NCBI GenBank assembly: GCA_000200715.1
Contig: DP000238.1
Location: forward strand, 742,154-806,153
Source: Cenarchaeum symbiosum A
Lineage (GTDB): Archaea > Thermoproteota > Nitrososphaeria > Nitrososphaerales > Nitrosopumilaceae
Direction: 5' to 3'
Length of the DNA stretch: 64,000 bases
Made by a program: the position numbers and the translations under genes. The notes beneath the pieces were generated by a model, which made no database searches, had not been told where the DNA came from, and saw only the letters and a program-made list of their open reading frames with translations. This document shows, in pieces, positions 1-64,000 of the stretch (position 1 is the first letter of the stretch; each line of letters begins with the position of its first letter).

Positions 1-400
1 GCACGGGCTCTGGCGGCGGCTCGGATACCAGTATCTTTCCAAGGCCGAGCTCGGCCTCATCTGCGCCGAGCGCCTTCCAGTTTATGCCGGGCTCCTCTAT
101 GTTGGTCACCAGGCCGAACTTTGCTATCTCGCCTGATTCGAGCGGCAGGTCTGCCCGGAACACAAGAAGTCCCTGCGGCGAGCTTGTGCCCGTCCAGCCG
201 TCGGGCGCCTTGAACGAGTTAAACTGAACACCTGGAGGCAGCCACAGCCGGAATGCCTCCACAGGCGGCGACCCCGTATTCTCAAACTGCATTATGGTCG
301 ACCTGCCAAAGCCGTCCGTGCTCACGCCTATCTCCCCGTACGCTCCGTGCAGGCCAGCTGCAAGCAGGATTAGTGCCGCAGCCGCAAGAATCCTAGCCAT
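1..400 (-). CDS. Secreted protein, C-terminus beyond window
   Basis: The frame is open from ATG at 400 to the window edge (133 codons, no stop), so only the N-terminal part is seen. The first ~22 residues form a classic signal peptide: MAR, then a long Ala/Leu/Ile core ending in AAGLHGAYG, with cleavage likely before EIGVST. The mature part is rich in beta-prone and Gly/Pro residues, including WLPPGVQF and a Trp-rich PDGWTG, and reaches a Pro/Glu run (SEPPPEPV) at the edge. It looks like an extracellular or membrane-anchored beta-sandwich protein. I do not recognise the family. Its TATA-like box lies 26 nt upstream of ATG, which supports this start and a leaderless transcript. Confidence 0.75.
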   Translation of the reverse strand, partial: MARILAAAALILLAAGLHGAYGEIGVSTDGFGRSTIMQFENTGSPPVEAFRLWLPPGVQFNSFKAPDGWTGTSSPQGLLVFRADLPLESGEIAKFGLVTNIEEPGINWKALGADEAELGLGKILVSEPPPEPV

Positions 401-420
401 GCACACACCGCGCGAGACTC

Positions 421-431
421 TTTATTTTATC
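421..431 (-). promoter_or_regulatory. TATA box of the secreted-protein gene
   Basis: On the minus strand this reads ATAAAATAAA, centred about 26 nt before ATG at 400. The spacing matches the other leaderless promoters in the window. Confidence 0.6.
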
Positions 432-459
432 CTTGGGAATACATGATGAGCAATGCATT

Positions 460-2544
460 TTAAGCACCTGCAGACGGCGCGCCGGAGAGGGCTTCTGCGT
501 TCCTGTACTGTCGTACACGCTCGGCCACCAGCCTGTACAGTGTCCTGAACCTGTCCTTTGTCTTTTCTGATACAAACTCAGCCTCCCCAAGGCTCACTTT
601 CTCGCAGATGTACCGGGTTATCTCTTCGGGCTCAAACTCGCCCCAGCCCTCCTCGTTATGGCCATCCCATACGGCACCTAAACAGGCAAGCAGGCCCTCG
701 CGGCCGGTAGACGCCACCTCTTCCGTGGATAAGCTGGTGTACCCTTCCTCCCTGAGCTTTATCTCGTATGTCTGGTTTACCGCATGGAGATAGTCTGTCG
801 GGTCGATATAGTCCTCCATGGACCTGACGGGGCCGTCTTCGGACTGCATGAATATGGCCTGCAGTTTTGAAAAGCCGTTGGCTAGCAGCTGGGACGCAGT
901 CTGCCTTGATTCCTCGCCGTTATCGAGCAGGACAAACGTGTCATAGCCGTGGCTGTTGTAGAATATGGCAAGCGGGAGGACCGAGTTTCTGCTGTACGCG
1001 GGGACCACATTTAGCGGGTTCATCGATATGTTGGGGTCCTGGAGCAGCCTGTCAAAGGCGTTGAGGTACATTGAATCCGACATCGTCTCTACTATTATCA
1101 CCGGCCTTGAGTTTGTCCCGATTTCCCTGTCGGTTATCGACTGGACCAGGCCCCGGGAGAGCCCGTACAATATGGGGGTGAGCGTCTTGTCGTCTGCGCT
1201 CCAATAGTCGTAGAATATCCTGCTCAGGTGCCTCCTCTTGTCGAGCTCCACTACGAGGAGGTTCCCCGGAGTATAGTCGAATATCATAAACGGCGAGTGT
1301 GTGGCGTATAATACCTGGTTTGATCCCGCAAGGTTTCTCAGCAGGTCCGATATGCCCATCTGCTGGGTCGGGTGCAGGTTGCGCGCGGGCTCGTCAAGTA
1401 ATAGTATGGCCTCTTTGAGCTCGGCCCGCTGGGTCTCTGCTGCAAAGTTGACTATAAACGAGAACGTCCACTTGAAGCCCTCTGCCCTCCTGTTGAGAAG
1501 GCCCGTATTGGTGACCGTCCCGTCCCTGTGAACATCCGATATGACCACGCTCATTATGTTGCCCGGCTGGTATCTCAGGTCGACATGTATCGGGTCGCCC
1601 TTCCACGCGGGGTTGAGCCGGGCTGTAAGCCTGTTGCTTGCTGTATTTAGAAACTTTATGAGCTTTGAGGGGCTGTCGTGGAGAGCCTCCATCTCCTCTA
1701 CGTCCAGTTCCGCAAGATAGAACAGGTTCCTGACGGTCTCGGCCCGGTCGAACTCTTCAATGTACTCTATGCCTTCGGCCCTCTCCCCCTTGGATTCCCT
1801 TGCGTACTCGTTGAGGTTGATGTTGCCGTATATTTTCTTATAGTCGGAAAAGTAGACGAACCTCGGGTGCAGGTTCTCTGCGATATAGTTCTCTAATGCG
1901 GCCCTGTCGGTGGTCCCGGACAGGAGGTTCTCGTACCTGCTCTCCTTGTCCCGGTAGATCTCCTCCCATTCGGAGAGGACGCGGGGCTCGTCTGACGCGT
2001 TTACCTGGAACTGGTTGTTGAGATCCGCCATGCCGCTGTCATAGTCGTCCTGGTTTCCTGGCATCCCGCCCTGGAAGAAGCTGGGGTCCATCTTTATCCG
2101 TATGTGGTTTGGGATCATGTCGAGAAACGAGGTTATCCTTGTCCGGAGGTTCTCCCACGAGTTGAGCCCCCTGTTCTGCTCCTCGCTTATCGACAAGCCC
2201 GCAAAGTCGTACTGTGTTCTTTGCGCGGTGTTGGTCCGGAATATGCGGAGCGACTTTATCTCCGGGACATACGGGAACCTCTCCTTTATGAGGGCGGTCT
2301 CGTGCTCGCTGAGCTCAAACGCGCCCTCTGCCAGGCGGACCTCGGATTTTAGCTCGTCGGACATCTCGTCGCACAGGTCGAGCTCGGATACCTCGGTCTC
2401 CCTGTTCAAGAGTGTCAGCGCCTGGAGTATGGTGGTCTTGCCGCTCTCGTTGCGCCCCACAAAGGCCGCCAGGTCGCCGACAGATATCTCGCCGGAATCG
2501 TGTATGCACCTGTACGCCCTTACCCTGAACTTTCTGAGCCGCAC
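460..2544 (-). CDS. AAA/ABC-type ATPase, OLD-like, with a TOPRIM-like C-terminal region
   Basis: This 694-aa protein probably acts on DNA in the cytoplasm as a RecF/OLD-class ATPase. The N-terminus has a Walker A motif GRNESGKTT (residues 30-38) right after a RecF-like opening. Walker B plus D-loop (LLLDEPARNLHP) lies near residue 380, followed by a switch-histidine motif YATHSPF, so the ATPase core is complete with a long insert between the halves. Downstream, VETMSDSMYL (~485) and VLLDNGEESR (~541) sit where OLD nucleases carry TOPRIM motifs EGxxD and DxD, but both are degenerate, so nuclease activity is doubtful. The start is GTG at 2544, set by a TATA box 27 nt upstream; no ATG lies near. 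It appears monocistronic. It could be an anti-phage OLD-type gene or a housekeeping SMC-like ATPase. Confidence 0.85.
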   Translation of the reverse strand: MRLRKFRVRAYRCIHDSGEISVGDLAAFVGRNESGKTTILQALTLLNRETEVSELDLCDEMSDELKSEVRLAEGAFELSEHETALIKERFPYVPEIKSLRIFRTNTAQRTQYDFAGLSISEEQNRGLNSWENLRTRITSFLDMIPNHIRIKMDPSFFQGGMPGNQDDYDSGMADLNNQFQVNASDEPRVLSEWEEIYRDKESRYENLLSGTTDRAALENYIAENLHPRFVYFSDYKKIYGNINLNEYARESKGERAEGIEYIEEFDRAETVRNLFYLAELDVEEMEALHDSPSKLIKFLNTASNRLTARLNPAWKGDPIHVDLRYQPGNIMSVVISDVHRDGTVTNTGLLNRRAEGFKWTFSFIVNFAAETQRAELKEAILLLDEPARNLHPTQQMGISDLLRNLAGSNQVLYATHSPFMIFDYTPGNLLVVELDKRRHLSRIFYDYWSADDKTLTPILYGLSRGLVQSITDREIGTNSRPVIIVETMSDSMYLNAFDRLLQDPNISMNPLNVVPAYSRNSVLPLAIFYNSHGYDTFVLLDNGEESRQTASQLLANGFSKLQAIFMQSEDGPVRSMEDYIDPTDYLHAVNQTYEIKLREEGYTSLSTEEVASTGREGLLACLGAVWDGHNEEGWGEFEPEEITRYICEKVSLGEAEFVSEKTKDRFRTLYRLVAERVRQYRNAEALSGAPSAGA

Positions 2545-2565
2545 AGTAGGGGCCCGCGGGCGCAG

Positions 2566-2576
2566 GGATTTAACTC
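2566..2576 (-). promoter_or_regulatory. TATA box of the AAA ATPase gene
   Basis: Minus strand GAGTTAAATC, centred 27 nt upstream of the GTG start at 2544. It decides the GTG start. Confidence 0.6.
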
Positions 2577-3004
2577 ATGCTACACACTCTGGTTTGCGCT
2601 AGCGCCCCATCTCTCGCTTCGTCTGCCATAATGGCGCAAAATCCGCAAAGTCGGCAAAGTTTGCCTGTGGCCTTACCCCGGAGTCCAAATACCGCACATC
2701 CCCGGCCTCCGCGGGCGTCAGGCTGGCCCTGCTTGCCGGTGCCCTGCAGGCATCCCGCCTCTTGAACCCTGTCTTGGAGGCCGGCTTGGGCATCTTTTTG
2801 CTGCCGCCCTTGTAGACCGCGGCACAAGCCTTTTGTGCATTTTCAGTCTAACATCGGAGGGCCGGCCCCATTCCCTGCATGCCCCGAATTGTCCACATAT
2901 TCCATTGGTGTACGCCATGGCCGCATTTGCACACCTGCGGCATTTTATTTCCAGGAATGCGGATGTTTCATATCACTGGCGGGATCTGGCGCACACCTGA
3001 GAGT
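2577..3004 (+). other. Intergenic, no supported gene
   Basis: Short open frames exist on the minus strand here, including one of 64 codons with a Lys/Arg-rich N-terminus starting at 2793. None has a TATA box at the usual distance and I recognise no family. I see no RNA gene. Confidence 0.4.
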
Positions 3005-3016
3005 GAATTTAAACAA
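3005..3016 (+). promoter_or_regulatory. TATA box of the small Cys-rich gene
   Basis: GAATTTAAACAAT, centred about 28 nt upstream of ATG at 3038. It resembles the TTTAAAC boxes of the propeller genes. Confidence 0.6.
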
Positions 3017-3037
3017 TACGCGCTTGTTCAACAGAAC

Positions 3038-3205
3038 ATGGGGTTGGAGGGTTACACCTGCGACTATGGCAAGAGCCCGCCATCAGACTATCACTGGCTA
3101 TTGTGCACAGTCAGCGGCCCCCCCGGCGTGGGCAAGATGGCATGCCGTGATTGTTTGATAAAGTACCGTCCAATATACGTCCCCGATTGCATGCTGGAAT
3201 CCTAG
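3038..3205 (+). CDS. Small Cys-rich (zinc-ribbon-like) protein, divergent C-family member
   Basis: This 55-aa protein is assigned by its similarity to the second C-family ORFs at 9497-9676 and 12574-12753. All share Y-T-C-D, G-K-x-P-P, then G-[IV]-G and M/C-A-C-x-x-C followed by [IL]-x-K. Here the first knuckle reads CDYGK instead of CDLCGK, so one Cys is lost by a one-residue deletion. Remaining possible metal ligands are Cys8, Cys23, Cys36 and Cys39. The start is ATG at 3038, 28 nt downstream of a good TATA box. It stands alone, outside the cassette array, which suggests that the array family has dispersed members. Function unknown; nucleic-acid or protein binding through a zinc knuckle is a guess. 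Confidence 0.55.
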   Translation: MGLEGYTCDYGKSPPSDYHWLLCTVSGPPGVGKMACRDCLIKYRPIYVPDCMLES

Positions 3206-3872
3206 ACGACGCACATCAAAATGGAATAATGCCGGCATCAATACCCGTATCACTGGCCGGCCCGGTGCTCATATCGCGGCACGAGCCGGCGTCTTGGCCA
3301 CATCGCCTGAGAACGCCAGAGCCCTTGAAAGTGGCAGAGAAACCGGGATGTATAATATTCGCCATGGGGTATGCGGCACTATTATCACTGGTAGAGCACA
3401 ACGCGTTTAACGGGATGGCGATAATGAAACCCCGCGAGTTCTTCTAGCGGGGAAGATCACCCGGAGATGCGATCCCTGCATGATGGGATGGTCTATAGAC
3501 CCGCGGTTCGTTCGAGATGGCGGACCGTATCAGCGGAGCCCGCATAACATTCTACAAGTACATCATACTATTCATTTGCACGGGAAGGGGACACGTCTTG
3601 CTGTTGGCTCTTTATGCGGTGCCGACTGTGCCGGGCCCGGCCACCGCGGGGCCCCTTCCATACCTCCGCCCGGCGCGTATCTTGTACGCCGCTTTAACCG
3701 GCGGATTCAGAAATGGCCTGCCAAGGGCAGATCCCCAAAGACATGCCCGCCGTCTGGCCCGAAAGACTCAGACCGGGTCGGACAGGCAACCGGTGCAGGC
3801 GACGTACTTGACAGGTGTCTTCGGCCAAGGACCGGGCCGCGTGCAAATAGTCCATGCCCCCCCCCCGGGCAC
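3206..3872 (+). other. Intergenic ~670 nt, no supported gene
   Basis: Several long frames are open here because the sequence is GC-rich, but they overlap each other, lack promoters at the leaderless spacing and match nothing I know. No tRNA-like fold was noticed. Confidence 0.4.
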
Positions 3873-3881
3873 GGTTAATAC
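3873..3881 (+). promoter_or_regulatory. TATA box of the glycerate kinase gene
   Basis: GGTTAATAC, centred 27-28 nt upstream of GTG at 3905. An upstream in-frame ATG at 3854 would precede this box, so GTG is preferred. Confidence 0.6.
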
Positions 3882-3904
3882 GGGCGCACATCGCCCCTAC
3901 ACGG

Positions 3905-5224
3905 GTGATCATCCGGAACTACCGGGAGCTGGCGCAAGACAGGGCCCGCAAGCATGCTCTGCAGATGCTCGAGGCGGGCCTTGCAGCAGCATCCCCAGAG
4001 GCCGCACTAGGCAGGGTGCTCGAACCTGGAAAGATAACCGCCGGCAAGACCATAAACCTTGAAGGGTACTCCGGGGTGCACGTTGTGGCATTTGGCAAGT
4101 CTGCGTACCCCATGGCCAAGGAGGCCTACCGGCTGCTAAAGCCCCGGAGCTGCCTGGCCGTGATACCGCAGGGCTCTGGCGCGGCCCCCGGCGGCCGGGC
4201 ATTTACCGTCATCCGCTCATCGCATCCCGTGCCAGGCCAGGACAGCGTGGCTGCAGCCCGGGCCGTGCAAAAAATACTCCACAGGAGGAGGGGCTCTGAG
4301 TTTGTATTGTTTTTGGTATCGGGGGGCTCATCATCCCTCCTTTGCATGCCCGACGGGATAAGCCTTGACGACAAGGCGTATACCAGCGAGCTGATGCTAA
4401 AGTCGGGCGCCACCATACAAGAGTTCAACTGTGTTAGAAAGCACCTCTCGCAGGTCAAGGGGGGCAGGCTCGTCGCGGGCCTGCCGTGCGATGCTGCAGC
4501 CCTGGTCATGTCGGATGTTGTGGGGGACGACCTCTCCTCGATAGCCTCCGGGACCACCTACTGTGATGCCACCACCTATTCAAACGCGCTAGACATAGTG
4601 CGGGGCCTCGGCCTCGCGGACAGGATGCCGCCCGCAGCGCTTGCCCGGCTGGAGGCTGGCGCCCGCGGGGGCATACCGGAGACCCCGAAGGAGCCCATGT
4701 TCCCCAACTGGGTGATAGCTGCCAACAGAGACTGTACTGCCGCAATGGGCAGCAGGGCCCGGGAGTTTGGGTATGAGCCGGAGATACTGTCAGTCTCCGG
4801 GGATGTATCTGATGCAGCAGGGATGATTGCAGAGAGGTACAGGCAGGGCCCGCCATGCGTGATATTCGGGGGCGAGACTACCGTCAGGGTAAAAGGGGAT
4901 GGCCGCGGCGGAAGAAACCAGGAGCTGGTGCTGCGCCTGCTGCGCGAGCTCAAGGGAGAATCCTTTGTGGCCGCATCTATAGGGACCGACGGGATAGACG
5001 GCAATACCGAAGATGCCGGGGCCATCTCGGGGGGTGATGCAGGGATTGATGACATTGATGCATACCTTGCGGAAAACGATTCGGGGTCGTTTTTTGCAAA
5101 GCACGGCGGGCAGGTAAAGACGGGATATACCCGGACCAACCTCATGGATATTGGCCTGGTCCTGCGCCCCCGCGGACCAGATCCTCCGCGGGATTCCCCG
5201 CCGATCCCAGATATTTCCACGTGA
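3905..5224 (+). CDS. Glycerate 2-kinase (MOFRL / GckA-TtuD family)
   Basis: The protein phosphorylates D-glycerate to 2-phosphoglycerate with ATP in the cytoplasm, linking glycerate to lower glycolysis or gluconeogenesis. It is 439 aa, normal for the family. An N-terminal Rossmann-like domain carries VVAFGKSAYPMA (~60-70) and the glycine-rich FLVSGGSSSLLCMP (~136-149). The conserved NCVRKHLSQVKGGRL with its lysines follows at ~174-189. The C-terminal MOFRL domain has IFGGETTVRVKGDGRGGRNQ (~320-339) and GTDGIDGNTEDAGA (~360-373). The GTG start is chosen from the TATA box 27-28 nt upstream. The last 83 nt overlap the end of the convergent gene at 5142-5546. Family assignment is firm; that glycerate rather than a related hydroxy-acid is the substrate is inferred. 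Confidence 0.92.
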   Translation: MIIRNYRELAQDRARKHALQMLEAGLAAASPEAALGRVLEPGKITAGKTINLEGYSGVHVVAFGKSAYPMAKEAYRLLKPRSCLAVIPQGSGAAPGGRAFTVIRSSHPVPGQDSVAAARAVQKILHRRRGSEFVLFLVSGGSSSLLCMPDGISLDDKAYTSELMLKSGATIQEFNCVRKHLSQVKGGRLVAGLPCDAAALVMSDVVGDDLSSIASGTTYCDATTYSNALDIVRGLGLADRMPPAALARLEAGARGGIPETPKEPMFPNWVIAANRDCTAAMGSRAREFGYEPEILSVSGDVSDAAGMIAERYRQGPPCVIFGGETTVRVKGDGRGGRNQELVLRLLRELKGESFVAASIGTDGIDGNTEDAGAISGGDAGIDDIDAYLAENDSGSFFAKHGGQVKTGYTRTNLMDIGLVLRPRGPDPPRDSPPIPDIST

Positions 5225-5546
5225 CGCCCTTTTGGGAGAATAGCTGTCTTACAAAGCCCGTCCTCTGTGCGGCAAGCCTGCCTGGCGCGGGCCCGCCGCC
5301 TATCAGGTGTGCGCGCATTGCCGGGTCGTCGAGAAGTATGTCGACTGCATCACCGCGGACGATCCGGAGCGTGCCGATGCACCAGAATATGCCCACGTGC
5401 AAAGCCACGTACCTTGAATCCAGGCAGCTGATCTTTCCAAGGTATTCCTGCACGTGTATACGGTGCTGGGGGATCGTTTTTTCGCCGCTGCAGAGCGCCC
5501 ATGCGATGGCCCTGCTGTCGCCAAACGAGTGGAATGCGTGCCGCAT
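5142..5546 (-). CDS. Hypothetical protein
   Basis: I do not recognise this 134-aa protein. The first ~80 residues look like a compact alpha/beta domain: MRHAFHSFGDSRAIAWALCS, then KISCLDSRYVALHVGIFWCIG and RGDAVDILLDDPAMRAHL. The last ~27 residues fall in the region overlapping glycerate kinase and are rich in Gly, Pro and Ala, so they may be a by-product of the overlap. The ATG at 5546 lies about 30 nt from a strong TATATAA box, which makes this a real transcription unit. It is divergent from the small gene at 5623, and the two starts are only 76 nt apart. Confidence 0.7.
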   Translation of the reverse strand: MRHAFHSFGDSRAIAWALCSGEKTIPQHRIHVQEYLGKISCLDSRYVALHVGIFWCIGTLRIVRGDAVDILLDDPAMRAHLIGGGPAPGRLAAQRTGFVRQLFSQKGVTWKYLGSAGNPAEDLVRGGAGPGQYP

Positions 5547-5569
5547 GTGTCAACCAAAAAGGGGCGGTT

Positions 5570-5583
5570 TGTCTATATAATTT
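5570..5583 (-). promoter_or_regulatory. TATA box in the divergent intergenic region
   Basis: TCTATATAATTT. On the minus strand AAATTATATAGA lies about 30 nt before ATG at 5546. The near-symmetric core could also direct plus-strand transcription toward 5623 with a ~20-nt leader. A weaker box at 5592-5600 (CACTTATGA) has the leaderless spacing for 5623. Confidence 0.6.
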
Positions 5584-5622
5584 GAAGCACCCACTTATGA
5601 TCCGCGCGGAGCAGCAGCTGTC

Positions 5623-5826
5623 ATGCAGGAGTCGAGGAGCTTTTTCACCAGGATGGTAGACGAGCTGATCGACTTCTCCGAGCACGATCCAGAGCTTGCC
5701 GACGGGATAAGGTGGCTTGACGAGCAGGCGCAGCGCAAGGGCGTCACATTCTATGACATGGTGTTCGAGGTGCTATACAGGCGCGACGTGGATTCGCGCG
5801 CAAAGGACTGGATGGGCTCGCGCTAG
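5623..5826 (+). CDS. Small acidic helical protein
   Basis: A 67-aa protein with predominantly helical, charged sequence: SFFTRMVDELIDFSEHDPEL, a middle IRWLDEQAQRKG, then TFYDMVFEVLYRRD. It resembles the 65-aa product at 14646-14843, which shares a Tyr/Phe-rich opening, a central I-R/E-x-[LI]-D-x-[QR] segment and the [TS]FYD[ML] motif. The two are probably paralogues of a small family. Its stop codon overlaps the citrate synthase stop by 4 nt (convergent). ATG at 5623 lies 27 nt from a weak TATA-like TTATGA. Function unknown. Confidence 0.7.
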   Translation: MQESRSFFTRMVDELIDFSEHDPELADGIRWLDEQAQRKGVTFYDMVFEVLYRRDVDSRAKDWMGSR

Positions 5827-7001
5827 GATTCCCGCAGGTCTAGCGCCTTGTACTCGCAGCCCTCCGGCCCGCAGTATTTCCCGACGTATACGGCCTTTGG
5901 CCTGTACAGCGCGGGCTTTGGGGCGGCCTCTGCGAACTTTTCCTCTATTATGTGGGCGGCCCAGCCTGCAACCCTGGATATTGCAAATATCGGCGTGTTG
6001 AGATCCATGGGTATGTCCAGCATGTAGTATACGGAGGCGCTGTACAGGTCCACGTTTGGGTATATCTCGACGCCTTTTCTCTTTTTCATCTCGTCAGCTG
6101 TCGCCTGCTCGACCTTTTCGGTTATGGCAAACCACGGCTGGCCCGTCTTTGCTGCAAGCCTGCGGGAGAGCTCCTTGAGGACCGTCGCCCGTGGGTCGTA
6201 CGTCTTGTATACTGCGTGCCCCATGCCCATTATCCTCTGGCCGTCATCCATCCTTTTTCTTATCCAGGGCACCACTGCCTCTACCGATCCCATGTCGAGG
6301 AGCATCCTCATTACCTCATAGTTGGCCCCGCCGTGCAGCTCCCCGCTTAAAGCGCCTATGGCGGCGCTTGCCGCAGAATACATGTGGGCCCTTGTCGAGG
6401 CCACCTGCCTTGCGGCAAAGGTGGACGCGTTGAAGGTGTGGTCGGCATGCAGTATCAGACAGGTGTCAAATATGCGCTCCATCTCCTTGTCTGGGACCTT
6501 GCCTGTCATCATGTGGAGAAAGTTTGCGGCATGGCTCAGGGCGGGGTCGGGGTCGATGAGGTCTTCGCCGTTTCTTATCCTGTGCCAGCTGGCCACTATC
6601 GTGGGCACCTTTCCTATGAGGTTTATGGCCCTGTCATAGCTTGCCTCCTTGTTGGCAAACTCCTCGTCGTAATAGCCCGCCAGGGCGGCCACGAACGCCT
6701 GGAGCATGTCCATGGGGTCGGCGTCCTTGCGCCAGTTGCCCATGTTGATCTGCATCTGCTTTGGGATCCACCTTGCCTCGACAAGCCGGGAGTTGAACGC
6801 GGAGAGCCGGTCCTTTGTGGGCAGGCCGTCGTGGAGCAGCAGGTATGCCACCTCCTCAAAGTTGGACTTGGAGGAGAGGTCCGATATGTCGTACCCCCTG
6901 TATATGAGCCTCCCCTGCTTGCCGTCTATGTTTGATATGCGGGTGTCGGCGACAGGTATTCCGCGCAGGCCTATGTTCTTGGTATCAATAGAGGGCTCCA
7001 T
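5823..7001 (-). CDS. gltA: Citrate synthase
   Basis: The enzyme condenses oxaloacetate and acetyl-CoA to citrate, the entry step of the oxidative TCA cycle. The 392-aa length matches archaeal type II-like citrate synthases. Active-site segments are present: GELHGGANYE with catalytic His near residue 222, GMGHAVYKTYDPRA with His near 260, and NVDLYSASVYYML with catalytic Asp near 313. The N-terminus GKQGRLIYRGYDI is typical. The start is ATG at 7001 although the frame stays open to 7220: a strong TATA box (GATATAATAA) is centred 27 nt upstream and lies inside the longer version. The 3' end overlaps the convergent gene at 5623 by 4 nt. It appears to be a single-gene unit. Confidence 0.95.
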   Translation of the reverse strand: MEPSIDTKNIGLRGIPVADTRISNIDGKQGRLIYRGYDISDLSSKSNFEEVAYLLLHDGLPTKDRLSAFNSRLVEARWIPKQMQINMGNWRKDADPMDMLQAFVAALAGYYDEEFANKEASYDRAINLIGKVPTIVASWHRIRNGEDLIDPDPALSHAANFLHMMTGKVPDKEMERIFDTCLILHADHTFNASTFAARQVASTRAHMYSAASAAIGALSGELHGGANYEVMRMLLDMGSVEAVVPWIRKRMDDGQRIMGMGHAVYKTYDPRATVLKELSRRLAAKTGQPWFAITEKVEQATADEMKKRKGVEIYPNVDLYSASVYYMLDIPMDLNTPIFAISRVAGWAAHIIEEKFAEAAPKPALYRPKAVYVGKYCGPEGCEYKALDLRES

Positions 7002-7022
7002 CGCGGGATCGGGGGATGTTTT

Positions 7023-7033
7023 GTTATTATATC
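7023..7033 (-). promoter_or_regulatory. TATA box of citrate synthase
   Basis: Minus strand GATATAATAA, centred 27 nt before ATG at 7001. Confidence 0.7.
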
Positions 7034-7282
7034 TGCTGCGTGTAGCCCTGCCCCGGCAGGTTGCATGGCAGGTTCCGGGGCGGATATGCCCGGTGCCCCG
7101 GTCAGGCCATGGCCGGATTCCAGGCCGCCCCGAATGGGGCCGCATCCGCTTGGATTTTCCCGGTGTGATGCGGCCTCTGTAAAGCCGCAGGGGTGGCCGG
7201 GGGAATTGGGATGCCAGCACTGCCGGGGCCGCAAGTTCCTCCGATGCACTGGCCGTGAAACAGACCTAGGGCCTGTTTTTAC
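7034..7282 (+). other. Intergenic, ends in a D-like remnant
   Basis: Most of this stretch matches nothing in the window. The last ~20 nt (GCCTGTTTTTACATTAAAAT) resemble the 3' end of the D ORFs before the other A genes (for example GTCTGTTTTCACATTGAGTT), so a decayed D copy probably marks the left edge of the array. Confidence 0.4.
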
Positions 7283-7291
7283 ATTAAAATA
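7283..7291 (+). promoter_or_regulatory. TATA box of A1
   Basis: ATTAAAATAG centred 26 nt before GTG at 7313. The TTAAAATA core is kept before all five A copies. Confidence 0.65.
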
Positions 7292-7312
7292 GCGGATCGG
7301 TGTAGTTTTTCT

Positions 7313-7705
7313 GTGAGGCCCATTCCCAAAACCGACGAGGAGAGGATCCGAATGATGCAGGAGATCGTGCACTCCGGCATAATAAAGATGTACCGGGTTC
7401 GATCCCGCTTTTGCGAAGAGGAATTTACGGACCACCTGAAGGGAATCATGAACGACTTGAAGGATTTACACACCATGGAGCAGGAGCTTAAAAAAATGCG
7501 GAAAATGTTCAATGCCATGGAATTTGAAAGACAGAAGAAATCACGCATTGTAGAGGAGGTGCCCAAAAATGTGCAGAAAGCATCTGATATCGTCTATAAT
7601 GAAGGGCAGAAGAATCCCCCTATGGCAGAGCGAACGTCCAGAAAAATGACAAAAATACCCGATGTCGTGGAGGGTAAAAAGCAGAGCGATCCAATGATCC
7701 AATAA
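7313..7705 (+). CDS. Family A helical protein, long form (A1)
   Basis: A 130-aa protein. The first ~75 residues match the other A copies: PIPKTDEERIRMMQEIV near the N-terminus, a basic middle and the charged heptad-like LHTMEQELKKMRKMFNAME, suggesting a helical bundle or short coiled coil. A1 alone carries a ~55-residue Lys/Glu-rich extension (from ERQKKSRIVEEV to SDPMIQ). The start is GTG where A2-A4 have ATG, fixed by the TATA box 26 nt upstream. It heads a probable A1-F1-B1 operon (F1 follows after 2 nt, and F1 overlaps B1 by ATGA). Function unknown; small charged helical proteins often mediate protein-protein contacts. Confidence 0.7.
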   Translation: MRPIPKTDEERIRMMQEIVHSGIIKMYRVRSRFCEEEFTDHLKGIMNDLKDLHTMEQELKKMRKMFNAMEFERQKKSRIVEEVPKNVQKASDIVYNEGQKNPPMAERTSRKMTKIPDVVEGKKQSDPMIQ

Positions 7706-7707
7706 TA

Positions 7708-7911
7708 TTGCAGGATTGGTATGTATCCGGACCGTGCCATGTCTATTCCACAACCGGATGTCGAGTCTTTGACGGAGTGGGGGGCTACAAGGATTATGGA
7801 TTCTTGAGCTACTGTGTTATCTGCGTATTATGCTATACGCCGGATTGTGGGCTTATCCATGTCGGTATGGGCATATTGACCGCATGCTGTAGTGGGGGGG
7901 ATGTGACATGA
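7708..7911 (+). CDS. Family F linker ORF (F1)
   Basis: An open frame of 67 codons from TTG at 7708 that ends in TGA overlapping the ATG of B1 (ATGA). The equivalent ORF F2 (10619-10813) ends in the same overlap with B2. The two translations align in this frame: G-x-x-H-[VI], GGY[KE]D, F-x-x-x-C-x-I, GLI and a C-terminal G-x-x-V. The DNA is diverged, so shared residues in this frame suggest that it is translated. The start is uncertain, since no ATG is available in frame. The protein has several Cys and hydrophobic residues. Function unknown; it may couple translation of A and B. Confidence 0.45.
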   Translation: MQDWYVSGPCHVYSTTGCRVFDGVGGYKDYGFLSYCVICVLCYTPDCGLIHVGMGILTACCSGGDVT

Positions 7912-8486
7912 CAGTTGAGCTTCTGGCAGGACTGGACGTGTCTAGTAAACAAGGAAAGGAGTACTTGGGAGGGATAGTGGGCTTGAAGGAGAGCATAACT
8001 TCTACTCACAAGAGACTCGGATACGAACAGATCCATATGAGAACATTGGGTGGAAAAACCAGGGAGATCATTCTTGGCAAGCTAATCTTCGATCTAGACT
8101 ACTTTCCCTTCTGTATAAGGACAGACAGGAATGCTATAATCGGTGAAAGTATGAAGTCAAGAAATGTCAGACATTCGGCAGTTAGAAGAATGGTGCTTGA
8201 GAAACACTTTGATCGGATTGTATATTCATACATCTGTGTGGAAATACTGCCATTTCTACAGAAATACAAGATGGATATGACTGACTTCAGCTTTGAATGC
8301 GATATTGATTGTAAGAATCTTGTAAGAAGAAGCGGTGGAAGGCAGATCGAACAGGGTATTGCGCATGACTTGGCAGACATAATTGCCTGGTCATTCACGC
8401 GCGGCAAGCGCTTAAAATCCCCAAAGTACAGTGACAAGTCGGACAAACTCCTCCGTGCAATGGCCGATTTTGTTAGAAAACAATAG
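7908..8486 (+). CDS. Family B protein, RNase-H-like Asp pattern (B1)
   Basis: A 192-aa protein, not recognised by name. It opens with MTVELLAGLD, where Asp10 ends a hydrophobic strand and is followed by Ser and a Gly-rich strand (EYLGGIVGL), as in RNase-H-fold proteins. ECDID (Asp132, Asp134) and a C-terminal HDLADIIAW (Asp154, Asp157) supply further acids kept in B2. This D...D...D layout suggests a nuclease-like RNase H fold, but that is inference from pattern only. The middle is basic (KSRNVRHSAVRRM). ATG at 7908 overlaps F1 by ATGA. The stop codon abuts structured element E1 directly. The gene is visibly richer in A/T than its chromosomal neighbours. Confidence 0.65.
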   Translation: MTVELLAGLDVSSKQGKEYLGGIVGLKESITSTHKRLGYEQIHMRTLGGKTREIILGKLIFDLDYFPFCIRTDRNAIIGESMKSRNVRHSAVRRMVLEKHFDRIVYSYICVEILPFLQKYKMDMTDFSFECDIDCKNLVRRSGGRQIEQGIAHDLADIIAWSFTRGKRLKSPKYSDKSDKLLRAMADFVRKQ

Positions 8487-8570
8487 TGGCCCCCGACCAC
8501 CATAACCCGGTGAAGACCACCGTGTTACGGGGTGTAGGCCACCGCCAGAACAGGGACAGTTCTCATTTAA
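8487..8570 (+). repeat. Structured element E1
   Basis: First of six copies of an ~85-nt element. The inner hairpin is TAACCCGGTG, loop AAGAC, CACCGTGTTA (9 of 10 pairs), closed by CCCCG upstream and CGGGG downstream with a 7-nt 5' bulge. The 3' end is CTCATTTAA. It begins at the base after the B1 stop, so it could act as an RNA 3' structure for the A-F-B transcript. Confidence 0.75.
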
Positions 8571-8821
8571 ATTCTTTTGTTTCCGCCGGCGGTGTAGTTT
8601 GTCCCCTGCTGCGCAAAGCAGTATTTCTGGCGCGGATCCCGCCGCGGTTGCTCTTCCCAGTACAGTTTCTACCGGCCGGCGTCCAGTGTCGACACACTGG
8701 GCATCTAGGCCAAGCGATCCCCTGGGATGTTTGGCGCACCGTAGCGTCCCAAAAGTGCGGGGAATGCAGATCCGGGGCATGACGTTAATAATTACTAGCG
8801 TGCCGCCTGTTTTGCGTTGAA
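8571..8821 (+). pseudogene. Decayed D-family segment (D1)
   Basis: It shows scattered similarity to D3 and D4, such as GCGCGGATCCCGCC against the GGTTCCGCC region and a 3' end GTTTTGCGTTGAATTAAAAT. No frame resembling the D proteins survives. It leads into the A2 TATA box as in the other units. Confidence 0.4.
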
Positions 8822-8830
8822 TTAAAATAT
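8822..8830 (+). promoter_or_regulatory. TATA box of A2
   Basis: TTAAAATAT centred about 25-26 nt before ATG at 8851. Confidence 0.65.
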
Positions 8831-8850
8831 CCGGCCGAGACGGTCTACCC

Positions 8851-9099
8851 ATGAGACCCATTCCCAAAACCGACGAGGAGAGGATCCGCATGATGCAGGA
8901 GATTGTACACTCTGGCATAATAAAGATGGACCGGATTCGATCTCGTTTGCTTAATGAGGTATTTGACGACCACCTGACGGGAGTCAGGTGGGAGTTGAAG
9001 GATTTGCACACCATGGATCGGGAGCTTAAAAAAATGCGAAAGACGCTCAATGCCATGGAGGCTGAAAGGCAGAAGGTTCAAGCGATCCCGCAGGACTGA
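8851..9099 (+). CDS. Family A helical protein (A2)
   Basis: An 82-aa copy of A, standard length, with PIPKTDEERIRMMQEIV and LHTMDRELKKMRKTLNAME. It is nearly identical to A1 over the first 25 residues and then differs (FDDHLTGVRWEL). Its TGA overlaps the ATG of a short F-like frame. No B gene follows; element E2 comes next after ~160 nt. Confidence 0.7.
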   Translation: MRPIPKTDEERIRMMQEIVHSGIIKMDRIRSRLLNEVFDDHLTGVRWELKDLHTMDRELKKMRKTLNAMEAERQKVQAIPQD

Positions 9100-9239
9100 T
9101 GAATCCGGGCCGTGGTTATTTTACAAGCAGTGCCTCCGGGGGACAACACGGACTGACAGGTTTTCGAAGAGGTATCATCTACATATCGCACAGTGTATCA
9201 GGCCGCAGATCATGCCGGCAGCATCGATGCGCCGCCTAG
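9099..9239 (+). pseudogene. F-like remnant after A2
   Basis: A 46-codon frame (MNPGRGYFTSSASGGQHG...) whose ATG overlaps the A2 stop. It shares G-R, G-G, F and I-I/SGR spacing with F2, but the matching stretch after A4 is stopped at codon 22 and that after A5 is frameshifted. It is probably a degenerating F with no B partner. Confidence 0.35.
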
Positions 9240-9261
9240 ATGTTATGATGATGGGAAAAGA

Positions 9262-9348
9262 GTGGCCCCCGACCACCATAACCCGGTGAAGGCCACCGTG
9301 TTACGGGGCGTAGGCCGCTGCCATACCTGGGCAATCCTCACTCAATAA
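9262..9348 (+). repeat. Structured element E2
   Basis: Copy two of E. The hairpin TAACCCGGTG / CACCGTGTTA with loop AAGGC and the outer CCCCG/CGGGG stem are kept. The distal part drifts (GCTGCCATACCTGGGCAAT), and this form is shared with E4, the other copy that precedes a C pair. Confidence 0.75.
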
Positions 9349-9364
9349 GGGTGGTAGCAAATAA

Positions 9365-9376
9365 GGTTAAATAAGC
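9365..9376 (+). promoter_or_regulatory. TATA box of the C1 pair
   Basis: GGTTAAATAAGC centred 27 nt before ATG at 9397. The same box and spacing precede C2. Confidence 0.7.
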
Positions 9377-9396
9377 TATTAGCTGTTACACTATTC

Positions 9397-9516
9397 ATGA
9401 TGATACACTGTAACGCCTATGGGGGATGCATGGATTGCATCGCCGTTTACGACACATGGCCCGTAAAAAACTCCCTCATCTGTAAGGGATGTAGAAATGC
9501 GCATGGTGCTGATTGA
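9397..9516 (+). CDS. C1a, 39-aa Cys-rich protein
   Basis: A very small product with five Cys: CNAYGGCMDC and, after YDTWPVKNSLI, CKGC. This is a plausible single zinc-binding knuckle. It starts at ATG 27 nt from a TATA box. The copy at 12474 keeps all five Cys and the whole YDTWPVKNSLIC segment despite third-base changes, so it is probably translated. Its end overlaps C1b by 20 nt in another frame. Function unknown. Confidence 0.6.
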   Translation: MMIHCNAYGGCMDCIAVYDTWPVKNSLICKGCRNAHGAD

Positions 9517-9676
9517 CATGGGATTGGCCGACTATACATGCGATTTATGTGGCAAGCACCCGCCCAAAACACCGCCAAAGGATGGCGGGTTGCGGGGCAT
9601 CGGTGACAACAAATGCGCGTGCAAGCCATGTATAGAGAAGCATTACCCGGATATGCTGCCTAGCTGGATGAAATAA
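9497..9676 (+). CDS. C1b, 59-aa Cys-rich zinc-ribbon-like protein
   Basis: It contains YTCDLCGKHPPK, then after a 17-residue loop KCACKPC, giving two C-x2-C-like knuckles, and ends LPSWMK. ATG at 9497 lies inside C1a, so it would be translated by reinitiation or coupling; a frameshift joining C1a and C1b is the alternative. C2b has the same frame, length and Cys set. The divergent relative at 3038 supports this frame as coding. Confidence 0.6.
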   Translation: MRMVLIDMGLADYTCDLCGKHPPKTPPKDGGLRGIGDNKCACKPCIEKHYPDMLPSWMK

Positions 9677-10121
9677 AAGGCATTCTCGCAAAAGGCACGG
9701 ATTGCCAACTCTGTCACGTTGAGGGGTCATGGCCCCTAATCTGCCAACCCGCTAGATCGATGTTCTCCTACTCTGCGTCTCCCGACATTATGGGAACATG
9801 TTGAATATCGCCATACCTGCTGCCGTCTTTAGTGGGTACTTCCGTCTACACTGCCTTTTCAATCCCCAGAGGGTCCCCTCAGCCGAGTCAGTGGTCGGAC
9901 CTGCACACTAGAACAGGAAGATGAACCGGTTAGGCCCTGCGTCTCCCAGCGTCTTGACAGATTTGTGGCGCGCCTGCTTGCAGACTTCAACCGGGCCCAT
10001 GTTCCCGAGCCCCTGTGCCGGGAGATGAATCTGTCCCTTGTACCCCACTTCGTCTCGAGTCTTCTAACATATACAGTACAACTCGCAGCATGTCTGCCAC
10101 GGTGAAGCGTCCAGTGCGGCA
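9677..10121 (+). other. Array spacer, no gene seen
   Basis: The first ~110 nt match the stretch after C2 (AGGCATTC, GATTGCC, GTCATGGCCCC). The rest is unlike anything else in the window and is closed in all frames at useful length, apart from minus-strand frames without promoters. Confidence 0.4.
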
Positions 10122-10343
10122 TTGGTCTCCGCAAGTATGTGGGCTCGGCGGAATGGTGAAAGCTGGCATGCAGGCATCCAGTTCGCTGGGCTCAAATGCA
10201 GGATATGCCCGTCTGTATTACCCGGGTACTGGAGCGCAGCGGTGCAGGATATGCCGCCATATCCAGAAGCATGGGGAAAAACCGATGAGCATTGTATTGA
10301 CATTTGCAGGGCAAGCATCCACCCTGTTTTCACGTTGGGTTAA
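10122..10343 (+). CDS. D2, divergent D-family ORF
   Basis: A 73-codon frame whose 3' half aligns with D3: KCRICP against CKICVP, AWGKTDEHCIDICRA against IWGKTGPGHCVDNCK, then VFTLG against VFTLS at the stop. The shared stop lies at the start of the A3 TATA box. The start is uncertain and no promoter was found. It may be a truncated or decaying copy. Confidence 0.35.
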   Translation: MVSASMWARRNGESWHAGIQFAGLKCRICPSVLPGYWSAAVQDMPPYPEAWGKTDEHCIDICRASIHPVFTLG

Positions 10344-10348
10344 AATAT
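10340..10348 (+). promoter_or_regulatory. TATA box of A3
   Basis: TTAAAATAT centred 25-26 nt before ATG at 10369; it overlaps the stop of D2. Confidence 0.65.
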
Positions 10349-10368
10349 TGGGCCTGGGTGGTCTACCC

Positions 10369-10617
10369 ATGAAACCCATTCCCAAAAGCGATGAGGAGAG
10401 GATCCGCGTGATGCAGGAGATTGTGCGCACAGGTATAAAGAAGATGCACAGGGTCAGGTATCGCTTTTATGATGAGGAGTTTATTGACCTGCTGGAGGGG
10501 ATCATGTGGGATCTGAAGGACCTGGACACCATGGAACAGGAGCTCAAAAAAATGCGAAAGATGCTCAATGCCATGGAGGCCGAAAGGCGGAAGGTTCCGG
10601 CGATCTCTATGGACTGA
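10369..10617 (+). CDS. Family A helical protein (A3)
   Basis: An 82-aa copy: PIPKSDEERIRVMQEIV, then KKMHRVRYRFYDEEFIDLLE and LDTMEQELKKMRKMLNAME. It heads the second A-F-B set; F2 starts one base after its stop. Confidence 0.7.
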   Translation: MKPIPKSDEERIRVMQEIVRTGIKKMHRVRYRFYDEEFIDLLEGIMWDLKDLDTMEQELKKMRKMLNAMEAERRKVPAISMD

Positions 10618-10618
10618 T

Positions 10619-10813
10619 ATGAATTTAGGCCGTTCCCATATTGTTTCACATGCTGGTATAAATTCCACGTACGTGCTAGGCGGATATGAGGATCAGAGAT
10701 TCTCTGGATGCTGCATCATCCGTATGTTAAACAGCATGTCAGGCCGTGGACTGATTTCCTACAGGCATCGGGTTCTGCCCCGGCTGTGCCGCAATAGAGG
10801 GCATGCGGTATGA
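10619..10813 (+). CDS. Family F linker ORF (F2)
   Basis: A 64-aa frame from ATG at 10619 that ends with an ATGA overlap onto B2, as F1 does onto B1. It has GGYEDQRFSGCCII in the part matching F1 and a basic C-terminus (SYRHRVLPRLCRNRG). Unlike F1 it has an ATG start. Position, spacing and in-frame similarity support translation. Function unknown. Confidence 0.5.
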   Translation: MNLGRSHIVSHAGINSTYVLGGYEDQRFSGCCIIRMLNSMSGRGLISYRHRVLPRLCRNRGHAV

Positions 10814-11400
10814 CAACCAAACTTCTGGCAGGAATGGACTTGTCTGGTGCCTGTTCAGAAAATGGGGAGTATTTAGCGGGAATAGTAGGCCTGAAAGAGA
10901 ACATAATCTCTACACACCGAAGACTCGGACATGATGGAATCCACATGAGATCGATGTATAATAAGTCCAGGGAGAAAATTTTTGCTAGGTTGAACTTTAA
11001 TCTAAAATACTGTGTTCCATTCTGTCTGAAGATAGACAGGTGCATCATAGTTGATGAAATTATGAAATCAAGGTCCATCAGGCGGGCAAGAGTCAAAAGA
11101 GAGGTGATCGAGCGCCTGTTTGATCAGAATGTATTTGTTTTTCTACGAGGGGAGATATCGGTGTTTCTGCAGAGGCAGAAGAAGAACATGGCAGATTTTG
11201 ACTTTGAATGTGATGCCGATAGCAGGGATTTCGTAAGGGGAAAGGGCGGAGGCTACGCCGAACCAGGCATTGCGCATGAACTAGCGGACATAATTGCCTG
11301 GTTCTACGCGCACAACAAGCCCTTGAAACGAGTGAATTACAATGACCGGTCGGCGGATCTCAGAAAGGCAATGGAGAAACCTGTTCGGAAAATACGGTGA
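10810..11400 (+). CDS. Family B protein, RNase-H-like Asp pattern (B2)
   Basis: A 196-aa homologue of B1 with clear divergence. Kept features are Asp10 in LLAGMDLS, the strand EYLAGIVGLKENI, STHRRLG, MKSR, FECDADS (two Asp), GIAHELADIIAW and KPLKRVNYNDRSADL. The retained acidic residues over a background of substitutions argue for selection on an active or metal-binding site. The stop lies inside the first bases of E3. Nothing in the sequence shows a target. Confidence 0.65.
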   Translation: MTTKLLAGMDLSGACSENGEYLAGIVGLKENIISTHRRLGHDGIHMRSMYNKSREKIFARLNFNLKYCVPFCLKIDRCIIVDEIMKSRSIRRARVKREVIERLFDQNVFVFLRGEISVFLQRQKKNMADFDFECDADSRDFVRGKGGGYAEPGIAHELADIIAWFYAHNKPLKRVNYNDRSADLRKAMEKPVRKIR

Positions 11401-11484
11401 CCCCCGGCCACCATAACCCGATGAAAGACATCACATTACGGGGCGTAGGCCACCGTTTGAACAGGGACACTTCTCATTTAATAA
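11397..11484 (+). repeat. Structured element E3
   Basis: Copy three of E, starting at the B2 stop. The inner hairpin is weaker (TAACCCGATG / CATCACATTA); the outer CCCCG/CGGGG is kept. The 3' end CATTTAATAAC resembles a TATA box and lies about 33 nt before the D3 GTG. Confidence 0.7.
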
Positions 11485-11512
11485 CTTTCCTTTCAGCCGA
11501 CGGCTTGAGGGC

Positions 11513-11890
11513 GTGCCAGCGGTTGACCAAAGTCGGATCCCGGGGACAGGTTCCACCTGGGCTGCTTTTTTTCGCGTATGTAATTTACACGTGGCGGCAT
11601 ACACGACCTACCTTGCATGTGGATCCAGAGGCTGGTCACCGGTTAGCCGCCCTGTATACGGTGGAGCATCCTCTACGTGCCCCAAGTACGAGTGCACTTT
11701 ACGGCCGGCAACATGCCCGTACAAGTCTTCTGGGTGCGGCTGCAAGATATGTGTGCCGAAGTTAAAGTCGGCCGGGGCTGCGGGGGTGCCATGTGCACTG
11801 CTGTACTCAAAGATATGGGGAAAAACCGGTCCAGGGCACTGCGTTGATAATTGCAAGACAGACGTCCTGTCTGTTTTCACATTGAGTTAA
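11513..11890 (+). CDS. D3, Cys-rich ORF
   Basis: A 125-codon frame from GTG. Its middle has YECTLRPATCPYKSSGCGCK followed by I-C, which shares the Y-x-C...C-x-C-K-x-C pattern of the C-family ribbons. The C-terminus has IWGKTGPGHCVDNCK. D4 keeps nearly all of these Cys. Another long frame overlaps the first half, and the nucleotide changes between D3 and D4 do not clearly favour one frame, so coding is possible rather than shown. The stop overlaps the A4 TATA box. Confidence 0.4.
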   Translation: MPAVDQSRIPGTGSTWAAFFRVCNLHVAAYTTYLACGSRGWSPVSRPVYGGASSTCPKYECTLRPATCPYKSSGCGCKICVPKLKSAGAAGVPCALLYSKIWGKTGPGHCVDNCKTDVLSVFTLS

Positions 11891-11895
11891 AATAT
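11887..11895 (+). promoter_or_regulatory. TATA box of A4
   Basis: TTAAAATAT centred about 26 nt before ATG at 11916; it excludes the longer upstream frame from 11895. Confidence 0.65.
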
Positions 11896-11915
11896 TGGAC
11901 CTAGATGGTCTACCT

Positions 11916-12143
11916 ATGAGGCCCATTCCCAAAAGCGACGAGGAGAGGATCCTCGTAATGCAGGAGATTGTGCGCTCTGGCATAAAAAAGATGTACCGGG
12001 TCAGATCCCGCTTTTGTGAAGAGGACTTTACGGACCACCTGAAGGGAATCATGAACGACTTGAAGGATTTACACACCATGGAACAAGAGCTCAAAAAAAT
12101 ACGAAAGATGCTCAATGCCATGGAGGCCGAAAGGTTCCGGTGA
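11916..12143 (+). CDS. Family A helical protein (A4)
   Basis: A 75-aa copy, slightly shorter at the C-terminus (ends EAERFR). It is almost identical to A1 in the middle (VRSRFCEEDFTDHLKGIMND) and to A3 near the N-terminus, which suggests gene conversion among copies. Confidence 0.7.
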   Translation: MRPIPKSDEERILVMQEIVRSGIKKMYRVRSRFCEEDFTDHLKGIMNDLKDLHTMEQELKKIRKMLNAMEAERFR

Positions 12144-12321
12144 TCCTGCAGGACTGACATGTATCCGGGACATGGTTATTCCACAAGCAGTGCCTCCGGG
12201 GGACAACACGGACTGACAGGTTTTTGAGCAGGCATCATATACATATTGCACCGTACGTCAGGCCGCAGGTTATACCGGCAGTATCGATGCGCCGCCTAGA
12301 TGTTATGGTAATGGGAAAAGA
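12144..12321 (+). other. F-like remnant spacer after A4
   Basis: It matches the spacer after A2 over most of its length, but the F-like frame stops at codon 22 (...GLTGF, stop). No B gene follows. Confidence 0.45.
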
Positions 12322-12408
12322 GTGACCCCCGGCCACCATAACCCGATGACAGACATCGTGTTACGGGGCGTAGGCCACTGCCATATCTGGGCAATTCTCA
12401 CTTAATAA
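12322..12408 (+). repeat. Structured element E4
   Basis: Copy four of E. The hairpin TAACCCGATG, loop ACAGA, CATCGTGTTA has 9 of 10 pairs. Compared with E1/E2 one pair is changed on both sides (CGGTG/CACCG to CGATG/CATCG). Confidence 0.75.
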
Positions 12409-12441
12409 CACTTGTTTCTGCCGATAGGGTAGGAGCAAACA

Positions 12442-12453
12442 AGGTTAAATAAG
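12442..12453 (+). promoter_or_regulatory. TATA box of the C2 pair
   Basis: AGGTTAAATAAG centred 27 nt before ATG at 12474, as for C1. Confidence 0.7.
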
Positions 12454-12473
12454 CTATTATCTGTTCGTTATTC

Positions 12474-12593
12474 ATGTTGACAAACTGTAACGGCTATGGG
12501 GGATGCACGGATTGCATCGCCGTTTACGACACATGGCCCGTGAAAAACTCCCTCATCTGTAAGGAATGCAGAAATGCATTTGGTGTTGATTGA
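12474..12593 (+). CDS. C2a, 39-aa Cys-rich protein
   Basis: Counterpart of C1a with five Cys kept: CNGYGGCTDC and CKEC flanking the unchanged YDTWPVKNSLI. Same length, start spacing and 20-nt overlap with the next frame. Confidence 0.6.
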   Translation: MLTNCNGYGGCTDCIAVYDTWPVKNSLICKECRNAFGVD

Positions 12594-12753
12594 CATGGGG
12601 ACTGCCGACTATACATGCGATTTATGCGGCAAGCACCCGCCCAAAACACCGTCAAAGGATAGTTGGTTGCGGGGCATCGGTGACAACAAGTGCGCATGCA
12701 AGCCATGTATACTGAAGCACTGCCCAGAGAGGCTGCCTAGTTGGATGAAATAA
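12574..12753 (+). CDS. C2b, 59-aa Cys-rich zinc-ribbon-like protein
   Basis: Counterpart of C1b. It has YTCDLCGKHPPK and NKCACKPC unchanged, an extra Cys near the end (KHCPERLPSWMK), and changes elsewhere (for example DSWLRG for DGGLRG). Overlapping ATG start inside C2a. Confidence 0.6.
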   Translation: MHLVLIDMGTADYTCDLCGKHPPKTPSKDSWLRGIGDNKCACKPCILKHCPERLPSWMK

Positions 12754-13059
12754 AAGGCATTCCCACAAAATACATGGATTGCCGACTCTGTAAAGTTGAG
12801 TAGTCATGGCCCCCAATCTGCTAACCCCGCGGGAGATGAATGCCTTCTGATGCCTGACCGTGTTTAAAGAAATTTGCCATGTCCCCGCCGCTTGGCAGGA
12901 ATGTGGTCGCATTCCCATAAATTAACAGAGTCGTTTCCGCCGGATGGGGGAATCTGCTTTATGATTGCCGATGCATTGCCTGGGACCGGTTTTTTCCTTT
13001 ACCCCGTCCCGGACATAAGGGGGCGCGGAGTATCTCAACATCCACAAGTCGGGCATCGA
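12754..13059 (+). other. Array spacer, no gene seen
   Basis: The left part matches the spacer after C1. The remainder leads into the decayed B3 copy without a promoter or conserved frame. Confidence 0.4.
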
Positions 13060-13309
13060 TATGTTCGGCGCATTTGCCCGCGTTTGTGGAGATATCCATG
13101 CTTGGAATGCAGGGGGATATGGCGGGCTTGAATGTGATGCCGATGGCAAGGATTTTGCTGGAAGAGGAGGGAGACGCGCCAAACCGGGTATGCACAAACT
13201 AGCAAGCACAATCACCCGGCCACACACGCAAGATTTTGAAACATGTGAATTACAGTGACAGGACGGCCGAACTATGCCGCACAATGGGCAATCTTGACTG
13301 AAAAATACG
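13060..13309 (+). pseudogene. Truncated, frameshifted B copy (B3')
   Basis: Only the C-terminal half of B is recognisable: LECDADGKDFAGRGGRRAKP matches FECDADSRDFVRGKGGGYAE in B2, then GMHKLAST matches GIAHELAD. A frameshift follows, and in the next frame KHVNYSDRTAEL matches KRVNYNDRSADL. The N-terminal Asp10 strand is gone. It ends at E5 exactly as B1 and B2 end at E1 and E3. Confidence 0.7.
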
Positions 13310-13396
13310 GCGACCCCCGGCCACCATAACCCGATGAAAGACATCGCATTACGGGGCGTAGGCCACCGTTTGAACAGGGGCAATTTTCATTTGATA
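13310..13396 (+). repeat. Structured element E5
   Basis: Copy five of E. CGATG/CATCG is kept; the upper pairs are weaker (CATCGCATTA). Outer CCCCG/CGGGG intact. Confidence 0.7.
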
Positions 13397-13425
13397 GCTT
13401 TCCTTTCCACCGACGGCTTGAGGGC

Positions 13426-13815
13426 GTGCCAACGGTTGAGCAAAATCGGATCCCCTGCACGGGTTCCGCCTGGGATGCTTTTCTTCGCGCATGTAATTCC
13501 CACATGGTATCATCCTGCGTGGCATGCCCGACCTACCTTGCATGTGGATCCAGAGGCAGGCCTCCGGTTCTCCGCCCTGTATACAGCGGAGCATCCCCTA
13601 TATTCCCCAAGTACGAGTGCACTATGCGGCCGGCAACATGCCCGTGCAAGCCCTCCGGGTGCGGCTGCAAGAGATGCGTGCAGGAGTTCAGGACGGACGG
13701 GGCTGCGGGGGCGCCGGGTGCTCTGCAGTGCCCGAAGATATGGAGAAAAACCGGTCCAGGGCACTGCGTTGATGATTCCAAGGCGGGCGCCCTGTCTGCT
13801 TTCACGTTGAATTAA
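13426..13815 (+). CDS. D4, Cys-rich ORF
   Basis: A 129-codon frame aligned with D3 throughout: YLACGSRG, YECTMRPATCPCKPSGCGCK then R-C, and WRKTGPGHCVDDSK. It gains one Cys and loses two others relative to D3. The GTG start is at the same place. Coding status is uncertain for the reasons given for D3. Confidence 0.4.
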   Translation: MPTVEQNRIPCTGSAWDAFLRACNSHMVSSCVACPTYLACGSRGRPPVLRPVYSGASPIFPKYECTMRPATCPCKPSGCGCKRCVQEFRTDGAAGAPGALQCPKIWRKTGPGHCVDDSKAGALSAFTLN

Positions 13816-13838
13816 AATATCCGAGCGGGATCGTCTCC

Positions 13839-14089
13839 ATGCGAGGCCCATTCCCAAAAGCGACGAGGGGCGGATCCGTGTAATGCAGGATATTGTGTAC
13901 TCTGGCATAAAAAAAATGCACAGGGTTCGGTACCGTCTCTATGAGGATGAATTTACGGACCATTTGAAAGGGCTCATGTGGGACCTGAAGGACCTGGACA
14001 CCATGGAACAAGAGCTCAAAAAAATGCGAAAGATGCTCAATGCCATGGAGGCCGAAAGGCGAAAGCTTCCAGCCATGCCACGGGGTTGA
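13839..14089 (+). pseudogene. Family A copy with disrupted start (A5)
   Basis: The TATA box (13812-13820) and body of A are present, but two extra bases (CG) lie between the expected ATG at 13839 and the AGG-CCC-ATT codons. Translation from that ATG ends after 14 codons. The A frame resumes with ATG at 13883, which would give a 68-aa protein lacking the conserved PIPKSDEGRIR opening. The body is otherwise intact (LDTMEQELKKMRKMLNAME), so the lesion is recent or the internal start is used. Confidence 0.65.
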
Positions 14090-14255
14090 GATGAATCAGG
14101 CCGTGGTTATTCCACAGTCGAGGTCTCCGACCGGCGGGCGGCAATGATAACAGGTTTTTGAACCGACATCATCTGCGTATTGTGCAGCACATCAGGCCGC
14201 GGGTCATACTGGCCACATCCGTACATCATCTAGACGGCATGGTAATAGAAAAGGG
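14090..14255 (+). other. F-like remnant spacer after A5
   Basis: It matches the spacers after A2 and A4 (GGCCGTGGTTATTCCACA) with insertions that break the F frame. Confidence 0.4.
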
Positions 14256-14343
14256 GCGACCCCCGGCCACCATAACCCGATGACAGACATCGTGCTACGG
14301 GGCGTAGGCCACCGTTTGAACAGGGACAATTCTCATTTAATAA
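14256..14343 (+). repeat. Structured element E6
   Basis: Last copy of E and right edge of the array. TAACCCGATG / CATCGTGCTA with loop ACAGA; outer stem intact; ends TCTCATTTAATAA. Confidence 0.75.
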
Positions 14344-14615
14344 CCCTCGTTTTACGGGCGGGGATTGCACTCCATGCAAAACCCTGCTTCAGGCACGGAT
14401 TCCGCTAGGGCGTTTTTCCCCACACCCAAAGCCGGCAGCCCTGGGGCAAAAAGGGGAAAGGTACGGCCGGCGCCCCAGAGGCCGCGCGCCTGCATAGTCC
14501 CCGGCGCAGTGCCAGGCATCTGCCGCGCAGCATCCGGGTTTTTTGCGCATGATGATGCAGCACCGGTGGCCGCGCGATCAATCTTAGCGTTTTGTCTAAT
14601 CTTGCAACCCCCCGC
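14344..14615 (+). other. Intergenic with D-like remnant
   Basis: The segment GCACGGATTCCGCTAGGGCG near 14393 resembles the D4 region GCACGGGTTCCGCCTGGGAT, so a degenerate D follows E6. No frame survives. No other gene is visible. Confidence 0.35.
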
Positions 14616-14623
14616 CATATTAC
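14616..14623 (+). promoter_or_regulatory. TATA-like box of the 14646 operon
   Basis: CATATTAC centred 27 nt before ATG at 14646; weaker than most boxes here. Confidence 0.45.
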
Positions 14624-14645
14624 CTGTCTTTGCAACATCCGGTTG

Positions 14646-14843
14646 ATGTCGGAGACGGAAAGGACGTACCAGCGGTATGTCGACGGGCTGGTCCTGCGCT
14701 CTGCACCGGATGAGCTCCGCAGAATCCAGGAGATAGACCGGAGGACGCAGCTCTCAGGGGATTCGTTTTACGACCTGTACTGCCGGTGCACAGAAGGCCC
14801 CATACTTGGTTTAAATGAGGGCCGTCGGCCAGCCGCTCCATGA
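14646..14843 (+). CDS. Small helical protein, paralogue of 5623-5826
   Basis: A 65-aa protein with RTYQRYVDGLV, RRIQEIDRRTQ and DSFYDLYCRC, aligning with the 67-aa product at 5623 at the opening helix, the central I-x-x-[LI]-D segment and the FYD motif. The last ~15 residues are Gly/Pro/Arg-rich. ATG at 14646 lies 27 nt from a TATA-like box. Its TGA overlaps the ATG of the DHH gene (ATGA), so the two are translationally coupled. Function unknown; the coupling suggests a partner or regulator of the DHH enzyme. Confidence 0.7.
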   Translation: MSETERTYQRYVDGLVLRSAPDELRRIQEIDRRTQLSGDSFYDLYCRCTEGPILGLNEGRRPAAP

Positions 14844-15841
14844 CCGCCGGCAGGGCCGGACCGGCCAAGACGAAAACAGTCTGCCTGTCCCACAAGGAGG
14901 ATACCGACGGAATAAGCTCGGCGGCACTCATCAGGCAGGCGTTTGGCGGCAGCTCGGTCCTGGTGGATTATCCGGGGCAGATGGATGCGCTCGAAAGGAT
15001 AGCAGCAGACCCTGAGCTCAAGTCCCTGTACATATGCGACCTCGGCCTTAGCAAGAAAAACCAGGACGGGTTTGTCTCCACGCTGGGGGCGCTCCGAAAG
15101 AGGAGGGTCGCCGTCACGTACATAGACCACCACGACTTGGAGCCAAAGATACGCAGAAAGCTCGCATCGTTAAAGGTCAAGCTCATACACGACGTAAACG
15201 AGTGCACGACAGTCCAGGTGTATGAAAAGTTCAAGTCAAAGCTTGACGAGCACGCGCCGTTTATAGCGGCATGCGCCGCAGTCACAGACTACATGGAGGA
15301 CCGGCCGGCAGGCTCTAGGCTGCTTGCCATATACGACAGGCAGTTTGTCCTGGTGAGCGCCACTGTGCTTACATACAATATAGTGGGGCATCAAAAGGAC
15401 CCGGAATTCCTGCAGGGGCTGGTCGAGGACCTGGCCGCGTCAAAGTATCCCCACGAGCTGGACGGCTCGTTCCAGTTCGCCCAGACCCAGACGGCAAAGC
15501 TGGCCGACGTGATGGCCAAGGTGAGAACAGGCATGAAGACCATGAAGAACCTCGGATACATGGAGATAGTGGATTCTGGCGCCAGCGGGGCGGTCAACTT
15601 TGTGCTGGGCTTTTCCGGCAAGGACGTGGGCGTGGCGTACAAGGAGCGGGTCGACCACGGGATATACGCGGTATCCGTGCGGGGTTCAAAGTCGTGCAAG
15701 GCGCACTTGGGCAAGATCACAAACGAGCTTGCCACCTCGCTTGGCGGCTTTGGCGGGGGCCACGGCAAGGCGTGCGGCGCGGCAATTCCAAAGCCCAAGA
15801 TCAGGGCCTTTCTAAGGGAGCTCAACAAGAGGCTCGGCTGA
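14840..15841 (+). CDS. DHH-family phosphoesterase with DHHA1-type C-terminus
   Basis: A 333-aa Mn-dependent phosphodiesterase of the RecJ/nanoRNase superfamily. Motif I is SHKEDTDGISS with metal ligands Asp21 and Asp23; YICDLG (~63-68) gives motif II; YIDHHD (~93-98) is the name-giving DHH; TDYMED (~150) supplies a further Asp. The C-terminal domain ends with GGFGGGHGKACGAAIP (~301-316), the substrate-binding GGGH motif. Likely substrates are short oligonucleotides or single-stranded nucleic acid; the sequence does not decide between a RecJ-like exonuclease and a nanoRNase. Cytoplasmic. It is expressed from the 14646 promoter. Confidence 0.9.
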   Translation: MTAGRAGPAKTKTVCLSHKEDTDGISSAALIRQAFGGSSVLVDYPGQMDALERIAADPELKSLYICDLGLSKKNQDGFVSTLGALRKRRVAVTYIDHHDLEPKIRRKLASLKVKLIHDVNECTTVQVYEKFKSKLDEHAPFIAACAAVTDYMEDRPAGSRLLAIYDRQFVLVSATVLTYNIVGHQKDPEFLQGLVEDLAASKYPHELDGSFQFAQTQTAKLADVMAKVRTGMKTMKNLGYMEIVDSGASGAVNFVLGFSGKDVGVAYKERVDHGIYAVSVRGSKSCKAHLGKITNELATSLGGFGGGHGKACGAAIPKPKIRAFLRELNKRLG

Positions 15842-15899
15842 GCGTGTACCGGCAGAACAGGGGGGGATCCTGCAAGCTGGGCCTGCCCGCAAACATGTG

Positions 15900-15912
15900 T
15901 AAATGTTTAAAC
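15900..15912 (+). promoter_or_regulatory. Promoter block of the 1,469-aa propeller gene
   Basis: AAATGTTTAAACT with the TTTAAAC core centred 28 nt before TTG at 15937. The block from the box through the first codons (TTCACG, GTTGAA, CGATCATCCC) is shared with the giant gene at 22078-22130. Confidence 0.7.
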
Positions 15913-15936
15913 TCTAACCAAATTCACGGGACATCG

Positions 15937-18900
15937 TTGAATGCGATCATCCCGGGCATGCGATCCGGCATGGGCGGGGCGGCAGTATTTCTTGCGGCCG
16001 CGCTCGTACTTTGTACGTACGGCGGTGCTGCATACGGGCATCCCGGCCATGCGGACATGCAGGTACTGTTTACTGGCGGCGCCATTCCAGTCACTCTGGC
16101 AACGCTATACATGAACGAGGGAGGGGAGCCCATGGGGGACGGCCCCAGCGCGGCCGAGACGGTCCGGCTGGAAGTCCGCCGGGGAACCGTCCTGACAGAG
16201 CCCGCGGAACCCCCGGGTGTCCCGCAGCAGGCCATACCCGTGGAGCCCCTCGGTATACTGCGGTCGGCCATACTGGTCGAGGGTGATACCGGGACCCTGA
16301 CTATCACATTTGAAGGCGCACTAGACGCCTCCTCGGTGGATACGACAAAGTTCCACATAAGGGACGGCTATGCGGCCTCGGGCGGGGCCACGCTGCCAGC
16401 CAACTACACTGTAGGCGCCGACAACAGGACCGTCATCGTCGAGATGGACAGCGCAATACTGCAGATAATCCGCGGGTATACTAGTCCGCGGATACACTTT
16501 GAGACAGGGGCCTTGGTGGGTGCGGACGGCTTGTCCTTCCCCCAGGCGTTTGAGCTGCCGCGGCCACGGCACGTAGAATCATTTCCTCTATTTGGAATAG
16601 AGAACGACCCCGAGGGTATTACATTTGCGCCCGACGGGAGCAGGATGTTTACATCCGGCGGCTCGGGCAACTTGCGCCAGTTCGAGCTGGATCCGCCGTT
16701 CTCAATAGATGCGATACCGGGTTCTGCAAGGTCGGCCACCAAGCTGCCTCCTGCCACGGGGCCCAACGGGACTACAACCGGCCTGTACGCGACAGAAAAT
16801 GACCTCGCAGGTATTACATTTGACCCCCGCGGCACCCGGTTCTACATTGCAGGCGATGACACAGATACAGTCCGGCAGTACTCGCTGGATATACCGTACG
16901 ACATACGGGGAAACATTACATTTGACGGCCTGTTTAACGTAAGCGGCGAGGTGCCCGTCCCCGAGGCGATAGAGTTTGGCCCCGGCGGGATAAACATGTA
17001 CGTGGCGGCAGCGGGGAGTGACGCGTCGATATACCGGTACGTGCTAGCCGAGGCGTTCAACGTATCCACTGCATCGTATACCGGTGATTCACTGAATGTT
17101 CTATCCAACGAGACGAGGCCTACAGGTGTCAGAATCTCCCCCGACGGCTACAGGCTGTTTATAGTCGGCGAGATGCCCCAGAGCGGGCCCGATTCTGTAT
17201 TCGAGTACGGCCTGACACGGGCCTTTGACATAACGTCTGCAGTGTACGAAGGCAGGTTCCCTAGCGTGGCCGAGGCCACCATGAGGGATCTTGCGTTTGC
17301 AGACGACGGCACGCAGATGTACATTATGGGCCACCTGACGCGCTCGATACACCGCTATGACCTAAACGCACCGTACGAGATTGTCCCGCCCATATCCGCC
17401 GTGCTCGACGTGAGTGCCAACCAGACCTCCCCCGAGGGGTCTGCATTTTCAGGGGACGGGCGGCACATATTTGTCATCGGCAAGGCAGGGCCAACCGGGG
17501 ATATCCTCAGGTACCCGCTGTCTTCCCCGTTTGACCTTGGCACCGCAGGCGCCCCCGACCAACTCTTCCAGACTACCCCCAACGAGCTCAAACCTCACGA
17601 CATGGAGTTTTCCAATGACGGGCTCCGCATGTTCGTTATAGGGGACAGTGACAATATAGTACAGTTCAACCTAAGTGCGGCATTTGATATAGGGCCCGGC
17701 AGCCCGCCGGTCTTTGCTGGCAGCAATGCCACCACATTCAGCGGCGATACAATAGACATATCCGCCCAGGACCAAACGGGTCTAGACTTTTCCCCCAACG
17801 GGACATACATGTATGTGACGGCAAACAACGGGCTTATCCAGTATGTACTTGATACGCCATACGACGCGTCGTCTGTATCCTCCTCGTTGTTCTTTGATAC
17901 GAGGCTGAGGCCCCTCGCCGACGGGGAATATGCGGAGGATGAGCCAGGGGACGTGGCCTTCTCGGCAGACGGGACCAGGATGTTCGTAACTGGCGACCGC
18001 GTAAACGTGGTGCACACCTATGTACTCCCGACGCCGTTTGACCTGTCGACGGCCACGCATCTTATACACGACGGCCTCTTCAACGTGGTGGACTTTGGCG
18101 ATAATATCCGCGGCCTCGAGTTCTCCCCAGACGGGCTGCGCATGGTGGTGACATTTGAGAACCCCGATGCCCTGGTCGAGTACGCCACTGCCACGTATCC
18201 CGTGGTCGTAATGCACGACGTGGCTGCGGCCGACAGCCCCGCCACCGCCGACTTTGCGCCCGTGGACTTTACGGGCGTGCAGGACCAGTCGGACAATCTT
18301 GGTGCGGTTGACTATGTGCTGTTGAGTCACCGGTCCCCCGAGGTGCTGCCCATACCTGACGCCCCCGAGCTGCTCTTGAGCACGCTTGACGGGGAGGCCG
18401 CCGTGCTGGAGCTTGTATTTGACCAGCCTGTCAACGGGACGCTTGAAAACATCCACATAGACAGCGCCACTACCAATGATACCGTCAGCCTCGGGAATGC
18501 GATCCGGGAAGATGCCGGGAACTCTAGCGTCATAAGGCTTGTGCTCGACTCGGACGACCTGGACCCAATCCGCAGTTTCAACAGCTTTACACTGCGCTTT
18601 GATCCCGGCGCAGTGACCGGGGCCGACAACTCGACCTTCCCGCCGGAATTTGCACTGCCCAACTCCACTGAAGAGTTTGACACGTCCGTATCTGTGATTG
18701 AATCCCCCACCGGCCTGGCGTTCTCGGCTGACGGCACGATGATGTTCATCTCGGGCGGCGCTGACGGTGTTATACAAGGGTACTCTATGGATGCGCCGTA
18801 TGACATCTCGGGCGCCTCGCAGAGTACAAACTATTCGCTGGCAGGGGTCCAGGATGATCCCAGAGATGTGGGCTTTTCTGAAGATGGCACGAGGCTGTTT

Positions 18901-20346
18901 GTTCTTGGCAAGGACCCCCCCGCCGTGCAGCAGTACGATCTTGGTGCCTCCTTTAACGTAAGCCGGACACTGCGCAGCGCAACATACGACCTGTCTGCCT
19001 ATGCGGCCGCGCCCGATGTATCTACCTTTGATGCCGCGCCCGAAGGACTGGCCTTTGGGGACGGGGGCCGGCGGATGTACGTTGTAGACCAGTCCGCGCC
19101 GGCCAGCGTACGCCAGTACACACTTGGCTCCGGGTATGATGTGTCGCAGGTCTCGTACGCGGGATCGTTCAGGATAGTGGGCGCCGGAGGGCCCATGGGG
19201 GATGAGCTGCCGACGGGCGTGGCGTTCGCGCCAGACGGGCGATTCATGTTCGTATCAGAAAACCGGAACAGTTCCATCCTTGTCTATTTCCTCGAATCCC
19301 CGTTTGATGTACAGTCGGCGGCGTATAATGAATCCCTGAATGTCACGGGCCTAGACGAGTCCCCTGCGGGCCTTGCATTCTCGTCTGACGGCTTTGATAT
19401 GTTCGTTCTAGGCGGGAACGGGGCCGTCTACCAGAACGATCAAGACATGACACCTGTGGCCCTGCTGGCCATGTTCCCGGATGCCTCCGGGCCTAGCCCT
19501 GGCGCCGGCGGCCAAGCTCCAACATCCAGCCCCGCCCCGCTTCCACGCGGCGGCGGAGGAGGCGGCGGTGGCGGCGGAGGGGCCAGGGTCACGCCGACAG
19601 GAAACTCGCTGGGATACGACGCCTCCTTTGACTTTGCCTCGGGAGGGAGCGGCGTGCTGAGCGGCAGCTCCATACAGCTTGATCCGGGCATGCCCCTGTC
19701 GATATCTCCCATGATCAGCCCCGCAGGGGTGCTGAGCCCCTTTGACATGGAGGTCAGCATCTCCGGCTCAGACGGGACGGCCGCAGAGGTATACTATAAC
19801 AGGATAGGGTCCTTCTTTGCAAGGGACTGCGGGACCGATGCGGAGATCTCTGGAATGGTATACACGTGCGACCCGTCATCGATAATATCCGGCGGTGCGT
19901 CGGCATCCGTATCCGGAGGCGTGCTCGAGACTATCACCATACCGCTGCAAGGCGAGTTCTCCGGCACGCTGAGCATAATGCTGCGCGATTCACAGGGGCT
20001 GGCGCTTGCAACGCACAACAGGGACTCTTACAGCATAAGGATGGGCGATGCGGGGCCGGCGCCTTTCGTGCCGGAGACTGAACCCGAGCGGCAGTCAGAG
20101 CCCGCGGCATCGCCGGCGGAGCTTGAGCGGCAGGCGGAGCCCATAGAGCGGACAGAGCCCGAGATGGAGGAGCCCGTGATTCAGGAGCCCGCAAGGCCAA
20201 GCCCGCCGGAGCCGCAGGCCGAGCGCCAGGAGTCGGAGCAGCCGCAGCCCGGGCGGCAGGAGCCCGCAGGAGCGCAGGATGCAGCAGAACCGGAGGGATT
20301 TGTCGACATGATACTCGGGTTCTTTAGGTCCATCTTTGGCGAATAA
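15937..20346 (+). CDS. Secreted multi-propeller surface protein (1,469 aa)
   Basis: Start TTG at 15937, fixed by the TATA spacing shared with the giant gene. Residues 1-34 form a signal peptide (hydrophobic AAVFLAAALVLC, then AAYG). Then come an Ig-like domain (~105-205, GDTGTLTITFEG, FHIRDG), a beta-propeller (~213-754), a second Ig-like domain (~754-908) and a second propeller (~908-1170). Blades are ~45-50 aa with the motif P-x-G-[VL]-x-FSxDGxxMFVxG and Y-x-L-x-x-P[FY]D. The C-terminus has a poly-Gly hinge (~1203), a two-Cys domain (~1219-1372, Cys pair around DCGTDAEISGMVYTC), a Glu/Pro-rich tail and a final amphipathic helix GFVDMILGFFRSIFGE. Many N-x-S/T sites suggest glycosylation. Probably anchored or displayed at the cell surface. 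The N-terminal ~750 residues are closely similar to the giant protein. Confidence 0.85.
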   Translation: MNAIIPGMRSGMGGAAVFLAAALVLCTYGGAAYGHPGHADMQVLFTGGAIPVTLATLYMNEGGEPMGDGPSAAETVRLEVRRGTVLTEPAEPPGVPQQAIPVEPLGILRSAILVEGDTGTLTITFEGALDASSVDTTKFHIRDGYAASGGATLPANYTVGADNRTVIVEMDSAILQIIRGYTSPRIHFETGALVGADGLSFPQAFELPRPRHVESFPLFGIENDPEGITFAPDGSRMFTSGGSGNLRQFELDPPFSIDAIPGSARSATKLPPATGPNGTTTGLYATENDLAGITFDPRGTRFYIAGDDTDTVRQYSLDIPYDIRGNITFDGLFNVSGEVPVPEAIEFGPGGINMYVAAAGSDASIYRYVLAEAFNVSTASYTGDSLNVLSNETRPTGVRISPDGYRLFIVGEMPQSGPDSVFEYGLTRAFDITSAVYEGRFPSVAEATMRDLAFADDGTQMYIMGHLTRSIHRYDLNAPYEIVPPISAVLDVSANQTSPEGSAFSGDGRHIFVIGKAGPTGDILRYPLSSPFDLGTAGAPDQLFQTTPNELKPHDMEFSNDGLRMFVIGDSDNIVQFNLSAAFDIGPGSPPVFAGSNATTFSGDTIDISAQDQTGLDFSPNGTYMYVTANNGLIQYVLDTPYDASSVSSSLFFDTRLRPLADGEYAEDEPGDVAFSADGTRMFVTGDRVNVVHTYVLPTPFDLSTATHLIHDGLFNVVDFGDNIRGLEFSPDGLRMVVTFENPDALVEYATATYPVVVMHDVAAADSPATADFAPVDFTGVQDQSDNLGAVDYVLLSHRSPEVLPIPDAPELLLSTLDGEAAVLELVFDQPVNGTLENIHIDSATTNDTVSLGNAIREDAGNSSVIRLVLDSDDLDPIRSFNSFTLRFDPGAVTGADNSTFPPEFALPNSTEEFDTSVSVIESPTGLAFSADGTMMFISGGADGVIQGYSMDAPYDISGASQSTNYSLAGVQDDPRDVGFSEDGTRLFVLGKDPPAVQQYDLGASFNVSRTLRSATYDLSAYAAAPDVSTFDAAPEGLAFGDGGRRMYVVDQSAPASVRQYTLGSGYDVSQVSYAGSFRIVGAGGPMGDELPTGVAFAPDGRFMFVSENRNSSILVYFLESPFDVQSAAYNESLNVTGLDESPAGLAFSSDGFDMFVLGGNGAVYQNDQDMTPVALLAMFPDASGPSPGAGGQAPTSSPAPLPRGGGGGGGGGGGARVTPTGNSLGYDASFDFASGGSGVLSGSSIQLDPGMPLSISPMISPAGVLSPFDMEVSISGSDGTAAEVYYNRIGSFFARDCGTDAEISGMVYTCDPSSIISGGASASVSGGVLETITIPLQGEFSGTLSIMLRDSQGLALATHNRDSYSIRMGDAGPAPFVPETEPERQSEPAASPAELERQAEPIERTEPEMEEPVIQEPARPSPPEPQAERQESEQPQPGRQEPAGAQDAAEPEGFVDMILGFFRSIFGE

Positions 20347-20400
20347 CTCATATCAGCCGTACAACCTGCAGCAGCCGCATAACTTGTAACTGTCCCGCCG

Positions 20401-20607
20401 TACAACCTGCGGCTGTCCCGCCGTACAACCTGCGGCTGTCCCGCCGTACAACCTGCGGCTGTCCCGCCGTACAACCTGCGGCTGTCCCGCCGTACAACCT
20501 GCGGCTGTCCCGCCGTACAACCTGCGGCTGTCCCGCCGTACAACCTGCGGCTGTCCCGCCGTACAACCTGCGGCTGTCCCGCCGTACAACCTGCGGCTGT
20601 CCCGCCG
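20401..20607 (+). repeat. 23-nt minisatellite, 9 copies
   Basis: Nine tandem copies of TACAACCTGCGGCTGTCCCG plus CCG, essentially identical. No unique spacers, so it is not CRISPR. Because 23 is not a multiple of three it cannot encode a simple peptide repeat, although a minus-strand frame stays open by chance. Confidence 0.9.
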
Positions 20608-20630
20608 CATACCCTGCAGCAGCCGCATAA

Positions 20631-20914
20631 CCCGCAGCATCTGTACATCGGCATAACATGCAGCCGTCTCACCGTACAACACACGGCAGCCGTACAGCCG
20701 CACAACATGCAGTGGCCGTACAGCCGTACAACCTGCAGCCGTCCTGCCGCATGCCATGCAGCAGCCGCATAACCCGCAGCATCTGTACATCGGCATAACA
20801 TGCAGCTGTCTCACCGTACAACACACGGCAGCCGTACAGCCGCACAACATGCAGTGGCCGTACAGCCGTACAACCTGCAGCCGTCCTGCCGCATGCCATG
20901 CAGCAGCCGCATAA
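20631..20914 (+). repeat. 142-nt direct repeat, 2 copies
   Basis: 20631-20772 and 20773-20914 are nearly identical (one difference noted, GCAGCCGTCTC against GCAGCTGTCTC). Each is built from degenerate copies of a ~16-nt core of the type CCGTACAACCTGCAG. Confidence 0.85.
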
Positions 20915-21126
20915 CTTGCATCACTCATCTCACCGTATACCCTGCAGCATCCGCATAACTTGCATCACTCATCTCACCGTATACCCTGCAGCATCCGCAT
21001 AACTTGCATCACTCATCTCACCGTATACCCTGCAGCATCCGCATAACTTGCATCACTCATCTCACCGTATACCCTGCAGCATCCGCATAACTTGCATCAC
21101 TCATCTCACCGTATACCCTGCAGAGC
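20907..21126 (+). repeat. 44-nt tandem repeat, 5 copies
   Basis: Copies start at 20907, 20951, 20995, 21039 and 21083 (CCGCATAACTTGCATCACTC...). They share the CCGCATAAC and ACCCTGCAG words with the neighbouring repeats. Degenerate copies of the core continue to about 21250. Confidence 0.9.
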
Positions 21127-21281
21127 CGTACAACATGTATCCGTCTCGCCGTACAACTCGCATCAGCCGCATAACCCGCAGCATCTCGCCGCATACCCCG
21201 CAGCAGCCGCATAACCTGCAGCCGTACATCTGGAAAATCTGCAGCCGCACAGCCTGCACGTGAACCGGTTTTTGTCCAGTC

Positions 21282-21755
21282 TCAGGCGCGCCGGGTCTGC
21301 GCGGGCCCCAGCTCCGCCACAACCTCTATCTCGGTCATGGCGCCCAAAGGGAGTGCGGGCACTCCGACTGCGGCCCTTGCATGCCTGCCCGCCTCGCCGA
21401 ACACCTCAAAGAGCAGGTCGGATGCGGCATTTACCACCTCGGGCTGCCTCGTAAACCCCGGCGCGGATCTCACATAGCCTGTCACCTTTACAATCCTGGA
21501 GATTCTCTCAAGCGTCCCAAGCTCCCTGTTGAGCTGAGCTATCGCGTTGATAATGCAGATTCTAGCCGAGCTTCTGCCCTCCTCGATGTTTTCGTCGCCA
21601 ACCTCCCCGGTGTGCTTTACCGCGCCGTCCACCGAGGGCACCTGCCCCGAGACAAACGCAAGGCTTCCAGAGACCGCCACCGGAACATATGATCCCGCAG
21701 GCGCCGGCGGCTCCGGCAGAATTATGCCGAGCTTTTGCAGCCTATCTGCTATCAT
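21282..21755 (-). CDS. RidA/YjgF-family protein
   Basis: A 157-aa member of the long YjgF subgroup, whose founding relatives hydrolyse reactive enamine/imine intermediates from amino-acid dehydratases. It has LQKLGIILPEPPAPAG near the start, LAFVSGQVPSVDG, then GYVRSAPGFTRQPEVVNAAS and GRHARAAVGVPALPLGAMTE, where the Arg near residue 121 and the following acidic residue correspond to the conserved active-site positions. ATG at 21755 is chosen because ACTAAAAGG lies 28 nt upstream; the frame extends further to 21800. It sits between the two propeller genes on the opposite strand. Confidence 0.9.
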   Translation of the reverse strand: MIADRLQKLGIILPEPPAPAGSYVPVAVSGSLAFVSGQVPSVDGAVKHTGEVGDENIEEGRSSARICIINAIAQLNRELGTLERISRIVKVTGYVRSAPGFTRQPEVVNAASDLLFEVFGEAGRHARAAVGVPALPLGAMTEIEVVAELGPAQTRRA

Positions 21756-21779
21756 GGAACAGGCCGGGAGCCTGCACCC

Positions 21780-21788
21780 TTTTAGTCT
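21780..21788 (-). promoter_or_regulatory. TATA box of the RidA gene
   Basis: Minus strand ACTAAAAGG centred ~28 nt before ATG at 21755. Confidence 0.5.
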
Positions 21789-22077
21789 TGTGCGATTCAC
21801 TGCAGGGCCCCGCTTGCTCCCCGCATCCGGCGGCGCCCGGAATTATCCCCCATCACCTTGATCAAACACTGCATGCGCCGGGGCGCCGTCGAAAAGATAG
21901 AACGGTGATCCCGCGGCCCTGAGTTGCGGCATCCTGCCCGGCTCGAACCCCGCGGATGGCCCTGTGCATATTCCGGCAGGGTCAGCCATGGGAACTGCAC
22001 CCTGATCGCAGTCAGATACTGTCCGATCTGCGATCCGGGGGGAGGGGAGCCCCGTCCCTGCCCCCAAAATTGGCAAA

Positions 22078-22090
22078 AATGTTTAAACTG
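22078..22090 (+). promoter_or_regulatory. Promoter block of the giant gene
   Basis: AAATGTTTAAACT with the core centred 28 nt before TTG at 22113, the same as at 15900. Confidence 0.7.
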
Positions 22091-22112
22091 CAATCAACTT
22101 CACGCGGATCTG

Positions 22113-25100
22113 TTGAAACCGATCATCCCCGATCTGCAGCCAGGAGGCCGCGCGGGAAGGCGCAGGGGCGCCACCCGCTGGGCCGCCGCCCTTGCGGCAG
22201 CACTGGCACTTTGTGCATACGGGGCCGGCGCGCAAAACGGCACTGCCGCATACGCGCAGACGGGAGACGTGGACCTGCAGGCCATGTTTACGGGCGGGCC
22301 CGGCGCCCTGCCCATCCCGCTTGTGGCGCATTTTCTGCAGCAGGACAGCGGCGGTTCGGGGCCCCGGGACGGTCCAGGCATGTCCGAGCGGGTCCAGCTG
22401 GCGCACACCCGGGCGTCCCCCGAGATTGTCACGGCGCGGCAGGAGTCTGCCGCAGAGCCGGAGACGGCCCGTGCGGCTATCGCAATAGCGGGCGACACTG
22501 GAACCCTGACCATTCTGTTTGACGGGGGGATAGATGCCTCTACTGTGAACTCCTCCAGGATCCACATCCGGGACGGCTTTGCGGCATCCGGCGGCACCAC
22601 GCTTGCAGGAGACGCCCTTGATGCCGGCAGCAACTCGGTCACAGTCAACATCGGCGCCGCCGGCCTGCTGGAGATCCGCGGCTATGCCAATCCGCGGATC
22701 CACTTTGATGCCGAGGCGCTGCTGAGCGCAAGGGGCACGCCGTTTCCCAAGCCGTTTGAGCTGCCGCGGCCAAGGCACCTGGAATCATTTCCTCTCTCTG
22801 ACATAGAGGAGAACCCCGGGGGGATGGCATTTGCGCCAGACGGGGGCAGGATGTTTACATCCGGCGGCACGGGCAACGTGCGCCAGTATGACCTGGATCC
22901 GCCATTCTCAATAGATACGATACCCAATTCCGCAAGGTCGGTCACCAAGCTGCCCGCGGCCACGGGGCCCAGCGGGACTACAACAGGCCTGTACGGGACA
23001 GAAGATGACCTTGCCGGCCTGACATTTGACCCCAGCGGCGGCACCCTCTATGTAATAGGCGACGACACCAATACAATCCGGCAGTACTCGCTTGATACCC
23101 AGTATGACATAGAAGACGGCATTACATTTGCGGGCCTCTTTGACGTGGGCGGCGAGGCGCCGGAACCCGAGGCAGTCGAGCTTGGACCCGGCGGGATAAA
23201 CATGTACGTGGCGGCAGCAGGGGACGACGCGTCGATATACAGGTATGTGCTAGCCGAGGCGTTCAACGTATCCACCGCATCGTATACGGGCGATTCGCTG
23301 TCCGTTCTATCCAATGAGACAAGGCCGACGGGTGCAAGGATCTCCCCCGACGGCAGTGCACTGTACGTGGTGGGCGAGAGGGCCCAGAACGGGCCCGATT
23401 CTGTATTCCGGTATGATCTGTCCCTTCCCTTTGATATAACGTCGGCAACATACGCGGGCAGGTTCCCCAGCGTGGCCGAGTCCACCATGCGGGATCTTGT
23501 GTTTGCGGACGGCGGCATGCGCTTATACATTACAGGGCACCTGACGCGCTCGATACACCACTATAATCTCCCCTCTCCGTACGAGATAGAACTGCCCGCA
23601 TCGGCCGTTCTAAACGTGGGATCCGACCAGGGCCTCCCCGAGGGGTCTGCCTTCTCCGGGGACGGGCGGCATCTATTCGTTACAGGCAGGGCGGGGCCAA
23701 ACGGGATGATCCACCGGTACCCGCTGGATATCCCCTACGACCTGGCAGCTGCCGGCGCTTTTGACCAGCTCTTCCAGGCGGCACCCCGCGAGACCAAGCC
23801 GCGGGATGTAGAGTTCTCGACAGACGGCATGATGATGTTTACGATAGGGCACAGCGACAACATAGTGCGGTTCAACCTCAGCGCCCCGTACGACATAGGG
23901 ACCGGCAGCCCCCCGGTCTTTGCCGGCAGCAGTGCGGTCACATTCGGGGGAAATGCGATAGACATATCCGCCCAGGATGCAACGGGGCTGGAATTTTCCC
24001 CAGACGGGACCTACATGTACGTGACGGCAAACAACGGAATCATACAGTACGTGCTGGGTACCCAGTACGACGCGTCGTCTGCATCATCCGAATCGTTCTT
24101 TGATACGAGGCTGCAGCCCCTTAGCGACGGAGAGTACACGGAACAGCAGCCTGCGGATGTGGCCTTTTCGCCCAACGGGACCAGGATGTTCGTATCTGGC
24201 GACCGCATAAACGCGGTGCACACCTATGTGCTCCCTGACCCGTTTGACCTGTCGACAGCCACGCACGAGATACACGACGGCCTCTTCAACCTGGCGGACT
24301 TTGGCAATAATATCCGCGGCCTCGAGTTCTCCGCCGACGGGCTGCGCATGGTGGTGACATTTGAGAACCCCGATGCCCTGGTCGAGTACTCGTCTGCCAC
24401 ATACCCGGTAGACGTGATACCAGAATCTACCAACAGGCCCAGGATTGTCACATCGTCTGTCGACCCCCGGACAGATGCGCTCGGGCTGGTATTTGACAGG
24501 GAGATAGGGTCCGTCAACGCATCGAAGATATACCTGGCAGGGGCGCCGGGGCACTCTGGCGGGACAGTTCTAGGGGGATCCACCGTCTCGATCAACGGCA
24601 CAACAGCAAGGCTGGATCTTCCCGCGGGCACGGCGGCACTGTATGCAGATCCCGTGCTGCGCTTTGATCCCGGAGCTGTGCTCGGCTCATCCGGCGGATC
24701 ATTCCCCGAGCCGTATGATATAATCCGCCCCGCGTACAGGAGTACATCTGATCTTGCGGGCGCGGCCCCCACGGGGCTCGACTTTTCAGGCGACGGCACA
24801 AGGATGTTTGTTTCTGGCGGCGGCTCCATACAACAGTACGACCTGTTATCGCCCTACCTGCCGGCGGGCGCCATACCTGCGGGCTCGTTCTCTGTAGTAC
24901 AACAAGAGGCCAGCCCGACGGGCGTTGTTCTATCGGAGGACGGCCGGAGGATGACGGTGTCCGGCGGCACGTCCGTGCACGAATACTATCTTGATCCGCC
25001 GTTTGACGTTACGGGTGCCCGGCACGTGGAAAGCTCCAATCCCGGCGCAACCGCAGGAGACCTGCTCTTCTCGCCTGGCGGCACAAAGATGTTCATCGTT

Positions 25101-26795
25101 GGAGGCGGCGCCGTAACGGGGTATGACCTGGATGCGCCATACATCGCATCATCAGCTGTACAGGCAGATGCCCTCGATGTGAGCGCGCAAGATGCGGCGC
25201 CCACGGGTGCGGCATTATCGCCTGACGGGACTGTATTGATAGTATCCGGCGGCGGGGGTTCTGCATACAGGTACCTGCTGGGATCGCCGTTTGGCCTGGC
25301 GGGCTCCACGCACAACGGCACGTTTGCCCTTGCAGAAGGGGATCCTACGGGAATAGCGCTCACTCCCGGCGGGCAGACCATGCTGGTTTCGGGGGGCGGG
25401 GTGCACAGCTACGAGCTTGCAGAGCCCTATTCGCTCTCAGGTCCCGCAGAGGTGGCGGAGTTTGACGCAGGCGCGGAGGATGGTTCCATCACGGGGGCCG
25501 CCTTCTCGCCTGACGGCCTGAATATGTTCATCGCCGGGCAGGACGGCTCTGCTGTAATATCGAACTCGCTGTCCGCGCCCTTTGACATCTCGACTGCCTC
25601 TATAGTGGATAGCTCTGCAGTAGAGGGGAACCCGGAGTCTGTGGCCTTTGCGGCAGATGGAATGACCATGTTTGTGCTCTCCTCCCAGTCCGATACCATA
25701 CACGCGTACGCCCTTGATGCCCCGTTTGACATAGGGAATCTCCAGGAAGCGGGATCCTTTGACGTCTCCGGGCAGGAGGCGGTCCCCCGGGGGATGACCT
25801 TTGCAGCAGGCGGCACCAGATTGTTCATTACCGGGACTTCATCGGATATGGTGCACGGGTATACGCTTGACGCGCCGTTCGACATAGGGAATCCACAGCT
25901 GGCTGGCTCGTTTTCCGTATTTGAGCAGGACAGGCGCCCAAGGGGCGTGGCCTTTGCGGAAGGCGGGCTGCGGATGTTCGTTTCTGGGTCATTTGAGAAT
26001 GCCGTCCAGGTCTACTCGCTGGAGAATCCCTACGACCTTGACACGGTATCCCACGAGGGGCTCGTCGGGATAGATTCTGAGACCTTTACACAGGACGTGG
26101 CCTTTTCCACAGGCGGCCTTGGAATGTACGTGACCGGGGGTTTGCGCGATTCCGTTATACAGTACTGGCCCTCGCTGCACCATCTGTCCATATGTGAACA
26201 GGACGAGGAGCTCGCATCGGGGGTATGCCATGCCCCGTCTGATTCTTTGCTGGCAGATGCAGACGACGCGCCCGTAGTATCGAGCACGGTCCTCTACAAG
26301 TTTTCGGTGTCCCCGCGCGACGCGCCCGTTGTAGAAGACAGGCTGCGCATGGAAACCCTGTTTGGCAGTGACGCACCCGGAATAACAGAGCGCCCGGTGA
26401 TATCATATGAAATCCCCGGCATGGTATCTGCCGAGCTGGACCTGGAAACCCGCTTGCTCCTTGTTACATTTGACACAGCTGCGGTCCCCCTGGTCTCTGA
26501 CGGGGCGCTGGCATATGTGCGGGATGGCATCTCCGCATTTGGCGGCGTCGTCCTAGAGAACCGGACAGCCGGCTTTAGCACGCTGGAGTTTAACCTAAGC
26601 TCCGACGAGAGCAGGATGATACAGGGGTACACAGATCCCCGGCTGCACTTTGGCCCGAATACCTGCCCCGGACCGACTCCCCTTCGTTCCCCGTGCCGTT
26701 TGTGCTTCCCCCGTCTGTCCCCTCGGACAACTGGATGGAATCAGGTGAAGCCCCGTACGGGGCGCACTTTTCGCCCAATGGAACAATCATGGTAA
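22113..26795 (+). CDS. N-terminal part of the giant propeller protein, frame-interrupted
   Basis: 1,560 codons from TTG. TTG is needed because the signal peptide (RRRGATRWAAALAAALALCA, then GAGAQNGTAAYAQ) has no ATG in frame before it. Domain order: Ig-like (~115-215), propeller 1 (22780-24410), Ig-like 2 (24410-24720), a run of ten blades (24720-26170), a two-Cys linker (CEQDEELASGVC), D-A-P-V-V-type linker motifs and Ig-like 3 (from 26400). At RLHFGP the expected E-Y-L-P is replaced by an out-of-frame Pro/Arg-rich tail of ~45 codons ending at 26795. That tail reads the propeller sequence of the next ORF in the wrong frame. Alone it lacks the C-terminal module found in its paralogue. Confidence 0.85.
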   Translation: MKPIIPDLQPGGRAGRRRGATRWAAALAAALALCAYGAGAQNGTAAYAQTGDVDLQAMFTGGPGALPIPLVAHFLQQDSGGSGPRDGPGMSERVQLAHTRASPEIVTARQESAAEPETARAAIAIAGDTGTLTILFDGGIDASTVNSSRIHIRDGFAASGGTTLAGDALDAGSNSVTVNIGAAGLLEIRGYANPRIHFDAEALLSARGTPFPKPFELPRPRHLESFPLSDIEENPGGMAFAPDGGRMFTSGGTGNVRQYDLDPPFSIDTIPNSARSVTKLPAATGPSGTTTGLYGTEDDLAGLTFDPSGGTLYVIGDDTNTIRQYSLDTQYDIEDGITFAGLFDVGGEAPEPEAVELGPGGINMYVAAAGDDASIYRYVLAEAFNVSTASYTGDSLSVLSNETRPTGARISPDGSALYVVGERAQNGPDSVFRYDLSLPFDITSATYAGRFPSVAESTMRDLVFADGGMRLYITGHLTRSIHHYNLPSPYEIELPASAVLNVGSDQGLPEGSAFSGDGRHLFVTGRAGPNGMIHRYPLDIPYDLAAAGAFDQLFQAAPRETKPRDVEFSTDGMMMFTIGHSDNIVRFNLSAPYDIGTGSPPVFAGSSAVTFGGNAIDISAQDATGLEFSPDGTYMYVTANNGIIQYVLGTQYDASSASSESFFDTRLQPLSDGEYTEQQPADVAFSPNGTRMFVSGDRINAVHTYVLPDPFDLSTATHEIHDGLFNLADFGNNIRGLEFSADGLRMVVTFENPDALVEYSSATYPVDVIPESTNRPRIVTSSVDPRTDALGLVFDREIGSVNASKIYLAGAPGHSGGTVLGGSTVSINGTTARLDLPAGTAALYADPVLRFDPGAVLGSSGGSFPEPYDIIRPAYRSTSDLAGAAPTGLDFSGDGTRMFVSGGGSIQQYDLLSPYLPAGAIPAGSFSVVQQEASPTGVVLSEDGRRMTVSGGTSVHEYYLDPPFDVTGARHVESSNPGATAGDLLFSPGGTKMFIVGGGAVTGYDLDAPYIASSAVQADALDVSAQDAAPTGAALSPDGTVLIVSGGGGSAYRYLLGSPFGLAGSTHNGTFALAEGDPTGIALTPGGQTMLVSGGGVHSYELAEPYSLSGPAEVAEFDAGAEDGSITGAAFSPDGLNMFIAGQDGSAVISNSLSAPFDISTASIVDSSAVEGNPESVAFAADGMTMFVLSSQSDTIHAYALDAPFDIGNLQEAGSFDVSGQEAVPRGMTFAAGGTRLFITGTSSDMVHGYTLDAPFDIGNPQLAGSFSVFEQDRRPRGVAFAEGGLRMFVSGSFENAVQVYSLENPYDLDTVSHEGLVGIDSETFTQDVAFSTGGLGMYVTGGLRDSVIQYWPSLHHLSICEQDEELASGVCHAPSDSLLADADDAPVVSSTVLYKFSVSPRDAPVVEDRLRMETLFGSDAPGITERPVISYEIPGMVSAELDLETRLLLVTFDTAAVPLVSDGALAYVRDGISAFGGVVLENRTAGFSTLEFNLSSDESRMIQGYTDPRLHFGPNTCPGPTPLRSPCRLCFPRLSPRTTGWNQVKPRTGRTFRPMEQSW
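26655..26660 (+). other. Probable -1 frameshift (missing G)
   Basis: Here the sequence is TTTGGCCCGAATACCTG; five matching sites in the giant gene read TTTGGC, then GCG/GCA/TCG, then GAATACCTG or close variants. One G is missing after position 26657. Restoring it gives G-P-E-Y-L-P and continues without a stop to 62644. Confidence 0.85.
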
Positions 26796-29700
26796 TAGCT
26801 GATGCGAATAACAACTCGATAAAGCAGTACACCCTGGATGATCCACACGACATAACCTCGGCCAGGAAGACGCATACCCTGCCAACGCGCCTGCAGGAGT
26901 CCCCGACGGGGGTGACCCTCTCGCCTGACGGCACGGTCATGTTTGTATCGGGCGCAAACCCCAACGAGATCCTCCGGTATACGCTGGCAACGCCGTTCGT
27001 GCTGGGCTCAGCCTTCCAGGACGGGTCGATTATGATAGAGGGCACGCGCCCCATCGGGATAGACTTGGCGCCCGACGGCACTCGCCTGTACATGGCGGGT
27101 AGCACCATCACCCATCAGATAAGGCAGTACGACCTTGAACCACCGTACAGCATAGCCGCCACACCCGCGGGCGGGGAGATCTATGTGCCAGAAGGCAGCA
27201 TCAACCCACAGGCGATAAACCCGCAGGGCGTCACAGTCTCGCCCGACGGCCGCTTTATGATAATTGCCGCCTTCGATGGTGTACTGTACAGGTACTATCT
27301 GACAGAGCCCTTTGATGTTACATCCGCAGTGGCGGCAGGCACGCTGATCGCTAAGCTGATGAGGAGTAGCATAAGGGACGTGGCGGCATCAGAGGACGGC
27401 CGCATCATCTTTGTTGTGGATGATGGAGACGGCATAGACAGGTACGACCTCGGTGCACCGTACGATATTGCGGCACATCCGTACGTGCCGGGGCTGGACC
27501 TTGATGTATCGGGGGAGGATGTGCTGCCTGTGGCCCTGGAATTCTCGCGCGACGGGACGGAGATGTTCATGCTGGGAAACTCCGGCGATATGATATATGC
27601 ATACGATCTTGAATCCCCGTACGCGGCCCACACTGCCGTGCTTGACACGTCTCATCCCGTGACGAATACGGCGGGGCAGCTCTCGGGGCTTGCATTCTCG
27701 GATGACGGCACAAGGTACTATCTGTCCGACCAGGCCGACAGGTCGGTGCACCAGTTTGACCTGTCGGACCCGTTTGATCCCGGCACTGCCGCGTATGCGG
27801 GATCCTACGACCTGACGGGGCAGGGATTCCGGCCTACAGAGGTCAATATCGAGAACAACGGCAGGATGATGTTCGTGGTTGATCGAGACCAGTCCGCCGT
27901 CCGAGCGTATTCCCTGGATGTTTCATATGACGTGCGCGGCGCGTCGCCCTCGGCGGTGCTGGACATGTCGGCCTATTCCCGGTCATCTACCGGCATGGCC
28001 TTTTCAGACGACGGGCTGGGGATGTTCGTTCTGGACGGCGGAAACTCCACTGTGCACCGGTTCGAGATGCCATCCCCGTTTGAGATATCCGGCGCGGCAT
28101 ACGTCGATTCACTCGACATTACAACTGCCGGCGGCAGCACGCACGATGTGATATTCTCGGCAGACGGCCGCCTGATGTTTGTGGCGGGGAATGCCGAAGA
28201 TACAGTGTACACGTTTGCACTCTCCACGCCGTACGACATCACGCCTTCCCTTTACACGCCGGGCATAGACGCAGATGGCGGCGCCCCGGGCGAGCCTGCG
28301 GCCCTTGCAGTCAGCTCCGACGGCCATGTGGCCGCCGCGATCTCCGGCACGGGCGATGCATACTGGAGGGAGCTGGCAGTGCCCCACAACCTGGATACGG
28401 CGGGCCCCGCATCATCCGTGCCGCTCGGGATAGTATCTCCCGCTGGCCTCGCGTTCTCAAACGGGTCGCGCATGTTTGCCGCCGATACAAATGGGACAAT
28501 ATTCCAGTACAATCTTTCAGGGAAGAACGACCCGTCCATGGCCGTCCTCAATGCCACCCGGGAGACTGGCGCCAGTGTATGCGGGATCACGTTTTCATCC
28601 GACGGTTCAAGCATGTTTGTCGCATCGACAGACGACCGTGTGAGCCAGTACTCTCTGGCCGTTCCCTTTGAGATATCTGCAGCGGGCCCGCCCGAGGTGT
28701 ACAGCTTTGATCAGAATACGGGGCCATGCGGCATGGTCTTTTCAGATGACGGCCTCGGAATGGTCGCCGTCAACCCGTCGGGAGCCGTGCACGAGTACAC
28801 GCTGGACAGGCCGTTTGATCTGGACGGCAGAAGCATCGGCCCGGGGCCGTTCTCGCCCCGGGAGAGGGCGTCCGCGGACGATCTTGCCTATTCTGCCGAC
28901 GGCCTTGTCCTGTATCTTATGGATGGCGGCATCATATCACAGTACAGGGCCGCCTCGTATCCTGTGGAGCTCTCCCGCATATCCGATGCGAACATCTTTG
29001 CGTTTGACGCGCCGGGCATAACAGAGATTACAGTGCAAGACAACCCCCTGAGGGATGCAACGGATAGCCCTAAGTTGGCAGACAGGGCTACTGCCGCATT
29101 CGACGCAGTCATAACCCTGGCCGCGGCAGAGCTGGACGACACATTACTCACCGTGACGTTTGACAGGGGCGCCGTGCCCGTCCCCGCAAGCGGGATAGAT
29201 GCCCGCGTTCTCGACGGCCCGTCGGGCCACGGCGGCATACTCTTGGGTGACTTTTTGGCGGGCCCGGGCACGCTTGTGTACAACCTGAGCGCAACCAACG
29301 CCAGCATTATTGCAAGTTATGCGGACCCCCGGATTCACTTTGGCGCAGAATATATTCAGGTGGGCGGATCCGCGCAGTTCCCGGAACAGTTTGCCCTCCC
29401 TCCGTCTGTTCCCTCTGAACTACTCGAGACCGGCCTTGACTCGCCGCAGGGCCTCGCCTTTTCAGAGGGCGGCCTGAAGCTGTTTGTGCTCGACGATCAG
29501 AACAACACCATACACCGGTATACGCTGGATGAGCCGTACGGGATATCATCTGCCGTCCGAGACGAATCCCTCGACGTAAGCTCCCTCCAGGCAACGCCCA
29601 AGGACATTGCATTCTCGCCTGACGGGCTGAGCATGTTTATGATCGGGCTGAATCCGTTCAGGGTCCAGGGGTTTGCCCTGGGATCCCAGTCGTCCATAGA

Positions 29701-32700
29701 ATCTGGGCTTACCCCTGCCGGCAGTTCCTCGGCGACCCTGTTCGATATTGGCATCTCGGGCGTGCAGTTTGCCAACAGCGGCACGCGCATATACCTTGCG
29801 GGGACAATACTCGGCGTGCAGCAGATCAACCTGACTGCCCCGTATGATATAACAGGGATAGCATCAGGGGTCTCCCGCCACACGTTTAATGAAGATGCCT
29901 ACGCGGCGGCAGTATCGCCCGATGGCAAGTCGATGCTGCTCCTGCCCACCGGGGGCAATGTAGTGAATAGGTACCATTTGTCCGAGCCATTCAACGTGAT
30001 AACTGCCGAGCTGGTGGGTTCCCTGCAGCTAAAGGGGCCCGGCCCGCCGGCGGACGTGGTGACCTCGGAGGACGGCCGCATAATCATAACGATGGATGCA
30101 GACGGCGGGATCCGCAGGTACGACCTCGGTGCACCGCATGATATTGCGGCCAGCCCGTATGTGCCGGATCTTGATCTTCGCGTCTCGTCCGAGGACGGCA
30201 GGCCCGTGGCGCTAGAGTTCTCGCCGGATGGCACAAGCATGTTCATGCTGGGGGATGCCGGGAATATGCTGCACGAGTACAGCCTGGGCGCCCCGTATGC
30301 CGTACATACTGCAAATCTGAACGCGTCATATGCAGTGAGTAATGCAGCGGGCGGGCTCTCGGGGCTTGCCTTTTCTGATGACGGCAGAAGGTACTATCTT
30401 TCAGACCAGAGTGACAGGGGCGTGCACCAGTTCGACCTGTCTGCCCCGTATGATCTGGGGACTGCTGCACATGCAGGGTTTGCCAACTTTTCGGCGCAGG
30501 GGATCTCGCCTACCGAGGTCAACATAGAGAATAATGGGAGGCTGATGTTCGTGCTTGACCGCTTCTCGCCTGCTGTCCGCGCATACACCCTTGAAACCCC
30601 GTACGACATACTCAACGTATCTCTCTCGGCAAGCCTGGATGTGCCCACAAACCCCGCTACCCTGACCGGAATGGCCTTTTCAAAAGACGGGCACAGGCTG
30701 TATGTTCTAGACGGGGGCAAATCCATCGTGCACAGGTTCGGCACAGACAAGGCGTTTGACATATCGAGGGCTGAATATGCAGATTCACTGGATATTTCGT
30801 CGGCGGGCACCGGCACCCATGACGTGATATTCTCGGATGACGGCCGCCTGATGTTCTCGGTGGGGATAAGCGACGACACAGTGTACACGTTTTCCCTTAC
30901 AGCCCCGCATGATATTTCCCCGTCGACGAGGGTGCCTGAGCTTGTCATAGCAGGCGATGTGCGCGGCATGGCCGTCGGCCCCGGCGGGTCATCGGCCGCG
31001 ACGATAAACGGCACCGGTCATGTAAACTGGCGCGCGCTAGACGTGCCGCATGTATTGGAAGCGGGGGGCCCCGTGCTGTCGGTATCCACAGGGATAGGGT
31101 CGCCCGCGGGCCTTGCATTCTCAGACGGGGCGCGCATGTTTGCCGCGGATACAAACGGCACCATATTCCAGTACAACCTGACAGGCACAGGCGATCCCAC
31201 CTCGGCCGCCCTATCCGAGACGCTGCAGACAGCAGAATCGGATGTATGCGGGCTATCCTTTTCACCCGGCGGATCATGGATGTTTGTCGCGTCAGACGAC
31301 GGCGTGAGCAGGTACAACCTGACTGCTCCCTTTAACATATCTGACGCGGGAGCTCCCGTGACGTATCCCTTTGATTCCGGGGCGGCGCCCTGCGGGATGG
31401 CCTTTTCGGATGACGGTTCCAGCATGGTATCCACCACGGCATCAGGCTCGGTATTGAGATATTCGCTGCAAAATGCGTTTGAGCTGGACAGCATGCGGGC
31501 CGCCACTGCTCTCTTTGATGCGCCCAGGGGCGGAGTGCCCGCGGATGATGTGGCCTACTCGGAGGATGGACTCATCATGTACCTGTCCGGCGGAGATACC
31601 GTATACCAGCACCGGACCGTCTCGTACGAGGTCATGACAAATGCCATGATAGGGGCCACGGATGGAGGGGCCAGGGATGGAGAGATCATAGAAGAGATCA
31701 CCGGCATTGGGCCCGCTTGGAACGGCGGCGACACCGCGGGGTACTCTGAGATTGCGGTTCTGGACACAATGGGCAGGATAGGGGTGATCGACGGGCCCAC
31801 CATACGTGATGATACAGAGCGCGGCCTGTTTATTGACCCGGCGGACAGGCCCCTGTTCTCCGATACGGCGGTGCCTACTGCGCCGGGCACCGGCGGGCCG
31901 CGCCTCATCTCGGCCGCGCTCGACGGGTCAGGCCGGCTCATCGCGCAGTTTGACCGCGGGATAGAACCGGGCTCCGTCAATGCCGATATGTTTGAGGTAA
32001 TAGACGCAGTCTCTGGCCTCTCGACGGACCTCGGCGGTGCCGCCCCGCAGGTGTCGGGCGGCATGGTGATGTTTACACTATCTGGAACAAGCGCTGCGCT
32101 TGAATACGCAGAGCCCCGCCTCCGCTTTGGCGGAGAAGCGCTGCGCGATATGCTGGACAACGAGTTTCCGCAAAAGTTCGGCCTGCCGCTGCCACTGAAC
32201 AGGATCTCCGCGCAGGGCCAGATTGAACAGTCCACCGAGGGTGTAGCCTTTGCGCCCGGCGGGCTGCTCATGGCTTCAGTCAACGGGACAGACCATGTGC
32301 ACATGTACAATCTGGACATACCGTACGATCCGTCCTCTGTTGTAAATGTCACGTCGGCGGACCTTTCCTCCTCGGATGGCATCTCTGCGGCGGGCGTGGC
32401 CATCTCCGGCCCGTGGCTCTTTGTGGCAGATAGTGATGCCGTATACCGGTACAACCTGACCGGGGTGCAGGGGCCGTCTTCCACGCTGGACCTGCCGGGG
32501 CAGGACATTGCCGGCATGGCTCTCTCGCGCGACGGCCTGTGGATGTACACTGTTGCGGGCTCTGATGTAAGCGGCTACTCGCTTGAGCAGCCGTTCAATA
32601 TATCGTCAGCGGAACTGCAGGGAACGCTTGACGCAGGCGCCGCATCCACGGGTGTTGCAGTATCGGATGACGGCATGACGCTCCTGCTCTCGGCGGCAGA

Positions 32701-35700
32701 AGGCATACTCCAGTATTCGCTAGAGCAGCCGTTTGACGCCTCTACGGCAGGTACGCCCGATCTGTTTGGCATTCCCGATGGCATGAATCCGCGGGATGTG
32801 GCGTTCTCGGCCGGCGGGACTATAATGCTGGTTCCAGATAATACGGGCGCCATACACCGGTACGAGCTTGCGGATTCATTCAACATAACGGCGAGCACCC
32901 ACGAGGCCAGCCTTGATGTGCCCGCGGATCCCGCGGATGTGGCATTTGTCGAAGACGGTACAATCCTGCTGGTGCCCGCCCCCGGGTCCCTTCGGGTGTA
33001 TGATCTTCTTGCCCCGTATGCCCTGGAGGGTGCAGCAGATGCGGGCGTTCTTGCAACTTCGGCCAACGGAGTCGACCCGTCGGGTGTAGCGGCCGATGAC
33101 AGCGGCACCAGGATATTCGTATCGGACAACTCCTCGGGCCTTGTTCACATGTATACGGTGCCCGCCTCCGGCAGGATTGCAGATGCATCCTACTCGGGCC
33201 GGCAGCTGGACATATCCGGGAGATCCTTCTCGGGGATGACCTTCGGCGACGGCGGAGACAGCTTGTTCATATCGGGCCCCGGAGGATCGGAGGTGCTGCG
33301 GTTTGAGATAGATCCCCCGTACAACGTATCTAATGCAAGCTCCCCTGCATCTGTGCCGCTCGGAAGCTTTACCGGCCACTCGGGAATATCCATATCGGAT
33401 GACGGACGCAGCATGATCGTCGCCGGCGGTAACACGGGCATGATCCGCGAGTACTCGCTCCTCCCCCCGTACGCGGTGATGACGGCGGGACACGTGGGCG
33501 CGTTTGATGCGGGCGCCCAGAACGCCTCCCTTGTACAAGAAGCGTCCCCGTCTGGCGTGGCCTTTTCAGATGACGGCCTCACTCTGTTCGTATCGGGGTC
33601 TGAGGGGCGCTCTATAACGCAGTATGGCCTGGCAACATACCATCTGGACCGGTGTATGCCCAGATACCATGCGATAGACGGCGTGTGCCGGATTATACAG
33701 GACACGGTGGCGAACGTAAGCGATGCGCCGGAGGTATCGAGCAGGGCCACGGCATCCCGCGGGCTGCACCCGCGCGACGCACCCGTCTTGTCCGACAATT
33801 CAACGGTGCCGCGCTCGGGGCTGTTCGGCGGAGAGGCCCCGGGCATCTCCGAGCGCGCGATACTGGCGCATCCCCCCGTAACCCCGGTGGGCGCCGTGCT
33901 GGGCCCCGAGGGCAGGATGATCAATGTGACATTTAACACAAATGCAACCATCGCGCCCTCTGATATATCCACGCTGCACGTAAGGGACGGCCGGTCAGCG
34001 CTGGGCGGCATCCTGCTCGATGACGGCAAGAAAGGCACCGGCACGCTGGACTTTAACCTGACCTCCGACGAGAGGAGGACGGTCCTCGGGTATGCGGAGC
34101 CCCGGCTGCACTTTGGGCACGACTACCTGAGTGCGCGCGGCGACTTTCCGTTCCCTGTGCCGTTTACCCTGCCCCTGCAGCAGGTGGAGACCTCGTTCTT
34201 TGTGCCTGCCGAGGGATCCCCGCAGGGGCTCGCACTCTCGCCTGACGGCGGGCTCTTGTTCGTAACCGGATCCCAGAGAGATGAGGTCCTCAGGTATGTG
34301 CTGGACCCGCCCTATAATGTGGACTCGCCGGTGCTAGACGGATCATACAATGTAGGATCCGAGGAGGAGGGTTCCCGCGGGGTTGCATTCTCTGCAGACG
34401 GCACAAGGATGTTTGTCATCGGCGACAATGACATCGTATACCAGTATTCCCTGGGCACGCCCTATTCATTTGATGGAACAGTATCATTGGAGGCCAGCTA
34501 TAATGCCGGCGGCCAGGACAACCAGATGTCGGGCATTGATTTCTCACCCGGGGGCAGCAGGATGTACCTTGTGGGGGACGGCGACAACAACGTATACCAG
34601 TACAGCCTTGAGAATCCGTATAATATAACCGCGGGTGTAGCGCATGTTGGAACCTTTGATGTGACGGATGCGGACGGGGGGCCCCGCGGAGTGGCAGTCT
34701 TGGGCGACGGCCGCACGATGCTGGTGGTCGGGCAGGGAAACGACAGGGTGTACGTATACCATCTCGGGAATTCCTTTGACGTGACAACCGCCAATCTTCT
34801 GGGATTCATTCCGGTGGGGGAGGATCACCCGCGCGGGCTTGCAGTCTCGGCTGACGGGAGATTCATATTTGTCTCCGATACTCAAGGCGCCGGCTCTGTC
34901 CACGGGTACGACCTAGGGGCCCCGTACGACATTGCAACCCATCCGTATGTGCCGGGGCTCGACCTGGATATATCCGCAGAAGACGGCCAGGCTCTGGCGC
35001 TTGAATTCTCGTCTGATGGGACAAGCCTGTTCGTCCTGGGGGATGCAGGCAATATGCTGCATGAATACAGCCTGGGAGCACCGTATGCCGCGCACACGGC
35101 CGTGATCAGCTCGTCGCACCAGGTGACAAACGCCGGGGGGCGGCTCTCGGGGCTTGCCTTTTCGGATGACGGCTCAAGGTACTATCTGTCAGAACAGGGC
35201 GGCAGCGCTGTTCACCAGTTCGACATGTCAGAGCCGTTTGATCCCAGTACGTCCACATATGCAGGGTTTGCCGACCTGTCTGTACAGGGGATCTTGCCTA
35301 CCGAGGTCAACATAGAGGACGGCGGCAGTACTATGTTCGTGCTTGATCGCAGGCCGCAGGCCGTCCACGCATACACACTCGGTACCCCGTATGACGTGCG
35401 AGATATATCGCTCTCAGCGAGCCTTGACGTGGCAGACTATGCCACGGCGGCTACAGGAATGGCCTTCTCGGCTGACGGGATGAGGATATTCGTGCTGGAC
35501 GGGGGAAACTCCACCGTGCACAGGTTTGAGATGTTATTCCCGTATGACATATCCGGGGCCGCATATGTGGACACGCTCGATATTTCACCGGCCGGCGGCA
35601 GGACTCATGACGTGGCATTCTCGGATGACGGCCTCCTGATGTTTGTACCGGGGATAGACGATGATGCGGTGTACACATTTGCACTATCTACGCCGTACGA

Positions 35701-38700
35701 CATCACGCCCGCCTTTTATGTGCCGGAGATGGATACAGACGGCGGCGCCCCGGGCGAGCCTGCAGCCATTGCAGTCAGCTCCGACGGCCATGTAGCCGCT
35801 GTTATATCCGGCACGGGTGATGTATACTGGCGCGGGATGTCCATTCCACACAACCTTGCCACGGCGGGCCCCGCCTCGTCTGTGCCCCTCGGGATAGGAT
35901 CTCCCGCGGGCCTTGCATTATCGGCTAGCGGTACGCGCATGTTTGCCGCCGATGTAAACGGCACAATATTCCAGTACAATTTGGATTCCAGAAACGACCT
36001 CTCGACGGCGTCCCCCGATGTAACGCGGCAGGCGGGAGAGAATGTATGCGGGCTATCCTTTTCACCTGACGGGTCCTTGATGTTTGTCGCATCGAACAAC
36101 GGAGACGTAAACCGGTATGCCCTGGGTGCCCCGTTTGACATATCTGCCGCCGGCCCGCCCGTCGTGCAGCGTGTAGGCGTACAGGCTGCCTGCAACATGG
36201 TGTTTGAGGACCACGGCACAAGGATGGTCGCCGTGACTGTGTCGGACTCCGTGCGCGAGTATGCGCTTGACAGGCCGTTTGATCTCGACGGCGGCCTGCC
36301 CGGCCCCGCCTTCTCTGTGCTCCAGGATCAGGTATCTGCCGACGATCTTGCCTACTCTGCAGACGGGCTCACCCTGTACGTGATGGATGGCGGCATCGTA
36401 TCACAGTATCGGGCCGACTCGTACACAGTGGAGATGCCCCGCATGGTCGACGCGAACATCTTTGGATACGATGCGCCGGGCATAACAGAGATTACCATAC
36501 ACGGCGCCCCGGTGAATGCAACGGATGCGCCGATGCATGGAGACGGCGCGGATGCCGCATCCGACGCAGTCACGACCTTGACCGCGGCCGAGCTGAATGG
36601 CACATCCCTTACCGTGACGTTTGAGAGGGGCTTCCTGCCGGACCCCGCAAATGGCACAGAGGCCCGCGTTCTAGACGGCCCGTCGGGACATGGCGGCATA
36701 CTCTTGGGGAACTTTTCGGCAGGCCCCGGCACGCTCACGTACAACCTGAGCGCCACCAACGCCAGCATTGTTGCGGGGTATGCCGACCCCCGGATTCACT
36801 TTGGCGCAGAATACCTGCAGGTGGTAGGATCCGCGCCGTTCCCGGCACAGTTTGTCCTGCCACCTTCCGTTCCCTCTGAATTGCTCGAGACCGGCCTGGC
36901 CTCGCCGCAGGGCCTTGCATTCTCAGATGGCGGCCTGAAGCTCTTTGTGCTCGACGATCAGAACAACACCGTACACCGGTATACGCTGGATGAACCGTAC
37001 GGGATATCGTCTGCTGTTCGCGACGAATCCCTCGATATAACCTCCCTGCAGGGGCAGCCAAAAGACATTGCATTCTCGCCCGACGGGCTTAGCATGTTTA
37101 TCATCGGGCTGGATCCGTTCAGGATCGAGGCATACGCCCTGGGATCCCAGTCGTCCATAGAATCCGGCCTGACCTTTGCCGGCAGGTCCACGGCGACCCT
37201 CCTTGATATTCAGATCTCGGGGATGCAGTTTGCCAACAGCGGCACGCGCGTATACCTGGCTGGGGGGATACTCGGCGTGCAGCAGGTCAACTTGACTGTC
37301 CCGTACGATATAACAGGGGTGGCTCCCGGCAGAGACCGCCACACGTTCAATGAAGATGCCACATCGGCCGCCATCTCGCCCGACGGCAAGTCGATGCTGC
37401 TACTGCCCGACGGGGGCAATGTAGTGAGCAGGTACCACCTGTCCGAGCCTTTCAACGTAATAACTGCCGAGCTGGTGGGATCCCTGCGGACAGACGGGCC
37501 GGGCCCGCCGGCGGACGCGGTCACCTCGGAGGACGGCCGCACAGTCATAACAATAGATGCAGATGGCGGGATCCGCAGGTACGACCTCGGTGTATCGTAT
37601 GATATTGCAGCCAGCCCGCATGTGCCGGATCTTGATCTTCGCGTCTCGTCCGAGGACGGCAGGCCCGTGGCGCTAGAGTTCTCGCCGGATGGCACAAGCA
37701 TGTTCATGCTTGGAGACTCGGGGAATATGATACACGAGTACAGCCTGGGCGCCCCGTATGCCGTACATACAGCGGATCTATCCATGTCGTATCCGGTGAG
37801 TAATGCAGCAGGCGGGCTCTCGGGGCTTGCATTCTCGGATGACGGCAGAAGGTACTATCTGTCTGACCAGAGTGACAGGGACGTGCACCAGTTCAACCTG
37901 TCTGCGCCGTATGACCTGGGGACTGCCGTTCACGCAGGGTTTGCCGGCTTGCAGGGGATATCGCCGACGGAAGTCAACATAGAAAATGGCACCACAATGT
38001 TCGTGCTTGACCGCTTCTCGCCCACTGTTTACGCGTACACCCTTGGGGCCGCACAGAACGTGATTGGCGCGTCGCCCTCGGCCACCCTGGATGTGCCCAC
38101 AAGCCCCACTACGCTTACTGGAATGGCCTTTTCAGAAGACGGGCATAGATTGTTTGTTCTAGACGGCGGCAAATCCGTCGTGCACAGGTTCGGCATGGAC
38201 AGGCCGTTTGACATATCTCGGGCAGAATATGCGGACACTCTGGATATTTCGTCGGCAGGTTCTAGCACCCACGATGTGGCGTTCTCGGATGACGGCCGCC
38301 TGATGTTCTCTGTAGGGATAAACGACGATACGGTGTACACGTTTGCCCTGGCCGCCCCGTATGATATCTCCCCGTCAACTAGAGTACCGGAGGTTGGCAT
38401 AGCAAGCGATGTGCGCGGCATGGCCATAGGCCCCGGCGGATCATCTGTCGCGACGATAAACGGGACAGGGCATGTAAACTGGCGCGCGCTCGACGTGCCG
38501 CATGTATTGGATGCAGGGGGCCCCGTATTGTCGGCATCCACGGGAATAGGGTCGCCAGCTGGCCTTGCATTCTCGACTGCCAACGCGCGCATGTTTGCCG
38601 CCGATGCAAACGGGATGGTATTCCAGTACGGGCTGGCGGGCATAGGCGATCCCACATCTGTCGCCCTACGCGAGACGCTGCAGACTGTAGAATCAGATGT

Positions 38701-41700
38701 GTGCGGCCTCTCCTTTTCATCCGACGGATCAAAGATGTTTGTCGCATCAGACGACGGCGTGAGCCAGTACAATCTGGTTGATCCCTTTGACATATCCAAC
38801 TCGAGTTTTGCCAAGACGTATCCCTTTGACTCCGGGACGGCGCCCTGCGGGATGGCCTTTTCTGATGATGGCACCAGCATGGTATCCACCACGGCGTCAG
38901 GCTCGGTATTGAGATATTCGCTGCAAAATGCGTTTGAGCTGGACAGCATGCGGGCCGTCACGGGGCTCTTTGACGTGCCCAGGGGCGGAGTGCCCGCGGA
39001 TGATGTGGCCTATTCTGCCGACGGCCTCATCATGTACCTGTCCGGCGGGGATACCGTATACCAGCACCGGACCGTCTCGTACGAGGTCATGACAAATGCC
39101 ATGATAGAGGCCGGGGACGGGGAGATCATAGAAGAGATCATCGGCATCGGGCCCGCCTGGAACGGCGGCGACACCGCGGGTTACTCTGAGATGGTGGATC
39201 TTGGCACGCCGGGCAAGATAACAGTGCGCGACGGGCCCACTGTAAGTGATGATACAAAGCGCGACCAGTCGCTTTCACCGACAGACCGGCCACTGTTCTC
39301 CGATGCGGTTATGCCGACTGTTCCGGGCACCGGCGGGCCGCGCCTTCTCTCGGCCGCGCTCGACGGGACGGGCAGGCTCGCTATCCAGTTTGACCGCGGG
39401 ATAGAACAGGGCTCTGTCGATGCGTCAATGTTTGAGATAACAGACGCAGTCTCTGGCGCCTCTAGCGGCCTAAATGGTTCCGCCTCGCAGGTAACTGGCA
39501 GCATGGTGCTGTTCACACTGGGAACAAGCCCCGCGCTTGAATATGCGGATCCCCACATCCGCTTTGGCGGGGATGCGCTGCGCGATACATTGGACAATGC
39601 GTTTCCGCAAAAGTTCGGCCTGCCGCTGCCCATGCACAGGATCTCCGCGCAGGGCCAGCCGCTGCCCTCCGCCCAGGGGATAGCCTTTGCGCCCGGCGGG
39701 CTGCTCATGGCATCAGTCAATGGAACAGATCAGGTGCACATGCACCAGCTGGACATACCGTACGATCCCTCCGCCGTGGTGAATAGCACGTCTACAGGCC
39801 TTGCCGGGGTGGCGGGCATCCAGGCCGCTGGCATATCCATCGCCGGCCCGTGGCTCTTTGTGGCAGATAGTGATGCCGTATACAGGTACAACCTGACCGG
39901 GATACAGCAGGGGCCTGCAGATCTTCTAAATCTCACGGGCCGCGGCATAACGGGTGCGGCTATCTCGCGCGACGGTCTGTGGATGTACGCGGCCAACAGC
40001 TCTGCCGTCAGCGGATACTCGCTTGCACAGCCGTTTAACTTGTCATCCGCGGAACAACAGGGGGATCTTGACGCAGGCGGCAGATCACCGACGGGCGTGG
40101 CAGTATCGGATGATGGCAGCATCATTCTACTCTCGGCGGCACAAGGCATACTGGAATATTCACTGGAACAGCCGTTTAATGCGTCCACGGCTGGCGCACC
40201 CGGCACGTTCGGGCTGCCCGGCAGCTCGGATCCGCGGGATGTTACATTCTCGTCTGGCGGGATTATCATGCTTGTTCCAAACGGCACGGGCGTGGTGCAC
40301 AGGTACGAGCTTGCTCTCCCGTTCAACGTAACTGCGAGCACCCGCGAGGCGGTGCTGGACGTGCCCGCAGGTCCCGCAGATGTGGCCCTTGTTGATGACG
40401 GCGCAGTACTGCTGGTGCCAGTCCCCGGGTCCATCCGCGTGTACGACCTTTCAGCCCCGTACAATCTGGAGGGCGCGGCAGATGCGGGCGTGATTGCAAC
40501 TTCTGCCAACGGCGTGGACCCGTCGGCGGTGGCTGCAGACGGCGGCAGCAGGTTATTCGTACTGGATAGCTCGGGCCCTGTCCACCGGTATACCGTCCCC
40601 GCATCTGGCATTGTCGCAGACGCATCCTACTCGGGCCGGCAGCTGGAAATATCCAATATATCCGCCTCGGGGATGGCCTTTGGCGACGGCGGAAGCAGCT
40701 TGTTCGTGTCGGGCACCGGAAACGACGGGCTCGAGGTGCTGCGGTTTGAGATAGATCCCCCGTACAACGTGGCAGGCGCAGTCAACTTTTCATCCGTACA
40801 GCTCGGAAACTCTATGGGCAACTCTGGAATCTCCATCTCGGATGACGGCCGCAGCATGCTAGTCGCCGGCGGGGACTCTGGCATGATCCACGAGTACTTG
40901 TTACGCCAGCCGTTCAACGTGTTATCCGCCGAGCCCGCGGGCGCGTTTGATACAACAGGCCCCAATGCATCGCCCTCGGGCGTGGCCTATTCTGGCGACG
41001 GCCTCACCATGTTTGTATCTGGGTCGGCGGGGAATTCTATAACACAGTATAGCCTGGCAACCTACCATGTGGACCGGTGTGCACAAGGCCGCCTGGCACT
41101 GGATGGAATATGCCAGATAATACAAGATACGGTGGCGAACGTAAGCGATGCGCCGGTGGTATCGAGCAGGGCAACGGCCCCGCACGGGCTCCACCCGCGC
41201 GACGCACCCGTCGTATTTGACAACAAGTCAAGGGCGGTGTTCGATGGCCTGCCAAGCCGGGACGTACCCGTTATCTCCGATCGCGTGCTGCTGGAGATCC
41301 CCGGCCTGACCCTGCTCAACGCCACGCTGGACCCCGAAGTCAGGATGCTCAATGTGACATTTGACACGGACGCATTCATCAAGGCCTCCAACACATCTAC
41401 TCTGCACATAAGGGACGGCCGGTCCGCACTGGGCGGCATCTTACTGAATGGCAGCAATAGCACCAGCCCCAGCCCTGGCATGTTGAACTTTACCCTGACC
41501 TCCGACGACAGGAGGACGCTCCTCGGGTATGCGGAGCCCCGCCTGCACTTTGGCTCGGAATACCTGCCTGGGCCCGGCGGCAGCACGTTCCCTGAACCGT
41601 TTGTCCTCCCCCCGTCTATTCCCTCGGATACCTTTGATCCGGGTTCAGTCGAGCCGTGGGGGGCCGACTTTTCACCCGACGGCCTCGTGATGTTCTTGGC

Positions 41701-44700
41701 GGCCTCAGAGAGCAACAGGATATACCGGTATGTCCTCGACTCTCCATACGATATAGACTCGGCCGTGCTAAACGAGTCCCGAAATGTGCCCAGCCCCTCC
41801 GGGGTGGCGTTCTCCGAGGATGGCCTGACCATGCTAGTAACGAGCGGCGCGCACCCCGACGGCGTGGTGCTGCAGTATGACCTGGAATCTCCGTTCTTCC
41901 TGAGCGGTCCCGGCCCGAGCAACACGTTTGCGGTCAGCTTTTTCGACCCCACGGGGATAGACTTTGCGCCCGGAGGCATGAGGATGTACGTCACAGATTT
42001 CAACCAAGGCAATGTGCTGCAATACGACCTTGCATCCCCGTACGACATAGCCTCCACGCCCCAGTCCGCGGGTTCCTTGCCACATGGCAGGGGAGCCCAG
42101 GGCATCACCATCTTGTCCGACGGCCGGTTCATGCTGGTCGCCGACGTTGTTAGTAAAAACTTGCACAGGTACTATCTGCCAGAGCCCTTTGATGTGACCT
42201 CGGCTGTCGAAGCGGGCTCACTCGAGACTGTCGGGAGCGGCAACCTGAGGGATGTTACGGCCTCGGATGACGGCCGCATGGTCTTTGCCGTGCGGGTTGA
42301 GTCTGGGATCAAGGGGTATGAACTAGATACCCCGTACGATATAGCAGTCAGCCCGTATGTGCGGGGGCTCGACCTGGATATATCCGCAGAGGACGGCCAG
42401 GCCCTGTCAATAGAATTCTCGTCTGACGGTACAAGCCTGTTCGTCCTGGGCGATGCAGGCAATATGCTGCATGAATATATCCTGGGATCCCCGTATGCCG
42501 CGCACACGGCCGTGCTTGACTCGTCGCACCAGGTGACGGACGCAGGGGGGCGGCTCTCGGGGCTTGCCTTTTCGGATGACGGTTCAAGGTACTATCTGTC
42601 AGAGCAGGGCGGCAGCGCTGTTCACCAGTTTGACATGTCAGCCCCGTTTGATCCCGCGACGTCCGTATACGCAGGGTTTGCCGACCTGTCGGGGCAGGGT
42701 GTATTGCCGACCGAGGTCAACATAGAGGACGGCGGCAGGATGATGTTCGTGCTTGATCGCAGGCCGCAGGCCGTCCTTGCGTACACACTTGAAACCCCGT
42801 ATGACGTGCGCGATATATCGCCCTCGGCAAGCCTTGACGTGGCTGCCTACGCCACGGCGGCTACGGGGATGGCCTTCTCGGATGGCGGACTGAGGCTATT
42901 CGTGCTCGACGGGGGAAACTCCACCGTGCACAGGTTCGAGATGTCATCCCCGTATGAGATATCCGGGGCGGCATATGTAGACACGCTCGATATTTCACCG
43001 GCCGGCGGCAGGACGCACGATGTTATATTCTCGGATGACGGCCGCCTGATGTTCTCAGTGGGGATAGATGATGATGCGGTGTACACGTTTGTACTGTCCG
43101 CTCCGTACGACATCACGCCCTCCCTTTACGTGCCCGGATTTAATGCCGACGGCGGGGCCCCCGGTCAGCCTGACGCCATGGCCGTCAGCTCCGACGGCCA
43201 TGTGGCCGCCGCAGTGGGATCTGACGGCGTATACTGGCACGGGCTGGCCATCCCGCACAACCTGAATACGGCGGGCCCCCTCTCGTCCGTGCCGATAGGC
43301 ATAGGGTCGCCCGCAGGCCTCGCATTCTCGACTAGTGGAGAGCGCATGTTTGCCGCCGATGTAAACGGCACAATATTCCAGTACAACCTGGCGAATAGCA
43401 GCGACTTGTCCACGGCACTCCTAGACAGTACGCGGCAGACAGAAGTGGACGGGGTATGCGGGCTCTCCTTTGCATCCGGCGGGTCGATGATGTTTGTCGC
43501 ATTGAACGACAGCAGTGTGCGCCGGTACTCCCTGGGGACCCCGTTTGACATATCCGCCGCCGGCCCGCCCGTCGTGCAGAGTGCAGACGGGCAGGCGCTT
43601 TGCAACATGGCGTTTGACGACCGCGGCCTCCGCATGGTTGCCGCCAGCTTGGAGGGCGACGTGTACGGGTATGCGCTGGACAGGCCGTTTGATCTCGACG
43701 GCGCCCAGGCCGGGCCGGGGCCCTTTGAGCCAAGGGAACTGGCGTCTGCCAGAGATCTTGCCTATTCTGCCGACGGGCTCATCCTGTACCTGCTGGAAGG
43801 CAACATCATATCCCAGTACCTGGCCGCCTCGTATACGGTGGAGATGCCCCGCATGGTCGATGCGAACATCTTTGGATACGATGCCCCGGGCATAACAGAG
43901 ATTACAATACACGGCGCCCCGGTGAATGCAACGGATGCGCCGATGCATGGAGACGGCGCGGATGCCGCATCCGACGCAGTCACCATGTTGACCGATGCCG
44001 AGCTGGACGACACATTACTTACCGTGACGTTTGAGAGGGGCGCCGTGCCGGAGCCCGTCGACGGGATAGAGGCCCGCGTTATAGACGGCCCGTCGGGCCA
44101 CGGCGGCGTGCTCTTGGGGGACTTTTCGGCGGGCCCCGGAACACTTGTGTACAATCTGAGCGCAACCAATGCCAGCATTGTTGCAGGGTATGCAGACCCC
44201 CGGATTCACTTTGGCGCAGGCTACCTGGAAGTGGGCGGATCCGCGCCGTTCCCGGCACAGTTTGTCCTCCCACCGTCTGTCCCCTCGGAGATCCTCGAGA
44301 CCGGCTTGGCCTCGCCCGTGGGCCTCGCCTTCTCGGAGGGCGGCCTGAAGCTGTTTGTGCTAGACGAGCAGAACAATACTTTACACAGGTATACCCTAGA
44401 CGAGCCGTACGGGATATCATCCGCCATCCGCGACGAATCCCTCAACGTAACCTCCCTGCAGGAGCAGCCCAAGGACATTGCATTCTCGCCCGACGGGCTT
44501 AGCATGTTTATGATCGGGCTGGAGCCGTTCAGGGTCGAGGCATATACCCTGGGATCCCAGTCGTCCATAGAATCCGGCCTGACCTTTGCCAACAGGTCCA
44601 CGGCAACCCTCTTTGATATTCAGATCTCGGGGATACATTTTGCCAACAGCGGCACGCGCATATACCTGTCGGGGGGGATACTCGGCGTGCAGCAGATCCC

Positions 44701-47700
44701 ACTGAGTACCCCGTACGATGTAACAGGGGTGGCACCCGGGGTCGACCGCCACACATTCAACGAGGATGCAACATCGGTGGCATTATCGCCCGACGGCAAG
44801 TCGATGCTGCTCCTGCCCGACGGGGGCAGTGTGGTAAGCAGGTATCATCTGTCCGAGCCGTTCAATGCGATAACTGCCGAGCTGGTGGGATCCCTGAGTA
44901 CAGAAGGGCGCAGCCCGCCGTCAGACATGGTGACCTCGGAGGACGGCCGCATAGTCATGATAATGGACGCAGACGGCGGAATACACAGGTACGACCTCGG
45001 TGTGCCGCACGACATTGCGGCCGGCCCGCATGTATCAGGGTTAGACCTTGACGTGTCTGGAGAAGACGGCAGGCCCGTGGCGCTAGAGTTCTCGCCTGAC
45101 GGGAGAAGCTTGTTCATGCTGGGGGACTCGGGGAATATGCTGCATGAATACAATCTGGATGCGCCGTATGCTGTGAATACTGCGGTTCTAGATACATCAT
45201 ATCCGGTGAGTAATGCGGCGGGCGGGCTCTCGGGGCTTGCCTTTTCTGATGACGGCAGAAGGTACTATCTTTCCGACCAGAGCGACAGGGACGTGCACCA
45301 GTTCAACCTGTCTGCGCCGTATGATATAGGAAGTGCCGTGCACGCAGGGTTTGCCGGCTTGCAGGGGATATCGCCGACGGAAGTCAACATAGAGAACGGC
45401 ACCACAATGTTCGTCCTTGACCGCTTCTCGCCCACTGTTTACGCGTACACCCTTGTGACTGAATCTGACGTGCTCAACGCGTCCTTATCGGCAACCCTGG
45501 ATGTGCCCACAAGCCCCACTACACTGACCGGAATGGCCTTTTCAGAAGACGGGCACAGATTGTTTGTTCTAGACGGGGGCAAATCCGTCGTGCACAAGTT
45601 CGGCATGGATGATCCGTTCAACATATCGAGGGCGGCATATGAGGATTCGCTGGACATTTCGGGCATTGGCACCGGCACCCATGATGTGATATTCTCTGAT
45701 GACGGCCGCCTGATGTTCTCTGTAGGTATAACCGACGATACCGTGTACACGTTTGCCCTTGCCGCCCCGTATGATATCTCCCCGTCGACGAGGGTGCCTG
45801 AGCTAGAGATAGCGGGCGATGTGCGCGGCATGGCTGTCGACCCCGGCGGGTTATCCGTCACGACGATAGACGGGACAGGGGATCTAAACTGGCGCGCGCT
45901 CGACGCGCCGCATGTATTGGATGCAGAGGGCCCCGTATTGTCTGTGCCCACGGGGATAGGGTCGCCCGCAGGCCTTGCATTCTCGACTATGAACGCGCGC
46001 ATGTTTGCCGCCGATGCAAACGGGACCGTATTCCAGTACGGGCTGGCAGGGATTGGCGATCCCACCTCGATCGCCCTCCGCGAGACGCTGCAGACTGTAG
46101 AATCAGATGTATGCGGGCTCTCCTTTTCATCTGACGGATCCCTGATGTTTATCGCATCAGATGACGGCGTGAACAGGTACAGCCTCGATACAGCATTTGA
46201 CATACCCACCGCGAGCCTTGATGAGACGTATCCCTTTGACTCCGGGACGGCGCCCTGCGGGATGGCCTTTTCTGATAATGGCACTAGCATGATATCGACC
46301 ACGGCGTCGGGATCCGTAATCAGCTATTCGCTGCAACCTGCGTTTGATCTAGGAAACATGCGGGCCGTCACGGGGCTCTTTGATGTGCCCCGGGGGGGAC
46401 TACCCGCGGATGATGTGGCCTATTCTGCCGACGGCCTCATCATGTACCTGTCCAGCAGGGATACGGTATACCAGCACCGGACCGTCTCATACGAGGTAAT
46501 GACAAACGCACTGATAGATGTAATGGTGGGATCAGACGGGGACGGGACGGACGCGCGGCTACTGGCAGAGATAGTCGACATTTACCCCTCCTGGGACACT
46601 GGCGACACCGCGGGGTACATGGAGATAGTTGATCTGAACACACCGGGAAAAATAACAGTGCGCGACGGGCCCACTGTAAATGATAATACAATGCGCGGCC
46701 TCTCGATTGACCCATCAGACAGGCCACTATTCTCCGATGATGTAATGCCGGTTGCGCCGGGCATAGGGGCGCCGCGCCTCCTATCGGCCGCGCTAGACGG
46801 CTCGGGCCGGATCACCATCCAGTTTGACCGCGAGATAGAACCGGGCTCCGTCAATGCTAACATGTTTGAGATAGTAGACGCAGTATCTGGCCTCTCGACA
46901 GTCCTCGATGGTGCCGCCCCGCGTGTAACGGGCGGCATGGTGCTGTTTACACTGGGTGGAATGAGCCCCGCGCTCGGATACGAGGATCCCCGCCTCCGCT
47001 TTACCGGCGATGCGCTGCGCGACCTGCTGGACAACGAGTTTCCGCAAAAGTTCGGCCTGCCGCTGCCCATGCACAGGATCTCCGCGCAGGGCCAGATTGG
47101 ACAGTCCGCCGAGGGCATAGCCTTTGCGCCCGGCGGGCTGCTAATGGTTGCAGTCAACGGAACAGACCAGGTGCACACGTACCATCTGGATGTGCCGTAC
47201 GACCCGTCCTCTGTTCTCAATGGCACGTCTGCGGACCTCCCCCTCTCGGGCGGCATCTCGGCAGATGGCGTCTCCATCTCGGATCCGTGGCTCTTTGTGG
47301 CAGGCGGGAATACAACATACCGGTACAACCTGACCGGGATACAGCAGGGCCCGTCTGCGTCCCTGGAGGTGCCGGGCCTGGAGTTCACAGGAGTGGACTT
47401 TTCACTCGACGGCCTGTGGGTGTACACGGCAGCTGGCTCCAATGTCAGCGGTTATTCGCTTGAGCAGCCGTTCAATTTATCGTCAGCAAAACAGCAGGGC
47501 ACATTCGAGATTAACAGCACCGCCACGGATATAGCAGTATCGGATGACGGCGGCACCATTCTGCTGTCGGCGGCACAAGGCATACTGGAATATTCGCTGG
47601 AGCAGCCGTTCAACGCCTCTACGGCGGGCCCGCCCGGCAGGCTTGAATTGCCCGGGAATGCGGATCCGCGGGGCGTGGCATTCTCGTCTGGGGGGACCAT

Positions 47701-50700
47701 CATGCTGGTTGCAAACGGCACGGGCGCTATACACAGGTACGAGCTTGCAGTATCATTCAACGTAACAGCGAGCACGCGCGAGGCCGGCCTTGCCGTGCCC
47801 GCAGAGCCCGCGGATGTGGCCCTTGTTGATGACGGCTCGGTCCTGCTGGTGCCCGTATCCGGGGCCATTCGTGTGTACGACCTTTCCGTCCCGTACAGCC
47901 TGGAGGGCGCGGCGGGCGCGGGCGTGATTGCAACTTCTGCCAACGGCGTGGACCCGTCGGCGGTGGCTGCAGACGCCGGCAACAGGATATTCGTATTGGA
48001 GAGATCTGGCCTTGTCCACAGGTATACCGTCCCCGCATCCGGCATTGTCGCAGACGCATCCTACTCGGGCAGGCAGCTGAACATATCCGAGATATCCGCC
48101 TCGGGGATGGCCTTTGCCGACGGCGGAAACAGCTTGGTCGTGTCGGGCACCGGAAACGACGGGCTCGAGGTGCAGCGGTTTGAGATAGCGCCGCCGTACA
48201 ACGTGGCAGGTGCAAGCTCCTCTTCATCCGTACAGCTCGGAAACGCGACCGGCCACTCGGGGATATCCATATCGGATGACGGTCGGAGCATGCTCGTCGC
48301 CGGCGGTGACACTGGTATGATCCAAGAGTACTTGTTGCGCCAGCCGTTCAATGTATCATCGGCCGAGCCCGCGGGCGCGTTTGATACGGATCCAATTGCA
48401 TCATCCTCGGGTGTTGCATTTTCAGATGACGGCCTCACCATGTATGTATCGGGGTCGGCTGGGCGCTCGATAGCACAGTACGGCGTGGCAACCTACCATG
48501 TGGACCGGTGTGCGGCAGGCCACCTGGCACTGGACGGCCTGTGCCGGGTAATACAGGATACGATGGCGGACATCCGCGATACGCCGGAGGTGTCAAGCAG
48601 CGCATCGGCCGTACGCGGGCTGCACCCGCGCGACGCACCAGTCGTATCCGACAACCAGTCAAAGGCGCCGCACTCCGGCCAGCCCAGAATAGACGCCCCT
48701 GTAATCTCCGATCGCGCGACAGTGGAAGTGCCCGGCCTGACACTCCTCAACGCCACGCTGGACCCCATTAGCAGGATGCTCCATGTGACATTTGACACAG
48801 ACGGATCCCTAATGCCCTCCAACACATCCACGCTGCACATAAGGGACGGCCGGTCGGCTCCGGGCGGCATCTCATTGAATGCCAACAATAGCACCAGCCC
48901 CGGCACGTTGAGCTTTAACCTGAGCACCGGTGAAACCAGGGATGTATTGGAATACGCCGATCCCCGCCTGCACTTTGGCGCGGAATACCTGCCCAAGACC
49001 AGCGGCAACACATTCCCCGAACCGTTCATACTCCCCCCGTCTGTCCCCTCGGACAACTGGTTGGAATCAGGCGACGAGCCGTACGGGGTGCACTTTTCAC
49101 CCAATGGAACAATCATGGTAATAGCTGATGCGAATGCCAACGCGACAAAGAGCTACACCCTGGATGATCCATACGACATAACCTCGGCCAGGAAGATGCA
49201 TACACTGCCAACGGATCCGCAGGAGTCCCCGACGGGGGTGACCCTCTCGCCTGACGGCACGGTCATGTATGTATCTGGGGCAAACCCCGACGAGATCCGC
49301 CGGTATACACTGGCAGTCCCGTTTGTCATAAACTCATCCTCCCCGGACGGGTCGCTTGTGGTAGATGGTACGCGCCCCACCGGGTTGGACCTCGCACCTG
49401 GCGGCATGCGGCTGTACATTACAGGGGTCAGCAGCAACCAGATAAGACAGTACGACCTTGATGTCCCGTACGGCATAACTGCTGCAGACGAGGAGGTTGT
49501 CATGACCGGGTCGAGCATCAGCCCGCAGGGCATTACAGTCTCGCCCGACGGCCGCTTTATGATAATTGCCGCCACCAATGATATGCTGTACAGGTACTAT
49601 TTGACAGAGCCCTTTGATGTTACATCCGCAGTGGCGGCAGGCACGCTGGACAAGCAGCGGGAGCGGGAGCGCGTGCGGGACGTGGCAACATCAGAGGACG
49701 GCCGCATCATCTTTGTTGTAGATGATGTAAACGGTATAGACAGGTACGACCTCGGTGCACCTTATGATATAGCGGCACACCCGTACGTGCCGGGGCTGGA
49801 CCTTGACATATCGGCAGAGGTCGACCTGCCCCTGGCGTTCGAATTCTCGTCCGACGGGACACTGTTGTTTGTTCTGGGAGACTCCAACAAGAGGCTGTAC
49901 AGGTACGATCTTGCAGCCCCGTACGCGGCCCACACAGCGGTGTTCAACGCGTCGTATTCACTGTCGAATACGGTAGGGCGGGTCTCGGGGCTTGCCTTCT
50001 CGGAGATCGGCCTGTTTTACTATCTGTCAGAGCAGGGCGGCATGACGGTGCGGCGGTTCATTGTCGCGTCGGAGCTGTTTGTTCCAAGCCCTGCCATAGG
50101 TGGAGGGTTTTACAACCTGTCTGGGCAGGGGATCCGACCGACGGAGGTCAACGTAGAGAATAATGGCACGGTAATGTTCGTGCTCGACCGCGACTCGGCC
50201 TTCGTCCACGGGTATTCTCTCGGGGCCCAGGATGATGTGAGAAGTGCGTCGCCTTCTTCGATGTTGGATGTGTCGGCCTACGCTACAGCGGCTACCGGCA
50301 TGGCCTTCTCGGGCGACGGGCTGCGTATATTCGTGCTGGACGGCGGAAACTCCACCGTGCACAGGTTTGACATGCTGTACCCGTATGATTTATCCGGCGC
50401 GGCATACGTCGATTCGCTTGACATTGCAATAGCCGGCGGCAACACCCACGATGTGGCGTTTTCGGCAGACGGCCTCCTGATGTTCGCAGTTGGGGCGATT
50501 GATGATACAGTGTACACGTTTGCACTGTCCACGCCGTACGACATCACGCCTTCCCTTTACGCGCCGGGCATAGACGCCGATGGCGGCGCCCCGGGCGAGC
50601 CTGCGGTCATTGCAGTCAGCTCCGGCGGCCATGTGGCCGCCGCGATCTCCGGCACAGGCGATATATACTGGAGGGAGCTGGCAGTGCCCCACAACCTGGA

Positions 50701-53700
50701 TACGGCGGGCCCCGCCTCGTCGGTACCGCTCGGGATAGGGTCGCCCGCTGGCCTCGCATTCTCGACGAATGGCGCGCGCATGTTTGCCGCTGATACAAAC
50801 GGCACGATATTCCAGTACACCCTGGCAGAGGACTATGACTTGTCCACGGCCGTCCCCGATACTACATGGCAGACTGGCGTGGGAGACGTATGCGGAATCT
50901 CCCTTGCATCAGAAGGGTCTCTGATATTTGTAGCATCGGGAGACGACAGCGTGCGCCGGTACTCTCTGGCCTCCTCCTTTGACATATCGGCAGCGGGCCC
51001 GCCCGAGGCGTACAGCTTTGATCAGAATACGGGGCCCTGCGGCATGGTCTTTTCAGATGACGGCCTTGGCATGGTCGCCGCTAGCCAGTCGGGAGCCGTG
51101 CACGAGTACACGCTGGACAGGCCGTTTGATCTGGGCGGCAGAAGCATGGGCCCGGGGCCGTTCTCGCCCCGGGAAGAGGCGTCTGCGGACGACTTGTCCT
51201 ATTCTGGCGGCGGCCTTGTCATGTACCTGATGGACGGCGGCATCATATCCCAGTACAGGGCCGCCTCGCATCTAGTGGATGTGTCGGGCACGGCCGATGC
51301 GTATATCTTTGCATTCGATGTACCGGGCATGACAGAGGTGGAAGGGCACGCCGGCCTGGCGAGTGAAGTGGATAAGCCGGATCTGGCAGACAGGGCGTCT
51401 GCCGTATCCGACGCAGTCATCGACTTGATCGCGGCCGAGCTCGACGGCACATTGCTGACCGTGATGTTTGACAGGGGTTTTGTGCCGGACCCCATAAATG
51501 GCACCGAGGCCCGCGTTCTAGACGGCCCGTCGGGCCGCGGCGGCATACTGTTGGGGAACATCTCGGCGGGCCCCGGCATGCTCACGTACAATCTGAGCGA
51601 CACCAACGCCGGCCTGGTTGCAGGGTATGCAGACCCCCGGATTCACTTTGATGCGGGCTACCTGCAGGATGGCGGATCCGCGCCGTTCCCGGCACAGTTT
51701 GTCCTGCCGCCGTCCGTCCCCTCGGAGATCTTCGAGACCGGCCTGTCCTCGCCGCAGGGCCTTGCATTCTCGGCGGGCGGCCAGGAGCTGTTTGTGCTCG
51801 ACGCTCGGAATGACACCATACACAGGTATTCGCTTGATGAGCCGTACGGGATATCATCTGCCGTCCGCGACGAATCCCTCCGCATAAGATCCTTGCAGAG
51901 CGAGCCCCGGGACATTGCATTCACGCCCGACGGGCGCAGCATGTTTATAATCGGGCTGGAGCCATTCAGGATAGAAGAGTATGCCCTGGGATCCCCGTCG
52001 TCCATAGAATCTGGCCTGACCTTTGTCGGCCAGTCCTCGACGACCCTCCTTGATATTCAGATCTCGGGGATACAGTTTGCCAACGGCGGCACGCGCGTAT
52101 ACCTGACTGGGGGAATACTCGGCGTGCAGCAGGTCAACCTGACCACCCCGTACGACATAAGAGGGATTGCACCGGGGGTCGACCGCCACACGTTTAACGA
52201 GGATGCCACATCGGCCGCAGTATCGCCACACGGCCGGTCGATGCTGCTACTGCCCGACGGGGGCAATGTAGTAAGCAGGTACCATTTGGCCGAGCCCTTC
52301 AATGTAGTAACGGCCGAGCTGGTGGGATCCCTGCGGACAGAGGGGCCCGGCCCGCCGGCAGACATGGTGACCTCGGAGGACGGCCGCATAGTCATGATAA
52401 TGGACGCAGACGGCGGGATCCGCAGGTACGACCTCGGCGTGCCGCATGATATTGCGGCCAATCCGCATGTGCCGGGGTATGACCTTGGCGTCTCGTCCGA
52501 GGACGGCAGGCCCGTGGCACTCGAATTCTCGCCTGACGGGACAGGCATGTTCATGCTTGGAGACTCGGGGAATATGCTGCATGAATACAGCCTGGGTGCC
52601 CCGTATGCCGCGCATACCGCGGTTCTAGATGCATCGTATCCGGTGAGTAATGCAGCAGGCGGACTCTCGGGGCTTGCCTTTTCTGATGACGGCATGCGGT
52701 ACTATCTTTCCGACCAGAGCGATAGGGGTGTGCACCAGTTCGGCCTGTCTGCACCGTATGATCTGGGAACTGCTGTTCACGCAGGGTTTGCCGACTTGTC
52801 AGCGCAGGGGATCTCACCCACCGAGGTCAACATAGAGGACGATGGCACGGTAATGTTCGTGCTTGATCGCTTCTCGCCCACGGTTCGCGCGTATTCTCTT
52901 GGGACTGAATATGACGTGCTCAGCGCGTCATTCTCGGCCAGCCTTGATGTGCCCACAAACCCCACTACGCTGACTGGAATGGCATTTTCAGAAGACGGGC
53001 ACAGATTGTTTGTTCTAGACGGGGGCAAATCCGTCGTGCACAGGTTCGGCACGGACAGGCCGTTTGACATATCCCGGGCGATATACGTGGATTCGCTTGA
53101 CATCTCAACTGCAGGCTCCAGTACCCACGATGTGGCGTTCTCTGATGACGGCCTGCTGATGTTCTCAGTGGGTATAAACGACGATGCGGTGTACACGTTT
53201 GCCCTGGCCGCGCCGTATGATATTTCCCCGTCGACGGGGGTGCCCGAGCTAGAGATAGCGGGCGATGTGCGCGGCATGGCCATAGGCCCGGGCGGATTAT
53301 CCGCAGCTACGATAGACGGGACAGGGGATGTAAGCTGGCGCGTGCTCGACGTGCCGCATGTATTGAATGCAGAAGGCCCCGTATTGTCGGTATCCACGGG
53401 CATAGGGTCGCCGGCAGGCCTTGCATTCTCGCCTCTCAGCGCGCGCATGTTTGCCGCAGATGCAAACGGGGACGTATTCCAGTACGGGCTGGCAGGCATT
53501 GGCGATCCCACCTCGGTCGCCCTACGCGAGACGCTGCAGAGTGTAGAGACGGACGTATGCGGGCTCTCCTTTTCATCTGACGGGTATCGGATGTTCGTCG
53601 CGTCAGACGACAGCGTGAGCCAGTACAATCTGGTTGATCCCTTTGACATATCCAACTCTAGTTTTACTGTGACGTATCCCTTTGACTCCGGGACGGCGCC

Positions 53701-56700
53701 CTGCGGGATGGCCTTTTCTGATAATGGTACCAGTATGATATCGACCACGGCGTCGGGATCCGTAATCAGTTATTCGCTGCAACCTGCGTTTGATCTAGGA
53801 AACATGCGGGCCGTCACGGGGCTCTTTGATGTGCCCCGGGGCGGAGTGCCAGCGGATGATGTGGCCTACTCGGACGACGGCCTAATCATGTACCTGTCCA
53901 GCGGGGATGCGGTATACCAGCACCGGGCAGTCACGTACGATGTCAGGACACATGCCATGGTAGACGGCACAGACGGAAACATGAGTGGGACGGATGCGCA
54001 GTTGGTGGCAGAGTCCGTCGGCATTCATACATCCTTGAACGTGGGCGACGCGCCAGAGTACGCCGAGATGACGGCCGAGGGCACACCGGGCAAGATAACA
54101 GTGTTCGACAGGCCCGCTGTAATTGATACAAATGAGCGCGGCCTGTTTATTGACCCGGCAGACAGGCCCCAGCTCGCCGATGTGGCGATGCCGTTTGTAC
54201 CGGGCTCCGGTGGGCCGCGCCTCCTCTCGGCCGCGCTAGACGGTACGGGCCGCCTAACAGTGCAGTTTGACCGCGAGATAGAGCAGGGCTCCGTCAATGC
54301 GGATATGTTTGAGATAACAGACGCAGTTTCTGGAAATTCTACCGGCCTGGATGGCGCCGCCCCGCAAGTAACGGGCGGCATGGTGCTGTTTACACTATCT
54401 GGAACAAGCCCCGCGCTCGGATATGGGGATCCCCGCCTCCGCCTTGAGGGAGAGGCGCTGCTGGACTTGCTGGGCAACGAGTTTCCGCGCAAGTTCAGCC
54501 TGCCTCTGCCCCTGAACAGGATCTCCGCGCAGGGCCAGGTTGAACAATCCTCCGAGGGCATAGCCTTTGCATCAGGCGGGCTGCTCATGGCATCAGTCAA
54601 CGGAACAGGCCATGTGCACATGCACCACCTGGAAATACCGTATGATCCGTCTTCTGTTCTAAACAGGACGGCCGAGGAGATACCCGGGGTGACGGGCATA
54701 TCCGCCACGGCAGTCGCCATCTCCGGGCCGTGGCTCTTTGTGGCAGATAGTGATGCCGTATACCGGTACAACCTGACCGGTGTGCGGGGCCCGTCTTCTA
54801 CACTGAATGTCACGGGGCAGGACCTCACGGGGATGACCGTATCGCACGGCGGCCTGTGGGTGTACACGTCAGCTGGCTCCAATGTCAGTGGATACTCGCT
54901 TGAGCAGCCGTTCAACCTGTCGTCAGCTGCTAAACAGGGCACGCTGGAGATCAACGGGACGGACCCCACGGGGATAGCCATATCCAACGATGGAATGACC
55001 ATCCTCCTGTCGGCAGCTTCCGGGATACTCCAGTATTCCCTGGAACGGCCGTTCGACGCTTCCACGGCGGGCGCGCCGGACCTGTTCGGGATGGATGGCG
55101 CGGATCTGCGGGATGTAGAGTTCTCGTCAGGGGGGACGATCATGCTGGTTGCAAACGGAACGGGCGCAGTGCACAGGTACGAGCTTGCGGATTCATTCAA
55201 TGTTACGGCGAGCAGCCACGAGGCCAGCCTTGCCGTGCCCGCCGAGCCCTCCGATGTTGAACTGGTAGATGATGGCACAACCCTGCTGGTTCCAGTCACC
55301 GGGGCAGTCCGCACGTACACCCTGCCCGCCCCGTTCAGCCTGGAGGGTGCCGCCAATGCAGGCGTGCTTGCAACCTCTGCCAACGGCGTGGACCCGTCGG
55401 CGGTGGCGGCCGATGACGGCATCACCAGGATATTCGTATCGGATGATTCAGGCCCCGTGCACAGGTATGCCGTGCCCGCCTCCGGCGATGTAGCTGGCGC
55501 CTCGTATTCAGGGCGGCAGCTGGAGATGCCCGGATTATCCCCCGCGGGCATGACATTTGGCGACGGCGGAAACAGCTTGTTCATATCAAAGCCCGGAGGA
55601 TCCGAGGTGCTGCGGTTTGAGATAGAGCCCCCGTACAACGTATCTGATGCGGATGATTCTACATCCATCGAGCTCGGAGACTCGGCCGGCCACTCGGGAA
55701 TATCCATATCGGATGACGGCCACAGCATGATCGTCGCCGGCGGTAACACGGGCATGGTGCGCGAGTACTCGCTCAGCCCGCCGTACGACGTACAGTCTGC
55801 CGTGCAGGTGGGCGCGTTTGATGCGTCAGCCCAGAACGCCTCTGTTATACAAGAGGACTCCCCGTCGGGCGTGGCATTTTCGGCTGACGGCCTTGTCATG
55901 TTTGTTTCAGGATCAGAGGGGCGCTCCATAACACAGTACAGCCTGGCAACCTACCACATAGACAGGTGCGCGGCAGGCCACTCGTCGGGCGCAGGCGAAT
56001 GCAGCACGATACTCCGGATAAACGCATCAGACAGGCCGTTCATACACGAGAGGCCGGTGGCCACGCCGCCGGGGCACGGGATAAGGGCGGTGTCTGCGGC
56101 GCTCGACGGCCTCACGGGCAGGCTCGATGCCACGTTCAACGCGAGCGTGATAGCCGGGGATGTTGACCCGCTGAGCGTGCATATAAGAAACGGCGGCTCG
56201 GCTACCGGCGGCATCACCCTCTCCGAGGGAGAATACAACAGGGATGCAGCAAATTCAAGGACTGTAATGTTCCATCTAAACGATGCAAACAGGATAGTTG
56301 TTGCAGGGTACTCTCACCCGAGGATGTACCTCGATACGGGGGCAGTAATAGGGACGGGCGGGGAGCTGCTAGATGCTGCCTTTACACTGCCGCTGCCCGC
56401 GCACCGCAGCAGCTCCGAGATACCCGGAATGGGCAGAATAGACGCGCTGGCATTCTCGGGCGACGGCCTACAGATGATGGCCGCAGGCGGCGGCGTGCGC
56501 GGGTATGATCTCTCCGAGCCGTTTGTCGCGGGGAGCGCAGTGCTGGCAGGGGCGCTGCAATCGCCGCCGGAGGATGTGCGCGACGTGTTCGTTACGCCCG
56601 GCGGGCTGCGGCTCTTCCTTGCAGCAGATGACCAGATACTCGGATATTCCCTTGGTTCCGCGTTTGACCCGTCTACGAGCACCGGCCCGCCGGATGTCCT

Positions 56701-59700
56701 GCAGGTTGTGGCACCGACGGGGGTGGCACTCTCGCCTGACGGCATGCGGATCTTTGTAGTAAATGGATCCGGCCTGCTCGTATATGACACGGCAGAGCCG
56801 TTTGCGATAGGGGCTGCAGTGTACACGGAGACGGCCGTGCAGGCGGGCCACGACGGGGTGAGCTTTTCGCCTGGCGGGCTGCGGATGATGCTACTTGATT
56901 CTGACAGGGGGATGCTCGAGGCATACGACCTGACCCTTCCGTTTAATCCAGATACCACCAGCGAGGCGGACTTGCTCGACCTATCCAGGACAGGACAGTC
57001 CCCGGGATCCTTTACAATATCCGACGACGGCCTCAGGTTGTTTGTGGCCGGGAATGGCACGGGCCTGCACCTGTATGATCTGCCCGAGCCCTTTGAGGTA
57101 TCGCAGGTATCCGATGTCGGCAGCCATGTTACAGACGTACAGCCTGCGGGAATAGCCTTCATAAAAGAAGGCGAGATAATGCTGGTTGCCCGACTCTCCG
57201 GGGTCATAGATCAGTACTCACTGGATCCGCGGTTTGACGTCACCACGGCGATGTACGACGGGCAGACGGGCCCCGTGGCAGCATCCCCGTCTAGCATGGC
57301 AGTATCGGATGACGGCACGGTGATATTCCTGCTGTATGCAAACGGCTCTATCCATGCGCATACACTGGCTACAGAGTATGATGTAACGGATGGGTTTATC
57401 GGCATGTCCTCGCTGGCCCTCCCCGCGGGAAATGGCGGGATTATTGATCCGCAGGGGATTGCGTTCTCGTCTGATGGAATGGCGCTATTTGTTGCAGGGG
57501 CAAACCCCGCGGTATACAGGTATGCCATGGATGATCCGTTCAACATAACCACAATAAATACAACTGCAAACGAGACGGTAAACATAGCCCTGCCGGAGGC
57601 CGGCGCAGAGTCCCCGCAGGGGCTGGCCCTCTCGACTGACGGCATGCACATGCTGGTCCTGTGGAATGGAACAGACGGCAGGGGCAGCATAACAGAGTAT
57701 ATCGTGCCCGGGGGCCGCATAGCAGAGGCGTCATACGCGGGATCAGCCGGCGGGCCGCCGGGCTGGTCGCCTGTGGACCTTGCATATTCTGGAGATGGAA
57801 AGCGCGCGTTTGTAGTCAACGGGACGGGCCGCATACACCAGTATGCGCTCAACTCGCACCCGGTCGAGTACCTGTTCATAGACGAGGGCGCATCGTTCTA
57901 TTCCGGCCTGCTCAGAGTCAAGACGGGAATACTGGAGATAACGCTCGAGACGCCCATAGATACAAGGACGGTCGTGCCCGGGAGAATAAGCATCAGGGAC
58001 GGAGGGGCGCCGTCGGGCGGCGTGCAGGGCATAGGGTTGGTGCCTGGAGCCCCCCTGGGCGAGCTCTGGCTCAACGTCAGCACGGATGGCGCACTGGAGG
58101 CGGCAGGGTATGAGGAGCCCCGGATCCACTTTGATGCGGGCGCGCTTCGGAATACCGGCGGCGGCGCGCTGCCTGTACCCTTTGGGCTGGAGGGGGTCAT
58201 CCATTATGAGGATAGAACGGTTGGCGGGCTCGACCCGACGGGTGTGGCGTTTTCCGCAAACGGGACTATAATGTTCCTTGTTGGAAGGGATGATTCAAGC
58301 CAGGTGTATTCGTACAATCTGGGCATCCCGTTTGATGCAGACTCGGCTGCCGGCGGGCCGGATACGATGACGCTGGAATATGCAAATGCCCGCGGCGTGG
58401 CATTCTCAGATGACGGGATGCTGATGTTCATTGTCAGTACGGCCACGGATTCTGTGTATGAGCATGCACTGGAGTCGCCCTACAACATAGTAGGCGCGGC
58501 CGAGGTGGATAACTTTGTAGTAACGGAGGATGCCCTGCCGGAGGGCGTGGCATTCTCGGCTGACGGCCTGTTCATGTTCATTGCGGGGCAGTCGTCTGAT
58601 TCGATGTACCGGTACGAGCTTGATTCGCCGTACAACATCAGCAGTGCCGATAATTTCACGGTGATAGACCTCTCGGAGATAGATAGCGGCCCCACGGGCG
58701 TCGCCTTCTCGGCCGACGGCATGAGGATGTTTGTTTCCGGGAATGGGGAGGATGCGGTACACTGGTTCCGGCTGGGCTCGCCATACGAGCTTGCCGGGGC
58801 ACTGTACGGCGGCAACTTTAGCACGGCTGAACAGACGGGCGTGCCAATGGACGTGGCGTTCTCGCCTGGCGGCCTGAGCATGTTTGTGGCCGGGTTTGAC
58901 ACCGGGGCTGTCCACCAGTATGCGCTCGGCACTGCGCCGATGAACCTGTCCCGGTTTGCAGACGGTATCGACCGAGTTGAGCACGGAGACGGCACGATGC
59001 TGAACATATCCATTGGCGCCGTAGATGTGATAATGCTCAACGATTCCATCGCTCCCATTGGCATGATGATTGAGATTAACGGCTCCGACGGGCCGGCGGT
59101 GGGCGATATGGGCGTGCCGAAATCTGACGCTGTGGATCCGTTGGAGATCCCAATGGGCGCCGATGCGCCGACGCATGGGGAAGAATCTGTTTTGATTGTG
59201 GACCGCGTGATCAACGGCAGTGACACGCCCACGGTTTATGACATCGGTGTGCCGGACCGTGGGCTGATAATGATCAACGGCAGTGACACGCCCACGGTTT
59301 ATGACATCGGTGTGCCGGACCGTGGGCTGATAATGATCAACGGCAGTGACACGCCCACGGTTTATGACATCGGTGTGCCGGACCGTGGGCTGATAATGAT
59401 CAACGGCAGTGACACGCCCACGGTTTATGACATCGGTGTGCCGGACAACGGTCTGAAAAAGATCAATGGTAGTGACACGCCCACGGTTGACGACGAGGGT
59501 GTGCCGGACCGTGCACTGAATCCTATTGATGTCGGCGACACAATCACGTTTGTGGAACCAGACGGTACGCGCATCATCAGGGAGCCATTACGGATCATGG
59601 GTGGAGACGATCCCGCAGTGGATGACATGGGAGAGTCGGACCGTGAGGGTGCGCCGATAGTGATCATGGGGGATGACACACCCTCGGTGTCCGATGGAGG

Positions 59701-62644: not shown

Positions 62645-62708
62645 GCACATCTGTACAATCCGTGCGCCTTTCAGACTATAATCCAGTCCGGGCGATTATG
62701 CCCGCGCC

Positions 62709-63866
62709 CTACGCAGGGACTGTACCGGCGCCAAACCGCAGGTGGACCCGCTCGCCGCCGCCGTCTATCCCCTGGTGCGTCATGCGCGTTTCGTGCCCTG
62801 CATCCCGCAGGTACTCATCCAGTATGGACGCCCAAGGCAGGGAGCTGCCGCTGTTCAGCCCCGATTCTATAGAGACGCTCCGCGCACCTGAATCAAGGCT
62901 GGCATGCCCCCCGCAGGATATGCGCAGCGCCGCATCTATCGCGCGGATAACCTCCCCGAGATTCCTCCCCCGCAGAATGATCCCGCCGTCTTCGAGCAGC
63001 CCCAACAGTCCAAAGCCGCGGCCATCCGCGCAAGACAGCACTCTTCCTAGCGCACCTTCCCCCACCAGCCGCACCATGCCGCAGGCCTCCCGCACGCCCG
63101 CAGAACTCATGCCGTCCATCTCGCCCGTTATTGCAGCACCCTCCCAGGCCCTGAGAAAGGCGCCCTCCTGCCACGATCCCATCGTATCAGAGTTATCAAA
63201 TGCGGCGCCATTCCCCCCGGTTCCAAGCACCAGCAGGGATGCGCCATCAAATACAAAATACTCCTGCAATACATCTGCCGCGCGAACCTCCACTCCGGGC
63301 GGCAGGGAGCAGTGCTGCTCCGACCCTATCAGGTCAGGCGGCATCACAACCCTTACTCTCCCCCCGTTGCCCAGCAATGACTTTATTCCATCCGAACATC
63401 CCGCAAGCAGCTCCAGCCCTGCACCGGCGGCCATCACGTGGATGGTCTTGCGCGCCATACACGCCATCGATTCGAGCCTGGCGGCAGCGCCGATGCCATC
63501 AACATTGTGATATCTCCCCTCCGTACTGTCAGGCCCGCCGGCAGCCTCGCTCACCCTGGATAGCTCCTCGAGCAGCCCGCCCATCATGCTGGCACGCCCT
63601 GCCTGCCTCTCTACTGCCTCGCCTAGCGCCTCGCCCGGGGGGATGGCAGAACACGTTACGGGCTTTACCTCGGAGACAGAGACCAGGCCCCTCTTTTGCA
63701 GCCTGGCCAGGACCGGGTACACCTTGGTCCTTGGCAATCCTGAACGGTAGGAGAGCTCGCCTGCAGACGCTGTCCCCATGGATAGCAGGGCCACATAGGC
63801 ACGGGCCTCGTACTGGCTCAGCCCAAACTCGCCCAGGCCGGCCGAGAGGGCCCCGTCATCGGACAT
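62709..63866 (-). CDS. TrmB-family transcriptional regulator
   Basis: A 385-aa protein. The N-terminal winged helix-turn-helix reads LGEFGLSQYEARAYVALLSM then GELSYRSGLPRTKVYPVLAR and LQKRGLVSV, the standard TrmB DNA-binding signature. A linker helix (EALGEAVERQAGRASMMGGL) follows, then a long effector-like alpha/beta domain (KTIHVMAAGAGLELL, RVRVVMPPDL, YFVFDGASLLVLG) that resembles the PLD-fold half of TrmB proteins. ATG at 63866 is chosen over upstream in-frame starts because it directly precedes the conserved HTH; the TATA box is weak (CTTACCTAA, ~27 nt upstream). TrmB proteins usually sense sugars or metabolites; the ligand here is unknown. It is convergent with the giant gene. Confidence 0.85.
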   Translation of the reverse strand: MSDDGALSAGLGEFGLSQYEARAYVALLSMGTASAGELSYRSGLPRTKVYPVLARLQKRGLVSVSEVKPVTCSAIPPGEALGEAVERQAGRASMMGGLLEELSRVSEAAGGPDSTEGRYHNVDGIGAAARLESMACMARKTIHVMAAGAGLELLAGCSDGIKSLLGNGGRVRVVMPPDLIGSEQHCSLPPGVEVRAADVLQEYFVFDGASLLVLGTGGNGAAFDNSDTMGSWQEGAFLRAWEGAAITGEMDGMSSAGVREACGMVRLVGEGALGRVLSCADGRGFGLLGLLEDGGIILRGRNLGEVIRAIDAALRISCGGHASLDSGARSVSIESGLNSGSSLPWASILDEYLRDAGHETRMTHQGIDGGGERVHLRFGAGTVPA

Positions 63867-63977
63867 GCCATCCCCTGCCCTCCCGGTTAGGTAAGAAGCC
63901 GGGTAAAATCGCTTTGCCAAACTGCTCAAAATTCTATCCCCTGAACCCCCCGTTGCTCAATAAAGTTGATCGTGCGC

Positions 63978-63989
63978 TCTAAATTAAGC
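63978..63989 (+). promoter_or_regulatory. Possible TATA box for a gene beyond the window
   Basis: CTCTAAATTAAG at the right edge. If it is used on the plus strand, a leaderless start would lie just outside the window. Confidence 0.3.
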
Positions 63990-64000
63990 GAGCTCGGTGC

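What the first reader, a model, noticed from the sequence alone, without database searches (positions are those of the whole stretch)
7283..14343. Undescribed tandem cassette array of small genes with a fixed order
Five A genes, linker F ORFs, B genes, Cys-rich C and D ORFs and six E elements recur in the order A-F-B-E-D-A-E-C. Spacing is ~1.5 kb per A and ~3 kb per super-unit. Each A has its own TTAAAATA box and each C pair its own GGTTAAATAAG box. B looks richer in A/T than the flanks. There is no transposase or integrase. Intact and decaying copies side by side suggest birth-and-death of a multigene family, possibly a defence, toxin-like or host-interaction locus.
Basis: partly seen in the sequence, partly recalled or inferred. 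Interest (0 to 1): 0.85.

Follow-up and report, generated by a model that had tools for sequence, protein, structure and literature searches.

The report
Archaeal nuclease and small-RNA cassette array
The repeated "cassettes" are copies of a small two-part system, a nuclease-like gene facing its own tiny RNA gene, amplified together with an organism-specific helper protein; the same protein-RNA pairing is scattered across related archaea and looks like a new branch of a known but functionally unexplained family (DUF3800 and its RNAs).

Summary
The array is real: five A genes, two intact B genes plus a truncated third, six E elements and two C units repeat over 7.3-14.3 kb, and A, B and E recur at three other places in the genome. 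D is not coding. E is a small RNA gene on the minus strand, converging on B: a long hairpin with compensatory changes, a TATA-like box about 25 nt before its start and a U-run after it. B is a ~195-aa protein with a predicted RNase H fold; its best viral structural match is a DUF3800 protein. B homologues occur sporadically in other thaumarchaea; most (17 of 19 loci read) carry a structured RNA near the stop codon, and a model of those RNAs finds orphan copies in B-carrying genomes but none significant in B-less ones. Genuine archaeal DUF3800 genes carry Rfam DUF3800-X sRNA in the same convergent position. Best reading: a divergent thaumarchaeal DUF3800-like nuclease/sRNA pair, amplified here with a genome-restricted 75-aa partner (A). 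Its action is inferred (RNA restrains or directs the nuclease; defence- or addiction-like), not shown. New variant of a known kind.

The parts
7313..7705 (+). A1, small helical protein (73-aa conserved core, longer C-terminus here)
   Evidence: TATA-like TTAAAATA at 7284
7908..8486 (+). B1, intact 192-aa DUF3800-like protein with predicted RNase H fold
8486..8542 (-). E1, small RNA gene converging on B1 (begins at the G of the B1 stop codon)
8851..9099 (+). A2, intact
9262..9318 (-). E2, small RNA gene; local B lost
9397..9516 (+). C1 ORF1, 39-aa Cys-rich protein
9497..9676 (+). C1 ORF2, 59-aa Cys-rich (CxxC pairs) protein
   Evidence: dN/dS 0.27 against C2 ORF2; only two copies in the genome
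10369..10617 (+). A3, intact
10810..11400 (+). B2, intact 196-aa DUF3800-like protein; the sequence modelled by AlphaFold2
11397..11453 (-). E3, small RNA gene converging on B2 (overlaps the B2 stop codon)
11500..11880 (.).
   Evidence: dN/dS 0.7-1.2 in all three frames
11916..12143 (+). A4, intact
12322..12378 (-). E4, small RNA gene; local B lost
12474..12593 (+). C2 ORF1, 39-aa Cys-rich protein
12574..12753 (+). C2 ORF2, 59-aa Cys-rich protein
13061..13290 (+). B3, truncated remnant of B
   Evidence: BLASTN homology to the B2 end
13310..13366 (-). E5, small RNA gene
13410..13805 (.). Second D spacer, non-coding
13883..14089 (+). A5, start codon lost, rest of frame open
14256..14312 (-). E6, small RNA gene; local B lost

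Best explanation
Each full unit is a DUF3800-like nuclease/small-RNA pair. B is an RNase H-fold protein with three invariant Asp. Immediately past its stop codon, on the opposite strand, lies an independent small RNA gene (E): a TATA-like box about 25 nt before the start, a ~57-nt hairpin transcript, then a U-run. In this genome the pair was joined by a genome-restricted ~75-aa protein (A) and amplified, after which many B copies decayed while A and E were kept. Shown by computation: conserved RNA structure, its strand, its promoter/terminator geometry, its linkage to B across genomes, and selection on A and B. Inferred: transcription, that RNA and B form a ribonucleoprotein, and that the RNA (and A) hold the nuclease in check until triggered, as in an addiction or defence module. 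I put ~0.7 on the identity and ~0.4 on that mode of action.
For: B: no Pfam, PHROG, PADLOC or NCBIfam match. Homologues in 11 of 300 genomes of the order, with D10, D132 and D157 invariant. The AlphaFold2 model (mean pLDDT 76, 3 sequences only) matches RNase H2 first in the PDB (E 0.017, prob 0.98) and a DUF3800 phage protein first in BFVD (E 0.0011, prob 0.97). RNA: across 16 non-window elements the covariation score is 0.433 against 0.162+-0.023 in shuffles, 0/500, and slid partners give at most 0.14; 32 distinct matches give 0.454 against 0.169+-0.014. Orphan copies not used to build the model score E about 1e-13 to 1e-4; 28 hits at E<1e-4 lie in 6 B-carrying genomes, and none at E<0.05 in 13 genomes without B. 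Strand: 61 A.C against 13 G.T cells on the + strand (p 1.4e-8), so the minus strand is the one that pairs; minus strand more stable in 34 of 37 (p 1e-6). Gene signals: a 6-nt A/T run at offset 20-34 in 30/38 elements against a mean of 4 at other offsets; AAA just beyond P1 in 28/38 against 21% background. Window-type E: 227 of 230 pairs standard on the minus strand, six pairs covarying. Precedent: genuine archaeal DUF3800 genes L109 and L094 have Rfam DUF3800-X sRNA right after the stop on the opposite strand; DUF3800 is reported to have an RNase H fold and associated ncRNAs (PMC10910872). Selection: A dN/dS 0.07-0.54 between intact copies, B1/B2 0.38. B and RNA distances correlate, rho 0.35, reached by 168 of 10000 permutations.
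Against: Pfam DUF3800 does not hit any B, and hhalign of the two alignments gives only 32% probability over the N-terminal strand. The B model rests on three sequences; a second model, led by the Nitrosopumilus protein, was poor (pLDDT 58). The covariance model built from the other elements does not find the window's own E copies, so E is tied to them by position, orientation, signals and architecture rather than by sequence. No expression, binding or cleavage data. In one genome (L057) the RNA lies 2.2 kb from B and in the other orientation.
Confidence: 0.7

Rival explanations
1. E is the RNA component of an RNA-directed B effector: the RNA is an activating or targeting cofactor, not an inhibitor, and orphan RNAs work in trans with B.
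For: RNase H-fold proteins often act with RNA; orphan RNA copies keep promoter-like boxes; RNA found only in B-carrying genomes; DUF3800 proteins also accompany some CRISPR effectors (PMC10910872; PMC12669027).
Against: No variable single-stranded guide segment: the whole element is a closed hairpin with conserved loops. B is only ~195 aa with no further domain.
Confidence: 0.2
2. E is a DNA recombination or mobility site (attC-like or transposon end) and B acts on it; the array grew by site-specific recombination.
For: Hairpin beside the stop codon of small genes; B and its RNA lie between sspC and sspD in two genomes while sspC and sspD are directly adjacent in others; dispersed and tandem copies.
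Against: The A.C/G.U asymmetry means selection on one transcribed strand; fixed TATA-like box and U-run; no defined element ends or target duplications were established.
Confidence: 0.12
3. E is only a shared bidirectional terminator or 3' UTR hairpin between convergent transcripts.
For: Palindromic, next to the stop codon, A-run on one side.
Against: Compensatory changes and conserved unpaired motifs (ACATSAG, RTTC); TATA-like box at a fixed distance; orphan copies away from B; G.U bias to one strand.
Confidence: 0.08
4. The array is a decaying, functionless relic of a lineage-specific duplication.
For: Several B copies truncated or frame-broken; A and B not found in the same-genus genome G246.
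Against: Strong purifying selection on A between dispersed copies and on B1/B2; all ten E copies keep their pairing.
Confidence: 0.08

Closest known systems
DUF3800 proteins (Pfam PF12686) with DUF3800-X sRNA (Rfam RF02984)
   Same: RNase H-fold protein; structured small RNA immediately past the stop codon on the opposite strand in L109 and L094, like B and E.
   Different: B is below detection by the PF12686 profile; the RNAs do not match any Rfam DUF3800 family; the A partner is known only here.
TnpB/IscB-type nucleases with a non-coding RNA (from memory)
   Same: RNase H-fold nuclease adjacent to a structured RNA gene.
   Different: B is about half the size with no extra domains; the RNA is a closed hairpin without an evident guide and is convergent, not sense.
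RNA-antitoxin systems (type III, ToxIN-like; from memory)
   Same: Predicted nuclease paired with a small structured RNA; RNA retained where the protein is lost.
   Different: Fold differs; the RNA lies downstream and antisense, not as upstream sense repeats.
Integron attC cassette arrays (from memory)
   Same: Tandem small-gene units each ending in a hairpin.
   Different: No integrase noticed; units are paralogues; selection acts on a transcribed strand.
SspABCD phosphorothioation system
   Same: B is inserted between SspC and SspD in two Nitrosopumilus-group genomes.
   Different: In G206 an SspA and an SspB-like gene are also present, so B is an addition, not SspB; no SspC match in the window's genome.

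Membership tests
DUF3800 (PF12686) | Match to the Pfam profile | tested here: not met
   No match at E<=1 for B1, B2 or ten homologues
DUF3800 (PF12686) | Profile-profile similarity | tested here: inconclusive
   hhalign A3 against archaeal DUF3800 A7: 32% probability, N-terminal strand only
DUF3800 (PF12686) | RNase H-like fold | tested here: met
   AF2 model matches RNase H2 and a DUF3800 phage protein best; modest scores
DUF3800-associated RNA (Rfam DUF3800 families) | Match to an Rfam covariance model | tested here: not met
   No DUF3800 RNA family hit in the window array or the B loci at E<=5; positive control: hits in true DUF3800 loci
DUF3800-associated RNA (Rfam DUF3800 families) | Structured RNA adjacent to the protein gene | tested here: met
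   Covarying hairpin beside B in the window and in relatives
SspB of the Ssp phosphorothioation system | Gene position between SspA and SspC | tested here: not met
   In G206 an SspB-like gene sits between SspA and SspC; B lies after SspC
Integron cassette array | Integrase in the genome | not tested
   Not searched genome-wide; none noticed near the array
Toxin-antitoxin system | Toxicity of B neutralised by a partner | not testable with these tools
   Needs expression experiments

The most novel reading that the evidence does not exclude
B with its convergent hairpin RNA is a minimal (~195 aa) RNA-dependent RNase H-fold nuclease of archaeal defence, with A as a lineage-specific adaptor, and DUF3800/RNA pairs in general work this way.
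Probability: 0.15. Interest if true: 0.9.

Novelty: new variant of a known kind. Interest (0 to 1): 0.62.

Why it matters
DUF3800 proteins and their RNAs have been catalogued for years without a function. This adds a compact, unrecognised archaeal branch with a clear RNA gene (promoter-like box, strand, terminator), a set of orphan RNAs for comparison, a partner protein in one genome, and an insertion in a phosphorothioation defence operon. It gives specific small pieces to test.

Tried and rejected
Sequence-family searches for A, B and C: only weak chance hits. PRORP/NYN nuclease for B: one weak Pfam hit (E 0.007) not seen in homologues. Rfam on the array: nothing. E as a plus-strand RNA: rejected by the A.C/G.U count and by folding. 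B as a replacement of SspB: rejected, an SspB-like gene is present in G206. D as genes: rejected by dN/dS. Homologues of B in viral contigs, phages and plasmids: none found; genome contigs gave only L057. The first Mantel runs failed or were void through a file-name clash; one search is the valid one. The covariance model of the other elements does not recover the window's E.

Full report
What is there. The window is bases 742154-806153 of a 2,045,086-base single-contig genome. Outside the window the same units occur at 817.5, 976.4 and 1308.2 kb, so this is a dispersed family with one tandem cluster.

Which parts are genes. Pairwise dN/dS between intact A copies, including dispersed ones, is 0.07-0.54; B1/B2 0.38; C ORF2 0.27 (simple Nei-Gojobori counts, and the rows of A5 and L030 in that call are out of frame and not used). 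A is found only in this genome: all strong hits among 250 genomes of the family are its own eight copies, the rest are weak. C has only the two array copies. B copies decay often: the one at 1308.6 kb carries in-frame stops, those at 818 and 976 kb are remnants and the third in the array is truncated, while A and E mostly persist.

What B is. Sequence libraries give nothing. Homologues occur in 11 of 300 genomes of the order and 11 of 250 of the family; three Asp are invariant. The AlphaFold2 model, from only three sequences, has mean pLDDT 76. Its best PDB matches are RNase H2 chains and its best viral match is a DUF3800 protein; E-values are modest. A second model was poor. The Pfam DUF3800 profile misses B and hhalign is weak, so I call B DUF3800-like, not a DUF3800 member.

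What E is. Reading past the stop codon of B homologues elsewhere showed a recurring hairpin with motifs ACATSAG and RTTC; by eye 17 of 19 loci have one, some as clear variants. An alignment of 16 shows strong covariation against shuffles and slid controls. A covariance model of these found further copies, many not next to B, in six of eleven B-carrying genomes, and none at E<0.05 in thirteen genomes without B. Around the 38 elements examined there is an A/T box about 25 nt beyond one end and an A-run at the other. The mismatches on the B strand are mostly A.C, which are G.U on the other strand (61 against 13), and the other strand folds better in 34 of 37. Together this reads as a small RNA gene facing B. 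In this genome all ten E-type copies (six in the array, four elsewhere) keep 227 of 230 pairs on that strand.

Link to the known. True DUF3800 genes of this phylum were collected. Two of them, L109 and L094, carry Rfam DUF3800-X sRNA directly past the stop on the opposite strand, with A/T-rich sequence beyond it; two others have DUF3800-VI RNA in other positions. Earlier work reports an RNase H fold and ncRNA association for DUF3800 (PMC10910872), and Rfam lists DUF3800 RNA families (PMC11701678). The window's E is not found by the covariance model of the other elements, so the claim that they are the same kind rests on position, orientation, signals and architecture.

Context. In G206 the order is SspA, SspB-like, SspC, B with its RNA, truncated SspD; in the Nitrosopumilus MAG L057 B follows SspC by 10 nt and its RNA lies before SspD. 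This suggests that B/RNA units move into defence operons. In the window's genome a second cluster at 216.7-219.5 kb has another small protein X (dN/dS 0.28) with three RNA copies and a broken B, a parallel to A.

Mechanism. The retention of A and E where B is lost, the presence of the RNA only where B exists, and the modest correlation of B and RNA distances fit a nuclease with a cognate RNA partner. Whether the RNA restrains, is processed by, or directs B is not decided here; I favour restraint in a defence- or addiction-like module at about 0.4.

Noticed in passing
460-2544 (-): Large AAA_15/AAA_21 ATPase with a weak OLD-like TOPRIM match; possible OLD-family nuclease.
   Followed up: no
15694-20346 (+): 1550-aa predicted surface-type repeat protein with recurring 'FS.DG..M' repeats.
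   Followed up: no
L026 5770-8445 (genome 216.7-219.5 kb): Second cluster: small protein X duplicated, broken B, three small RNA copies.
   Followed up: partly
genome 470217-470274 and 470498-470555 (-); L114, L126: Two tandem orphan copies of the small RNA, intergenic.
   Followed up: partly
genome 1564961-1565605 (-), L097: A genuine Pfam DUF3800 gene in the window's own genome.
   Followed up: no
L048 300-490 and 1951-2142: Two 97% identical 192-nt copies with internal inverted ends flanking an SspC fragment and B; MITE-like.
   Followed up: no
L136, 615-1294 nt past the element: A frame-broken ORF with a DUF3800-like GIQLAD motif near an orphan RNA.
   Followed up: no
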